DNA from: Henckelia pumila
Taxonomy: Eukaryota; Streptophyta; Magnoliopsida; Lamiales; Gesneriaceae
NCBI RefSeq assembly: GCF_033568475.1
Contig: NC_133123.1
Coordinates: forward strand, 150,489,753-150,553,752
Direction: 5' to 3'
DNA: 64,000 nucleotides
The notes below the pieces were generated by a model, which had not been told where the DNA came from, did not search any database, and was given only the letters and a program-made list of their open reading frames with translations. The position numbers and the translations under genes were made by a program. This document shows positions 1-64,000 of this stretch, piece after piece; position 1 is the first letter of the stretch, and the number at the start of each line of letters is the position of its first letter.

Positions 1-1837
1 GGACTGAATTGCAAATAGCCAAAAGTTTAGGGACTAAACTGAAATTTAGCTAATATATATCTAAAATCACACTTATATTCAGCCATTTTCACGTGAAGAG
101 CAGAAAGAAAAGGGAGAATATCAGATTCCAAACCTCACGCCATTTTTGTCCACAAAAGCTCCGATAACTTGCGATCCGGCCGTCAGAAATTCGAAAGAAA
201 TATATATCTGCGATCACTGCTCCGAGACCTTCGTTTTGGTACAACTTTTATTGAGCTTTCTCATACTTTATTTTTATGTTGAAGATGGGTTGATATTCTT
301 TTTGAATATATATGTGATGGAGCTAGTACCGGTTATGTATTCGCAGATGGTTCGGAAAAAGACTGTCGTTCGGATTTTATATGAATTTGGAAAGAACAAG
401 TCGAACACTACCATGTCTAAATGTTACTGATTTTGATGTTATTGAGATGATATGTTAGAGATTATGAGTTATATTGCTTGTTGGATTGATTGTGATATTG
501 ATTCGGTTGCCGGTTTTTAGCCGTTATGCCGTTGATTTGCAAAATGTCAAGACTTTGATATTGTTGATTGAACGAAGCATGGTTTGAATGGCATCTGATC
601 TTGTTAGTTATTCGATATGTAATTTATCAGCTTTCTATCGAAGTTGCCGAACTCGAGATCTCCGAGTCAAACCGAGAAGGATTTGAAGCAAGGTTTGCTA
701 GCATTTGCACTTGAAATTGAGTTGAGAAGTGGTGCAACCTTTTGATATGAATTCTCATTGATGTACTTGCAGATTTGAAGTACTTTCAGACGTGACATAG
801 AAATGTATAAATGACAGCAAATCCAGATGGGATAGAACGCTTGAAATAGCTTTCATTTCAAGTATTCCCATGTCAATCACATACTTGTTTCTTTATATTT
901 CTTATGTGATTATTTGTTTGTACTGCTTTGTTTGCTTATATGCTTAGTTGTTCAAGATGTGTTTTATAGCTTTTAATGCATACAGCTTATGTTGTATTCA
1001 TCTTGAACTCCAGCCTTAATAGCACAGAGGGCAGCCATCGCCTAGAGTGCAGATGACGTTTGGAGAGCTGTAGTGAGTGGCATGGACTGTAGATTTATTT
1101 CTAGAGTCAGCTTGACTCATGGCACAGAATATGGATTTATGTTCAGAGCCAGAAGACTCACTATAGTTGTACCAAAGTCAGAGGACTAAAATACTTGATG
1201 CCGCCTCGAATGGAAGTATCGGTGGTTTGATAGTTATTTTATTCCTCGGGATCCCAAAGAACTAAGTTTTATTGATATCAGCTTGATAGCCTTCCTTTGC
1301 CATTTGCATTGCATTCACGTTTATTATCTCGTGTTTAAAGTTGTTTATACTGGGATTTTATTCTCACCGGAGTTATCCGGCTATTGCTTTGTTTTGTATG
1401 TGTGCATGGCAATAGGTGGGGCAGGAGCTAGTCAGAAAAGACAAGGATAGCTCGAGATAGAGGCATAGCAAGTGAGGACACGGGCTTAAGTAGCACGACT
1501 TGTACTTTATGTTGTTGAACCATGCTAGAAGTGATACAAGAACTTTGTATATTATGGCTTGAATATATGCTAGTTTATGTTTATTATGTTTAGAAGCTTG
1601 TAAGACGTTATAAGATAGCATGTATTTGATTTTGTAGCATGTATAAAAGATTATGACTTGTTTATCCATTCTTTGGCAGCAGATTTTTGACAGCATATTC
1701 CCCGATCGAGCGAGACCCTGCCTTTTAAACAAAAATTTTTTTTTTAGCTCTTGTTTCTTTAATTCTTTTAAGTACTTGTTTAATTGTTAATTACAATAAA
1801 TTGCCCTAAGATAAGATTAGCAACCCGGGTCCCCACA
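1..1837 (+). mobile_element. LTR retrotransposon terminal repeat (3' portion)
   Basis: This stretch reads like the 3' part of a long plant Ty3/gypsy LTR. It is non-coding, has the style of LTR U3/R/U5 sequence (for example the 'tctcaccggagttatccggc' block near 1364), and finishes with an 'acccgggtccccaca' end at 1823-1837, a terminus style I associate with chromovirus LTRs of dicots. The left end is outside the window. No PBS or internal domain follows 1837, so it is either a solo LTR or the 3' LTR of an element lying to the left. The small open frames at 146-430 (+) and 1373-1732 (-) have no recognisable protein content. The family assignment is from pattern memory, not from a search. Confidence 0.5.
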
Positions 1838-2590
1838 ATAATATACCTCGATGATGGTGCGATATAATCAAAGAATTCGAATATTTTAAATTGAATGGTT
1901 AAAATCTCACTTCCGTGCAGCCTACTACCATTGCGATCAAGGCTGGAAACTGTTCAAAGTCGAGTGTATCCTAAGGTGGAACCCGAAGTGCTGCTATAAA
2001 AATTTCGGAATGACCTTCCCGTAAGTAGGACTTCTATCTTCCTCCTTTGTTCGTTTTTGAGACACGAGAATACAAAACACCAGTCGATAAGTTCCGAGGC
2101 TATATTGCACATATCTTATACATATCCAAGACAACAATATCAAAAAATGGTTGGGCTGAAAAGAAAAGTATACTTCATTTCAAAGGATTTAATGTCACGA
2201 GCAAGCTGCTCAGCATGTAATAACCTACAAATACATCACAACAATATTCCGATAACAAAGAAAGAAAAGCAGAAAATGACCATATATAAGCAGTTCGATG
2301 TTGCATTAATCGTTAAAGAGATGCCATGAGGACCAAAAACGTTATTGCTCTGTAGTAAAGCAACTAAATGTTCTAACAGGTAATGACAGTATATTTCAAA
2401 ATCTAAACATTCAAAAACTGGGAGAAAGACAACAACTTTGAACTACATAGTATTAACACTTTCTATTTTATGCATAAAAAGGCAGATATTGTTCGATAAA
2501 ATAATATGGAAAAAAAACTGGCAAAATTAGATGCATACATTACACCAGTAAAATTTCAAGACTAATTAAAACATCAATCTTCATTCACCT
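1838..2590. other. Spacer without recognisable gene
   Basis: AT-rich DNA between the LTR end and the CACTA end. The 90-codon open frame at 2057-2329 (+) has no domain that I recognise and looks like chance. Nothing else supportable is visible. Confidence 0.5.
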
Positions 2591-2657
2591 TGTGGCAGCA
2601 ATGGATTGAGAAGGAGCTTCAGCTTGCAAAGTTTTTGCCTTCAACTTCTTCGACAAG
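2590..2657 (-). pseudogene. Possible terminal exon fragment beside the CACTA end
   Basis: On the minus strand, from about 2650 to a TGA near 2590, a short frame reads as a plausible protein tail (…KKLKAKTLQAEAPSQSIA… then stop), with better codon texture than its surroundings. It abuts the first CACTA subterminal repeat. It could be the tail of a host gene captured or broken by the transposon. I do not recognise the protein, and the evidence is only codon texture over about 20 codons. Confidence 0.2.
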
Positions 2658-2989
2658 GCTTAGCCACGATTTTAAGATACTGTGGTTAATTAACCATGAT
2701 TAAAAAAGTGTGGCTAAGTTTAGCCATGATTTTATACAACCATGGCTAAGTTTAGCCACAGATTAAAAAACCATGGCTATTTTAGCCACGGTGTTTTCAA
2801 AACCGTGGCTAAATTTAGCCAAGGTTTGTTAATCTGTGGTTAGTTAACCATGGTTTTGTAAATACCGTAGCTAAACTTAGCCACGGTTTGATAATTTCGT
2901 GGCTATTTAGCCACGGATTTTTCAAAACCGTGGCTACTTTTGCCATTTTTTTCAAAAACCATGGCTTAATTGCTTATTTTCTTGTAGTG
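2657..2989 (-). mobile_element. CACTA (En/Spm) transposon terminus, truncated
   Basis: The right boundary reads TTTTCTTGTAGTG at 2977-2989, which is the inverted form of CACTACAAGAAAA, the standard plant CACTA terminal motif. Inside it, from about 2657, are many copies in both orientations of a subterminal repeat with the core 'aaccgtggcta' / 'tagccacggtt'. Dense subterminal repeats of this kind are typical of CACTA transposase-binding regions. I found no matching CACTA start on the left, so this is one end of a truncated or very short defective copy. No transposase is present. Confidence 0.8.
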
Positions 2990-2995
2990 ATTTTT

Positions 2996-3472
2996 TGTTG
3001 TTACCTCAATTGTGCTAATTGAAGTTGATGGCGAAAATTCGGAAAATTCATTAAGATGGTCCTATAGCTTTTATGACTCATTTAAGGTAGTGTTTGATAG
3101 AGTTTTTAGAAATCATTTCTTAGATTTTTTTTTACAAATTTTTAAAATTTTGTGAAAAAAAACTGAAAAGTGCTTTCTAGAAGCTCTTTCAAACACTACT
3201 TAAATATCTTCATCGATTTTGTAAATTTTTTTTTAAAGATAATCTTCTTGGAGTAGTGCTAGAATGCATGCATTAAGATATGTTGTCGCGATAGTCGACT
3301 CACAGAATAATATTCAGTATCACATTAATGTTACATTGAAAACTCTTACAAATCAAAATGTAGAACTATTTAGCCGAGGTAACTTATAACTTTTTTTAAA
3401 AATCTTTATGACAAAAAATAAGAAAATGAACGCTCAATCAAACACATGTAAAATCATTGCGCCTAATTCAAG
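2996..3472. repeat. Duplicated 3' flank of a lost inhibitor gene (copy A)
   Basis: From 'gttacctcaattgtgct' near 3000 to 'gcgcctaattcaag' near 3472 this closely matches 7197-7671 in the same order and orientation, with scattered substitutions and small indels. The second copy lies immediately 3' of the inhibitor pseudogene at 6553-7157. This first copy therefore probably marks the 3' flank of another copy of that gene that is no longer present. Similarity begins only a few bases after the CACTA terminus. Confidence 0.8.
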
Positions 3473-4303
3473 TACAAAATAATATTAAATATCAATAAAA
3501 AAATTTGATTATTTATTAGGAAATTAAATTCCTAAAAAAATAAATAATTAATTAATTACTATTTTAATATATTTTATGAGCAAATCAAGATTTTAAATCA
3601 AGATTGCATTTGACACAAATTTAAAAAAATACTAATATTTTTAGTATTTAAAATCAAATCGTGCATCAAATTGGAAGGAAATACTAATATTTTTTAGTAT
3701 TTGAGATCAAATCTTGTAATTAATGGATGATAATCACCAAATAAATCTCGAAAAGCCAATCAAATTGCGACACATTGTCCAATGAAAATGGTAGGAATCT
3801 CCATCTTTCAGCTATAAATAGGAGACAGATGATTCATCCACATATAATTCGTCCCTCAATCATTATTTCAATCCCAAAATTAATCACTCAAAATAAACAT
3901 ATTATTATTTATCCATCAATATTCCACACCCTTCAAAATTATTTTAATAATTCTAATATAATTCATCCACATGTAACAACATATCACTAACCCCTTATAT
4001 TGCTAACCTGTTTTCCTTATTTATGGTTTATTAATATGTTTGATAAGGGCATGCTATTATTATATGTCAAAGCCCACGTGTGATCGAATTTTCATGTAAA
4101 CGTGGCACTGTTTGATTGGGCAAATATTATATTTTCATTTTATTCCATTTTCATATAACAAGTGAATATTTACATGATTTAAAATGTACCTATAATTTTT
4201 GTCACATCATTAGCCGTATCTTATTTCATTAAACTAGCATTCAATTATGATTAATTTGCAATAAATCTTAACTTTTATATATATATATATATATATAAAT
4301 AAA
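3473..4303. other. AT-rich spacer, possible promoter-like patch
   Basis: No gene is visible. Around 3810 there is a TATA-box-like 'ctataaatagg' next to 'attcatccacatataattcg', and a related phrase recurs near 3963. This could be an LTR or MITE promoter fragment. The 71-codon frame at 3775-3990 is low complexity and is not called. A (TA)n microsatellite occupies 4276-4297. Confidence 0.35.
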
Positions 4304-4458
4304 GTTTCTTTCAAGTGCCCACCTACTATACCCACCACCATGTCCACCAATGATGTGGCACTATTCTATTGGATGTGATAAAGATGTGATAAACTGTAGG
4401 TCCAATAAAATAGTGCCACATCATTGGTGAACATGATAGGTGGGCACTTGAAAAAAAC
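4304..4458. mobile_element. Palindromic MITE
   Basis: About 155 bp. The left end GTTTCTTTCAAGTGCCCACC and the inverted right end GTTTTTTTCAAGTGCCCACC differ at one base. The homology of the two arms continues far inward (CACCAATGATGTGGCACTAT is present in both), so the element is nearly one long hairpin. It is inserted in a TA-rich tract, as expected for an element with TA-type target preference. It is non-coding. The superfamily is not certain (mariner-like or Mutator-like foldback are both possible). Confidence 0.75.
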
Positions 4459-4774
4459 TATATATATATATCATCTAAAGCAGATTGATTTAGATAGATT
4501 GAGCAAATTAATAGGATGAGATTACCCCAAATTCACAAGATGTCGTATTTAATATATATACACACGGTATAATAATAATCTACTTACCAAACAATGAAAA
4601 TTATGTGACAATCATATTATACCATATATATTAATAATTTTAATTTCCTACAAATCCACTTACTTTGATAGAACGATTAAATTTGCATAATTATAAATAT
4701 CCAATTTTCAATTTTTTAAAAAACCAAAAGCCACAAATCGAACTTTCTTTTCCTTTCTTCTTGAAAAAAGAAGA

Positions 4775-5293
4775 ATGGCATTCCAAGTTAATCACAACAT
4801 TACATTTATCCTTGTTATCAATGGATATCTATTTGTCATGACAAATGCTACGCCTACACTTCTCGAAACGGTATGCAGCAAAACCACAGACATAGAATTC
4901 TGCTTGAACGTGTTCGGGTCCGATCCAGCCACCCGGACCGCCTCCCTCCGGGGGCTAGCGCAAATCGCCATCGATAAAGCCACGGAGAAAGCGATGAAAA
5001 CCCGCACAGATGTCGAGAAACGATCGTTTTTCGTACCAGATCCTAAATTAAAATATGTGTTAATTCAATGTGTACATGAGTACGATGGTGCATTGACCGC
5101 CCTACGTATAGCACCGGTCGACCTGAGAGAAGCCCGTTACGCCGACCTTTATCGGCATGCAAGCGACGCGGCTCGGGGAGCTGTTGCTTGCGAGAGAGGG
5201 TTTATCGATAAATCATTGCCTTCTCCTCTTACGAGAGCTAATCTGCAGTTGGGTGACTATTGTAATATTATTGAAGTAGTAGCTTTTTCTTAA
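4775..5293 (+). CDS. Plant invertase/pectin methylesterase inhibitor (PMEI) family protein
   Basis: Single-exon gene of 172 codons. Residues 1-25 form a hydrophobic signal peptide with likely cleavage after TNA, so the product is expected in the apoplast or vacuole. The mature part starts TPTLLETVC and has the family cysteine spacing: C34 and C43 (C-x8-C in the N-terminal hairpin), then C99 and C139 for the second disulfide, with one extra cysteine in the final LGDYCNII helix. Family members are four-helix bundles that inhibit either pectin methylesterase or acid invertase; the sequence does not let me say which. The ATG is the first in frame, after a purine-rich leader, with a TATA-like 'aattataaatat' about 85 bp upstream. 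A decayed sister copy lies 1.3 kb downstream in the same orientation. The 71-codon minus-strand frame here is a shadow. Confidence 0.88.
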   Translation: MAFQVNHNITFILVINGYLFVMTNATPTLLETVCSKTTDIEFCLNVFGSDPATRTASLRGLAQIAIDKATEKAMKTRTDVEKRSFFVPDPKLKYVLIQCVHEYDGALTALRIAPVDLREARYADLYRHASDAARGAVACERGFIDKSLPSPLTRANLQLGDYCNIIEVVAFS

Positions 5294-6456
5294 CATATAT
5301 ATATATATATTAAATAATTTGCAAAAACTTTATTATATTAGGGTACATTAAGAAAATGATGAGATGAGATGCAATTTTTTACTATCCTATGTTTGTCTCA
5401 TTTTTTGTTGACTTAATTTTATCTTATGTCTCGTGATATTGATGCATATAAGTTAGATAAGGTACCACTCGACTTGATATGGGCAGAATTTTACAAATAT
5501 ATTTATATTCCTTACAATTGTCTGCAATAAACAAGCTCTAACTTGATCATTATTTTTAATTGTTCGGATTAAAAATTATTATATCATTTGTGTTTGTATG
5601 TAACTTGAAATTTAATGTAGTTTTTTTAAAAAAAATGTTCTTTGATGTAGGATTTTCTTCCCTAGGCCGTATTTGGCCCTTCGAGGGCATTGGTATTGCT
5701 CCATTTTAAATATTTTTATGATTGTAATTTTTAGAGTGTGTTTGGATTAATATATAAGGATCAAAAAGAAAAGAAATAGTGTTTTTATTGTTTAATAAAA
5801 TGTGTTTGAATAGATTTGAAGTGCTTTTAAAAGCATTTAATTAAGCCAAAATAAATGTTTTTTTAAAAGCTCATATTTATAACTTTTCAATTTTTTTTAA
5901 ATTCAACTTAAAAAAGTATTTTCAATCTATTTATTTAAACTCAAAATTATTGCGGTGCATTTACTTAAAAATTATTTTGAAAAGTCAACTTTAAAAAAAA
6001 CACTTTTTAAAGTAAAATACTTATGTATTCAAAATGAAACAATATAATTAAATTTATCTTCTCATCATATTTTAAAACTCCTATGTGTCTGTTCGAAAAA
6101 AATAATATTTTTATCCACTAACTTATTTTATTATGGTTTTTGTTCCATTAAATTTTTTAAAAGTTGGTTAAGATACAATGATTTTTAATTTTTAGCTGTC
6201 ATATTTTTTATGTGGTATTGGAAAAGTTAGCAACTTTCGATACCACGTCATTATTTTTTGATGTCACATCAGTTTCTGATAAATGAAATATATCATGAAT
6301 TAATGAAATCTCAATATCTTACTCATTAAACACGTATTCAACCTAGCTATAATTTACATTAATCACTATGATCCGAGCTAATCGTTCTAGAGATATTGAG
6401 CAAATCCCATTAAATCAAATTAGCTTGATAGAACGATTTGTATAATTCTATATCTA

Positions 6457-6493
<37 letters not shown>

Positions 6494-6552
6494 TAACATA
6501 AAAACAAAAAAATTCCCATAATCCACAACTAAATAATCTTGAGAAAAGAACA
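5294..6552. other. AT-rich intergenic DNA between the inhibitor copies
   Basis: No gene is visible. It holds the 3' flank of the intact copy, poly-A/T tracts, a (TA)n microsatellite at about 6458-6492, and near 6430 a promoter-like stretch 'cttgatagaacgattt' that matches the region before the intact copy near 4665. The shared stretch supports duplication of the gene together with its upstream sequence. Confidence 0.6.
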
Positions 6553-7157
6553 ATGGCATCCGCACTTAAATATTACAAGATGATCATATTTCTCCTTGTT
6601 ATCAATGGATATCTATTTCTAACACCACATGCTAGTGCTACGCCTACACTTCTCGAAAAGGTATGCAATAAAACTAGAGACATAGAATTCTGCTTGAACG
6701 TGTTCGGATCCAATCCGACCACCCGAACCTCTTTCTTGCCGGAGCTAGGAAAAATCGCCATCGATAAAGCCACGGATAAAGCGGGGGAAACAAGGACAGA
6801 GATCAAAAATTATTATTTTTCGCATCCGATCCGAAACTAAAAGGTGCGTTGACACAATGCTTGCATGCCTACTACGGTGCATTGGCTGCTCTACGAATAG
6901 CGCCGAAGGATCTGAGAAAGGCGCATTACGCGGACCTTTATCGGCATGCGGATGACGCGGGTCGGGGCGCTACCGCTTGCGAGCAAGCGTTTGTTGATGT
7001 CTCGTTGCCTTCACCTCTTACGAGAGATAATGTGCGGTTGGGTGACTATTGTAATATCATTCAAGTGATACTAATGCTTCGTTGTAGAGACTATATATAT
7101 TATGCTACATCGAAGGTGTTACGTCGTGTGGACAACAAACTCTTGTGCTCAGAATAA
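6553..7157 (+). pseudogene. PMEI-family inhibitor, frameshifted tandem copy
   Basis: A second copy of the neighbouring inhibitor. The first frame (6553-6840) gives a signal peptide ending near HASA, then TPTLLEKVC and the C-x8-C pair, and stops early after …SHPIRN. The remainder (…QCLHAYYGALAALRIAP… to LGDYCNII) continues in another frame up to 7157. Alignment with the intact copy shows one base missing just before the 'tttttcgc' run near 6815, which explains the switch. The second half also has about 24 more C-terminal residues than copy 1, because the stop used in copy 1 is absent. Both halves still read well, so inactivation appears recent. An assembly error is the main alternative. Confidence 0.82.
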
Positions 7158-7196
7158 ATTGTATTAGTTTTTATATAAATGGTTTCTTTTCTTTGT

Positions 7197-7671
7197 AGTT
7201 GTTACCTCAATTGTGCTGATTGATGTTGATGGCGAAAATTCGGAAAAATCATTAAGATGGTCCTATAGCTTTTATGACTCGTTTAAAGTAGTGTTTGATA
7301 GAGCTTTTAGAAATCATTTTTTAGTTTTTTTTTTTCTTTCAAAAAGTTCTTAAAATTTCAAAATTTTATGAAGAACCACTACCTAATTAAATATCTTCAT
7401 CAATTTTGTAATTTTTTTTTAAAGATAATCTCCTTTGAGTAGTTTTGGGAATGCATGCAATGTATGATGCCGCAATAGTCGACTCACAAAAAATATTCAG
7501 TATCACATCAATGCTACATTGCAAATTCTAACAAATCAAAATGTAGAATATTGAATGAATTAACCCATTTGGCCCAGGTAACTTATAATTTTTTTTTAAA
7601 ATCTTTATGACAAAAAAAATAAGAAAAATAACGCTCAATCAAATACATGTAAAATCATAGCGCCTAATTCA
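7197..7671. repeat. Duplicated 3' flank of the inhibitor gene (copy B)
   Basis: Direct-repeat partner of 2996-3472, located immediately after the inhibitor pseudogene. Shared landmarks include 'ggcgaaaattcgg', 'agatggtcctatagctttta' and 'cgctcaatcaaa'. It is non-coding. Confidence 0.8.
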
Positions 7672-7865
7672 AGCGTCCCCCTTTTTTTCTCCTTTTTCCT
7701 TTTTCACATTATGCCCCAAATCAGAACTGATCTAAGGTGAGCTCTAGAAGATAGTAGGCATTAATATATATTAATACAAACCCAAAAAAAAAAAACAAGA
7801 GGGTAAATATCAATTCAAGTTGATAAAGACTTATCTCCCATCAATTTATATATACATATTAAATG
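7672..7865. other. Short AT-rich spacer before the Tat element
   Basis: Pyrimidine-rich and AT-rich spacer with no gene signal. Its last five bases extend into GATTG at 7866-7870, the target-site copy for the retrotransposon. Confidence 0.5.
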
Positions 7866-7870
7866 GATTG

Positions 7871-8482
7871 TGATACCCCGTGAAATTATTTTAACCCGAA
7901 TCCGTTCGTTATGGGTTTATGAGGGTTGGCCCAATTATTGAATTATAATCATTAGGTAAGGTCCAGCCCAGTTTTACACCTGTTAGGGCTTTACTTAAAC
8001 TGAGCTGTTATTTATGGGCCGACCAGAGCTGGTCCCTAATGGGATGGATGGACTTCTCTTACATGCATTGTGGATAAGTTTGACCATCTCGAGATATTTA
8101 TGAGATAGGGATAAACTTGAAGGCGGTCCAATGGATGAAGAGTCCCAGTACAGGACATGTTATAATTCGACTAGGTAACTTACTCTATTTTTTCTATAAA
8201 TACAGGTATTGTTATGGTTGTATTATTGATTATTCATCACACATTCACTCTCACTTTTATATTCACGCACTCATATCTCTCAGTTTTTGCATTAATCATA
8301 CCCTCTGCCTTCAAGACACTGACTTAGGCATCGGAGGGGTCACGCCGAAAACACTTTCGGCGCCCCTTGACCTAGCTGTTGCTTGCGCAGATTTCATTGA
8401 TACCCGACCCGACCTACTCTATAAAGGAATTGGAGGATCCATTCTACCAGACCGAACCCGAGGTAAAATTTCGACATCATCA
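7871..8482 (+). repeat. 5' LTR of the Tat element
   Basis: 612 bp, starting TGATACCCCG and ending …CATCATCA, immediately followed by the PBS. A possible TATA element 'ctataaatacag' lies near 8196. The 146-codon frame that crosses it (8117-8557) is LTR sequence, not a gene. Confidence 0.95.
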
Positions 8483-8483
8483 A

Positions 8484-8502
8484 TTGGCACCGTCTGTGGG
8501 AA
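8484..8502 (+). other. tRNA primer-binding site of the Tat element
   Basis: TTGGCACCGTCTGTGGGAA directly after the LTR. It differs at one base from the TTGGCGCC-type PBS commonly seen in Tat-lineage elements. The matching tRNA was not determined. Confidence 0.8.
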
Positions 8503-8523
8503 TTTGAAAGAAAAAGATTTTCG

Positions 8524-9483
8524 ATGGCTAATCAGAATGGAAATCACCCAAATTTAGAGGAGTTAGTAACTCAAGCTGTTCAGAGGGCTTTGGCAGAAAG
8601 AGATAAGGCCAACCCTCCGCACCCCGATCATAATGCCCACCTCGAGGAGATCAAAAAGTTGAAGGAGGAGATGGAGCAGTTAAGGAAGAAGCAGGCCGGG
8701 TACCTAGCTACCACAACCAGAAACATTCCTTTTACTCAGGAGATATTGGATGCCGACCTCCCCAATCAGTTAAAATTGCCTCATGTTGGGGAGTATGATG
8801 GCAAAGGGGATCCCGAAGACCATTTGGCACGTTTTGAGAATGCAGCTCTGTTGCATAAATATTCTGATCAGATTAAGTGTTGGTCTTTCCTTACTACTCT
8901 CATAGGACCAGCCCAGCAATGGTTCAATATGCTACGTCCTGGGGAGATCAAGGAGTTCAAGGATTTCAGCAAATCCTTTTTGCATCACTTTGCTAGCAGC
9001 AAAAAGCATCCTACCACTACTTTCAGCCTATTTGCAACCAAGCAACGAGAACATGAAAATTTGAGAGCATACATCCGCAGGTTTAGTGCCTTAGCTCTCG
9101 AGGTACCTATGGCTACTCCAGACCTGCTCATCAGTGCCTTCATGCAAGGGCTGGATACAAAAGATTTTCTTAAATCTCTAATAAAGAGGCCGCCAGAAAC
9201 ATATGAAGAATTACTTGCCCGAGCTGAAAAATATGTCAACATGGAAGAGATACAGGTTTTGCGGGCAGCGGTGAAGAGGGAACGGCCAAAAAGTCCAAAG
9301 AACAATAGGGTTCCAAACAATAATTCAGGGATGGGACAGCCATTCCGACCTGCATTGTTGGGAGAATTCACCTCTTTCACTCCTTTACGCATGAGTAAAG
9401 TCCGAGCCCTACAAATTTGTGACGATCGAAAACTCACACAAAGGCCCCCGTGGACGGAAAATGGACCTCGAAACAGGCAATAA
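8524..9483 (+). CDS. Tat retrotransposon Gag (capsid part, truncated by a stop)
   Basis: 319 codons from an ATG 22 bases after the PBS. The N-terminus is rich in coiled-coil-like charged residues (about residues 38-58), followed by a Retrotrans_gag-type capsid domain at about residues 80-240, with the typical 'W…F…F…HHFAS' and 'FSALALEVP' segments. Gag forms the cytoplasmic particle that packages element RNA. The frame stops at TAA 9481-9483, but the same frame continues with a zinc knuckle just downstream, so the stop is probably a later mutation. The overlapping minus-strand frame at 8985-9437 is a shadow. Confidence 0.9.
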   Translation: MANQNGNHPNLEELVTQAVQRALAERDKANPPHPDHNAHLEEIKKLKEEMEQLRKKQAGYLATTTRNIPFTQEILDADLPNQLKLPHVGEYDGKGDPEDHLARFENAALLHKYSDQIKCWSFLTTLIGPAQQWFNMLRPGEIKEFKDFSKSFLHHFASSKKHPTTTFSLFATKQREHENLRAYIRRFSALALEVPMATPDLLISAFMQGLDTKDFLKSLIKRPPETYEELLARAEKYVNMEEIQVLRAAVKRERPKSPKNNRVPNNNSGMGQPFRPALLGEFTSFTPLRMSKVRALQICDDRKLTQRPPWTENGPRNRQ

Positions 9484-10560
9484 GATAAATATTGTCACTT
9501 TCATAATGAATATGGGCATACTACAGAAGACTGCCGACAATTAGATCATGAGATTGAGAGGATAATACAACAACATTCTGAAATAAAAAATATTTTGATC
9601 CGACAAGAGGGGTACCGTCCGAAAAGGAAACAACGAGGAAGATCGAGGCAGAGAGCCAGGACTACTCCTCCTCAGGAGGATTTCAATCGCCCAAATCAGG
9701 ACTAGCCTAGGGATGACCGAGCTCATCAAAGATCGGCTCCGCCTGCTCGGGGAATTATCAATATGATTTCAGGAGGCCCTACTGATGGATATTCCAATCG
9801 AGCTAGAAAAACTAGCAGCCGAAAATTAGTAAATATGGAAATTGACAATCAAACTGTCAACATTGGCCCGACCCTTTCTTTTGGGCCGGAAGATTTAAAA
9901 GGGGTTGCTAACAACCATAATGATGCACTGGTAATAAGGGCCATGGTAGCGAATTACGATGTGGCCCGGATATTTGTGGATTCAGGCAGTTCTGTCAATG
10001 TTCTATTTCAAGAAGCTATCAATCAAATGGACCTGGGATAGTATAGAATAGAGCTCGTTGTCACATCACTCTTTGGTTTCACGGGTCATGCAATCCGGCC
10101 TGTGGGGTTAGTAAATCTGCCCCTAACTCTTGGGAAAGGCAACGGTCGCAAGACCAGGATTGTGATTTTTATTATAGTAGACGCTCCGTCTGCCTATAAC
10201 GCTATACTGGGTAGACCTGCCATGACCACTTTCATGGCCGTCGCATCAGCTCTGCATCAGAAAATTAAGTTCCCAGTGGGTAATCAGGTCGGTGAGGTGC
10301 AAGGTGATCAAGTTATTGCACGAAAGTGTTATGTGGAGGAGGTCAGAATATAGCAAAAAGTAGCCAGGATTGATAATGTTGACAGACCTGGATTTGCTGG
10401 CATGGAAAAAGTCAACTTGATAGAAGACACATCTGTCACCGCTGAAGAAGAAATTGAAGAAATAATTATCTCCCCTCCTTCGGGGATGGTAAAAATTGCC
10501 CGTACCCTTGAAGCAGAGGTGAAGCAACTACTACTGAAATGCTTGCAAAAAAAATAAAGA
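9484..10560 (+). pseudogene. Tat gag C-terminus and aspartic protease, broken
   Basis: Continuation of the gag frame past its stop. A CCHC-like knuckle (C-x2-H…GH…C, about 9496-9535) comes first, then a basic linker and a retroviral-type aspartic protease with the active-site motif VDSGSS (about 9978-9995) and the downstream ILGRP motif (about 10206-10220). In-frame stops lie at 9481-9483, 9703-9705, 10039-10041 and 10351-10353. Near 10545-10555 an A-rich run ends the frame and coding moves to the next frame. The short open pieces 9763-10041 and 10102-10353 are fragments of this region, not separate genes. Confidence 0.85.
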
Positions 10561-13500
10561 CGTCTTCGCGTGGTCAGTTTCAGACCTGGTAGGGGTTCAT
10601 CGGAAAATTGCAGAGCACAAGCTCAATGTAATAAAGGGATGTCGCCCTATTATTCAAAAAAAAAGGCACTTCGGTCCTGAAAAAGATGCAGTAATAAAAG
10701 AGCAGGTGGACGAGCTACTCAGGGCTGGGCATATTGAAGAAATCCACTTCCCGACCTGGTTGTCTAACATAGTCTTAGTCCCGAAATCTACGGGAAAATG
10801 GCGTATGTGTGTAGATTTTTGAGATTTGAATAAAGCATGTCCTAAAGATTGCTACCCCCTACCTAGAATAGACCAGCTTGTCGATTCCACTGCAGGGCAT
10901 GAATTACTTAGCTTTTTGGATGCTTACCAAGGATATCACCAAATTCCCTTGGCAAAAGAGGACAAAGACAAGGTCAGTTTTGTCACATCAACAGGAACTT
11001 ATTCCTATGTGGTCATGCCGTTTGGACTCAAAAATGCAGGGGCTACATACCAAAGGTTGATGGATAGAGTATTCGAGCAGCAAATTGGAAAAAATATCGA
11101 GGTCTATGTAGATGATATCCTGGTCAAGACCCGGACTACGGACCAGTTCATTACCGACCTAACTCAAACTTTTCAGACTTTAAAGCACTATCGGCTTAAG
11201 CTAAACCCCAGCAAGTATACTTTCGGAGTCCGAGCTGGAAAGTTTCTGGGTTATATGGTTACAAGAAGGGGAATCGAAGATAATCCCGAAAAGGTCCAAG
11301 CCATCATTACTATGAGCTCCCCCAAGAATATACAGGAAGCACAGAGATTAACAGAAAGAATTACAGCATTGGCCCGGTTTATAAGCAGATCAGCAGATAA
11401 AAGCCTTCCTTTCTTTAAGGCACTACGAAAAACGAAAAATTTCGAATGGGATAATGAAAGTGAGAAAGCTTTCCAGGACTTGAAAGCTTACTTACAGCAG
11501 TTGCCCGTGCTGAATAAGCCTATCCAAGGGGAAGAATTGTTCTTATATCTGGCGGTGACCAACCGAGCAGCCAGTTCAGTCCTAGTCAGGAAGGACGGAA
11601 TAAATCATCAGCATGTGTACTTTGTGAGTCATGCCTTGAAGGGAGCTGAACTCAACTATTTAATGCAGGAAAAACTAGCCTTAGCTTTAGTTATCACTGC
11701 GAGAAAATTGCGTCCTTATTTTTTGTCACACCGCATCACGGTGCTCACCAATAGCGTTTTGGGAAAAATTGCAGCTAATCCAGATGCATCAGGGAGACTT
11801 ATCAGATGGATTACAGAATTGTGTGAGTATGACATCAAATTCGAGCCCCGGACAGCCATAAAAGCTCAAGCCCTAGCTGATTTCTTAGCAGAGACAGTAC
11901 AACTAGAACAAGAAGAATTATGGAAGATTTTCGTAGATGGGTCATCATGTCAGTCCGGATGCGGGGCTGGAATTGTGATCATCTCGCCTTGGGGGAAAGA
12001 AACTAATATTTCAATCAGGTTAGACTTCAAGGCCTCAAACAATGAAGCAGAATATGAGGCATTATTGCTCGGGCTCAAAGCAGCACGAAACTTGGGCATC
12101 TCCCGAGCTAATCTGTATTCCGATTCCCAATTAGCAATCCAACGGAGCAACGGAAGATTTGAATGTAAAGATGAGAAGATGTTGAGATATATCAAAGCAT
12201 TAGACAAAGCCAAAGAAGGGTTCACCGAGTTGAACTTAGAGCTCATCCCCCGGGCTGAAAATATGAAGGCAGACCACTTGGCCCGCTTAGCCAGTGCTCT
12301 GAGTAACCGATCTGATCCCATTGTCGCAGGTCGGGTACTTGTTTCGCAACTAGAAACTCTGGATGAAATTATAGCTCAGGTACCGGAAGGAGACTGGCGA
12401 TATGATATGCACAAATATCTAATCAAGAAAGAATTACCGAGTGATAATAAGAAAGCAAAGGAAGTTAAGAGAAAGGCTCTCCGTTTTGTCGTGATCGATC
12501 AAATTCTGTTTAAACGATCTTTCTCTCAGCCTTTGTTAAAATGTTTGGGTCCTGATGAGGCCAATTATGTCTTACGAGAAATTCATGAAGGGTCTTGTGG
12601 CAGTCACCTGGGCAGTCTGACCCTAGCTCGAAAAGCACTTTTGGCAGGATTCTTCTGGCCAACCATGCGGAAAGACTCAGCAGATCTGGTTAATTCTTGT
12701 TATAATTGCCAGAGACATGCTAACCTACAATGGAGGCCGGCAGAATACATGAAGGCAGTGGTGGCTGCTTGTCCTTTCGATCAATGGGGAATGGATATTG
12801 TGGGGCCATTCCCTGTTAGCACAGGACAAAGAAAATTTTTGTTGGTCGCAGTCGATTATTTTTCCAAGTGGGTTAAAGCCGAGCCCTTAGCCAAAATTAC
12901 AGAAAATGAAGTGCTCAATTTTCTATGGAAAAATATAGTGTGCCGCTTCGGAATCCCTCGCAGGTTGGCATCAGATAATGGGAGACAGTTCTGTGGATCC
13001 AAAGTTCGGGCATGGTGCCAGGAAATGAAGATCGAACAAGTTTTCACCTCTGTAGCATACCCTCAAGGGAATGGACAAGTCGAAGTTACCAACAGAACGA
13101 TAGTCCAAGCCCTTAAGACACGTTTGGATGCAGCCAAGGGCAAGTGGGCAGACGAGCTCCCTTCAGTATTGTGGTCTTACCGAACTACAACTCGATCCGG
13201 TACGGGTGAAACCCCTTTCAGCATGGTGTATGGGACTGAAGCTGTCCTCCCAGCAGAGATCGGACAAGAGAGTGCCAGGATCATGGCATACGGCCCAAAC
13301 AATCAAGAACTGCGAGCAATGGATTTGGATTTACTTGAGGAGCACAGGTCCCGATCTGCAATTAGGCTCGCAGCCTATCGCAAACGAATGACCCAGGCCT
13401 ATAACAAAAGAGTATACCCTAAGGTTTTCCAGGAGGGAGATCTGGTTATGCGAAAGATACAACATCCAGGGGAAAGAGGAAAGCTAGAGGCCAATTATGA

Positions 13501-13617
13501 AGGCCCATTCAAGGTGATAGGAAAAGCTGGCATAGCTGCATATTACTTGGAAGATGCCCAAGGCAAGAGGGTAAAAGGCCATGGAATGCTCAACACTTGA
13601 AAAAATACTATCCCTAG
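10561..13617 (+). pseudogene. Tat pol: reverse transcriptase, two RNases H, integrase
   Basis: The main open frame is 10826-13600 (924 codons), but RT sequence begins upstream at about 10561 and is cut by a TGA at 10820-10822, where a CGA arginine codon would be usual. RT catalytic YVDD is at residues 94-97. A first RNase H follows at about residues 240-360, then a second one of archaeal type starting IFVDGSS near residue 371. Integrase has an H-H-C-C zinc finger from about 588 and the D-D-E core: D in MDIVGPF near 658, D in SDNGRQF near 715, E in GQVEV near 753. The last segment (…WNAQHLKKYYP) is in another frame ending at 13617, so a frameshift lies near 13570. Together with the gag stops this makes the copy non-autonomous. 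Confidence 0.93.
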
Positions 13618-13799
13618 TAGCTCAGCTTGGGCCTCATCATGCTATAGCTCTCTAAGCTGGATAACCACTTAGTCATTCTCTTTTTGCTATTTATTTTTCA
13701 ATCTTTTGCAAAAGTCAGTCCTGGTTTATTTACTTTACGGTCAGTCCTGTTTAGCGTCAATTTTTGGGAACAATTTAAATGCAAAAGTCAATTTTGTTT

Positions 13800-14575
13800 T
13801 ATGGAACTTACCACTCAAAGTCCACTTCAGTGGCCCACATCAGTGGAATTCAAAGCCCAGGCAGGTCTGGCACCCAAAGTCCACCTCAGTGGCCCACATC
13901 AGTGGAATTCAAAGCCCAGGCAGGTATGGCGCCCAAAGTCCACCTCGGTGGCCCACATCAATGGAATTCAAAGCCCAGGCAGGTATGGCACCCAAAGTCC
14001 ACCTCAGTGGCCCACATCAGTGGAATTCAAAGCCCAGGCAGATCTGGCACCCAAAGTCCACCTCAGTGGCCCAAATCAGTGGAATTCAAAGCCCAGGCAG
14101 GTCTGGCACCCAAAGTCCACCTCAGTGGCCCAAATCAGTGGAATTCAAAGCCCAGGCAGGTCTGGCACACAAAGTCCACCTCAGTGGCCCACATCAGTGG
14201 AATTCAAAGCCCAGGCAGGTCTGGCACCCAAAGTCCACCTCGGCCACCTGGCACACAAAGTCCACCTCAGTGGCCCACATCAGTGGAATTCAAAGCCCAG
14301 GCAGGTCTGGCACCCAAAGTCCACCTCAGTGGCCCACATCAGTGGAACTAAAAGCCCAGGCAGGTATGGCACACAAAGTCCACCTCAGTGGCCCACATCA
14401 GTGGAATTCAAAGCCAAGGCAGGTCTGGCACTCAAAGTCCGCTTCAGTGGCACGCAAGGACCACATCAGTGGAACTAAAGGCCCAGACAGGTCTGGCACT
14501 CAAAGTTCACCTCGGGGGCCCACATCAAGGGAATTCATAGCCCAAACAGGGTTGTCATACAAACTTCATCAGTCT
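13800..14575 (+). repeat. 59-bp tandem repeat array in the Tat element
   Basis: About a dozen copies of a 59-bp unit containing 'aaagtccacctcagtggccc' and 'ggaattcaaagcccaggc'. Starts near 13871 and 13930 show the exact 59-bp period. One unit near 14229-14258 is shortened, and the last two or three units drift. Because 59 is not a multiple of three, the array is read in successive frames, and all three forward frames stay open (13684-14478, 13706-14581, 13779-14351). I regard these as by-products of a stop-free unit, not proteins. It sits between the end of pol and the antisense gene. Confidence 0.95.
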
Positions 14576-14581
14576 TATTAA

Positions 14582-15080
14582 ATGGTCAAGCAGGACTGGT
14601 TAAACAACACGGATAAAAAATTCATAGGGGTTCTGATTTCCAGGAATGTACCTGGACCCTTGAAAATTTTCAATCAATTTTATGGTTTCTTATATATATT
14701 GGACAGTTCGGGTGTAAGAGGTCGGGATTTTAATAAAGTATATTGCATGAGTTCCCGCCAAGCTCTTAACCCGGTCCAGGCACAGGAAGGTCATGTCTTC
14801 AAGATTTCATCATTTAATCAGCTCGGTCACATATAGGACGGGTGTGTAACTTCTTACACTTGGTAAAAAATCGTGGCGTAATTGTTATTTGCATTCATAG
14901 CAAGCATATAAAAAACCTGAGTTGGGCAAAAACATGCATAACAAGCAGAGATGGGCAAAAACATTTCATTGAATAACATTGTATCAGCCCGATCTGGGCA
15001 ACAACAAAACTAAATGATCGCGCAGGGTCTACCATATAGGTCATGTTTTAAACAGGTATTACAGAAATAATCAGGGGGCG
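14582..15080. other. Tat internal spacer between array and antisense gene
   Basis: Non-coding internal sequence. The 84-codon frames at 14582-14836 (+) and 15010-15264 (-) show no recognisable domain. The stretch 'gggcaaaaacat' occurs twice near 14925 and 14953. Nothing else is seen. Confidence 0.5.
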
Positions 15081-15088
15081 GGGGCGTC

Positions 15089-17057
15089 TTAGGGCTTAGA
15101 GCTTTGTTCGGGATCCGAGGGTTTTTCTTGCTCAGCCTCCTCAGAATCCTCTTCGGGCATGTCATCAAGAGCTTTGGAGCAATCCAGGAAAGAAGCGGGG
15201 TGCTCGGCCTCGGAATATCCATTAGCCCTGAACTGGGCAAGACATCCCTTGAAGCCCTCGTCAAAAAAGGTTGCTGCCTTCTCAGCTACTGCATTAGCAA
15301 AGTCCGCGGAGTCCAAAAACTCCTTTTTTCCAAGCTCCTTGGCAGCTTTCAGTTCTTGGTTCAAGGCCCGCACTTGGACCTCCAGCTCGATCTTCTCCAC
15401 CTCCAGCTCGGAACATTTGGTGGTGACAGCCTCCAGAGCTGTGCGGCAGGACTCAGCTTCAGCACGGAGACCGAGCTGTTCCTCTTCATACTCTTTTTTC
15501 ATCTCACGGGTTTTTCGCGTGAGTTCGGAAATCCGAGCTACGAAGGCTTCTTGATTCAGGGCATGGTCTTCTCATTCCTGGGAAGCTCGACTGGTGATAT
15601 CCCCGCCCCAAGCTAAAGCCTGTGATAATATGAAAGGATGAACACTAGCTCGGTGTATAAGCTAGGAATTAAAACACAGTAACATACCTGCATGAAGGCC
15701 AAAGCAAAGTTTTGTTCAGCCTCAAGATGAGTTACAGCTTGTAGAATTTTTACGTCACCTCGGGAGATCAAGTTTTGCATTATGCCCAGGGTCCCTTGGG
15801 GATCGGGCTTTGAGAAAAAGGACAGGTCAGGTAGCCCGGGCTGAGCCGCCGTACCCCGGCGCTCCATGTCCTGAAGAGATCCAAAATCCTCTACCGGGCT
15901 TTTGCCATGAGGTCGGGATGATAAGGAGGAAGGTGGTGGTGGAAGTTCGGAAGCCGTAGTATGCCCTTGCTCCTTAGCCTTGGAGGATTTTTTCTTAGGC
16001 GGTGCAATCAGTCCAGCCTCGGGTTTTGAGCTAGCCTCCGCGTCCTCTGATTTTTTCCTTTTCAGATTCTTCAAGGCAGCTTTGAAATTTGCAGGCATGG
16101 TGGCGGATCTGATTCTGTCATCTAAACAAATAAAAGTGCAATGAATAAATAAATTGTATGTCTCAATTAGTCTAAATATTGGTAGTACGGGAACAGGGGT
16201 ACTACCTACATCCCCTTCGATCTCTACTCCTTTCCCACTGAAGCCGTAATGGCAGAGCAGATCATCCCCGATCAGGTTCTCGATGTCAAAAATTTGAACA
16301 GACATGGTATTGAGAAAATTGGTAAAATTATGGGATGGTAGAGCCGGGGGGTCAGGAGTGGTGAAATTCATAGCCCAGTTACCTCGACACTCCCAGGCCT
16401 GGGTAGGCTTAACATAGAAATATCTATTGGTCCAACCTTTGTGAGAGCTTGGCTTTCCCCTTAAAAAGGGGTATTCGGGTCGCATGGAAATGTAAAAACG
16501 GCCCGGGGCAGTCTTCTTAATTTGAAGGAATTGAATAAAATTTCCTATGTCTAAGGGAATTCTGAAAAAACAAAATAGAACAGCTAAGGATAAGATCAAA
16601 CTAAACGAGTTCGGGGACAATTGACTTGGGCACACACAAAAATATTGACAGAGCTGAGATACGCAGCTCGGGATTGGGAATCTCAAACCCATTCTTACTT
16701 GATCTATGCTGAAACTTAAAAAACCAGTAGGTGGTTTGTGAGCTCGGTCTTTACGGCCCGGGATTATGAGCTCATAGCCCTCAGGCATTCCCGATCTCTC
16801 TCTAATACTAGGACCCAGGTCAGGGCTCAGGTGGGAGGCCAAGACCTCATACCATTGTCTACCCTTAGCAGATAAACGGGTCTCATCCGACCTAAGTTTG
16901 TGTAGTCGCTTTAACTTTTCTATACGAGTCTCCGATAAATCCAACTCGAAGCTTGGATTATTGGAATCAGAGGGCTCGGGGTTGTTAGAGGGAGAGTTGG
17001 GTGCTTCGATAAAAGATACTACTTCTTTAACGAAAGTTTCGTCGGGGGAAGACATGT
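15089..17057 (-). CDS. Antisense gene of the Tat element (gypsy-type 'Transposase_28'-like protein), with introns and one stop
   Basis: It runs opposite to gag-pol. The likely start is the MSSPDETFV methionine at 17057; the open frame reaches 17217, but the extra residues look like leader. The first part carries the conserved 'SQLSPNS…LILSL' and 'RFYISMRPEYPF' blocks I associate with the plant 'putative gypsy type transposon' family. Two GT-AG introns are visible: about 16208 to 16124 (boundary GATGTAG/GTAGTACC, acceptor TTTGTTTAG) and 15687-15620 (68 nt, ATGCAG/GTATGTT, acceptor ATTATCACAG). A lysine-rich, then Ser/Pro-rich linker follows, then a coiled coil (about 15500-15300) and an acidic tail. 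In the third exon a TGA near 15570 interrupts the frame, so this copy is probably defective. Function is unknown; such antisense ORFs are documented in Tat elements. Confidence 0.75.
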
Positions 17058-17502
17058 TAATCAACCTAGTGTAAAGGTGGGAGGACTTACAGGTGAGAGA
17101 GTTGTAGCGCGGGATTGACAGAAACGATAAAGGCAGCTCGGGATTGCGCAGTCCAGGTCGGGAGGGCTCTCGAAATTCTTGCAGTGTAACAGTACAAAAG
17201 TAAAAAGTAACAAACAAAATTTTACCGATTCATATATATAGAGATGGTGAATCGATCTGGACCGTTGATTTTTTACTGGATCTACGGCTCGGGACGGGAC
17301 AAGTCAAGGTTTTTGGCTTCGATAAATGAACCGTCAGGGGACATCTGAGTCGTTCATGAAAAACACATCACGCGGATTCTGATCTGGACCGTCCAAAAGA
17401 AACACATTTCATGAATAAAATGCTGGACTGTTCTAGGGACACATTTACAGTGCAGGGACCAGACTCCATTCTTAGTCTAAACTCATTCTTCTTTTAGACC
17501 AG

Positions 17503-17517
17503 TTCGGGAGGTACTAT
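17503..17517 (+). other. Purine-rich tract before the 3' LTR of the Tat element
   Basis: GTTCGGGAGGTACTA-type sequence immediately before the 3' LTR, in the position of the polypurine tract that primes plus-strand DNA synthesis. It is short and impure, so the exact limits are uncertain. Confidence 0.5.
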
Positions 17518-18122
17518 TGATACCCCGTGAAATTATTTTAACCCGAATCCGTTCGTTATGGGTTTATGAGGGTTGGCCCAATTATTGAATTATAATCATT
17601 AGGTAAGGTCCAGCCCAGTTTTACACCTGTTAGGGCTTTACTTAAACTGGGCTGTTATTTATGGGCCGACCAGAGCTGGTCCCTAATGGGCTGGATGGAC
17701 TTCTCTTACATGCATTGTGGATAAGTTTGACTATCTCGAGATATTTATGAGATGGGGATAAACTTGAAGGCGGTCTAATGGATGAAGAGTCCCAGTACAG
17801 GACATGTTATAATTCGACTAGGTAACTTACTCTATTTTTCCTATAAATACAGGTATTGTTATGGTTGTATTATTGATTATTCATCACACATTCACTCTCA
17901 CTTTTATATTCACGCACTCATATCTCTCAGTTTTCGCATTAATCATACCCTCTGCCTTCAAGACACTGACTTAGGCATCGGAGGGGTCACGCTGAAAACA
18001 CTTTCGGCGCCCCTTGACCTAGCTGTTGCTTGCGCAGATTTCATTAATATCCGACCCGACCTACTCTATAAAGGAATTGAAGGATCCATTCTACCAGACC
18101 GAACCCAAAGTAAAATTCATCA
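17518..18122 (+). repeat. 3' LTR of the Tat element
   Basis: 605 bp, TGATACCCCG…ATTCATCA, followed by the target duplication GATTG (18123-18127). Relative to the 5' LTR it shows about 14 substitutions, nearly all transitions, and lacks a few bases near its end ('ttcgacat' in the 5' LTR). Confidence 0.95.
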
Positions 18123-18127
18123 GATTG

Positions 18128-19267
18128 ATTATACCATAACATCATGTGGTTGAATGTCTTGAGTTTGCGAGTTAATATATTTAATATCAAAAACATACAA
18201 TTATTCGTCACATATTATTTTGTTTCGAAAGAGTAACACTTTCGATGCATCGTGGACTGAATGAGAAATTAGTCGTCAAGTATTCGATTGCCGCGTGTCA
18301 TTGAAAACTAAGAAAGAAACTACACGTGGCAGTGGTGTATCGGTTTGTCTAATGAATTTTTATCGTTTTATTTACTACCAAAGGAAAAATACAAATGGGA
18401 TTGAATAAGGATTTGGAATCCGCAATGGTGCTCCATTGGAAACCCGTTTCAAGTCCGCAAAGGGCACCCCGTTAACGGAATGAGTGACGGTCACATCAAA
18501 TTACAAATTCTAACGGGGAACGGCGTTGAATCCCTCGATTCTTAATTTGATTAAAGGTGGAAAAAAACACCTAAATATCGAAATATCGAAAAATCGTATC
18601 GAAAAAATTACCGAAATTACCTAAAAAATCGGTATATAGAAAATTTCGGTAAGGTATGATTTTCGGTATCGATATCGGTATGATAAATTTTTTTTTCGGT
18701 ATACCGGTATATACCGAAATACCGAAAAATAATTTTTAAAAAATATATATATATGAAAATTTTCGGTATACCAACTTTTTCTACTTTTGCACGTGTCCTC
18801 TTTTGATATAAAGATATTTTAAATTTATATGGAATTAAATAGTTGGCATTGTTTGTAATGATCTATATATGATTTTTGAGTTGTAGTTTAAAGGATTTGA
18901 ATTGTTAAAATACGATCGATTTTTTTCATGGTAATCTATGTTATATAATTAGTTTATATTTGTCTATTTCAAAAAAATAATTATAGTAATAATTAGTTTA
19001 TATTTGTTGGTGGCATGCGTTGCACACATGTATATAAAAGAATAGTATCGAAAGTTTATAAAAATCAATTAAAATAAAAAATCATATACATTATTTTTAT
19101 GTGGTTCGAGGGTTTTTTTTAACAATATAGTGAACTAATAAATTTACGATAATATAATTTTTTTGAATAATGAATTTTAAATTAAATAAAGATAAATTTG
19201 ATTTTAAATAAAATGACAGATCATGACACCAGATTTTGTTGTTATATGACGTTCTCAAATTTAGTAA
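18128..19267. other. Gene-free AT-rich spacer with a palindromic 'cggtata' patch
   Basis: No gene is visible. From about 18565 to 18740 there is a dense run of mutually inverted short words (tcggtat / ataccga, 'tatcggta', 'taccggtatataccg'), a pattern often left by hAT-type non-autonomous elements. I could not find clean termini. The rest is plain AT-rich DNA. Confidence 0.4.
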
Positions 19268-19485
19268 TCTCTATTATTTTATTAAAGTTGAGATATGTAT
19301 AATAATCGTTTTTCTCACCTAATGTGAGGATACCAAGTTTTTTGCCTATTTTACCCTTTGGACCCCACCTTCCCCAAAAAGTGGAATTCAGTCACTGAAT
19401 CATCAACATTTCTTAAAAAAAAAAATTGAACAACCAACACGTTTATTCATATTTTCACACGCAACGCGTGTGCCTATCCCACTAG
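19268..19485 (+). mobile_element. Short non-autonomous Helitron
   Basis: 218 bp. It starts TCTCTATTATTTTATTAAAG right after an A (19267). It ends CTAG (19482-19485) just before a T, so it sits between A and T as Helitrons do. A perfect 7-bp hairpin CACACGC/GCGTGTG with loop AAC (about 19456-19472) lies 10 bases before the end, the usual Helitron 3' signal. There is no Rep/helicase gene. Confidence 0.85.
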
Positions 19486-19751
19486 TATAGTATAAATAGT
19501 GAATAGTGATAATTTGATCGAATTAAGTCCATCCGTGCCAAAAGATGATAGAATACCCTTATAAAAATGTAAGTTCGATGATACCTTTATTTAAATACAC
19601 GATATGAAAATAACTCTTCCATAAACTATTCGAAAATTTCATGAATTTTCCTTGTGAAAGATGCATTCTATCATTCTTTTATCGATTCGATCTTAATTTA
19701 ACACCGTAATTGATTTTTTTTTTTCAAATGAATCAAACCACCATCTATGTA

Positions 19752-20083
19752 TAGAGATGTTAAAATGGGTTAGGTCTGTCGGGTTGCCCGCCCCGCCATA
19801 CAAAATTGGTAGGTTGGGTTGACAATTTCCCAACCCCCTTAAAAATGGGTCGGCCCGCACCGCTCCGCCTAAAGGTGGGTTGTGGTGGGTTGCGGATTGG
19901 CCAGCAAAAACCCGCCAATTTACACGTGAGATCGTCGGGTTGACCCGTCCCGCCACCTAAAATAGGTGGGTTGGGTTGGTGTTTTTCCAACCCGCCTAAA
20001 AGGTGGGCCGCCCCACCCCGCCAAATGGTAGATTATGACGGATTGTGAACCGATCCGCACCGTTGACCGTTTTGATATCTCTA
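19752..20083. mobile_element. hAT-like MITE with 8-bp TSD
   Basis: 332 bp with inverted ends TAGAGATGTTAAAATGG / TAGAGATATCAAAACGG. Flanking 8-mers TCTATGTA (19744-19751) and TCGATGTA (20084-20091) match at 7 of 8 positions, fitting the 8-bp target duplications of hAT elements. The interior is unusually GC-rich for this region, with repeated 'gggttgggtt', 'cccgcc' and 'aggtgggt' words in both orientations, probably subterminal motifs. The two overlapping minus-strand frames (19693-19990) come from this repeat and are not genes. Confidence 0.8.
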
Positions 20084-20416
20084 TCGATGTAGACGAAAAA
20101 GATTAGCAAGTGTCTCATAGAGGCGAGCTAATCTCACTAATGGTGTATAACCCCGATTATTGTCTTCAAATTTGGAAACAAATTCCTGGTCCAACTTAAG
20201 AATTAGTACATATTTAAAATATTATTATTATTGAATATTGACTTCAAAAAAAAATATTATTATTATTATTTTGTCGGCTTTTTCTAAACATATATTATCA
20301 AAGTAATTAAATTATACGATACGCCGTAAAACATTAATATTATCAACATCACTATGTTTTCATAACATGTATTTTTAATCATCTTAGATACCGTTCTGTT
20401 CACGGTATTACTAATA

Positions 20417-20450
20417 TTAGTATTTTCACCTGTGCGATGCACAGAATGTT
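20417..20450 (-). mobile_element. Helitron 3' terminus (minus orientation)
   Basis: Read on the minus strand: hairpin CTGTGC/GCACAG with loop ATC, then 'gtgaaaata' and CTAA followed by T, the standard Helitron 3' end. The CTAA occupies 20417-20420. The 5' end should lie to the right; I could not place it in the AT-rich sequence that follows. Confidence 0.6.
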
Positions 20451-22477
20451 ATTTTTATGCAATTATTATTAACATAATATGAGTGCTTGAATAAATAATT
20501 AAAATATAAATAAATTAAGGTTGAATTGGATTAAAAAATTTGAAATCTATAGATATAAATATATCTTCATTGCTTAGATAGCTTTTTTAAAAAAATTCAA
20601 CTTGATATTTATTACATCAAAATTGAGGTCATCACAACGGATTTCAAATCCTTAGATTATTGGAATCAAGTTAAATTCATTGTAATTGGAGTAGGGTTTA
20701 ACAGAGTTTAAAACTTTTGTAAATTTATTTGGAAAAATTTTTAGAAAACATTGTCAAGCAATTGATATAAGTTATTTGACATCTTCTATTGAAATAAGTT
20801 ATTTGACATCTTCTAATATTATATATATATATATAAGTTATCAACCCCTATTTTTTTTATAAATGTCTAATTTTAATATTTTAATTTTTCATATTATATT
20901 TGTATTAAAAAAATTGTTATTTTCTAAGGGATTTATTTACCCAATAATTATAACATTGATGCATGCAATATTTGTATTCTATACAAAAGAAAAATATAAT
21001 TTTTTTTTAAATTTTAAAGTAAATTTTAAAATTTCAAAGTTGAAAATATAAAAATATAAATATAATAAAATATATAATATAAATATAATATAAATATAAT
21101 AAAATATAGATACATAATATTTTAATAATATAAATTACATTAAACTTTTTACAATTAGTATAAAATGTTTTTTATATTAAGAAAAAATTAATATATAAAT
21201 TATATAAAATTAAATAAACAAAAAAATTATAAGTATTATAATGAAAACAATTTAAAATTAAATCGTATATTTATATATATTTAAAAAAAATAATTAAATA
21301 ATATATCACTCAAATCAAAATAATATTTTCTTAATATCCTATATAATCTCTATCTATAGTTTTAAATTCAATCATATCTTATTTGAATTTTTAAATTTGA
21401 TGATAATGTCTTCACTATTTTCATTAATTTTTCGATTGAAAATACTATAGTTTCTATTTTAGAAATCTTTTCATCTTATATATATAAACAAAAATTAATT
21501 TTTTTTATCACAAAAAAATTTATTTTTAATTTAGTTTAACTCCAGGAATATTTTTATCTATATTTTAAAATTTTATATTAAATAATATATCGCTCATAAC
21601 ATCATATTTTTATGAATATTTTTGTTGTGTATATCTACATATGCATATAGACAAACCAATCATCCTATAAAAAATAATATTATATTTTATTTGATAAAAA
21701 AAATATTTTAATTTTTTTCAATCGTATTTTTATGTATATTTAAAATTTTTAGATTAAATAGAATATCACTAATTTTTATTAAATTTTATTTAATAATGAA
21801 ATTTTTTTTATCAAACTTTGATTAAATTTTGTTTAATAATGAAAAATATTTTTTAAAAAAATATATATGTCGGTTTTTTATAAAAAGAGGAAAAAGTTAA
21901 ATTTTGTAGAGAGACTATTTTGATTTTTGTTTTTAATTCAATCATATTTTTTAATTATATTTTCAAAATTTTAGTTTAAATATTTGCATATGAGTTTTAT
22001 GTTTTGATATGTAAAAATTATTAAAGGTATAACAAATATCATCTACAATTATATCTAAAATATTAATATCTTGAAATTTTGCTATTTTATCGCGATATTT
22101 TGTATCTAATTTATCATGATATTTTTTATGTATTAAATTCCTGTATAATTTTTTGTGTTGTAAAATTTGGTGTACAAATTTCGTTTTATTGGGCAAAACA
22201 ACCATCGCTAAAAGCAAAAAATTAAATTTTTTTTTGATCAAGATAAAATATATTTTAATTTTTTAAAATTAAATTGTATTTTTATCTTTATTTTAAAATT
22301 TTTAGATCAAATATTTTATCATTTATAATATCATCTTATTTTTTGAATATTCAATATTTTCTCTATCTATAATTTTAAATTAAATAATATATTATTTTTA
22401 TTTTTTAATTTTATGATATATTTATTATTTTTGAAAATATTTTTTGACGTGAAATTTGTTTTATTTTTATTTATGTG

Positions 22478-22521
<44 letters not shown>

Positions 22522-25471
22522 ACCACATTATTAAAAATAAAAATTAAATTTTGTTTGATCACTATAAATAGTACTTTAATTTAACCATATTTTATTTTCA
22601 AATTTAATGATTAATGATAATGTTTTTACTATTTTTATAAATTACTTTTGGACGGAAAACTATTTTTAGCAGATTTTTTGTTTTTATATAGATATAAATT
22701 AATAATATTATTTTTTAATCTTTGTTGTGTATATACATAATTGCTAGTTAAAACACGAGCTATTAGAAAAAAAATTCAATTTTGTTGAATCAAGAAAAAT
22801 AATATTTTAATTTTTTTTAAAAAATCACTCGTATTTTAACTGTATTTTTAAATTTTTGGATAACATATTTTATCACTTATAATATAATATTTATTTTATT
22901 TTGAATATTATATTTACCTAGTTTAAATTCAACAATATATTTATTTTTATCTATGCAATATTTTTACTAATTTTAGAATAAACTTTAGGCGAGAAAATGC
23001 TTGTTTTTTTCTTTTTTAGCATACTTTCTTGTTTTTATATATATATAGATATGTATAACTCATCACATCTCATCTCACGTTCTTCTCATCATATTATTTA
23101 TCTATATATTAACTATTTATTTTACATCAATCAAATCATTAATTATTTATCTCACATCAATCAAATCATTAAATTCAAATTACTATATTACCACTTATAA
23201 ATAATATAATTTTTATTTTATTTATTGTTAAAAGGACAAAATAATCTTTTAACATTTTTATATAAAATTTAATAAATCAAATCAAATAAACCATAATCTA
23301 TCAATCAAATCCAATACAATTTTAACTATCATTTCTTATTTATTTTTTATTATATTATACTACTTATCTATATATTACTTATATCATACCTCAAACCTCA
23401 AACCAAACGGTGCCTTATTATCTATCTTATAAATTTTCAATACTCTATATAAAAAAAAAGAAAAAAGAAAACTCCTTTGATCCGACATTACCAATATCGA
23501 ATTCCATATAAAACACTGAAATATTTTCAATTTTGTCTCCAACATTCTATGTACAAAAATCTTATATACGTTTAGTATTTTAACTCATCTCAATCTTTTT
23601 TCGCCACTTTTTCTCTTAGCTAATTCTAAAGATTTAGTAAATAATTTTTTAATATATTTAGCCACCATTTAAACAATAAAAAAATATTATGTTATTATAT
23701 ATATACAGTAAATAATTTTTACATATTATAAATATTAGCCGTCAATTAACCATACGTTGTGCATGAAAATGATATATATATATATATATATATAATAAAA
23801 TATTTTTATTATAATTTCTAATAATATTTAATTAATTTATTTTGAATAAAAAATAACATAAATATATGATTAGTTGTAACTATGTTATCTATTAAAAATT
23901 TACCCTTATTTGGTTGAATAGCTGTTTAAGAAATTAAATTAAAGAGATAAATGTAATATAGAGATAAATTAAGAGGAGTGAAATGGGGATAAGTATTTCA
24001 ACTTTAATAATAACTAGTTACCGACACACACATTAATATTTAATTTAATAATAATAAGAGATAACAGATCGATGTATGTATCACTCAACGAGTTTTAATT
24101 TATATAATCTCTCACCATAAACATAATCACCATATATGATCCATTATTGAGCTAATTAATTTTCACGTATAGGAAGCCACTCTATTACTTGTTATATATT
24201 GATGCTTAAATTACCATCAATCTAGAATTTCAAAAATGATAAGGTAGTGTTCGCAACCTTTAAAATTCGTGAAAATCAAATATATTTAGATTCGCGAGAC
24301 TATCTCACCAAAATATGTAATTTGTAATTATATATATCAAATTACACATAATTCATACATAATTATATAATTACAAATTTAATATTTTGTAAACTAAAAT
24401 CAAATATTTAGTACTCTTCAAAAAATTCACCAAAAAACTTGCCCTTCATTTTTCAATATATTTCGATGAAACTAGAAAGCTTAATGTTCGATGTTTTTTT
24501 ATTATTAACAAAATAAAAACACATACACACACATACAATTTCAAATGAAAAAAGGAAAAAAAAAAAATTGCCCTCTTTCAATATCAATTATTTGAGTATA
24601 TCCTTAATTTGGATGTGAGTGTAAAGTAACAGTAGATATTACAACACATGTTGGTGGGCAAGGTCCAAGAAATTATGGTGTATTAGACAAGTCGATGTTG
24701 AGGTCACAAATAAGTTGGGGGGGGGGGGCACATTTTTTGCTCTATTCACGAAAAATTCTTTTTCACGTGTTGCCTCCCATGATGGCTCATTTGCGTCTTT
24801 TGGGGCAAAAGACATCATCTACATTATGTCGATTGCAATACACATGTGTATCATATAGACATATACGCCGTCGCGAGTACATGTCTGCGCAAGTATGACT
24901 GTGTTATGAACTCTTATATCAATTACTTTGAATTTTTCATTGTTTGATAAAAATCTGTTAACCCAAATTGACGTAGAAGTTCTTTATACCATTTAATTAA
25001 TAATTTTAAACATCGTTTAATAAATTCAATTTGGACAAAAAAATTATCTGTGATTTTTCATGATGTGCCGGTGCATGAATCTATGACCATTGTTGTGTGG
25101 AAAGTTAACCACGAGTTGTATGCCTTGTCATGTCGAAGTAGTCTTTTGATTCATGCATTTGAATTTCTACATTATTCAAAATACTAACACTAATGCGTAT
25201 ACGAATAAATGATGCGCGTGAGTCAATTTTGTAAAATAGATATTTGCGAATCGAATTTTTTTATACCAAATATATTAAAATCATCACATATATAGATCGA
25301 ATCGATATGTTGATATATATAGATTCGCGAGACTATCTTATAAGAAACCTACTAATAATTTATTAGGTTATTTTCAAAATTTCCCCTTCATTATCCACTT
25401 AATCTCGATGGTTCATGAAATCATTTATTTATAATTTTTAAAATAACTTAATTGATAAAAAAAAATTGTAA
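20451..25471. other. Gene-free, extremely AT-rich region
   Basis: About 5 kb with no supportable gene. Short frames (20863-21051, 21963-22241, 22997-23200, 24695-24898) are Lys/Asn/Ile/Phe-rich low-complexity reads. It contains (TA)n tracts at about 20819-20834, 22483-22515 and 23770-23793, the degenerate repeat family listed separately, and a G12 run at 24717-24728. Near 23400 'caaaccaaacggtgcctta' resembles the inverted end of a hAT/Harbinger-style MITE, but no partner end was found. Confidence 0.55.
21340..22960. repeat. Degenerate AT-rich repeat family, several copies in tandem
   Basis: Recurring phrases about 300-550 bp apart: 'ttttatctatattttaaaat…tttagattaaatattttatcactt', 'ttaaattcaatcatat', 'gataatgttttta(c)tattttt', 'cgaaaaat/gagaaaatgcttgt', 'tatataaataaaaattaat'. 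Copies start near 21360, 21540, 21720, 21930, 22260, 22570 and 22830. A further copy appears inverted at about 56140-56370. It is non-coding and its origin is unknown; it may be internal sequence of an old non-autonomous element. Confidence 0.55.
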
Positions 25472-25708
25472 TCTATACTATTAATTAAGGGAGAAGGATG
25501 TAACTGAATTTTGGTCAGAGTCTTTTTTTAATATATCAATAATGCCTTTGGTTAGTTTTTTTTACTTTCCAAACTTAATTTTATTTATTTTTTTTTTGTT
25601 TTTTTACATAACTTATTTTATAATTTAATTACAAAAACTATGAAACAAAAATAAATTTAAAACAAATGCATGTAATATGAGCACGCAACGTGTATTTCGA
25701 TACACTAA
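25472..25708 (+). mobile_element. Short non-autonomous Helitron
   Basis: 237 bp. It starts TCTATACTATTAATTAAG after an A and ends CTAA (25705-25708) before a T. A small hairpin CACG/CGTG with loop CAA (about 25682-25692) precedes the end. The start resembles that of the Helitron at 19268, so they probably belong to related families. It has no coding capacity. Confidence 0.75.
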
Positions 25709-26000
25709 TAGTATATTGTAGCAATGACTATAATATGATAGTCGAACTTAAAATCCTAATAGTGAGCAATCCTAAAGAAATTATATTATGGGCAAATTAT
25801 TTAAAACTCCCCATTATCAAACTTCTCTTTAACTTAACTCCCTACCCACCCTTTTCTTTGTTTTCACTTCCTAATGGTCCCCATTTTTGAATATTTTTGA
25901 ATTAACAATTAATTAAAACTAATCCTTTGTACGTGGCTTTGTTATACCTATCAAACCAGTCCCGGCCATGCAAGACTATCGGTTATGCAAGGTTTCCAGC
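25709..26000. other. Spacer next to the pararetrovirus
   Basis: No gene signal. The 66-codon frame at 25690-25890 overlaps the Helitron end and looks random. The exact boundary between host DNA and viral leader is not visible. Confidence 0.4.
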
Positions 26001-26264
26001 CGATATACTCTAAATTAGGATCCAACATGCTTCCGTAAGATAAATTAAATTCAAATACCTCTTTGACCATATGTCGTCGGGTCATACCTGCCGAGTTTTA
26101 CGAAGTGCTCCTCACACTCCAACCACGCAATCGCAACAGATGGTTTCTGCACAATCTCCTTCAACGACACCCAGCACAGCCTTAATTCGTTTTCTACCTT
26201 AAGACGTATGATATATAAATTTAATTATAAAATATGAGCATGAAAGAACAAGAGGCTTTAAAAA

Positions 26265-26460
26265 AATTATTCAGACATAATATTATTACATAAATCAACT
26301 CCTTTGAAGAGGAGAAGACAACTTGTTTAGCTACTCATAGTAACCTTGTTCTTGAAATACATAAAGAAAACTTAATACAATAGAAAGAGAAATATTACAA
26401 CAATTTATTTGTAAGAAAACTGAAGGGAATGATCGATGTCTTCAGCTTCCTCAAATGCAT
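26265..26460 (-). promoter_or_regulatory. Pararetroviral transcript leader segment with short ORF and 5' stem arm
   Basis: Downstream of the viral TATA box on the minus strand. It contains an AATAAA-type signal near 26404-26409, a tiny ORF of three sense codons plus stop at 26327-26338, and then a 23-nt arm at 26265-26287 whose inverted partner lies at 44022-44044, between the primer site and the first viral ORF. A short ORF placed before a long-range stem is the arrangement used for ribosome shunting in caulimovirid leaders (established for the family). Its use here is inferred. Confidence 0.5.
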
Positions 26461-26461
26461 G

Positions 26462-26630
26462 TATTTATAGCTGTAGTTCCACTCGTTTCACCGAGAAACT
26501 TCAGGGAATCTTACAGCTGTCTTGTATTTCTTTATGTCATTATTGATGACATCTTTTACTAGTGGAGGAGGCAGTTGTCTTGAATTTTTTATGCCATTAT
26601 TGATGGCATCTTTTACTAGTGGAGAAATCA
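26462..26630 (-). promoter_or_regulatory. Pararetroviral promoter: TATA box and duplicated enhancer-like inverted repeats
   Basis: On the minus strand a TATA box (CTATAAATA, plus positions 26462-26470) lies downstream of two copies of a roughly 36-bp module, 26532-26567 and 26589-26624, sharing 'catcttttactagtggag'. Each holds a perfect inverted repeat: ATGTCAT/ATGACAT (26534-26552) and ATGCCAT/ATGGCAT (26591-26609). The position after the last viral ORF and before the leader fits the pregenomic-RNA promoter of caulimovirids. The 61-codon plus-strand frame here is chance. Confidence 0.65.
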
Positions 26631-26682
26631 CATGTCTGCCACTTTTTTTTGGCTTTATTCTCCTCACATGTCTGCTTTATTG

Positions 26683-27282
26683 TTATCGGGGCATCTTTTG
26701 CTTTTGAAGTAGACCCCTGTGAAAACGCATCTTTGGTGGTCCTTGTCCACCTTTTCTTGTCTCGGAAAAATCCTTTCGATTCATTCGGGGTCTAAAGGTT
26801 TTTCCAAATTCTGGCTCCTTCTGATTTGGGCATTTTGGGCAGATATTCTCTGACCATCGTCCAATATGAGCCATGTTACAAAATTTTTGGCGAGTTTCTT
26901 TACTCCCTGGCAGCTTGTTGTTCCACAAAAGATTTCTCTTTTTTTCGAAGAGTTCTTCCGCAAATGCTGTAGTTTTTTCTGTCATTGTGTTCAACAGGAA
27001 CGATTCGTTCACAGAATTCTGATAAAATTTGAATAGAAACTTGACTTTGTCCATCTCAGTAAGACAGACCCAAATACCCCATGCCCTTCTGGTTGAGATC
27101 TCATTTTCCCCGAAAGTGGACACCAAAAGTATTTCTTCAGTTTTAGGATCCTTGATAAATTTATGACTGTTTATATCAGGTCTCCTCAGCTTGATAAAAA
27201 GAAAGGGTTCGTGTGATCCTTTCACCGTTGGTTTTGGAGCTGCACTGAAAAAATATAACTCAAGCACATCTCCTCTGAACAA
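26683..27282 (-). pseudogene. Pararetroviral transactivator/inclusion-body-like protein, C-terminal part
   Basis: 199-codon frame. It starts at an internal methionine; similar reading continues upstream but is cut by stops between 27283 and 27432. It holds a Cys/His cluster (C-x3-H…C-x2-C, about 26890-26825) and a basic, Gly/Lys/Arg-rich tail. Position after RNase H and before the promoter is that of the transactivator/inclusion-body gene of caulimovirids, which allows reinitiation on polycistronic viral RNA. The identification rests mainly on position. Confidence 0.6.
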
Positions 27283-27432
27283 ATGATCATTATTTGCCCA
27301 TGTTTTTTGGACTACTTCCTGAATCCATTTTGGTAACTATGATATCTCCAGAAAGCTTGGTGACGTTATATAAACTGAGGCCAAATCCCCAAATTCATAT
27401 CAGAGTTTTACATCTTTAGGATTGACATTGTT

Positions 27433-28044
27433 TCAAACCCTTAGATATATTCCTGCAACATCAACCCTGCAAGTGTTCGGGTTGATTTCATTCCTTGTAT
27501 TCAATTTCTCCCACTTCTGTTGATAAATCTGGAATGGAGAAATAATAGATGGATTAGTATCAATCTTAGATTTGCCCTTGTCAGTGTTGGGCCTAAGATT
27601 GATCTCTTCCTCTTTTACCCCAGAGGCGGAGGGTTGACTTGATGAGTTATCCTCATCAATTGTTGCTTCATCCAGATCATCAAAGGCTGATGATAGATTA
27701 GCGCTTGTTTCTTGAGTTTTAGATTCCTCAACATCTTGTTTCACAACCGGTGTTTATATTTCTTGTTCTTGTAAAACCAATGGTTTTAGTATATCTTGTT
27801 TATGAGAAGCCAATGGTTTCTCTATAGCCTTCACAATTGGCCCTTGAATAGCAGCCCATAGTTGTGTTTGAGCTTGCATACATCCTGTAATTCGATTAGA
27901 TACTTTGATCCGATCAGCTTGTTGTAACCTGTCGGCCATTTCAGCATTAATGGATAACTGGTTGAACTCGTTTTGAAGCAACCCAAGGTGTTCCCTGGGA
28001 TGCCTCTGCATTTTCAGGATGGAATCCACGTCACTGCCTTCCAT
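27433..28044 (-). pseudogene. Pararetroviral transactivator-like ORF, N-terminal pieces
   Basis: Two consecutive pieces: 27754-28044 (96 codons, helical, Gln/Leu-rich, coiled-coil-like, first residues MEGSD) and 27433-27744 (103 codons, acidic, Ser-rich, then a FQIYQQKWEKL segment). They are separated by a stop near 27751. The start at 28044 overlaps the end of the RNase H frame by 14 bases, a compact viral arrangement. Stops after 27433 separate this from the C-terminal part at 26683-27282. Decayed. Confidence 0.6.
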
Positions 28045-28462
28045 CTCTTGTTAAAAAATCTGCAAGAATATTTTCATGAGATTTAATAATAACAATATCA
28101 AAAATATAATTTTGACATAATGCTTGCCATCTTAATAACCTAGCTTTCTCAGGTTTAGATTCAATCTTATTCTTTAGGAAAGCTTTTACCTGGGTGTTAT
28201 CAACCTTCAGAGTGAATTTTTTAGCAAGTAAAAATAATGGCCATTTTTCAAAAGCCCTTTTAACCGCATAAAATTTCTTCTCGTTGATATGCCATCTAAT
28301 GGCCTCAGATTTTGAAAAAAGATCGCTACAGTATCTGCATGGTATTTCCCCATTTGGAGTGATTTTGGTAAGGACTGCCGCCCACCAATCGTCGCTGGCA
28401 TCCGTAAATAATACCAGATCATCTTCATCTACGGGTATAGCCATTTTTGGGAGATTCTTCAT
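28031..28462 (-). pseudogene. Pararetroviral RNase H domain
   Basis: 143 codons. LFTDASDDWWAAVL gives the first catalytic Asp; EKKFYAVKRAFEKW supplies the Glu region; VDNTQVKAFLK the next Asp; ADFLTRDG the final Asp. This is the RNase H that degrades the RNA template during reverse transcription of the viral pregenome. It belongs to the same polyprotein as the RT frame upstream (28459-29004) but is now in a different frame, so there is a break near 28460. Confidence 0.85.
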
Positions 28463-29004
28463 ATCTCTTTTAATTGGTTTACCCCTTTAGTATGGTCATC
28501 GGTCCATATAAACCTAGCATCCTTTTTTAACAAAGGACTGAACACCTTTTTGTACATTGCTAGATTGTTAATGAACATCCCTGCAAAATTAACTACTCCA
28601 AGAAAACTCTGGAGTTGTTTTATATCTTTGAGTTTATCTGGAAAATTCTTTACCTTTTCCACAATATGGGGTTGTAGAATTATTCCAGTTTCATCAATCT
28701 CAATACCGAGGAATTTAATTTTCCTCGTTGCTATGACTGCTTTCTTTTCAGATAACACCAGTCCTTCTTGTTTACAAATTTTAGAGAAAATCTTTAAGTG
28801 TTTAACGTGTTCGTCTATATTTTTTGATGCTATAAGAATATCATCAATATAAACAAACATAAAGTTGAAATAATCTTTAAAAAGGTTATCCATCTTTCTT
28901 TGAAATATCTGGGGTGCATTAGCCAATCCCATAGGCATAACTTCCCAAATATAGTGTCCTTGTGGAGTAGAAAAGGCTGTGAATTTTTTACTTCCTTCTT
29001 CCAT
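28459..29004 (-). pseudogene. Pararetroviral reverse transcriptase, palm and thumb part
   Basis: 181 codons. It contains FSTPQGHYIWEVMPMGLANA and the catalytic YIDD motif (FVYIDDILIAS), then the connection segment LGIEIDETG and SFLGVVNFAG. The spacing is typical of Caulimoviridae RT. The N-terminal fingers are in another frame (28830-29291), so a frameshift lies near 28990. A frame change at 28460 separates it from RNase H. Confidence 0.9.
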
Positions 29005-29291
29005 TCGAATCTGGTAAAATCCAGACTTGCAATCAAATTTGAGAACACTTTAGCATTTCGTACACAACTAATTAGGTGTTCTCTACTTGATATGAAGTAC
29101 CCATCAAACTCCAAGATTTTATTAATACCTTGGTAGTTGATAACTAACCTGGGTTTCCCTCTTTTTATTTCACCATGATTTCTGACCAGAAATCCTGGGC
29201 TGCTATATGGTGAAACTCCTTCTTTGATTAGACCAAGGTCCAAATGTTCCTTGATAATTATTCTCATATCCCTTTGATCTGTTATGTTCAT
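28830..29291 (-). pseudogene. Pararetroviral reverse transcriptase, fingers part
   Basis: 153-codon frame. Residues up to about 95 are RT fingers: IKEHLDLGLIKEGVSPYSSP, then KPRLVINYQGINKI (RT motif A region) and FSNLIASLDF, where SKFDC-like sequence with the first catalytic Asp would be expected. After FEWKKEVKNSQPF it leaves the correct frame, and the last part is a shadow of the palm frame. A stop just upstream (near 29370) separates it from the protease frame. Confidence 0.8.
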
Positions 29292-29369
29292 CGGGATAGG
29301 CTTATATCTGACGAATTCATACTCTTTGCCTTCCTTTAGAGTAAGGCTGACTTTGAGTTGATTTCTATC

Positions 29370-30053
29370 TCACCATGCCAAAGGATGCTCGTTGTAACTT
29401 TCCTTGAGCCTCTTTTTGACATCTTCAAGTGATACCTTATTCTCTAACTCTATATCTCTGTGATTTAGAGTTACCTTGAGAAGCTCCATATCATCCGTAT
29501 GGAGTTCTTGTTCTGTTGTTATTTTCAACATGATTTCTCCAAACCTTCTTGGATCTTTCATTTTTGGGTGAAAAAGTTGTCCTTTATCACCACGCTGGCT
29601 GCGAAATATTATCGGCAATTGTCGATAAAAAGCAACCTTGAGTCTTTGAATGATAATTTTATGATCACAAATTGTAGTGAACATAAGTCTTCTTGACTCA
29701 TTGTCTTGTGTGTACTTCTTAAACATTTGTAAGAAGTTATTTCCTAACAGGATATCAGCTCCTGTATCATGGAAATAAATTGGTGGTGTCTTTATCTTGT
29801 ACCAATGTGTCTGACTTGCTCCTCCCATAAGGATCTCTGCTTGTTTTATTCCTTTGCAAAGAATTAAAATTCTTCGAGAGAAATCTCTTCCAGCAATTTT
29901 TGGCAATTCTTCTTCACATTCTTCAGGGAAGACTCCTCTTTTTGCTGTACAAATTTCTGCTCCTGAATCAATATAAGCTGCAAAGTATTCAGCCTTATAT
30001 TGTTCATACAACATTCCTATCGGAATGTATATGGAGAAAGGACTTGTTGTCAT
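29370..30053 (-). pseudogene. Pararetroviral aspartic protease
   Basis: 227 codons starting MTTSPFSIYIPIG. Active-site motif YIDSGAEIC at about residues 27-35, followed by ILLGNNFLQMF at about residue 101, the second protease signature. The C-terminal half links to RT. It processes the viral polyprotein. A stop at 29370 ends this frame before RT begins. Its start overlaps the end of the small ORF at 30050-30316 by 4 bases, a normal compact viral junction. Confidence 0.85.
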
Positions 30054-30316
30054 TTTTTAAAGGGATTACTAAATGGCCCTGCCATTTTTAACAGACTGTG
30101 TTGCAACTCAGTAATCCGATTAAGACTATTCACCTTTAGTATTTTTAAAGCTTCAAAAGGTAGAGTATGGTTAATCCTTTCTACCTCTTCAATACGTTCT
30201 AGTAAATCATGTTCATGACTTACTAATTTCAACAGTTTCTTATTCCTCTGTTTATAAACAGAGTTTTCGAATCTGATTAAGGGATTGTCCCTTATCCAAT
30301 TCTCTTGGTTTTCCAT
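30050..30316 (-). pseudogene. Small pararetroviral ORF between movement protein and protease
   Basis: 88 codons, highly charged and helical (KLLKLVSHEHDLLERIEEVERIN…), coiled-coil-like. It starts 13 bases after the movement-protein frame ends (30329) and overlaps the protease start by 4 bases. Position and composition could fit a virion-associated or linker protein, but I do not recognise it. It appears intact as a frame. Confidence 0.5.
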
Positions 30317-30328
30317 CTTGCAGAATTT

Positions 30329-31627
30329 TTATTGATTCCTCCAAGTCTTCTCTTTTTCCATGAACTCTATTCCTTTTTCAAGGCGTTTCCATGGTTTATG
30401 GTTCTCCAGAAATTCTAGGCCAAGAATGAGCTGATCCATTTCTTTTCCTGGAATTCCAGTGATTTGAACTTCCAATTCTCCAATATTTATCACTCCTTGG
30501 TAAGTTCCTTTTTCTTGTTGTTCCAAATAGTAAATCGAGTTACAAGGGAACTGATTCCGATGGCTTGTAATTTCGAATACTATTTTCACTTCTTTCCATC
30601 CTTCTGGAGATCTAAGTTTTCCTATTATAGAAAACTCCTTTTCTTCTGATGGAATTTCTTGAATAGGAGATTTGTCCCATCTCCTACTTGTCATTCGGTC
30701 TCCTTGGAACGATAACCTTCGGGGTTCTATTTTAAGATCTCTGTATAGAACAGGTTTGTCTTGAATTTGAATGTCTGTTTCCTGAATTAAAGGAAACTCA
30801 ATTCTTTCCGGGTATATTGCATGAGAAACTTTCCCAAATATCTCTGGAATTTCAATGAACTCATTTCTAATAAATAATTCAGAATGATGAGTATTAGAAA
30901 GAGCATATGAAATTTGATATGTAATAGAATATGGTCTATTACCTTCCTTCATTAGTTTTTTTTCCTTGAAGTTTTGATATAACGTCAAGGCTCGACTAAA
31001 ATCTCTATCAGCTAAATTATAGGCTATTCTTGGATAAATAACTCCCATAATTTTTCCTGCGCACAAATTTCCCGAGATAGTTCCTAGAACCGCATCTTGT
31101 ATATTCCCCATCCTTTTATCGCATACTACGATGTCTATGGGTGAATCTATTCCTTCTTTAAAAGTAGCTTTGATCATAATCTGGATTGCTCCAATATGAA
31201 TCCAAGACATTGTCTTTGCTACTTCTGCTTTTAATTTCTGTAATTCCTCTCGAATTTCTTCAAAGGGAATTAACTGCATCTCAATTTGATTACTGGTTAA
31301 TTCCATAGGAATCGTCATTTCTCTTTTGGATACCTTATAAATCAAATTATGTCTTCTTTGTCTTAGCCCTAGGTTTCCTAAGACTCTTTCAACTTGTCCT
31401 GCCGAAAATCCTTGGTACTTTTGTAATGTTGGATTTTCTCTCATAATCCTTTGGACCATATTATGAGATATCGTGATTTGACTAAAGAACCCAGCCAAAC
31501 TTTCATGTGTTTCATGTCGAAACACCTCCTCTTTACTCTGATTCTGATTCTGATTCATCCTCAGAAACTTCTTGACTAAATAATATCTCTTCTTCGTATA
31601 TGCTTTCATCTGAGGGGATATCCTCAA
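30329..31627 (-). pseudogene. Pararetroviral movement protein (30K superfamily-like)
   Basis: 432 codons. The central part (about residues 145-250) has the 30K-type core: HIGAIQIMIKATF, DIVVCDKRMGN and GTISGNLCAGKIMGVIYP. The C-terminal half (FSIIGKLRSPEGWKEVKIVFEI …) is extended. Movement proteins open plasmodesmata for cell-to-cell spread. The open frame starts at an internal methionine; the zinc-knuckle tail of the coat protein lies immediately upstream in another frame, so the original start or fusion point is uncertain. This is the longest surviving viral frame. Confidence 0.8.
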
Positions 31628-32219
31628 ATTGATATACTTGGACTAGATCTTGAAAGAAAACCGCATCATCCATATCTGGTGTTGCTTCAAAGAGTTTGAC
31701 TCCTTTTTTCTCATTTTCTGAACAATTTGTAGATATATGTCCTCTTGCTCCACATGTCCAGCAGTTGCAATCCTTGAAACTTTCACTTGCTCTTGTATGA
31801 GTTCTTCTTAAAGTTTTTCTTGATGGTGTTCTTTTCCTGCTTTGTGATGAGCTTGTTACTGGGGATGTTTTTGTAGGTCCACTTCTTCTTCCTGATCAAT
31901 AAGATCTGGCCTTTTGTTTGGACCAAAATGTTCTTGGTTTCCAAGAACTTCTCATTCTTTTATTATAGGGATTATTTCTGAATTTCTTCCTTTTAAATCC
32001 CTGTGATCTGTTTCCAATGATCGTTGGAAGATCATTTTCTCTACAACATAAAGGTGTACGTTTGTCTATACCCCTTATTTTCTTGTAGTTCTTCTGTAAT
32101 GCTGTCATATGACACCATTCTGCCAATTTTCCTTTCAAAAAGGACGCGCATCTTGCCAATGTATCAAGATGATCTGGAACGTATTCTTTAATCAGCATTT
32201 CTCTCCAGGGACTTGGCAT
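31628..32219 (-). pseudogene. Pararetroviral coat protein, C-terminal part with zinc knuckle
   Basis: The open piece 31896-32219 (107 codons) is basic and resembles the C-terminal coat region. A stop at about 31896 interrupts it. Further on, around 31722-31765, a C-x2-C-x4-H-x4-C knuckle is readable, followed by an acidic tail up to about 31630. A zinc knuckle near the C-terminus is a family feature of caulimovirid coat proteins. Broken by at least one stop and a frame change relative to 32268-32933. Confidence 0.75.
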
Positions 32220-32267
32220 TTTTGCGAAAAATAGCTGAATAGCTACATTTTTCTCGACTCCTGAATT

Positions 32268-32933
32268 TTATCTGTATTTAGTGAATAACATAATGTATTC
32301 ATCAACTAAACAGATATCATGTAACTCGAGGCTATACAAAGCTTGAGTATATCTTCTCTTTTTCTTTGTATCTTGATTATTGAAATAGTCTACCCCTATG
32401 AATTGAGCTTTAAATAGGGTGGTCATTCTTTCTCCAATCTCGCTGAGGGATTCTCCTGCTAAGATTGATTCCTTCGTATCTGGCATAGTCATCTCCCATG
32501 CAATTTTGACTGATCCCATTAGACTCATTTCTAGAAGTTTAATGAATCCTTCTTTATTGAGATCTAATGTTTCTGCTGCAATTCTCATAGCTGACGTCCA
32601 ATCATCTATAAGATCTTCTCTGTTTTTGAAGTCCAAAACATCAAGGTTTAACATAACCCCGTAAGGATGTATTGGATCTAAAACAGTTTTTCCGTAAGGA
32701 GTTTGATGGAGTGGGATTTTACTCCTTCTTGATCTGGTTCCTGCTGGATGTGAATTTTCTCCAACCTGGAACTCACTATGTGGTTCTTCTGTTTTAACCA
32801 CATATCTTGGGGGATTCCCTATGGGTTGTTCACCCTCAGGAGAATTTATTTTTAGATCTACTACTTTAAGATTCGCAAAAGAATCCGCAAGATCTTGTAG
32901 ATCCTCGAGATTTAATCTTTCTAAAGTAGTCAT
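32268..32933 (-). pseudogene. Pararetroviral coat protein, N-terminal and central part
   Basis: 221 codons. An acidic N-terminus leads to the capsid core with DWTSAMRIAAETLDLNKEGF, SLMGSVKIAWEMT and FIGVDYFNNQDTKKKRRYTQALYSLELHDICLVDEY, the conserved caulimovirid capsid region with its W…F…Y arrangement. A stop near 32268 separates it from the C-terminal part. It forms the icosahedral shell in the infectious virus. Confidence 0.8.
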
Positions 32934-33333
32934 CAGATAGTGGTTTTCTTTGATACTGATTTTATAAGATTAATCATCCTTTCATCATCAGTTAAAGGTT
33001 TTTGAACCATTTTGGTTTTACCTTTCTGATGTAACAAAGGTTCGGTACCAAATGAGAGTGGTAACCTTCCTCCTGTATTACCTTTTCTAGGACCAGAAGT
33101 GTGTTCTAGATTTATGATTTTATTTTGAAGATCCTTTAGAGTCCCAAGAATTTCTTCTTATTTCTTAAGGATTTCTTCAATTTGCCGAGGTATTTCATAC
33201 AGCTGATTGCTGTAATATTGTACCGTCTTTTGAATTTTTCTAAGATCTGGAGAGTTTAGAGGAATCTGGGGTAATCTCTAAAAATTTAGAGTTAGAAATC
33301 ATCTTTCTTTATCTCTTCAAAATTGAGAGTATT
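32934..33333 (-). pseudogene. Pararetroviral ORF upstream of the coat protein, right-hand piece
   Basis: Minus-strand viral sequence between the coat protein and the chromovirus insertion. It is lysine- and glutamine-rich with helical, coiled-coil-like texture and contains stops (for example near 33160 and 33225). The other piece of the same viral region is on the far side of the insertion (43869-43975). The last five bases (33329-33333, GTATT) are the target copy. Confidence 0.55.
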
Positions 33334-36181
33334 TGAAACGACCCTAACTCTATAATAAATAAATATGCGGAATTTTTTTTTTTTTTTATACTACTAAATA
33401 AAATATGTACATATATGCCCATACATATATGCACAGGATAAAATATTTAAAATAAATACATGGCTAAATAAATAAACAATTAAATACTTAAGAAAAAATG
33501 CATTCTTTAAAATAATTAAACATCTGAGTCAACCCTAGAATTAAAAATATACTGCATAAATAAAATAATTAAAATATGTGCATGCACTAAAACATTTAAT
33601 AAAATATTCCCATAAACCTCAACCACTAAAAATATAATAAAATGTTTCACATGAAATCATGCACGGTGACTCAGAAGCTGTCACGGTCACGGGGCTACTG
33701 CAGCGCTGCTCATACGTCCTCACCACCGGTAGGAGTAACCTGCTCCTCTACGTACTCACCTGCACCATATCAGTGTAGTGAGCCTAGAGGCCCAACATGC
33801 ATACTAACAAGGGTTCAAAATAATTTAAAACAATTTAATACTAATACATACATATACATGAATGAGCATGCTTAAAAATTACATAACATAACTTACTTAA
33901 ATAAACATAAATACATAATACATAACATACATACTTGAGTTGTTGAGCATTTATTTTCTTAACATCGAATGGTCCTATCCGTAAGTGTGACCCATAGTGC
34001 GACTGATCAGTCTAAGAAACCATCGTACGAGGCTGGTGGCGAACCACCCATACATAAATGGCAGAAAACTGCCCATACATAAATGGCAGAAACCGCTCAT
34101 ACATAAATGGCCACACTACTTCAATTTCCACCTAAAATATTTTATTTGCTCAACCATAGAAATTAAATCATAGCATAAAAATTGATTTCATGAATGCATG
34201 TACTTAAATAAATTGTGTGTCCTTCATATATATTTAATTTAATTTTCTTACTAACATATAAATATTAAAATAACTTAAATGCATAAAAATAATTAAATAT
34301 ATAATCAGGACACATGCAATTTTCTCATGGATGGTTCTGGACTGCTGGCCCTACACTCAAGCTCATTAACTTAAATCTGGCCCATTAACATACTTAAGCC
34401 CAGTAACTTAAACTTTAAGCCCAATTAATTAATCTAAGCCCAATTAAATTAATTAAGCCCATTAAAATTACACTAAGCCCAATAACACTTAAACTGGCCC
34501 ATTGGGCCCAAAAACCCAAAGACTGGCCCATTAACTTTTATGGGCCCAAAAGCCCATAAAATTAATGGACTAACTTAATTAAAATTTTAAAAGTTCAAAT
34601 AAAATTATTTGAGAGTCCAAATAATTTTATTTTAATTTAGTTGACTCAATAAACCATTAATTCATAAAATATTTTAAAAATAAAAAGACTCGAGCCCGGC
34701 CCACCAAACCCGGACCCGGACCCACTTAACCCGACCCACTAACTTACTGACCCGACCCGAGCCCCTGACCCGACCCGGAACATGCCAAAACCCTAGCCCG
34801 ATCCCCCCTTCCCAAAACTGTTCGGCCACAGTGAGCAGCCACCGAAAATCCCGGCGGCCGCCTTGCTCCGACCACCCACCGGCCGGAGGGACACCCCTAG
34901 GACTTAGCTCACATCCAGACCTTTTCAACAAGCCAAGAACCAGCCCAAACCGTCGACTATGGAGTGAGAACGAAGCTCTGCAACCCGGCCCTTCTGCACT
35001 GTCGCACAGACCCGAGCAGCTGCGGGAAAACCATTCGTCCTCGAAGCTCCGACCACGAAAGCCCATGAAACCTTCTGCAAAAACTTAGAAAACTCAAAGG
35101 GGGTTCTAACCCAACCGACCGTACCCAAAATAGTGGCCTGAGGAAAAAGATCTCAGCCTTCTTCCCCAGAACCCTAAACCTGCGCGACAGAAGCTTCAGA
35201 AAGGAAAGGCTTCGTTTCCTTTCTTCCTTAGCCTCAAGCCCCGACCTGACTCGACCCAAGGGACCTTGATACATGTATCCAACTAAGGAGCAGCAGCCAT
35301 GATCCATCCATGCAAGAAAACGTGAGTATGAAACCCAAAACAATGCAAGAACAAGGTGCAACATTAAAAATTGAAACTTTCTGAAAAATATTCTTGGAAA
35401 ATCTGATGTATACACGACCACACATGCATATACTAATATGGAGAAGAAAAGAGAATGAAGAATCATGCCTTTCACCGTAAATATGGATTTAACACGCGTA
35501 GGAAGGACTTCAGGACGACGGGGCGACCTTGGGTTGCTTGGAACCTTGAAACCGACCTTCTATGGAGTTCCTAGGGTTGAAGATCGATGAAGAAGAAGGT
35601 GGGATGAAAGTGACGGCTGATGGGGGAGAAAACAATCGGCTAGAAGGGTTTGGTAGATTAGGGTTGATTTATTTTTGTGTTAAATAGAATATAGGTTAAA
35701 TAATTAAATAAAAAGGTTTTAAATAATTAATATACAACTCAAACTCTTAATTAAACTTTAGAAATCTGATAACATAAAATAAATCTCGAAATAATAATTT
35801 AGGGGAATTTTAAAAATACTAAAAAGTCAATATTTTGACTAATTTTTGGATAAAAATGACCCCTAAAATTAAATAAAATTAAATACTTAAAATTTTGAGA
35901 TAATAAAACTCAAAATAATATTTTAAGGCTCCAAAAAGGCTCATAAAATTATTTGGCTAGAAAGTTGTCATCTCGTCCGTCCACGGTCCCGTCTACGCGA
36001 TTAAATAATAAAAATACTAAAAATCATAAAAATCACTAATTATGGGTTAAATGCTTAGAAATAAATTAAATCATGCATAAATAATTCACATAATTATTTA
36101 ACCCATAAATCATAAATTTAATTAATTAAATATCCTAATTATGCAGGCGGATTTATGTAATTAAAAATACCGAGTGTTACA
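33334..36181 (-). repeat. 3' LTR of the chromovirus
   Basis: 2,848 bp; on the minus strand it begins TGTAACACTCGG and ends GGGTCGTTTCA. It includes a (T)n/(A)n run near 33370, repeated 'agccca' words at 34370-34560, and a GC-rich block near 34690-35250. Minus-strand open frames 34674-35066 and 34957-35475 recur in the other LTR and are non-coding LTR sequence. Confidence 0.95.
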
Positions 36182-36206
36182 ATTCTCCCCCCCCTTAAAT
36201 TGAATT
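36182..36206 (-). other. Polypurine tract of the chromovirus
   Basis: On the minus strand AAGGGGGGGGGGAGAATT directly before the 3' LTR, the expected primer for plus-strand DNA synthesis. Confidence 0.85.
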
Positions 36207-36227
36207 TCGTCCTCGAAATTAAAGTAA

Positions 36228-38501
36228 TTACCCGAACAACTCCGGGTAGCGAGTCCTCATATCCTCCTCGGTCTCCCAAGTAGCTTCCTCCTCCGAGTGA
36301 TTCAGCCACTGGACTCTGACCATCGGTATGACCCGCGTCCTAAGCCTCCGCTCCTCTCTAGCCAAGATCCGCACTGGTCTCTCCTCGTAAACAAGATCTG
36401 GTGGCAACTGTAAGGGCTCGAAATCCAATACATGCGACGGATTGGAGACATATCTCCGAAGCATGGATACATGGAAAACGTTGTGCACTGCCGCTAGCCC
36501 TGGTGGTAGAGCTAAACGATAGGCCAACGTGCCAACTCGCTCCAAGATCTCGAATGGCCCTATGTATCTCGGATTAAGCTTGCCTCTCCGCCCAAAACGC
36601 GCTACTCCCTTCATAGGTGACACCTTCAAGAATACGTGATCACCTACCGCGAACTCCAAATCGCGTCGTCTGGCATCCGCATAACTCTTCTGCCGACTCT
36701 GCGCTGTCCTCATCCTGTCTCGAATCTGCGTCACAATGTCAGCTGTCTGCTGCACAATCTCTGGACCCAACAAAATCCGCTCACCAACCTCATCCCAATG
36801 CACCGGAGATCTGCATCTCCTCCCATACAGTGCTGCATATGGAGCCATACCTATAGACGACTGAAAGCTGTTGTTATAGGTAAACTCCACTAATGGCAGT
36901 CTAGTCTCCCAAGATCCTCGAAAATCGATGATACAAGCTCTCAAAAGATCCTCGAGAACCTGGATCACTCTCTCGGACTGACCATCTGTCTGTGGATGAA
37001 AAGCTGTACTGAACAAGAGTCTAGTCCCCAAACCTGTGTGCAGACTCTTCCAAAACGCTGAGGTGAACCTCGGATCTCTGTCTGATACAATAGACACTGG
37101 TATGTCATGCAGTCTAACAATCTCTCTGATGTAAAGCTCTGCATACTGTGTCAAAGTGTAAGTAGTCCTTACCGGCAAGAAATGAGCTGACTTGGTGAGT
37201 CTATCCACAATCACCCAAATCGCTGTACACCCTCTGGTACTCCTCGGTAAGCCAACCACAAAGTCCATCGTAATATTCTCCCACTTCCATTCCGGAATAG
37301 GGAGAGGTCTAAGAAGTCCTGCTGGACGCTGATGCTCTGCTTTGACTTGCTGACAAGTCAAGCACTCTGACACCACTCTCCCGATGTCGCTCTTCATCCC
37401 AGGCCACCAATACAATAACTGTAAGTCTCGGTACACCTTCGTACTTCCGGGGTGAATGGAGTACGGAGATGCATGAGCCTCTGCTAGAATCTCGGCTCTC
37501 AACTGATCAACGTTCGGTACCCACATCCTCCCACGGTACTGAACGATGCCATCCTCCACTGTATACAAGAGACTACCTCTGGCCTCATCTCTCTGTCTCC
37601 ATCGCTGTAGCTCCTCATCAGTGGACTGTCCCTCTCTAATCCGATCTCTCAAAACGGGCTGCACCGTCAACACTGACAAGCTCGGTGCATGGCCGCTCGG
37701 ATAGCACTCCAACCCAAACCTCTGAATCTCGGTCTGTAGTGGTAACTGTACAGTCAAACATGATACCACTGACGACTTTCGACTCAAAGCATCTGCCACT
37801 ACATTAGCCTTACCCGGATGGTAGCTAATGTCACAGTCATAGTCCTTAACAAGCTCAAGCCATCTGCGCTGCCTCATGTTCAACTCCTTCTGGGTGAAGA
37901 AGTACTTGAGGCTCTTGTGGTCGGTGAAAATCTTGCACTTCTCGCCGTAAAGATAGTGCCTCCAGATTTTCAACGCAAAAACCACTGCTACAAGCTCCAA
38001 ATCATGCGTCGGATAGTTCTGCTCATGAATCTTCAACTGTCGCGACGCATAAGCGATGACTCTGCCACTCTGCATAAGTACTGCGCCCAAACCAAACTTA
38101 GACGCGTCGGTGTACACCACTAACTCCTCATGTGGCACTGTCATAGCTAACACCGGTGCTGAAGTAAGTGCATCCTTCAGCTGATCAAAGCTCCTCTGAC
38201 AATCTGAACTCCAACTATACTTCGCGTTCTTCTTGGTCAAGGAAGTCAAGGGTACTGCAATAGAGGAAAAACCCTTGATGAACTTCCTATAGTATCCTGC
38301 TAAACCCAAGAAGCTACGAATCTCCGAAGCATTCTTTGGAATCCCCCAATCCCTCACTGCCTGCACCTTGGACTGATCCACTGCAATCCCATCCCTAGAA
38401 ATAATGTGGCCTAGAAACGCCACCCGCTCCAACCAAAACTCACACTTACTGAACTTTGCAAACAGTCGATGCTCCCTCAAAGTCTGCAAGGCTGTATGCA
38501 A
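36228..38501 (-). CDS. Chromovirus Pol: RT C-terminus, RNase H, integrase, chromodomain
   Basis: 757 codons. Residues 1-60 finish RT ([14 protein letters not shown]…[12 protein letters not shown]). RNase H follows at about residues 125-250, with [25 protein letters not shown] and FTDHKSLKY. The integrase zinc finger (H…H…CLTC) starts near 345. The catalytic core has [15 protein letters not shown] and [13 protein letters not shown] for the D-D-E residues. The C-terminus has [10 protein letters not shown]…[12 protein letters not shown], then a chromodomain ([21 protein letters not shown]) that is thought to guide insertion into heterochromatin. It begins at an internal Met because the frame is broken from the upstream RT part (38477-39556) by a small deletion just after the YSRS segment near 38515. 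Confidence 0.95.
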
Positions 38502-39591
38502 ATGCTGTGTATGCTCCTCGAGTAGATCAATATGTCATCAATGAATACAATGACAAACTGATCTAGATACGGCTGGAAGACACGATGCATGAGATCCATA
38601 AAAACTGCTGGAGCATTGGTCAACCCAAAGGGCATCACCAAGAACTCATAGTGCCCATATCGTGTCCTAAAGGCAGTCTTAGACACGTCTGAATCTATAA
38701 CTCTCAGCTGATGGTAACCAGATCGCAGATCGATCTTGGAGAATACCGAAGCTCCCTGCAACTGATCGAATAAATCCTCTATCCTCGATAGCGGATACTT
38801 ATTCTTCACTGTGACTCTGTTGAGCTCTCGGTAGTCAATGCACAATCTCATGCTGCCGTCCTTCTTCTTCACAAACAACACTGGAGCTCCCCATGGAGAA
38901 AAGCTAGGACGAACAAAGCCCTTCTCCAACAGCTCCTGAATCTGCTCCTTCAACTCTCTCATCTCTGTAGGAGCAAGTCGATACGGTGCCTTAGAGATAG
39001 GCACAGTATCCGGCAACAACTCAATACTGAACTCCACCTCCCTCACTGGTGGAACTCCTGCAACATCGTCAGGAAAAACATCTGGATAGTCACGTACCAC
39101 CTCTATATCTGATAAAGATCTGCTAGAAACGTCTGAGGTAGTGACCACACTAGCAAGAAAACCTTGACATCCATTGCGCAACAGTTTCCTCGCACGAACA
39201 AGTGATATCATCTGAGGAATACTGCTAGACTGAGATGCAAAGAAAGTAAACATCTCACCTCCTGCTGGCTTCACTGACACTGTCCTACGTCGGAAATCAA
39301 TCGAAGCTCCATTAACTGATAGCCAGTCCATACCCAAAATCAAGTCGAACCCAGTCAATGGAAGAACCACTAGATCTGCTCGAATGGAGTGTCCCTGCAA
39401 CTCCAATGCCAGATCCCTGATGACACTAGTGGTAGTGATAATCTGTCCGGATGGCATGGTAACATCGTAACCACTGTCTACAACCTCCGGTGAAATGCCT
39501 ATCCGTCTGATAAAATCTCGGGAGATAAACGAATGCGTGGCTCCTGAATCTAGCAACGCAAACGTGGAGTTGCCTCCAACTAGAATTCTCC
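38477..39591 (-). CDS. Chromovirus Pol: protease and reverse transcriptase N-terminal part
   Basis: The open frame from the first Met is 38477-39556 (359 codons), but coding probably resumes at 39591 after the intron-like gap, adding [12 protein letters not shown]. Protease active site LDSGATHSF is at the start. RT is recognisable from [18 protein letters not shown], with [32 protein letters not shown] and the catalytic FIDD ([11 protein letters not shown]). After that the frame is wrong for six residues and stops, so RT is split from 36228-38501. Confidence 0.92.
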
Positions 39592-39787
39592 CTGCACGCA
39601 GAAGATTCCCAACAATTCATACCACTATGCTCCCAAGGTTAAAACACTAAAATCCTTAATTCTAATCACAAAGAAACAAAATTCTTATTCTAGCATGCTG
39701 ATAATTAAACTCATGTAACAGGCATTCAGATATAATCGCAATTAAACAAAAGCAAAGAATTGAGAAAGTTCTAGGGGTTAGGTATAC
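39592..39787 (-). other. Intron-like segment between gag and protease of the chromovirus
   Basis: 196 nt on the minus strand, beginning GTATACC after ACCG and ending …CTTCTGCGTGCAG before GGAGAATTC. Removal would join the gag frame (…DTSLITG) directly to the protease frame (RILVGGNST…) with no lost residue, and would also remove the stop at 39771. It is AT-rich, with a pyrimidine-rich stretch (TTTTGTTTCTTTG) ahead of the acceptor. Supported by frame and splice-site fit only. Confidence 0.6.
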
Positions 39788-40835
39788 CGGTGATCAAGGA
39801 GGTATCTGGGTCTGCCTCCTCAGCCTGCATCACATAAACTCGCCCACTGACATTCTGCCTCTGCGGGCAGTTGGCAATCTGATGCCCTGGCTCCTTGCAA
39901 CGATAGCAGACTCCTGCTCCCAATAGACACTGCCCGGAATGCATTTTCTGGCACTTCGGACACACTGGATATCTCCCTGGAGTAGGGGCCCCGCCCCTAG
40001 TCTGCTGCTGTGGCTTCCCCTGAGGCCTCTGCTGATTCGGGCCCTTAGATGGCCCTGTAGACTGTTTCTTCGCAGGTGGCTGCGAAGATGGTCGTTGATA
40101 CCCTGTCTGCACAAACTGCCTCTTACCCTGCTGCTCTCTCTGTATCTCCCTCCGTCCCTCCTCGGAATGCAAGGCCCTGCTGACTGCAGACTCATATGTA
40201 AAGACGTCTGCCATACGTACGTCATGCCTGATCTCAGCCCTCAAGCCCTCAACAAACTGTCGCAGCTTCTCCTGCGGACTATCAGCAATCATGGGCACAA
40301 AATGACAGCCCCTCTCATACTGGCTCACATACTCCACCACAGATCTGTCCCCCTGACGGAGACTCATGAACTCTCGGATCATGCGACTGCGCACATCCTC
40401 AGTGAAATATTTTGCGTAGAAGATACGCCTGAACTCAGCCCACGTCAGTGTAGGTAGATGGACTCCTCTGACTGCACCCTCCCACCAAAGGGCTGCATCG
40501 CCTCGCATCATATATGTAGCACAGTTCACCCTGTCGGCGTCTGTGATCCCCATATAGTCGAAAATGGACTCAAGAGAGCGAATCCATCCCTCAGCCACCA
40601 ACGGATCGATGGTCCCCACAAACTCCTTAGGCCCCTTCTTCTGGAACCTCTCTGCGACGTCCTCCTCGTGGGACAGTCTGGGACGGGCAGCCTGCTGCTC
40701 CAGCAAGGCAGTAATACCCGCCATCATCGTGGCACTGGCCTGCTCCAGTGCTGTCATGGGGTGCTGCTGAGGTGGCGGTGGAGGTGGAGGTGGATGTGGA
40801 GGTCTCCCACGTCGATTCACCTGTCTGGGAGGCAT
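39771..40835 (-). CDS. Chromovirus Gag
   Basis: The start is set at MPPRQVNRRGRPP (40835); the open frame reaches 40850. An N-terminal proline run (about residues 14-22) is followed by a Retrotrans_gag capsid domain at about residues 75-190, with EGWIRSLESIFDYMGI and WAEFRRIFYAKYF. A basic Gln/Pro linker leads to two cysteine clusters: C-x2-C…C (CPKCQKMHSGQC) and a classic CCHC knuckle CYRCKEPGHQIANC. Gag forms the particle. The unspliced reading stops at 39771; a GT-AG segment there could fuse it to protease. Plus-strand frames in this interval are shadows. Confidence 0.93.
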   Translation of the reverse strand: MPPRQVNRRGRPPHPPPPPPPPQQHPMTALEQASATMMAGITALLEQQAARPRLSHEEDVAERFQKKGPKEFVGTIDPLVAEGWIRSLESIFDYMGITDADRVNCATYMMRGDAALWWEGAVRGVHLPTLTWAEFRRIFYAKYFTEDVRSRMIREFMSLRQGDRSVVEYVSQYERGCHFVPMIADSPQEKLRQFVEGLRAEIRHDVRMADVFTYESAVSRALHSEEGRREIQREQQGKRQFVQTGYQRPSSQPPAKKQSTGPSKGPNQQRPQGKPQQQTRGGAPTPGRYPVCPKCQKMHSGQCLLGAGVCYRCKEPGHQIANCPQRQNVSGRVYVMQAEEADPDTSLITGIPNP

Positions 40836-41002
40836 TCTGCACCACCACATATTTATTTACGTAAATCGCCTTGCATAACTAAGTGTTTAAAATTTAAGGC
40901 TAACTTAAATTATAGAAATTAAATCATACTATAAACATTTAAAACTTACAGACCGGTAGCGTGAATTTCTGAGCTCGCAAAGCAGTAATGACCCCTCCAA
41001 GG

Positions 41003-41021
41003 ACCGTGCTCTGATACCAAC
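41003..41021 (-). other. Primer-binding site of the chromovirus
   Basis: On the minus strand TTGGTATCAGAGCACGGTC just inside the 5' LTR. TGGTATCAGAGC is the standard complement of the 3' end of plant initiator methionine tRNA. Confidence 0.92.
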
Positions 41022-43868
41022 TGAAACGACCCTAACTCTATAATAAATAAATATGCGGAAATTTTTTTTTTTTTATACTACTAAATAAAATATGTACATA
41101 TATGCCCATACATATATGCACAGGATAAAATATTTAAAATAAATACATGGCTAAATAAATAAACAATTAAATACTTAATAAAAAATGCATTCTTTAAAAT
41201 AATTAAACATCTGAGTCAACCCTAGAATTAAAAATATACTGCATAAATAAAATAATTAAAATATGTGCATGCACTAAAACATTTAATAAAATATTCCCAT
41301 AAACCTCAACCACTAAAAATATAATAAAATGTTTCACATGACATCATGCACGGTGACTCAGAAGCTGTCACGGTCACGGCGCAACTGCAGCGCTGCTCAT
41401 ACGTCCTCACCACCGGTAGGAGTAACCTGCTCCTCTACGTACTCACCTGCACCATATCAGTGTAGTGAGCCTAGAGGCCCAACATGCATACTAACAAGGG
41501 TTCAAAATAATTTAAAACAATTTAATACTAATACATACATATGAATGAGCATGCTTAAAAATTACATAACATAACTTACTTAAATAAACATAAATACATA
41601 ATACATAACATACATACTTGAGTTGTTGAGCATTTATTTTCTTAACATCGAATGGTCCTATCCGTAAGTGTGACCCATAGTGCGACTGATCAGTCTAAGA
41701 AACCATCGTACGAGGCTGGTGGCGAACCACCCATACATAAATGGCAGAAAACTGCCCATACATAAATGGCAGAAACCGCTCATACATAAATGGCCACACT
41801 ACTTCAATTTCCACCTAAAATATTTTATTTGCTCAACCATAGAAATTAAATCATAGCATAAAAATTGATTTCATGAATGCATGTACTTAAATAAATTGTG
41901 TGTCCTTCATATATATATATTTAATTTAATTTTCTTACTAACATATAAATATTAAAATAACTTAAATGCATAAAAATAATTAAATATATAATCAGGACAC
42001 ATGCAATTTTCTCATGGATGGTTCTGGACTGCTGGCCCTACACTCAAGCTCATTAACTTAAATCTGGCCCATTAACATACTTAAGCCCAGTAACTTAAAC
42101 TTTAAGCCCAATTAATTAATCTAAGCCCAATTAAATTAATTAAGCCCATTAAAATTACACTAAGCCCAATAACACTTAAACTGGCCCATTGGGCCCAAAA
42201 ACCCAAAGACTGGCCCATTAACTTTTATGGGCCCAAAAGCCCATAAAATTAATGGACTAACTTAATTAAAATTTTAAAAGTTCAAATAAAATTATTTGGG
42301 AGTCCAAATAATTTTATTTTAATTTAGTTGACTCAATAAACCATTAATTCATAAAATATTTTAAAAATAAAAAGACTCGAGCCCGGCCCACCAAACCCGG
42401 ACCCGGACCCACTTAACCCGGCCCACTAACTTACTGACCCGACCCGAGCCCCTGACCCGACCCGGAACATGCCAAAATCCTAGCCCGATCCCCCCTTCCC
42501 AAAACTGTTCGGCCACAGTGAGCAGCCACCGAAAATCCCGGCGGCCGCCTTGCTCCGACCACCCACCGGCCAGAGGGACACCCCTAGGACTTAGCTCACA
42601 TCCAGACCTTTCCAACAAGCCAAGAACCAGCCCAAACCGTCGACTATGGAGTGAGAACGAAGCTCTGCAACCCGGCCCTTCTGCACTGTCGCGCAGACCC
42701 GAGCAGCTGCGGGAAAACCATTCGTCCTCGAAGCTCCGACCACGAAAGCCCATGAAACCTTCTGCAAAAACTTAGAAAACTCAAAGGGGGTTCTAACCCA
42801 ACCGACCTTACCCAAAATAGTGGCCTGAGGAAAAAGATCTCAGCCTTCTTCCCCAGAACCCTAAACCTGCGCGACAGAAGCTTCAGAAAGGAAAGGCTTC
42901 ATTTCCTTTCTTCCTTAGCCTCAAGCCCCGACCTGACTCGACCCAAGGGACCTTGATACATGTATCCAACTAAGGAGCAGCAGCCATGATCCATCCATGC
43001 AAGAAAACGTGAGTATGAAACCCAAAACAATGCAAGAACAAGGTGCAACATTAAAAATTGAAACTTTCTGAAAAATATTCTTGGAAAATCTGATGTATAC
43101 ACGACCACACATGCATATACTAATATGGAGAAGAAAAGAGAATGAAGAATCATGCCTTTCACCGTAAATATGGATTTAACACGCGTAGGAAGGACTTCAG
43201 GACGACGGGGCGACCTTGGGTTGCTTGGAACCTTGAAACCGACCTTCTATGGAGTTTCTAGGGTTGAAGATCGATGAAGAAGAAGGTGGGATGAAAGTGA
43301 CGGCTGATGGGGGAGAAAACAATCGGCTAGAAGGGTTTGGTAGATTAGGGTTGATTTATTTTTGTGTTAAATAGAATATAGGTTAAATAATTAAATAAAA
43401 AGGTTTTAAATAATTAATATACAACTTAAACTCTTAATTAAACTTTAGAAATCTGATAACATAAAATAAATCTCGAAATAATAATTTAGGGGAATTTTAA
43501 AAATACTAAAAAGCCAATATTTTGACTAATTTTTGGATAAAAATGACCCCTAAAATTAAATAAAATTAAATACTTAAAATTTTGAGATAATAAAACTCAA
43601 AATAATATTTTAAGGCTTCAAAAAGGGTCATAAAATTATTTGGCTAGAAAGTTGTCATCTCGTCCGTCCACGGTCCCGTCTACGCGATTAAATAATAAAA
43701 ATACTAAAAATCATAAAAATCACTAATTATGGGTTAAATGCTTAAAAATAAATCAAATCATGCATAAATAATTCACATAATTATTTAACCCATAAATCAT
43801 AAATTTAATTAATTAAATATCCTAATTATGCAGGCGGATTTATGTAATTAAAAATACCGGGTGTTACA
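41022..43868 (-). repeat. 5' LTR of the chromovirus
   Basis: 2,847 bp, nearly identical to 33334-36181. Differences seen include a 4-bp indel near 41540, a TA-repeat length change near 41910, and scattered single substitutions. The open frames at 42361-42753 and 42899-43162 (-) mirror those in the other LTR and are not genes. Confidence 0.95.
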
Positions 43869-43975
43869 GTATTAATCACAACCTGTCGTAAGTAATCTAT
43901 TGTGAACAGGTTAACTTGTTTATAGGATTTCATATAAATAAAATCCTCTTGATTCAAACCTTCGTTTGAAGTCAT
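43869..43975 (-). pseudogene. Pararetroviral first ORF, N-terminal piece
   Basis: On the minus strand an ATG at 43975 opens a frame of about 34 codons, up to the chromovirus insertion. It starts 78 bases after the primer-binding site. The remaining part of this viral region is at 32934-33333. The insertion interrupts it cleanly with the GTATT duplication (43869-43873). Confidence 0.6.
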
Positions 43976-44021
43976 ATTTTGTAAAAATCTTATTCTCAAC
44001 AAAGAAAAGCATGAATTAACG

Positions 44022-44044
44022 AATAATATTACGTCTGAATAATT
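44022..44044 (-). promoter_or_regulatory. 3' arm of a long-range leader stem of the pararetrovirus
   Basis: A 23-nt sequence that is the inverted partner (22 of 23) of 26265-26287 at the other end of the viral copy. In the circular viral map the two would bracket part of the leader. It lies between the primer site and the first viral ATG. Confidence 0.5.
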
Positions 44045-44052
44045 AACCTAAT

Positions 44053-44064
44053 GCTTTGATACCA
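44053..44064 (-). other. Met-tRNA primer-binding site of the pararetrovirus
   Basis: On the minus strand TGGTATCAAAGC, one mismatch from the TGGTATCAGAGC consensus used by Caulimoviridae to prime minus-strand DNA. By convention it marks position 1 of the viral genome. Confidence 0.8.
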
Positions 44065-47000
44065 TTTTTGACACAAATTCTTTGTACCATGCTTAAGCAC
44101 GAAATCTACAGATTTTAGCATAAAGTCTTTAGATTTTGAGCATAAAAAAGTATAAATCCAGTACAAGAATTAAACAATTTAAATATTCAAGTTTGGTGGT
44201 CCTAGGGAGCTATTGCAAAAAATCTTATGGATAAGGAGATAGAGTAAAGTCAAGTTTAGGTTTGGGGATTTATCACCAATTTGCTCTTATATTATTGGAC
44301 GATAAATTCATAATAAGACACAAAAATGAATATGTCTAATTAAACTTTCTTGAATTTGGATTATTTTTATTTAATCATTAATTTTAAGTAAAAAAGTCAT
44401 GGATTCTCTCTATGATGCCATAGCAATAATGACTATTTATTCATTTATTGTACTATATATGCTTCTAGCTAGAGATCAAAATATTTTTAATTGTGTCGGT
44501 GATCATATGTTACCATGTTAATGTATAATTAATAATTTCTTAAAATAGTATATATATTCATGTTTTAATTTTAAAAAAAATAAATCTTATTTGATAACCA
44601 TTATACAATCAATTCACGTGCATATGGTAAAATGCATTTTCTAAACAACACATATTTTGGTAGAAATTTCGGAAGCAAGAGTACATGGATTTTGAATATC
44701 AAAATCAAAGCGATACAGTAGCCTTTGGTTAAGAAAATATAGAGATCTTGAGTTCCATATCTAATTATAACAAAAATATCCTTCTTCAATTAAAAATAAT
44801 ATATATAAAGAACTAAAGAAAGTGTGTGGAAGATAAATGACTGAGAAATTTATAGAATAAAAATTCGTGAAAATCACAATTTAACATGAGATTAAAATAT
44901 CGGATTCCAACAAAAAAATATGGACTTTAAACCTTACTTTTTCTTCTTCTTATTTTTGAAACACAACCCTTACTTTAAAAACATGGAGGTGTAAAAAAGA
45001 CATTTCCATTTCATAACCTAAAAAACATGGTGTGTAAACTTATTTAATAGTTTCTAAATCACAAAAATTCATGATGAGAACATAATTTGATTTATTATCT
45101 ATGTAACGAAAAAATATATTATTTTCTTATTAAAGAGAATAATTAAAATTTTATTTAAAAAATGTTTTTATTTTTATTTTATTTTTTTGAAGAAAAAAAA
45201 ATGTTATTAATATCCCATACGGGCTAGATTCCTTCATCCACTTGCAACTTTTAGACCTCACACAACTGATAGTGGACAACTTGGTTGGGACCCTTCCGGA
45301 CATAGCCTTTTCCTATGTTAGGCCTTCGAATTTAGAACCAATTCAATTTTTAACTAATGTTTCTGTTTTTGAATAATTAACCTTTTCAAATATATCACTA
45401 ATTTCACTTAAATTTTTTGAAAAAAAATCTATCTACATATAAATATATATCAATATAACCGCATGCATAAATCCGTAGAAAAAATAACTCCAAAAACTAA
45501 TTAAATATCCGTCATGTTCGAATTCAACTCGAACAAAGGTTAAGCATCGACTGTGTGCAAAAACATGAACATAAAACAAACTATGATATTTCTTAATTTT
45601 TTGCAAATGTTAAGGTTGAAAAAGTCTACTTGAATATATTTTGAATCCGTTACTGGCGTGTAGGGGCAGCAGCTATTTACCTAGGCTGGGAAAGGGACAA
45701 AGCACACATGTGTTCTGCACGCAAATGTGGTCAATTTTTGTTACAACATGCCAAGAAAAATATATAATTAAATTTCTTAGCCTAACGCCTTAAATTAAAC
45801 AAAGAAATTGAAAAATTAAAAATTAAAAATCAACATCTTTTGAGTTAATGAATCGCAAAATCTTGATGACCTATAAAACTCACTCAACAAGACAGTTTGA
45901 TAAACACATCGGAACTATGTCAATATCACGTTATAATCATATCATCAATACTGTGCGTATGAGAAAAATATTTTTTAATTTTCTTTCTATTCTAAAAATC
46001 ATGCTGTAAAATTCTTATGTTATTACGCTATCCGTGCATCCTAAGTTTGAAAAGTTGTTTAAAAAATAAATAAAGAATTGATAATAAGAATGATAATAAT
46101 GTACAAGTTTGTCCTATCACATTGGGGGATTGTGTTGAAATGGGACATCACAAAAATTAATTCCTATTAGGGCATTAGGTATAACTTATTAGCAAACCAA
46201 ACCTACATCAACTACACAAAATGATAATTGCATTAATTTAATGAAATTCTTATCAACTTTATTCGTCTTCCTTACCATAAACCATACGCTAATGAGTTTA
46301 TTAAAATTGATAAAACTTTTATACACGTTCTCAAACTTTGAAATTCGGGTATATTTATCTGACTTACAAAAGGTTTTATGCTTGATTTTTAAAAATCACG
46401 AGTTTTTATATTCAATTTATTTTACAAAAAAAATGTGTGTTTTTTTAAATAAAATAAAGAAGAGTGCTGATGTAAATTACCGAGAGAGAACCATCCCATT
46501 TCGGTCAAGTCCTAGAGTGTAGAAATTTGTCTCGACACTTTCTTTGGTGGGCTAGATTTGAAGGGGATTTGGTGGGATTTGCAAATACTGTTTTGGTGAA
46601 ATTCTTATAAAATTGATTGGATTTCATTGGATTTGAGTTTATAAAAATAATAAAATTATTTCTAATAATAAATTTATAAAATTTAGTTATAATTTTAAGT
46701 TTTCCTAACATTTTTTTACAAATTATCATTTTCCTAAAATTTATGTTAGTAAATTCCAAAATATATTTTAACTTTTTTCCAAACACCAAAATGAAATTTG
46801 AATTCCATGAATTTAAAATCTAAATCCAATTTCAATTTCAATTTCAATTTCAATTCCAATTCCAACTTCTATTTTTTAGGCATCCAAACGTACTGTTTAA
46901 TTTATATTCTTTTCATCCCAATTATATAGATCATCTTTTTTTTTTATTTGTCTCAAATATAAACTATATTTAATAATATATTTTATATTTTTTTTACTAA

Positions 47001-48540
47001 TATAACCTTATTAATTACACCTTGAAAATTATGCAATTATTTTTTGAATAATTAAATAGGGATAAAATGAGAAGTTTGTATATAATTTATTTTTTTAAAT
47101 GATTTTTTAATCTGAATAAAAAAACCAATACTATATAAATGAAACTGAGGAAATATCAAATTACACATACGAAGTTAATTTGAGATAGCTTTAATTAGAA
47201 AACTAGAATTAATTAATTGACTAATCGCAGTTAATAATCAATAAACGAAAGGACTTCCAAAACAATTAATAAATGGAATGAAACAAAAACTTTGCAAAAC
47301 CGTTCAATTTTTGAAAATAAGAAAAAAATATTTTAAAATTAAGTAGATATTATTTTCTTCTTTTAATAATTGAAGAGATAGTTTCAGGACCAAAAGAAAT
47401 GTATATGAAAGTAACTTTATTAAATTAAACAAAAAAAAAGTATGAATTAGTCACAAGAAATATAATGAAAAATGCATAATTTTCCTTTTTATGACAATGC
47501 ACAATAATTTAAGGACCACCATATTACCAATTTTGGTACTCCATAATTAAAATCAAACAAAAATCACAAAACAAGTGGGTGGGGTGGGGTGGTTTTTTGA
47601 TTGTACCACCCAGGCGCAGGGAAGCCGGGGACAGCGGAGTATCACAAGAAAAAGAAAATAAAAAGTAACCATGGTTAAAAATGCGCCTGACCCTGGTTAG
47701 TGGGGGTGGTGTGCGCACTAAAACCCCCATCGTATTGTTGCCCGTAAATAGCACGACAGGCCCATTTCCCCATGGGAACGGAGTTAACGTCGGAGACAAA
47801 CGCCGTTAAGTTCCTGCCCAATCGGATCTTGGCACCGCCTAACGTTGTTAAAAGCTGACATTATTAAATACTGCCCCCTAAACATGAGAAATTCTTTGGT
47901 GTAATCAGGTAGACCGGATCTTTGAATATTTTCTCTTCTTTCGTATTTGTACACGGAGTCAATTTTATTTGATTACTTCAAGATCATCAAGTGTTTGTCA
48001 TTTTACTAAATTTAGTTACTCTCTTGATAATTTTGGCTATTCTAAACAACATAAATTTGTTTGAGAAATCAAGAAATTAAAGTCCTAACTTCTATTCACA
48101 TGTTTTTCATTTATAAACAAGTGAAAATAGAATGAACGTTTGACCAAAATTCAGGAGTTCGATGCTCCTTACCGACATTCTCTTGGATTAGTATGTGACA
48201 CAGGACTTGTTTAATACCGTTTACCTAGCTAGCATAGTTTGTAGGCTATTACGTTAGTTCAAGAGTTTACACAATGTGTACCGAAAGATAGCGACTGCCG
48301 CACAGGTTATAACGCTGACACGAAAAATTCAATCTTTTAACAAGTTTTTTGTTCTGATTCAAAATTTTTTTTATGAAAATTTAAAATTGATGGATAAATA
48401 GATATATAATAGAAATGTGGATAAATTTTGAGTTGGGTAATGATATTTATTTGTTACGATCAAATCTCGAACTCAATATGTTCGTGGTTGGAATTTAGAA
48501 GTGATTTGTTTTTTGACCACGGTTAAAAATGTTATTACCC
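44065..48540. other. Gene-free spacer before ARF2, with a probable MITE remnant
   Basis: No supportable gene; the short frames at 44601-44789, 46241-46522, 46505-46789 and 47524-47799 show no domains. Around 46550-46900 the ends 'gggatttggtgggattt' and 'ggcatccaaacgtactg', with a (TTCAAT)n run at about 46827-46860, resemble a decayed MITE. The final kilobase is likely ARF2 upstream regulatory DNA. I cannot mark a TATA box or TSS with confidence. Confidence 0.5.
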
Positions 48541-48881
48541 AGTCCACACCGGTTCTGGAGTCCTCTTCTTATCGACAAGCCTTGTTTCTCTCTCCTCACC
48601 AATTAGCTATCAATTCTCCCATACCATTTAGCTTCCCATGCTTGAAGATATAGTTCCGATACTTGCACACGCACGCAGGGATACCCATCATCAAGTTTTT
48701 CTCCCAAGATTTCCTCTCAGTTCTTGTGGAATCCCGTCCCAGTAACACGCGTTTTGTAGTCTGAAGTACCTGTTTATTCGCTCTGCTGAGGGCTGAGCAG
48801 TGTTTATTTTTGTGGGTTTGGCGTGATTCTGTCTGGGAATTGGGGGATGGGAGATCTGAGTTGAGATTTGGGTTTTAAGAA

Positions 48882-51800
48882 ATGGCTGCTTCCGAGGTGT
48901 CGATCAAGGGCTGTAGCGAGTTGAATGATTGTGATTCCAGGTCGGAAATGGGGAGCCTCGGCACCGGAAAAGGTAATTGTGGTGAATTTGTGTTGGTTTT
49001 TTTTGGTTGTTTTGATGGATTCCGTCGGCGCCAATTTCTCTCTTTTGTTGCGGTTTTCTTCAGTGGATGCTGAGATGGCGTTGTACACGGAGCTATGGAA
49101 GGCCTGCGCCGGTCCTTTAGTAACCGTTCCTCGTAAAAACGAGCTTGTTTTCTATTTTCCTCAGGGTCACATAGAACAGGTTTTTTCCCTCTTGTTTATT
49201 TTCTGTTCTGTTTTGTAAAAGTGTGCCGGTTTTCTTTCTCATCTTAGATTGATCTATGTTAATTTACTGTCTTATTTACCTCATTTCTGATTTCGGGCTG
49301 TTTACAATATACGAGCTAGTGGTTTGAGCTGATTTTTTGTTCACGGAATGTATGTTTGAGGAGAATCAAAGGCATTTTGGAGGTTGATTTAAACGGGTTT
49401 GGAAGATTTTGTTCCATGCCTGCTGATATGTGTAGTTTCGTTCTGCGCTCGTAATTTGTGGGGTGTTTTGTTTTGAATAGGTGGAGGCATCGACTAATCA
49501 GAGCGCAGACCAGCAGATGCCGCTGTACGATCTTCCTTCCAAGATCCTTTGCAGAGTGGTTAATGTAGATTTGAAGGTATTTGGAAATTTTTGTGTAGTT
49601 TACCCCTTTTAATGAATTTATTTTGAGCTATGGGTTTTCCGTGTGATTAGGCTGAACCTGATACCGATGAGGTGTATGCTCAGGTTACTTTGATGCCCGA
49701 ACCTGAGGTAGGATAGTTCTTTGTTCGTTGTGTGCTCTTTAGATTTTGAGTTAGAGTTTTTTGAATTAATTCTAAAGAAGGTTGGTGTTGCAGCAAGATG
49801 AGAATGCAGTAAAGAAGGAACCTCTGCCCCCGTCGCCACCGTGTTTTCACGTTCATTCTTTCTGTAAGACCCTTACTGCATCAGATACAAGCACGCATGG
49901 TGGGTTTTCGGTGCTGAGACGGCATGCTGATGAATGTCTTCCCCCACTGGTTAGAAGTAATCAAGCTGAAAGTCGTTGAGACCCTGTTGCCATTTAATGG
50001 TGTTACTGACAGTTTTATTCCTTTTAATAATAGGACATGTCAAGACAACCCCCAACTCAAGAATTGGTGGCCAAAGATTTGCATGGGAATGAGTGGCGAT
50101 TCAGGCATATTTTTCGTGGTAAACTTGAAGTGAATCAATCTTCGTGTTTTTATTACATTTGCTTAAGTTTTGATATGATATCTCAATTGCAGCCTTTGAT
50201 CTGTTTGACCATGTTAGTTATTGAATTCCTCGATATCTTTTATGCTGGTGTATTTTATTTCCTGGATTAAATTTCAGGTTCTGAATTTCAATCTTTTTAG
50301 ATTATCTTCATATAGAACAGGAGGGCAAATTAGTGACAGTGATTGATATTTGAAATATCAAATTTTGTACCAAGATAAATTAATGCATCAGAAACAGATA
50401 CTGTTTTTTAAAAACTTTTTTTGGTTGGTTTGTTTTTTTTTTTTTATGGAGAAACAGCTAAAATAAAGGTGAAAGCAACATAATAGATAGCTGGATTTCT
50501 CATAACCTTATATTGTATCATTGAAGTTTCTCCAAGTATGTCAACTATTTAAGCATTGCATTTCTTTTGTGAGAATGGGATGATGATATTTGTAAGGACT
50601 CTGGCATGCAGGCCAACCTCGGAGACACCTCCTTCAGAGTGGTTGGAGCGTCTTTGTTAGCTCAAAGAGGCTTGTCGCTGGGGATGCTTTTATATTTTTA
50701 AGGTTTGATGCTACTAGCTTACGATGCAGCTTTCCGCATCAATCTTTATCATGCTTGAAATTAGTGTGAAATATTTTCAGAGGGGAGAATGGAGAGTTGC
50801 GGGTTGGAGTTAGGCGTGCCATGAGACAACAGGGAGTTGCTCCGTCGTCGGTCATATCAAGCCATAGTATGCATCTTGGTGTTTTGGCAACAGCCTGGCA
50901 TGCAGTTCAGACCAAGAGCTTGTTCATTGTATATTACAAGCCCAGGTATGTGATTTGACCTCACCCCTTGTCTTTGTGCTGTTTTCCCAAAAAATTACTT
51001 CTGAGAGTACAATCAGCGACTTATGTGTTGGCAATGATCACATCAACTTTGTTATGGGAATGCATACCAATCTGCTGCTGTCAAAGTGACATTTGAGATG
51101 TCCAAAATTCTTGGATTAAAAACCTTAACTTACCGAGTGAATAGTTAAATACAGTGGGCTGTTAAAAGATAGTGGCTGGTGGTTGCATATTTTCAACTCT
51201 TCGGAGCTCTAATTGTTGTCCATGTGTTTACTATACATATCACAGGACCAGCCCAGCTGAGTTTATCGTACCTTTCGATCAGTATATGGAGTCTGTTAAA
51301 AACAATTACTCTATAGGGATGAGATTCAAAATGAGGTTTGAAGGTGAAGAAGCTCCAGAGCAGAGGTAGGCAGTATTCTTAGCATTTTCTTTTCTGAACA
51401 AGTACTCTTAGCATTTTGAATGATGATATGCGATATTTATTATGAATGCAGTGGGCATAGTTTATGCATTTTTACCAATATTAATTTTGTAGGTTTACTG
51501 GAACTATCGTTGGTATTGAAGATGCAGATTCCAGAAGGTGGGCTGAATCAAAATGGAGATGTCTAAAGGTAAGAAATATCGAAAGTTTGTGCTCAATCCC
51601 CTGTTTTTCCAAAATCCCTTCATTATCTCAGTTTGACATTTCATCTCTCAATTGTGCTGAAGGTGCGGTGGGATGAAATTTCAACAATTTCTCGACCAGA
51701 TAGAGTTTCACCGTGGAAAATAGAACCTGCTCTTTCTCCTCCTGCATTGAATCCACTTCCAGTGCCCAGGCAAAAAAGGCCTCGTGCAACTGCTTTACCC

Positions 51801-53432
51801 TCATCCCCCGACTCTTCTGTTCTTACTAGGGAAGGTGTGCTGCTTATATTAGTCTGCTAGATGATATGCTATTTGCTATTTTTTCCACATCGTACTGGAC
51901 TACTGGGGATTGAAATTTGTTTCAATTATAATTTTTCTGTAATGTAGGTCCACCCAAGATGACTGTAGTAGACCCTTCACCTGCTGGTGGGTTTTCAAGG
52001 GTCTTGCAAGGTCAAGAATTATCGACCTTGAGAGGCAATAATGAATCAGATTCTTCTGAAAAGCCATTACTACCATGGAATCCCTCATTGGATGATGGGA
52101 AGATTGATGCCTCTTCTTCAGGAAGATGTGGGCCAGAAAAGTGGTTACCTTTGGGAAGGCCCGAGTCCTCATTCACTGATCTTCTGTCAGGTTTTGGGTT
52201 ACAGGTTAATTCACCACGTGATTTCTGTTTGCCTCCTGGTGATCAAATGACTACAAAGCGAGTAGCACAAGTGCGTGAAGATAAATTTAGCTTAATTGGG
52301 AACACATGGTCTACAGTGCCTTCTGGTTTCTCACTTAATCTGATGGATTCAAGCTTAAAGACCCATGGACAAGGTGCTGATTCTTCTTTTCGGACACATG
52401 GGGATGTTAGATACGGAACTTTTAGAGATTTTTCAATAATTAATGATTCCAAAAGTGACAATCACCAAGCAAACTGGTTGATGCCTCCACCTGTTTCACC
52501 ATTCCTCCAAATGTCGTCCCAATCAAGAGAGCTGGTTCCAAAGTCTTTATTCACAAAACAGCATGATGCCATGAAACTAAATGAAGGGAGCTGTAAGCTT
52601 TTTGGTATTTCTCTCATAAGTGACTCTGCACCGTTGGATACAGCAATGCCACACGCTGTGATGATGGAACCATCGGGTCATATGCAGAATGTTAAGCGTG
52701 TTAATCAAACCCCTGCAATTGAATCTGATCAGTCGTCTTCTGATCAAGTTAAGGGAACAAAACTGGTGGATCCATTTGCCACTAGTGAGCAAGAGAAGCA
52801 ATTCAAAACCTTCAATATTTTATCTAGAGACAGAGAAAGCAAAGGGCATGCTGGTTCGACAAGGAGTTGCACCAAGGTTTGTATCTTAACCACTTCCTTT
52901 CTTTCGTTAAATCTCTCACTTTTTAATGAAATTTTTTTCCTGAATTTAGGTTCACAAGCAAGGGACTGCCCTCGGTAGATCTGTGGAACTTGCCAAGTTC
53001 AGTAACTATAGCGAACTGATTAGTGAATTGGATACTTTGTTTGATTTCAATGGTGAACTCAAGTCTCGGACCAGTGATTGGCTCGTTGTGTATACTGATG
53101 ACGAGGATGATATGATGCTCGTTGGAGATGATCCCTGGGAGTAAGATTTCCTATGGAATTCACGTGTTTAAGTTGAAGTTTTGAACACACCTTGCTTACC
53201 TATATTCCATTTTATTGCTGGCTCTTTACTATTTGTTTCTGCTGTTGAAAACAGAGAATTCTGTGGGATGGTTCGCAAAATATTAATTGTTACAAAGGAG
53301 GAGGTCCAACGTATGAATCCAGGCACGTTGATTTCGAAAGGAGAAGAAACCTCCTCTGTCGCAGAAGGAACAGATGCCAAAGAAATGAAGAACATACCCA
53401 CAACTTCATCATCAAACCTTGGAGATTGCTAG
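48882..53432 (+). CDS. ARF2: Auxin response factor, ARF2-like repressor (14 coding exons)
   Basis: Exons read from the sequence: 48882-48972, 49064-49179, 49481-49576, 49651-49707, 49794-49949, 50034-50118, 50612-50702, 50781-50945, 51246-51365, 51493-51568, 51663-51834, 51948-52876, 52950-53140, 53255-53432. All introns are GT-AG and all phases agree, giving about 840 residues. Dimerisation/B3 region: [18 protein letters not shown], then the B3 DNA-binding domain at about 141-245 ([38 protein letters not shown]). Auxin_resp domain at about 267-350. A long middle region of the Ser/Pro/Leu repressor type holds KLFGI near residue 624. The C-terminal PB1 domain (about 719-810) has the acidic [14 protein letters not shown] motif. 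Wording throughout matches ARF2 rather than ARF1. It binds auxin-response elements in the nucleus and represses targets. Confidence 0.95.
51998..52018 (+). promoter_or_regulatory. tasiR-ARF target site in ARF2 mRNA
   Basis: 21-nt site in exon 12 containing GTCTTGCAAGGTCAAGAA, encoding the conserved RVLQGQE peptide. TAS3-derived tasiR-ARF small RNAs are known to guide cleavage of ARF2, ARF3 and ARF4 mRNAs at this motif. The match looks near perfect by eye. This implies post-transcriptional control through miR390-TAS3. Confidence 0.9.
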
Positions 53433-54212
53433 GTGTTCACCTCTATCTTGGTACACATCTACTCTAAACTGTCGTAATTTGAGATGAAATGAGAATCTGA
53501 AGGGTTTTTCACGAGGGAGAGGGGGTGACACTGGGACATGTTTCTTATGCATGAAATCATGTTGATCGATTTAACTTTCACTTCCATCAGTTCTTATACC
53601 AGCTTCTAACCTATACCTTTACAACCTCACAGATATATAAAGAAGAGAAGAATATTTCATCTAACCCATTACAGTTTTGGGGGACATCGAATGGTGGAGA
53701 AAGAAACGTTTACGCGAAGAAATTTCGACCCAATGTCTAGCCTTTTTATACAATTTTGGTGCCAACATATGGCGCTTTATGTTTGATATACCTAGTATAC
53801 AACGCCATAATAGTATTATTACTTTCGCATCCATTTGGCTTGTAAATATGTATTTGCCAATTCCCCAGCAGATATCTTCAATCCATGTAATTAAAGAAGT
53901 GATACGGAGAGTCCAGTGTATGTCTTGGTATTTCCTCTTGCAAGTATTATTAATGATATGATACTTGTAGCATCCTCTGTTTTCAATTTTTTTCTAATAC
54001 TTGTATCTCAAAGGCTTATATAAACAAGTAACATTATCTTCAATGTTTTACATTTTATATCTCAAAAGGCTTATTAAAACTGTATTATTTAGAAAATTCT
54101 ACATTCAAAAATAACATTTCCTGCCAAAGTAAAGGTCGAATGCAAACAATCATCAAGCTCTATTAGCAAGGAACAGAGACTGAGTTTTCCTGCCATTATC
54201 TGTTGGATGGTG
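53433..54212. other. Intergenic region between convergent ARF2 and F-box genes
   Basis: Contains the 3' UTRs of both genes. The 94-codon frame at 53677-53961 has no recognisable domain. Poly(A) sites are not assigned. Confidence 0.5.
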
Positions 54213-55451
54213 CTATTCTAGGAGTGTTACTCTCGATCTTTTACGTAAAATTTTCCTTGCTCTGTGGCTCCCTCCTGAAGATCGTAAAATTTTCCTTACT
54301 CTGTGGCTCCCTCCTTTCACAACATCATTCAATGACCAAAAACACGGAACATACGGCACAGAAAGATACTGACAACTGCGGCCATGGATTATTTGCTCCT
54401 TTTCCCCATCGCCAACAAATATAGACGAATATTCCATGTCTTCCTGATTCACAGCAAACAGATCCGAAGAAACCTTGTATACGAAACCAGGAAACCACAT
54501 TAAACTCCTCCGCGGAAACGGGTTACACAGAAGAATGTAATTAGTCCAAGATTCCACGACCCCGTAATCCTTCATTATCCACACACGAAAATAACAATCC
54601 CCAAGCCCAACCGCAACCGCACATAAATGATCATTCAATATGCCTATAGACAACCTCCGCAGAAGGTTATTATTCTCCAAGCTCCGCAAAGACGGTGGAA
54701 GTTGGATTCTCCGGCATCTTTCTTCTTCAATATTGAATGCATAGATAACACGAGATAATCCAGGGGAGGAGTTTTCGATGCCCGACCAATGAAGCACTCC
54801 ATTCAAGAAACTTGAATACATGCTAATTGACCGAGGAATGCACGAATCCTCAAACTCCCTCCATCCACTATCAACCCCGATTGTGAAGACTTGTCCTTTT
54901 ACTAGCATTCTTGATCCATCCGAATCAGGTACTTCATTGGACAAGAATCTGACGACCTTGAACTCGTTTCTATGCGAGCTGCAACCGAATCCTATGGACA
55001 TCATTGGTCTACAGACATGTTCAGATCCTCCTGTTTCCGGAATCTCTATATATTCACACGTTAACGGGTTGTATACGTAGACCGTCGTCGCGAATTTACC
55101 GACATACCATGGGGTGTGTACGTGGAAGCAGCACAGACCATTGCACGAGCCAACCATTCGTAGTATCTTGTGTTGTTCTTTTGTGGGAAGGTGTCGTAGG
55201 ATGTTGAAGGATGTTTCAACTTTTTCCCTTGCAGTTTCATGAAGTAAGAGACGCTCGCATCCGAAATATAAACTGCATTTAAAGGGCTCCGCGGAAGTAT
55301 AGGCTTGCGCGAAACTTGACTCGGAGATGAGACGATGCCAGGATTTGCAAACAAGCTTGCATGTGAAGACTGATTTCAGGGGGAGTTTTACCAGAATTTT
55401 GATCAATATTGAGTCGTGAAGATCCCTTGAATTGTTGTTGGGAACATCCAT
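54213..55451 (-). CDS. F-box protein with F-box-associated (FBA-type) repeat domain
   Basis: Intronless, 412 codons. F-box at about residues 10-50 (LHDSILIKILVKLPLKSVFTCKLVCKSWHRLI), which would bind SKP1 in an SCF ubiquitin ligase. The rest has the plant F-box-associated pattern: GSCNGLCCF, VYNPLTCEYIEIP, IGFGCSSHRNEFKVVRF, FLNGVLHWSG, YAFNIEEERCRRIQLPPS. The substrate is unknown. The last 35 or so residues are odd: a 39-bp direct duplication (54244-54282 and 54283-54321) repeats GGSHRVRKILRSS as GGSHRARKILRKR, making a basic tail. It is convergent with ARF2. Plus-strand frames within it are shadows. Confidence 0.9.
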   Translation of the reverse strand: MDVPNNNSRDLHDSILIKILVKLPLKSVFTCKLVCKSWHRLISESSFAQAYTSAEPFKCSLYFGCERLLLHETAREKVETSFNILRHLPTKEQHKILRMVGSCNGLCCFHVHTPWYVGKFATTVYVYNPLTCEYIEIPETGGSEHVCRPMMSIGFGCSSHRNEFKVVRFLSNEVPDSDGSRMLVKGQVFTIGVDSGWREFEDSCIPRSISMYSSFLNGVLHWSGIENSSPGLSRVIYAFNIEEERCRRIQLPPSLRSLENNNLLRRLSIGILNDHLCAVAVGLGDCYFRVWIMKDYGVVESWTNYILLCNPFPRRSLMWFPGFVYKVSSDLFAVNQEDMEYSSIFVGDGEKEQIIHGRSCQYLSVPYVPCFWSLNDVVKGGSHRVRKILRSSGGSHRARKILRKRSRVTLLE

Positions 55452-56071
55452 CGAAGAAGATGTTTATGAATTAACAATCGACGGCTTGTGGGGGTTCAAG
55501 ATTTTATCTAGGTTTGATATAAAAACTATCACAAAATTTTTTTAGGAGAATTAATGACTTTTGTGGATTTTAAAACGATATTGATACTCAATAGAAATCT
55601 AGTCGTATTCAAAATAGACTTTTTAGAGTTTTAAAAGTCAATTGATATTCAAACTTGATTTTTAAATATAAATATATAAATATATATATATATATTTATA
55701 TATATATATATATATCACAAAATTAGACTTCTCAATTCGAGCAGCTGTTATTTTGATGGATTAGAAAAACCCAGCCCAATCCAACTCATCATGAGCTAGG
55801 GTTTAGACGGACCAATTCGTCAAAAAATAAAAAAAGTATGTGACAAAAAAAAGCAGACACAGACTATTATAAATGATATATACATAATTAAAAATTCATC
55901 AACCATACATAAATCATTAAGTAATATACATTTTCAAAATTAATCGATTCATACATAAATTATTGTAAATCATATAATTTTTTTTAAAGCTTATCGATAA
56001 TATACAAAACATTTCAAATAAGAAATAGTAACATACATAAATTATTAGAAACCTTAATTATAATATAGTTT

Positions 56072-56112
<41 letters not shown>

Positions 56113-57063
56113 AAAAAAGTCATCTAAAATAGAAGTAAAAAAAATTTTTCGCCCAAAAGACATTTCTAAAAATCGAAAATATATCATAAAATTTAAAAAT
56201 ACAAATAATATGTCATTCAATTCAAAATTATAGATAAATATAATATTGAATATTTTAAAGATAAGATAATATTATAAGTGATAAACTATTTGATGTAAAC
56301 ATTTTAAAATTGTAGATAAAAATACGATTTAATTTAAACAAAATTTAAAATATATTTTATCGTTGTAATGCCCTAAAAATATTTAATTTGATAATTTACG
56401 AAAGTTTAGATTTAAATTCCGAGTTTCATAAATATAAAAACTGAATTGAAATTTTAGAGTTTAGCCAGTAACCAAACATGTTAGCCCGTTTCGGCCCACC
56501 TACAAATAAGCCACCAAAACACAACCTTACCCGTCTTTTTCAATGACGGGGTGGGTTGGCCCCAAAGGCCAAACTCGAATTGATAGATCCAGACAAAACC
56601 TAGCTATATGTTATAAACTTCGATGGTCCTATATCGTTAAGATTTTATCGATTTGGATAACTAACGAGCTGATTTATTTTATAAATCTAGTTGGTATCTT
56701 CAAATAGTAGTAGATTTTTCCCATAATACCGATTTCATTTTTTCCATGTGTTGTGTTGGGGTTAAGTTATCATACTATTTAATATTAGTCCATGTTTCTA
56801 TCTTGACCAAATTTTAATCGAGTGTATTCAATTCAAAAGTCTAATGAATTTTTGTGACTTTTTTAAATGATAGTGTTTTGTAAATTTTATAGATTTTTGT
56901 TGACTTTCATAAAATCTCACAAATTTTAGATTTCTATGTCACTCTCACATATTTGCAAATAGATTTTTATGGACTATGACCAGCTTTTGGCAAGATTTTT
57001 AGACATTTGCAAATTTTTCATGGAATTATATGAATTTTGTATCTTTAATTATACCTTATTTTG

Positions 57064-57112
<49 letters not shown>

Positions 57113-57697
57113 CCTCTCTAGGCTCACGAAATGTATGAGTTAAAACTTAAAAGTGATAAATTTCATTTGATGATTGTTCTATTTATAGGAGAATTCTAAG
57201 CATCATGCCCTATACTACAAGAACACATCTCAAACATGGGTTGACCAAAATAGGAGGTGGAGTGAAGGTCAAGTAACCCAATAAAATATACTTATATTCA
57301 TAAAGATTATTTTATTACTTTATGTAAAAATATATTATAATATATTTAAGTATACAATATTCATTATATATATTATTTAATCATTTACCTTGAATATAGG
57401 ATATTTAATCAGCACTTTATCGTTGTCACATCAGTACCACATCAGAAAATGACTAAAATTATCAAAAAAAAATAAAGATAGTGGACTGAACCTTAAATAT
57501 GAAAATACAGAGGACCGAAATCGCAAAGTGACAAACATATCAGATCAAAAAAGCAATTTTCCCAAAATTATATTATTAACCATCCTAACCTTCTTTTTCT
57601 TATTTTTTTTTTCCAAATGAAGATTTTTTTATATATATTTTTATTTTATGATTTCAGCTTTCAAATAGAAAATCCACGTCGTCAAGAAGTTTATAAG
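55452..57697. other. Gene-free AT-rich spacer
   Basis: No supportable gene. (TA)n tracts lie at about 55674-55715, 56069-56109 and 57067-57110. An inverted copy of the AT-rich repeat family of 21340-22960 sits at about 56140-56370. A patch at 56470-56570 ('gtttcggcccacc', 'gacggggtgggttggcccc') resembles GC-rich hAT-MITE interior sequence like that at 19752-20083, but its ends are not clear. Confidence 0.5.
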
Positions 57698-58585
57698 TGT
57701 TGTGAAAAAGTAAAAATTTACGATAAAAAATAAATACTCCAAAACTCAAAATATATCAAACTCTACACTTTATAATATTTTTCTCTCAACTCAATTGTAT
57801 TTTTCATCACAAATGAAGACCTATTTATAGATCCATATTTGAGATTAGTCCAAAAATTAAAACATCATCATCTACATCATCACACACTAATTTTCCACAT
57901 TTTATAACTCAACATTCAACATTCAACGTTCAATATTCAATATTCAACATAATAATAATATATTTTTCAACACTCCCCCTTTGTGATGATGATCGTGATA
58001 TGATGACTGTCTTCATTACGTATTTTATACTGCCTCGTTAAAAACCTTATTAGAAAAAACCCAGTGGGATAAAAACCATAGTAAGAGAAAAAGAGTGCAG
58101 CCACGTAAACTTTTCCTCATGTTAACATGAGTGATTTTTCATATATTCCGCAGATTGCGCATTCCAATGTTGTATATATGCTTTCTGAATATCTTCGTGC
58201 GAAATGCCTTTGTGAAGAGATCTGATGATTTTCACTTGATTGAATATAACAGATACCAATATCTTTATTTTTCTCAAGCTCTTGAGTGTAGGCAAAGAAC
58301 TTTGAGGGTATATGTTTTGTTCTGTCACTTTTGATGTATCCTTCTTTCATTTGAGCAATACAACAGCATTGTCTTCATACAACGTCACAGGCTTCTTGTC
58401 TACTGATAATCCACAAGAAGTTTGGATATGTTGTGTCATTGATTTTAGCCAAACACATTCACGGCTTGCTTCATGTAGCGCAATAATCTCAGCGTAATTT
58501 GATGAAGTTGTTACGAGTGTTTGTTTCTGTGAATGCCAAGAAATTGCGGTGCCTCAACGAGTAAATACATATTCGATTTGGGAAC
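57698..58585 (-). mobile_element. Ty1/copia remnant: RNase H end and 3' LTR
   Basis: On the minus strand, sequence entering at 58585 encodes the end of a copia RNase H: GTAISWHSQKQTLVTTSSN, HEASRECVWLKS, LYEDNAVVLLK, KEGYIKSDRTKHI. It carries stops and a frameshift (the frame changes near 58350). After the ORF comes the polypurine tract AAAGGGGGAG and an LTR starting TGTTGAAAAATA at 57972 and ending …TTTTTCACAACA at 57698 (275 bp). Everything upstream of RNase H is missing here because another copia element starts at 58586. Confidence 0.85.
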
Positions 58586-60448
58586 GTGTAAGAGTGGGTG
58601 CCCAGTGAGCCAACTGTGTGGCTATGGGCTTTGTTGACTCTTTGTATAAACAATCTTTTGTTTAATATTATTTACACTTTTATGGCAATGACTTTATATT
58701 ACTTCATATTGTTATATTGTGATATACTATTGTTGTTTTGATAAAGACCTTGAATATACTATAGTGTATGTAAGATGTGGTAGAACATGGAGATGTCTAT
58801 CATGAAATACATCTTATAGTCACTGTATATTCTAAAACCGTTCCTAGTCGATTGAGCCGTCCGATAATAAGGATAAGGATCGCTCGAGTTTGAGACTAGC
58901 ATTTGCGATGCGGAGTACCACGTTTCATTGGTAGGGAACATGGAGATGTTCGAAGCATGCAAATGGATATTCATAGGATGAATAGTCGAACTACCCTATC
59001 CGGACTTTCCAAGTGGTTATCACTTATCGAGTGGATAAAGTCCGCGGTTTTGGTTGTACACCATTAGTCCTTACGACTTGAAACATCATGGAGACTCTAT
59101 ATGCTAGTACTGTGCTTTGACTCGTTTACCGACTCTGAGGGGGTCATCAGGTGTCGAGATTGGGTACAGTTACGACACATATAGGAGTCAATGCATTGTT
59201 GTCAAGGATTCACCACATACTTGCGAGTGTGGATATCCTATGCGATCTGAGGAGATATTAGTGTGACAAATCTCTGGCCAGAGTACTTGATGTGATTTAA
59301 GAAATGGTTTCTTAGTAGCACATGCGATGTCACTAATTTGATCTTCAAGATGCATTGCATAGTTATCGAATCTTGAGCGACTCTCGATATACCAATGGTT
59401 GTTGATTCGATCGGGATATATGGATGAAGGGACCGTACTGTACGCTAACCAAAATCTACTGGTTCTTGTAGGCACTATCAGTGATACCTAGGGAATCATG
59501 GGGCGATGTTGCTAGGCGCTTTACCATGATTCGTTGGGCAAGTCGGAAAGTGTTGTTCCGAGTCACAAGGAGTTGTGAGCCCACGGCTAGCTGTATCCCT
59601 GAACCATTGAGGGTCACACAGTGTAATGGAGTTTTAATCCCCGTTGAGATAGTTAAATTTAAAGAGTTAAATTTAATGAACTAAGGAGTTGGACTTCTTA
59701 AATAAGAGTAAGGGAGTAGGATTTCCTAAAATGACATAGGGATGGACATTTTTGGAAACCACTGAATTCGGATTCAGGAAAATTTATTTTGACTTTAAAA
59801 CGTGCAGAAATGGTTTCTGTGCACATTGGTGAAATCGTTTCATCAATCGGAGTCACGATGAATTTTATATTAATTTCTGAACGAGCGGGCTTTGCTTGTC
59901 GGGCCCCAGCTTATGACTAATGGGCCCTAAGGTGTTAGTGGCCTGCATTATAAATAAGTTATTTCAGTACAGAAATTACACACAACAGGTCATAATTTTG
60001 AGACAGGATTTTCGAAACCCTAGCCCCTCTCAAAACGTTTTCGGCCGCCCCTTCCTCCCTCTGCCCGAGAAAATTCCGGTCTGTGATTTTGAATCGCAGT
60101 AAGGAATAACGAATCAAATTCGTGTATTCTCTTCGCAGAAAACTTCTGATAGATTTTCTAGTGCAATCTATCAGAGGGATTAAACCTCTGTTCGTGGACC
60201 TGATTGAAGGCGTTCATCGGTTCCAGGGAGAGACAACAAGAGCAGAATTGTTCTGTTGGTGTCCATTAATCTCGTTGCGAGATTTAAGGTAAAATTTAAT
60301 TAATTGTTATTTGAATTTTACACACACGTAATTCAATCGATGAACGGTTGATACCCATACCATGGAAACGTTCCATGAAAAATTTTTAAACTTCCGCTGC
60401 ACCGGGTATCAATCGTAATTGGTCTGGGAACTCGCCAGTTTTCCAACA
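58586..60448 (+). repeat. 5' LTR of the intact copia element
   Basis: 1,863 bp, TGTAAGAGTG…TTCCAACA. TATA box TATAAATA at 59949-59956; transcription probably starts a few dozen bases later. A splice-donor-like AAG/GTAAAA lies at 60286-60294 near the LTR end. Short frames within it (58759-58974, 59188-59475, 59481-59684) are non-coding LTR sequence. Confidence 0.9.
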
Positions 60449-60449
60449 G

Positions 60450-60462
60450 TGGTATCAGAGCC
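60450..60462 (+). other. Primer-binding site of the copia element
   Basis: TGGTATCAGAGCC two bases after the LTR end, complementary to the 3' end of initiator methionine tRNA, the usual copia primer. Confidence 0.95.
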
Positions 60463-60570
60463 AGGTTGCTCAGATCAATCGATTGAATAATCAATTGTAC
60501 AAAATTTTTGAGTCTCGGTTTATGAAACAAAATAAATATTTTTAATAAAAAAATTTTTTCGGGGCAAAAC

Positions 60571-60910
60571 CCGGGCAGCGATTGGATCGCTGCCCGGTGG
60601 GGCAGCAATTGTTGCTGCCCCGGGCGGCGCACGGCGCCGCCCAAAGGGGGCGCACAGCGCCGCCCAAGGCGGCGACCGTCGCCGCCCAGGGCGGCGCACG
60701 GCGCCGCCCAGGGCAGCGCTGTGCGCTGCCCAGGGGCGGCGCTCGGCGCTGCCCAGCGCAGCGCTGGGCGCTGCGCAGGGCGGCGCTCGGCGCCGCCCAG
60801 GGCAGCGCACGGCGCCGCCCAGGGGCGGCGCCAGGCGCTGCCCTAAGGGGGCAGCCGGGCTGCCCCCGGCCCGCGCCCCGGGTGCGGGCCGACCCGGGAG
60901 TGTCCCGGGT
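60571..60910 (+). repeat. Array of 15 GC-rich triloop hairpins in the copia leader
   Basis: Consecutive inverted repeats separated by one to a few bases, each with exactly three loop bases: 60571-60597 (12-bp stem, loop TGG), 60599-60621 (10 bp, TTG), 60622-60642, 60646-60665 (one bulge), 60668-60686, 60689-60709, 60711-60731, 60734-60754, 60756-60776, 60778-60798, 60800-60820 (one mismatch), 60823-60843, 60847-60867, 60868-60890 (10 bp), 60892-60910. Mean period is about 22 nt. Stems switch between GGCGGC/GCCGCC and GGCAGC/GCTGCC types, keeping pairs. The open frames on both strands here (60520-61005 minus, 60582-60929 plus) are by-products. Confidence 0.95.
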
Positions 60911-60979
60911 GGCCCGCGGGAAAAATTAATTTTTAATTTTTTATTAATTTTAATATTTAAAATTTTATTTTTGGTCCGG

Positions 60980-61352
60980 TCAAAAATTGTTTTTGATTGG
61001 TTCACGAGATTTCGGATCGAATTGTTCGAGTCCGTAAATTTTAAAATTGATTTTGGATAAATTTGAATTTTTGGAAAATTTTAATATTTTATCCGTAAAT
61101 TGAATTTTGAAATCAATTATTTTGGTACAATTGATGATAAGATATGATCTTATGATATATTAGATAAAATATGATTTTATTTGTAAAATTGGATTTTATA
61201 GATAAAATATGATTTTATTTGATATGGAGATAAAATATGATTTTATATGTGAAATGTGATTTTATATATAAAATATGATTTTATCTTGTTTAAATTTGAA
61301 TTGCCACAGCATGTTATCCAATAAATTAATTTTGAATTAAATGTTATTGGAT
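60980..61352 (+). repeat. AT-rich triloop hairpins following the GC array
   Basis: Isolated ones at 60980-60996 (TCAAAAA/TTTTTGA, loop TTG), 61014-61033 (GGATCGAA pairing with one bulge, loop TTG) and 61066-61080 (AATTTT/AAAATT, loop TGG). Then an array of seven at 61137-61153, 61164-61180, 61184-61198, 61202-61218, 61230-61246, 61249-61265 and 61268-61284, mostly ATAAAAT/ATTTTAT with loop ATG. A longer composite hairpin at 61315-61352 again has a TTG triloop (TTAATT/AATTAA). Confidence 0.85.
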
Positions 61353-61972
61353 AAGGATGATCGATTGCCATGACCAATTTTGTAGGTGTATGTTAGGAAT
61401 TTACATTTTGTCTTTATTGTTGTTGGTTTTATTAATGGGCCTGGTTTATGGCCCGATATGAATGTCATATGTAATAAAAGTGGGCTTGGTTTATAGCCCG
61501 TTCCCACCCCCTAAAAATGTATCCCCTACTTGTCATTGTTATTTAATTGTAAATACATTAGATTTAGTGGGAGATCAAGATTTGAAGATGGTGGGCCCAG
61601 CAGACAATGAAGACTGAAGAAATGTAAATTGGAAGCATATGTAATAGGATTGCATTTGCATACTGCATATTACCTAGGATTGGACTAAGACCCGTGATTG
61701 GCAACCACGGGTCAATTAGAAATGGAATCGATCATCCTATATAATATGTGATATTATGATTGTATGCATGTTTAGACATAAATTGCGTGAATCCGGCAAT
61801 GCATGCAATAAATTAAAAATGATGAGACAAATATTTTTATAAATAAAATCCCTCATTTTAAATATGATTTAAAATTTATATCAAGATAAATAAAGGAAAT
61901 TTAAATATTGTTTAAATGTTCCTACCTTCCATCAACGGTCAATGTATGTGATGCTACCCGCGGATACGGTCC

Positions 61973-62254
61973 GGCTCATATTATTGGGGGGGCCCGTTCG
62001 TCGGAAAGCTGTACATTGGATCGACAAATGTTGTAAGTTGGGTGGAACTCCCATGGGATCGGCTCATATTATTGGGGGATCCACATGGCGACCGTCCATC
62101 ACAACTTAATATTGATGGGTCATCTTGACATGTCACTTTAAACGGCGTCATATTATTGGGCCCTTATTGGACATGAGGTAAATACATGGGGGTTGCTTTG
62201 GAAGCAATTGGGCTCTACCTTTTGAGAATTATGGTTGGCTGATATTATTCGGGA
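61973..62254 (+). repeat. Degenerate ~88-bp repeat with TCATATTATTGGG core
   Basis: Four copies of a GGCTCATATTATTGGGG-like phrase at 61973, 62061, 62144 and 62237, spaced 88, 83 and 93 bp. The intervening sequence is only loosely related. It lies in the copia leader upstream of gag and is non-coding. Confidence 0.7.
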
Positions 62255-62443
62255 CCATAAGTTTGTCAATTGGACTCCATGTTCTCACTAAGGAAAAAGT
62301 TTCCCGTTTTCACTAGAGGGTGGTGAAATCGTTAAAATAGTGGGAGTGAGATTCATAAAATTAAATTCGCCTATTTTATGTCTTAGTAAATTGTTAAACA
62401 ATCATTGATATATGTCTGTTTTTCCTTTTCAGTATTTCACACA

Positions 62444-64000
62444 ATGAATTCGCGAAATCCTTTATTCTCGATCCTCGAACAAAACAAGCTGACTGGCGCC
62501 AACTATACGGAATGGTTCCGGAAGTTGAAGATTGTCTTAACTTCGGAGAAAATGCTCTACGTGTTAGAGAAAGCACCTCCGAAGGAAGCACCAGCTGACA
62601 TAAGTCCGGAGGAATTGGCCAAACTTGATGCATGGTGTGACCATGACATCAAGACCAAATGCTATATGCAAGCCTCGATGTCTGATGAACTCCAGAGGCG
62701 ATTTGAGGACACGGTGAATGCTGCTGACATTCACACGCAACTCAAGGAACTTTTTGGGGCTCAGTCGAGGGCTGAAAGGTTCTCTACTGTTAAGGAGTTG
62801 ATGACGTGCCGCATGCGTGAAGGGACTTCGGTCCGTGATCATGGGGTACGAGTGATTTGGCTCATACAGAAGTTAGCGACCCTTGATTTGGTGTTGGAGC
62901 ATGAACTCAATGTGGACTTGCTGCTTCTATCTCTTCCTTCTTCATTTGATGGATTCGTGATAAATTTTAATATGAACAAGATAGAGGCCACCCTTGAAGA
63001 GATGGTCAATATGCTCGTTACATATGAATCCACACTTAAGAAGGATAAGCCAGCTTTCTTGGTGGGCTCCTCATCTTCTGCTAAGAAGGGGCCAAGTATG
63101 AAGGGCAAGAAACGTTCTGCCCCACCCAAGAAAGTGGAACCCGAGAAGAAGCAAAAGACAAAGGCTTCAAACGATGGAAAATCCAAGGATGTTTGCCATT
63201 ACTGCAAGAAGCCGGGTCATTGGAAGCGCAACTGCAAGGAGTATCTTGAGCAGTTGGGAACTGCAAAGGGTATGTTCTATATCGAAATAAACATGTCACT
63301 TAATACAACTTCTTGGGTATTGGATACCGGATGTGGTTCTCACATTTGCAATGATTTGCAGGTGATGACAAGAAGTCGCAGGCTTAGAATGGGTGAGACC
63401 CAGCTAAGGCTCGGGAATGGTTCCAGAGTTGAAGCTACGGCCATTGGAGATGTTTGTTTGATTTTGCAGAATGGTTTTAAATTATTGTTGAGAGATGTTT
63501 TATTTGTGCCAGATTTAATTAAAAACATTATTTCTATTTCTATGCTTGATAGAGATGGTTATTCTTGTAATTTTGTGAATGGGATTTGCAGTATTTACAA
63601 GAATGAATGTTTAATTGGAAATGGACAACTTGAAAACGATCTATATAATTTAAAACTAAAAGACGTTCCAGTGAATTGTATTGACAAACCGGCGACAACA
63701 AACAAAAGGAAAATCGATAGTCAAAACCCGGCAAACCTTTGGCACGCTAGACTAGGTCATATTTCCTCAAGGAGGATGAACAAGCTAGTGGGAGAGGGCA
63801 TGTTTGATATGTCTGATATTAACTCTCTACCTACTTGTGAATCCTGCCTAAAAGGGAAAATGACTAAATCTCCTTTTAAGGGGAAGCCTGAACGTAGTCA
63901 AAATCTGTTGGATTTGATCCATACAGATGTTTGTGGTCCATTTAGAGTAGGGACTCAACATGGCCACACCTACTTCATTACCTTTACTGATGATTATTCT
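62444..64000 (+). CDS. Copia Gag-Pol polyprotein (gag, protease, start of integrase), open at window end
   Basis: The ATG at 62444 opens 519 codons without a stop to the last base. Gag (UBN2-like) spans about residues 1-230: FSILEQNKLTGANYTEWFRKL, MSDELQRRF, ELFGAQSRAERF, LPSSFDGFVINF. A Lys-rich linker leads to the CCHC knuckle CHYCKKPGHWKRNC at about residues 252-265. Protease active site WVLDTGCGSHIC lies near 288-299. The GAG-pre-integrase segment LWHARLGHIS…CESCLKGKMTKSPF (about 432-476) forms the integrase zinc finger, and the integrase core begins with HTDVCGPF near residue 494. RT and RNase H must lie beyond the window. No break was seen, so this may be a competent copy. Minus-strand frames across it are shadows. 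Confidence 0.95.
   Translation, partial: MNSRNPLFSILEQNKLTGANYTEWFRKLKIVLTSEKMLYVLEKAPPKEAPADISPEELAKLDAWCDHDIKTKCYMQASMSDELQRRFEDTVNAADIHTQLKELFGAQSRAERFSTVKELMTCRMREGTSVRDHGVRVIWLIQKLATLDLVLEHELNVDLLLLSLPSSFDGFVINFNMNKIEATLEEMVNMLVTYESTLKKDKPAFLVGSSSSAKKGPSMKGKKRSAPPKKVEPEKKQKTKASNDGKSKDVCHYCKKPGHWKRNCKEYLEQLGTAKGMFYIEINMSLNTTSWVLDTGCGSHICNDLQVMTRSRRLRMGETQLRLGNGSRVEATAIGDVCLILQNGFKLLLRDVLFVPDLIKNIISISMLDRDGYSCNFVNGICSIYKNECLIGNGQLENDLYNLKLKDVPVNCIDKPATTNKRKIDSQNPANLWHARLGHISSRRMNKLVGEGMFDMSDINSLPTCESCLKGKMTKSPFKGKPERSQNLLDLIHTDVCGPFRVGTQHGHTYFITFTDDYS

Follow-up and report, generated by a model that had tools for sequence, protein, structure and literature searches.

Hairpins of the sense strand with 3–4-nt loops ending in G run through a Ty1/copia element of Henckelia pumila, and an array of hairpins in the leader of this element is the extreme case of that wider pattern. 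The element lies in the window, i.e. the whole stretch of 64,000 nucleotides that was analysed. The array had been singled out in an earlier note made from the sequence alone; it is real, and the hairpin pattern proved much wider than the note had described. What goes beyond the note are the sense-strand loops ending in G, their occurrence in the AT-rich part of the leader, in the LTR and, in related elements, in the coding region, and a leader that resembles an intron. That these hairpins are selected in the sense RNA seems to us very probable. That they form a packaging code read by Gag, with the leader as an intron, is a tentative reading to which we give nearly an even chance, and in it the binding by Gag, the packaging and the splicing are all putative.

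The element is a plant Ty1/copia retrotransposon, with copia-type gag and pol domains (Pfam Retrotran_gag_2, Pol_BBD and gag_pre-integrs), a primer binding site (PBS) and an LTR. The array was found where the earlier note had placed it, between the PBS (60450) and the gag ATG (62444). The PBS, TGGTATCAGAGC, is presumably of the initiator Met-tRNA type, and transcription would start near 59980, judging from the sequence. Homology extends from ~58950 in 28 of 29 other flanked copies; the remaining copy, L039, shares the LTR only from the equivalent of 59980, as would result from replacement of U3 up to the R boundary. The features of the element are as follows.

58950–60449, + strand: 3′ portion of the 5′ LTR, with 8 short-loop hairpins ending in G; the LTR starts upstream of 58950
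59949–59956, + strand: TATA-like box, from sequence
59980–60288, + strand: predicted first exon (R-U5), with zero ATG in the window copy
60268–60284, + strand: hairpin AATCTCG-TTG-CGAGATT, directly 5′ of the predicted donor
60289–62432, + strand: predicted leader intron (donor AAG/GTAAAA, acceptor TTTTCAG/TAT), containing the PBS, the GC-rich array and the densest hairpins
60361–60377, + strand: G-loop hairpin CATGGAA-ACG-TTCCATG; relatives include TATGGAA-TCG/TTG-TTCCATA
60450–60461, + strand: primer binding site, from sequence
60571–60910, + strand: GC-rich array of 15 triloop hairpin units, from sequence, fold and shuffles
60921–60964, + strand: a pair of AT-rich triloop hairpins whose loops, TTT and TAT, lack the final G
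60976–61000 and 61013–61034, + strand: two conserved TTG-loop hairpins, with covariation in relatives
61137–61284, + strand: AT-rich triloop hairpin array, mostly ATAAAAT-ATG-ATTTTAT
61741–61757, + strand: hairpin ATAATAT-GTG-ATATTAT; most relatives have an ATG loop
61855–61875, + strand: hairpin ATTTTAAAT-ATG-ATTTAAAAT; form in L069, ATTTTGAAT-AAG-ATTCAAAAT
61961–62000, 62053–62087, 62144–62162 and 62229–62260, + strand: four hairpins with a common CATATTATTG/GATATTATTC loop region and different stems
62193–62207, + strand: hairpin TTGCTT-TGG-AAGCAA; relatives include TTACTT-TGG-AAGTAA and TTGCAT-GGAG-ATGCAA
62444–64000, + strand: start of gag to integrase, with one CCHC knuckle and 7 short-loop hairpins ending in G at stems of at least 5 bp

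The hairpin at 60268 has the loop ATT, CTT or TTT in most relatives and is therefore not a conserved G loop. The four CATATTATTG/GATATTATTC hairpins, just 5′ of the predicted gag acceptor, form another repeated hairpin family, of which each of 15 sampled relatives has two or more sites; some of the stretches fetched end before the last sites.

The earlier note had described 15 triloop inverted repeats. All 15 units are present, although a claim for every stem would be too strong: taken one by one, 10 units are perfect, 3 hold one or two G-U pairs (60734, 60822 and 60868) and 2 are defective, with an arm short by one base (60646) or an A opposite a C (60800). Exact triloop stems of at least 7 bp number 9 in the array, against a mean of 0.17 and a maximum of 2 in 500 dinucleotide shuffles, and the fold energy of 60560–60930 is −338 kcal/mol (z −16). 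As the note had argued, the array is not a random GC-rich tract; the shuffles and the fold z-score rule out both this origin and chance. Triloop hairpins go on past the end of the array (60921–61284): the AT-rich block 60911–61300 holds 8 exact triloop stems (0.17 in shuffles), and 61120–61300 folds with a z of −8. Each 3′ arm of the array also pairs with the next 5′ arm, and for this reason the predicted minimum-energy fold joins several of the middle units into longer stems; 15 separate hairpins are thus not the predicted minimum-energy state. In order, the loops read TGG TTG ACG ACA CCG ACG TGT TCG TGG TCG ACG CAG CGG CCG GTG, with G as the last base in 13 of the 15 units (the fourth unit, which has a bulge, being placed as in the predicted fold).

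Sense-strand loops ending in G

Hairpins with a 3–4-nt loop ending in G and a stem of at least 6 bp were counted region by region and compared with the mean of shuffled sequences. In the window element, observed and shuffled numbers were 8 vs 0.14 in the LTR, 15 vs 0.30 in the leader outside the array, 8 vs 0.40 in the array and 2 vs 0.15 in the coding region. Exceptions in the window are the loops TGT, ACA, TTT and TAT. A gag–integrase profile scan of bacterial assemblies supplied ten further loci (L001–L010). L001–L006 look like plant retrotransposon DNA in assemblies of Streptomyces, Labilibacter, Solirubrobacter and Geminicoccus; two scans of IMG/VR returned zero relatives. The excess was present in L002 (leader 8 vs 0.22, coding region 10 vs 0.48, 3′ part with LTR 11 vs 0.29) and in L005 (positions 1–1370, 5 vs 0.20; leader 12 vs 0.52; coding region 8 vs 0.38; rest 25 vs 0.68). 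Triloops are in excess in L002, L005 and L006, and on the coding strand most of them have G as the last base; tetraloops are also in excess in L005 and L006, and AGAG prevails among them in L005. By the same test no G-loop excess was found in L001 (leader 1 vs 0.22, coding region 0) or L003 (1 vs 0.47), L004 was borderline (3 vs 0.31, a number reached by 3 of 200 shuffles), and L007–L010 showed no excess. Two of these lineages have leader motifs of their own: CCCTTCGGTGG occurs four times in L001 (1768, 1863, 1934 and 2168), which is without G loops, and GTGTGGTTTACC twice in L004 (1138 and 1219), which has few.

Relatives within the host were sampled through a motif for HTDVCGP, which has 11,986 places in the genome. 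Sixteen were chosen from the first 100 listed, all on contig C1 and most of them picked for motif variety, and their leader regions were fetched; one (L064) was dropped as belonging to another family, with 1 hairpin and zero G loops. The 15 elements retained have 320 short-loop hairpins; the last loop base is G in 293 of them and the first is C in 13, and loops ending in G prevail in each element. Counting distinct hairpins, G is the last loop base in 83/95 triloops, 30/40 tetraloops and 13/28 5-nt loops, and no such excess was seen for loops of 6–12 nt. A PBS match is present in 13 of the 15 elements. By eye, 12 of these 13 carry a GC-rich island ~110 nt past the PBS with one to many hairpins, and among the 12 only L065 and L078 have a large array as in the window family. 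No GC-rich island follows the PBS in L069 (~70% identical), where the favoured loops are GGTG (four times), GATG (twice) and GGAG; those of the window clade are mostly TTG, TGG, ATG and TCG.

Outside the element (window 1–58999) the strand bias was absent, with 7 of 48 triloops ending in G and 7 of 48 beginning with C. In three blocks of ~20 kb from this region, hairpins ending in G number 0, 6 and 3 and those beginning with C number 5, 8 and 2 (shuffle means ~2 and 3). In the second and third blocks all hairpins with 3–4-nt loops taken together exceed 30 shuffles, without strand preference, and in the second those ending in G do so as well. Together with L001 and L003, this region rules out the bias as a general trait of plant non-coding DNA or of all retroelements. 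The control region also contains long direct repeats in two sets (33375–42421 and 7871–17817), spaced 7.7 and 9.6 kb, which by eye are probably LTRs of Ty3-type elements; a tandem array with a 59-bp unit (13812–14544), downstream of a polyprotein that looks Ty3-type; and tandem units with inverted repeats around TGGCTAA...TTAGCCA (2698–2936).

Within open reading frames, hairpins were compared with 300 synonymous-codon shuffles each, which keep the protein and the codon use (stem at least 6 bp unless stated). The coding region of L002 holds 10 G-loop hairpins vs 0.93, that of L005 8 vs 0.61 and that of L006 5 vs 0.40, and in all three no shuffle reached the observed number; the coding DNA of L006 is 90–97% like that of L005, so these two are not independent. 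For gag–integrase of the window the result was 2 vs 0.20 (6 shuffles reaching it) and, at stems of at least 5 bp, 7 vs 0.65 (0 reaching it). L004 gave 2 vs 0.33 (12), L003 1 vs 0.55 (124) and L001 0. Many stem-loops with a common loop motif are thus found in coding RNA also, most clearly in L002, L005 and L006.

Stem changes around unchanged loops were observed at several hairpins. In one hairpin, whose loop is AGAG in L005 and L006 alike, three pairs differ between the two elements in both bases. With L005 as the reference, all G-loop hairpins together show 7 pairs compensated in L006, 3 kept through a one-sided change and 4 broken, and with L006 as the reference 6, 2 and 7; the corresponding numbers for other hairpins are 8, 10 and 18, and 6, 4 and 13. 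In the host clade, the hairpin at 60361 occurs as CATGGAA-ACG, TATGGAA-TCG and TATGGAA-TTG, with the final loop G in 14/14 rows. The hairpins at 60976–61034 are paired in 97.1% of cells, with four pairs changed on both sides, and at 61326, 61456 and 62193 the loop has 3 nt in some elements and 4 nt in others, the final G being mostly kept. Covariation at 61855 is weak (80 of 500 shuffles equally high). In an all-against-all test, two-sided changes stayed paired at a fraction of 0.70 in G-loop hairpins, 0.40 in random pairs and 0.77 in other hairpins, and the unchanged fraction of the stem was 0.931 in G-loop hairpins vs 0.844 and 0.835; an unmasked version was similar (0.919 vs 0.834 unchanged; two-sided changes 366/510 vs 352/456). 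Here, only slower stem change sets the G-loop hairpins apart from other hairpins. Because the pairwise two-sided changes do not, our conclusion is not rested on that test. Conserved RNA secondary structure is found for the G-loop hairpins, weakly for 61855 and, as regards two-sided changes, without separation from other hairpins.

The predicted leader intron and possible readers

The leader looks like an intron, with a donor motif in U5 and an acceptor motif just before gag. The donor motif AGGTAAAA is present in 14/14 alignable elements (window included; L069 and L074 unalignable) and the acceptor motif TTTTCAGTAT in 10/10 (six being unalignable or cut off early), while several positions near both motifs vary. 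Across the 13 elements with a TATA-like box, window included, the predicted first exon holds 5 ATG in 3999 nt vs 69.7 expected; ATG is the rarest of the 64 trinucleotides there, with AGT, TAG, TGA and GAT occurring 51–103 times and GTA 17 times. In the window copy the predicted intron contains 54 ATG. Among the loci from bacterial assemblies, donor-like sites precede the PBS in L001, L005 and L006, whose predicted first exons contain 0, 2 and 1 ATG, respectively. In L002 the sequence upstream of the PBS gave GTATG sites alone, and neither a GTAAG nor a GTAAA donor was found there. In 6/6 of L001–L006, a CAG or TAG resembling an acceptor stands no more than ~10 nt before the frame-opening ATG. 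The position of the hairpins in the 5′ leader and the splice motifs fit a signal restricted to unspliced RNA.

According to the model that we favour, this copia clade would mark its genomic RNA with a hairpin code, each signal consisting of a stem of ~6–12 bp and a 3–4-nt loop, mostly with G as its last base, in the sense transcript. Gag would contact the exposed loop G through its CCHC knuckle or another part, and many weak sites read cooperatively would together give tight recognition of the genomic RNA, in cis or, for gag-less relatives, in trans. Use of the donor in U5 and of the acceptor before gag would yield a spliced RNA for translation (no PBS, no array and a nearly AUG-free leader), and the unspliced RNA, retaining the PBS and the densest hairpins, would be packaged and reverse transcribed, so that splicing would separate messenger from genome. 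The loop letters would shift as Gag changes. Next to the primer site, arrays would have been amplified to more than 15,000 unit copies in one genome, growing, shrinking and inverting through slippage or template switching between like units, with those units still able to fold being retained. We hold this composite account to be possible, and somewhat more doubtful than not. Packaging had been suggested as a possible role of the array in the earlier note, and as a possible role it is supported.

A reader of short sense-strand loops ending in G would fit a Gag CCHC knuckle, by analogy with the nucleocapsid (NC) proteins of HIV-1 and MoMuLV (see below). In L005 and L006 the open frame begins close to the protease region, immediately past the acceptor (~4770 and ~5418, respectively); similarity to the window protein sets in at residue 247, a short way past the acceptor, and the forward frames gave no CCHC match. 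They are apparently gag-less, yet keep the hairpins, as a cis signal served in trans would. L001, L003 and L004, in which G-loop hairpins are lacking or barely seen, do have a CCHC knuckle. An element's own knuckle therefore does not predict its hairpins, and the loop G may instead be read by a different part of Gag or by some other protein.

Such a reader might be a protein of the host, or a protein of the element other than Gag, acting in RNA export, stability, translation control or escape from silencing. The selection on sense RNA speaks for it, as do the failure of the CCHC knuckle to predict hairpins and the hairpins of the gag-less L005 and L006. However, loop preference varies between lineages within one host, as the comparison of L069 with the window clade shows, and lineage-specific loops fit an element-encoded reader better than one host protein. 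We consider a reader other than Gag unlikely, though a serious candidate.

Turnover of the array and other explanations

A query with the leader returned 3084 candidate stretches in the host genome, of which 40, all aligned and 97–100% identical, were scored; they comprise 33 distinct array haplotypes. The array differs in length among them by whole 22-nt units, about 15–17 in number: the stretches measure 360–363 nt (15 units), 375 nt (L048), 383–386 nt (16) or 407–408 nt (17). Parsing into units, achieved for 29 of the 40, gave 14 units once, 15 in 20 copies and 16 and 17 in 4 each; the unit numbers rest mainly on length because L041 and L058, of 16-unit length, were parsed as 14 or 15. Variable columns per 100 number 11–24 in the four bins of the array, 9 in the bin before it, 1–4 in the next fourteen bins after it and 11 in the last. 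The array of L048 contains the reverse complement of a 50-nt block that is present forward in 21 of the 40 copies and inverted in this one, a record of palindrome-mediated inversion or strand switching.

The earlier note had also described covariation between the arms of units within the array, and this holds in a larger set. Across the host genome, the unit pattern GGGCNGCGCNNNGCGCNGCCC matches at 15,903 places (reversed control, 0). Among the matches listed, 75 distinct places were found and 72, in 29 elements, could be oriented by the HTDVCGP motif (3 dropped). The loop ends in G in 64 of the 72 and begins with C in 5. Their variable arm bases form G-C in 23, A-T in 27, G-U in 15, A.C in 6 and T.T in 1, an odds ratio of 6.9 (P = 3e-4) among units that, within one array, share descent. 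Among other copies of the array, L057, L059 and L062 have G-C in place of A-T as the outermost pair of their last unit; uncompensated changes occur too, as in the third unit of L030 and others (A opposite C) and in the last unit of L062, which also holds an unpaired change.

These data bear on a neutral origin, in which reverse transcriptase, copying a fold-back or switching templates, creates short palindromes and multiplies them, none of them functional. Shifts by whole 22-nt units, the inversion within L048 and a variability far above the 1–4 columns per 100 of most of the leader are what such growth would produce, and since the units are alike, their stems match partly through descent. The copying error that the note had offered as an alternative can explain how the array grows and is reshuffled; it does not explain the sense-strand G loops or the hairpins in excess of synonymous-codon shuffles. 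Neutral growth predicts neither a G at the last loop base on one strand, nor an excess over such shuffles inside open reading frames, nor stem changes around an unchanged loop G, and L001 and L003, of the same superfamily, are without excess. As an explanation of the whole pattern we regard it as quite improbable.

Plant pararetroviruses have structured leaders and ribosome shunting, and a leader of ~2 kb with strong structure and 54 ATG in its predicted intron could likewise serve cap-independent translation or shunting. The conserved splice-like signals and the near ATG-free first exon suggest instead that the leader is removed before translation, and hairpins also lie in the LTR and, in relatives, in coding sequence, so that we give this explanation very little weight. 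Least credible is the array as a source of ~22-nt small RNAs, which the note had also suggested. The unit period of 22 nt and the longer stems into which the array can fold speak for it; against it, single stems of 8–12 bp are short for Dicer-like enzymes, and neither the G-loop rule nor the AT-rich hairpins would be explained.

Comparison with known systems

How RNA is chosen for packaging in plant LTR retrotransposons appears little described, our literature search having returned yeasts only. The copia G-loop pattern supplies a concrete, strand-specific motif and a place, the predicted leader intron. Lineages with and without the motif, with differing loops, and gag-less elements that keep it form a natural experiment, which makes a direct test of packaging possible. 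The pattern further suggests that synonymous sites in transposons come under selection for RNA structure, and the hypervariable array records reshuffling among the element's own copies.

The retroviral packaging signals are a close parallel for the proposed contact. In HIV-1 (SL2/SL3) and MoMuLV (UCUG), hairpins or linkers of the 5′ leader expose a G to CCHC knuckles: in GGAG and GGUG hairpins the knuckles of HIV-1 NC bind the G at the end of the loop, and the single-knuckle NC of MoMuLV binds UCUG (PMC7599994, in part). The same source, in part, describes that HIV packaging tolerates some changes of the GGAG loop, which counts against the loop-G reading. As in our proposal, the unspliced RNA is the packaged form. 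Unlike the retroviral signals, the window clade has dozens of small hairpins, an array of ~15–17 units and G loops in the LTR and in the coding region of relatives; gag would here come from spliced RNA, and binding by Gag is putative.

Repeated CGG-CCG palindromes, as in the window array, also occur in other plant copia elements, the Sireviruses, where they are found either in the LTR, 5′ of the TATA box, or next to the env-like gene, and where a role as transcriptional cis-elements is discussed (PMC2829016, in part). This placement does not apply to the window array, which has the TATA-like box ~620 nt and the PBS 110 nt upstream of it. In contrast to the Sirevirus motifs, the window hairpins are in the leader, follow a sense-strand loop rule and include AT-rich forms. 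BARE is a plant copia element with splicing and separate RNAs for translation and packaging, and its Gag-deficient form BARE2 is packaged through the Gag of BARE1 (PMC3735527, in part), a situation that the gag-less L005 and L006 may recall. The BARE intron is 104 nt long and near the end of gag, whereas the predicted intron of the window is a leader of 2.1 kb that includes the PBS. The literature searched, which mostly excluded subscription papers, described neither a hairpin array nor a leader intron for plant copia elements, nor dispersed packaging signals for a plant retrotransposon.

The distribution of the hairpins also agrees in kind with the dispersed packaging signals of RNA viruses and of HBV, i.e. 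many stem-loops with a short common loop motif throughout the genome (PMC6281560 and PMC7612645, each in part). There, contact is with the capsid protein, whereas in the copia elements such contact is putative. The stem-loops of the HBV core signals carry RGAG loops (PMC7612645, in part), and this motif resembles the GAG, AGAG and GGAG loops of the copia elements.
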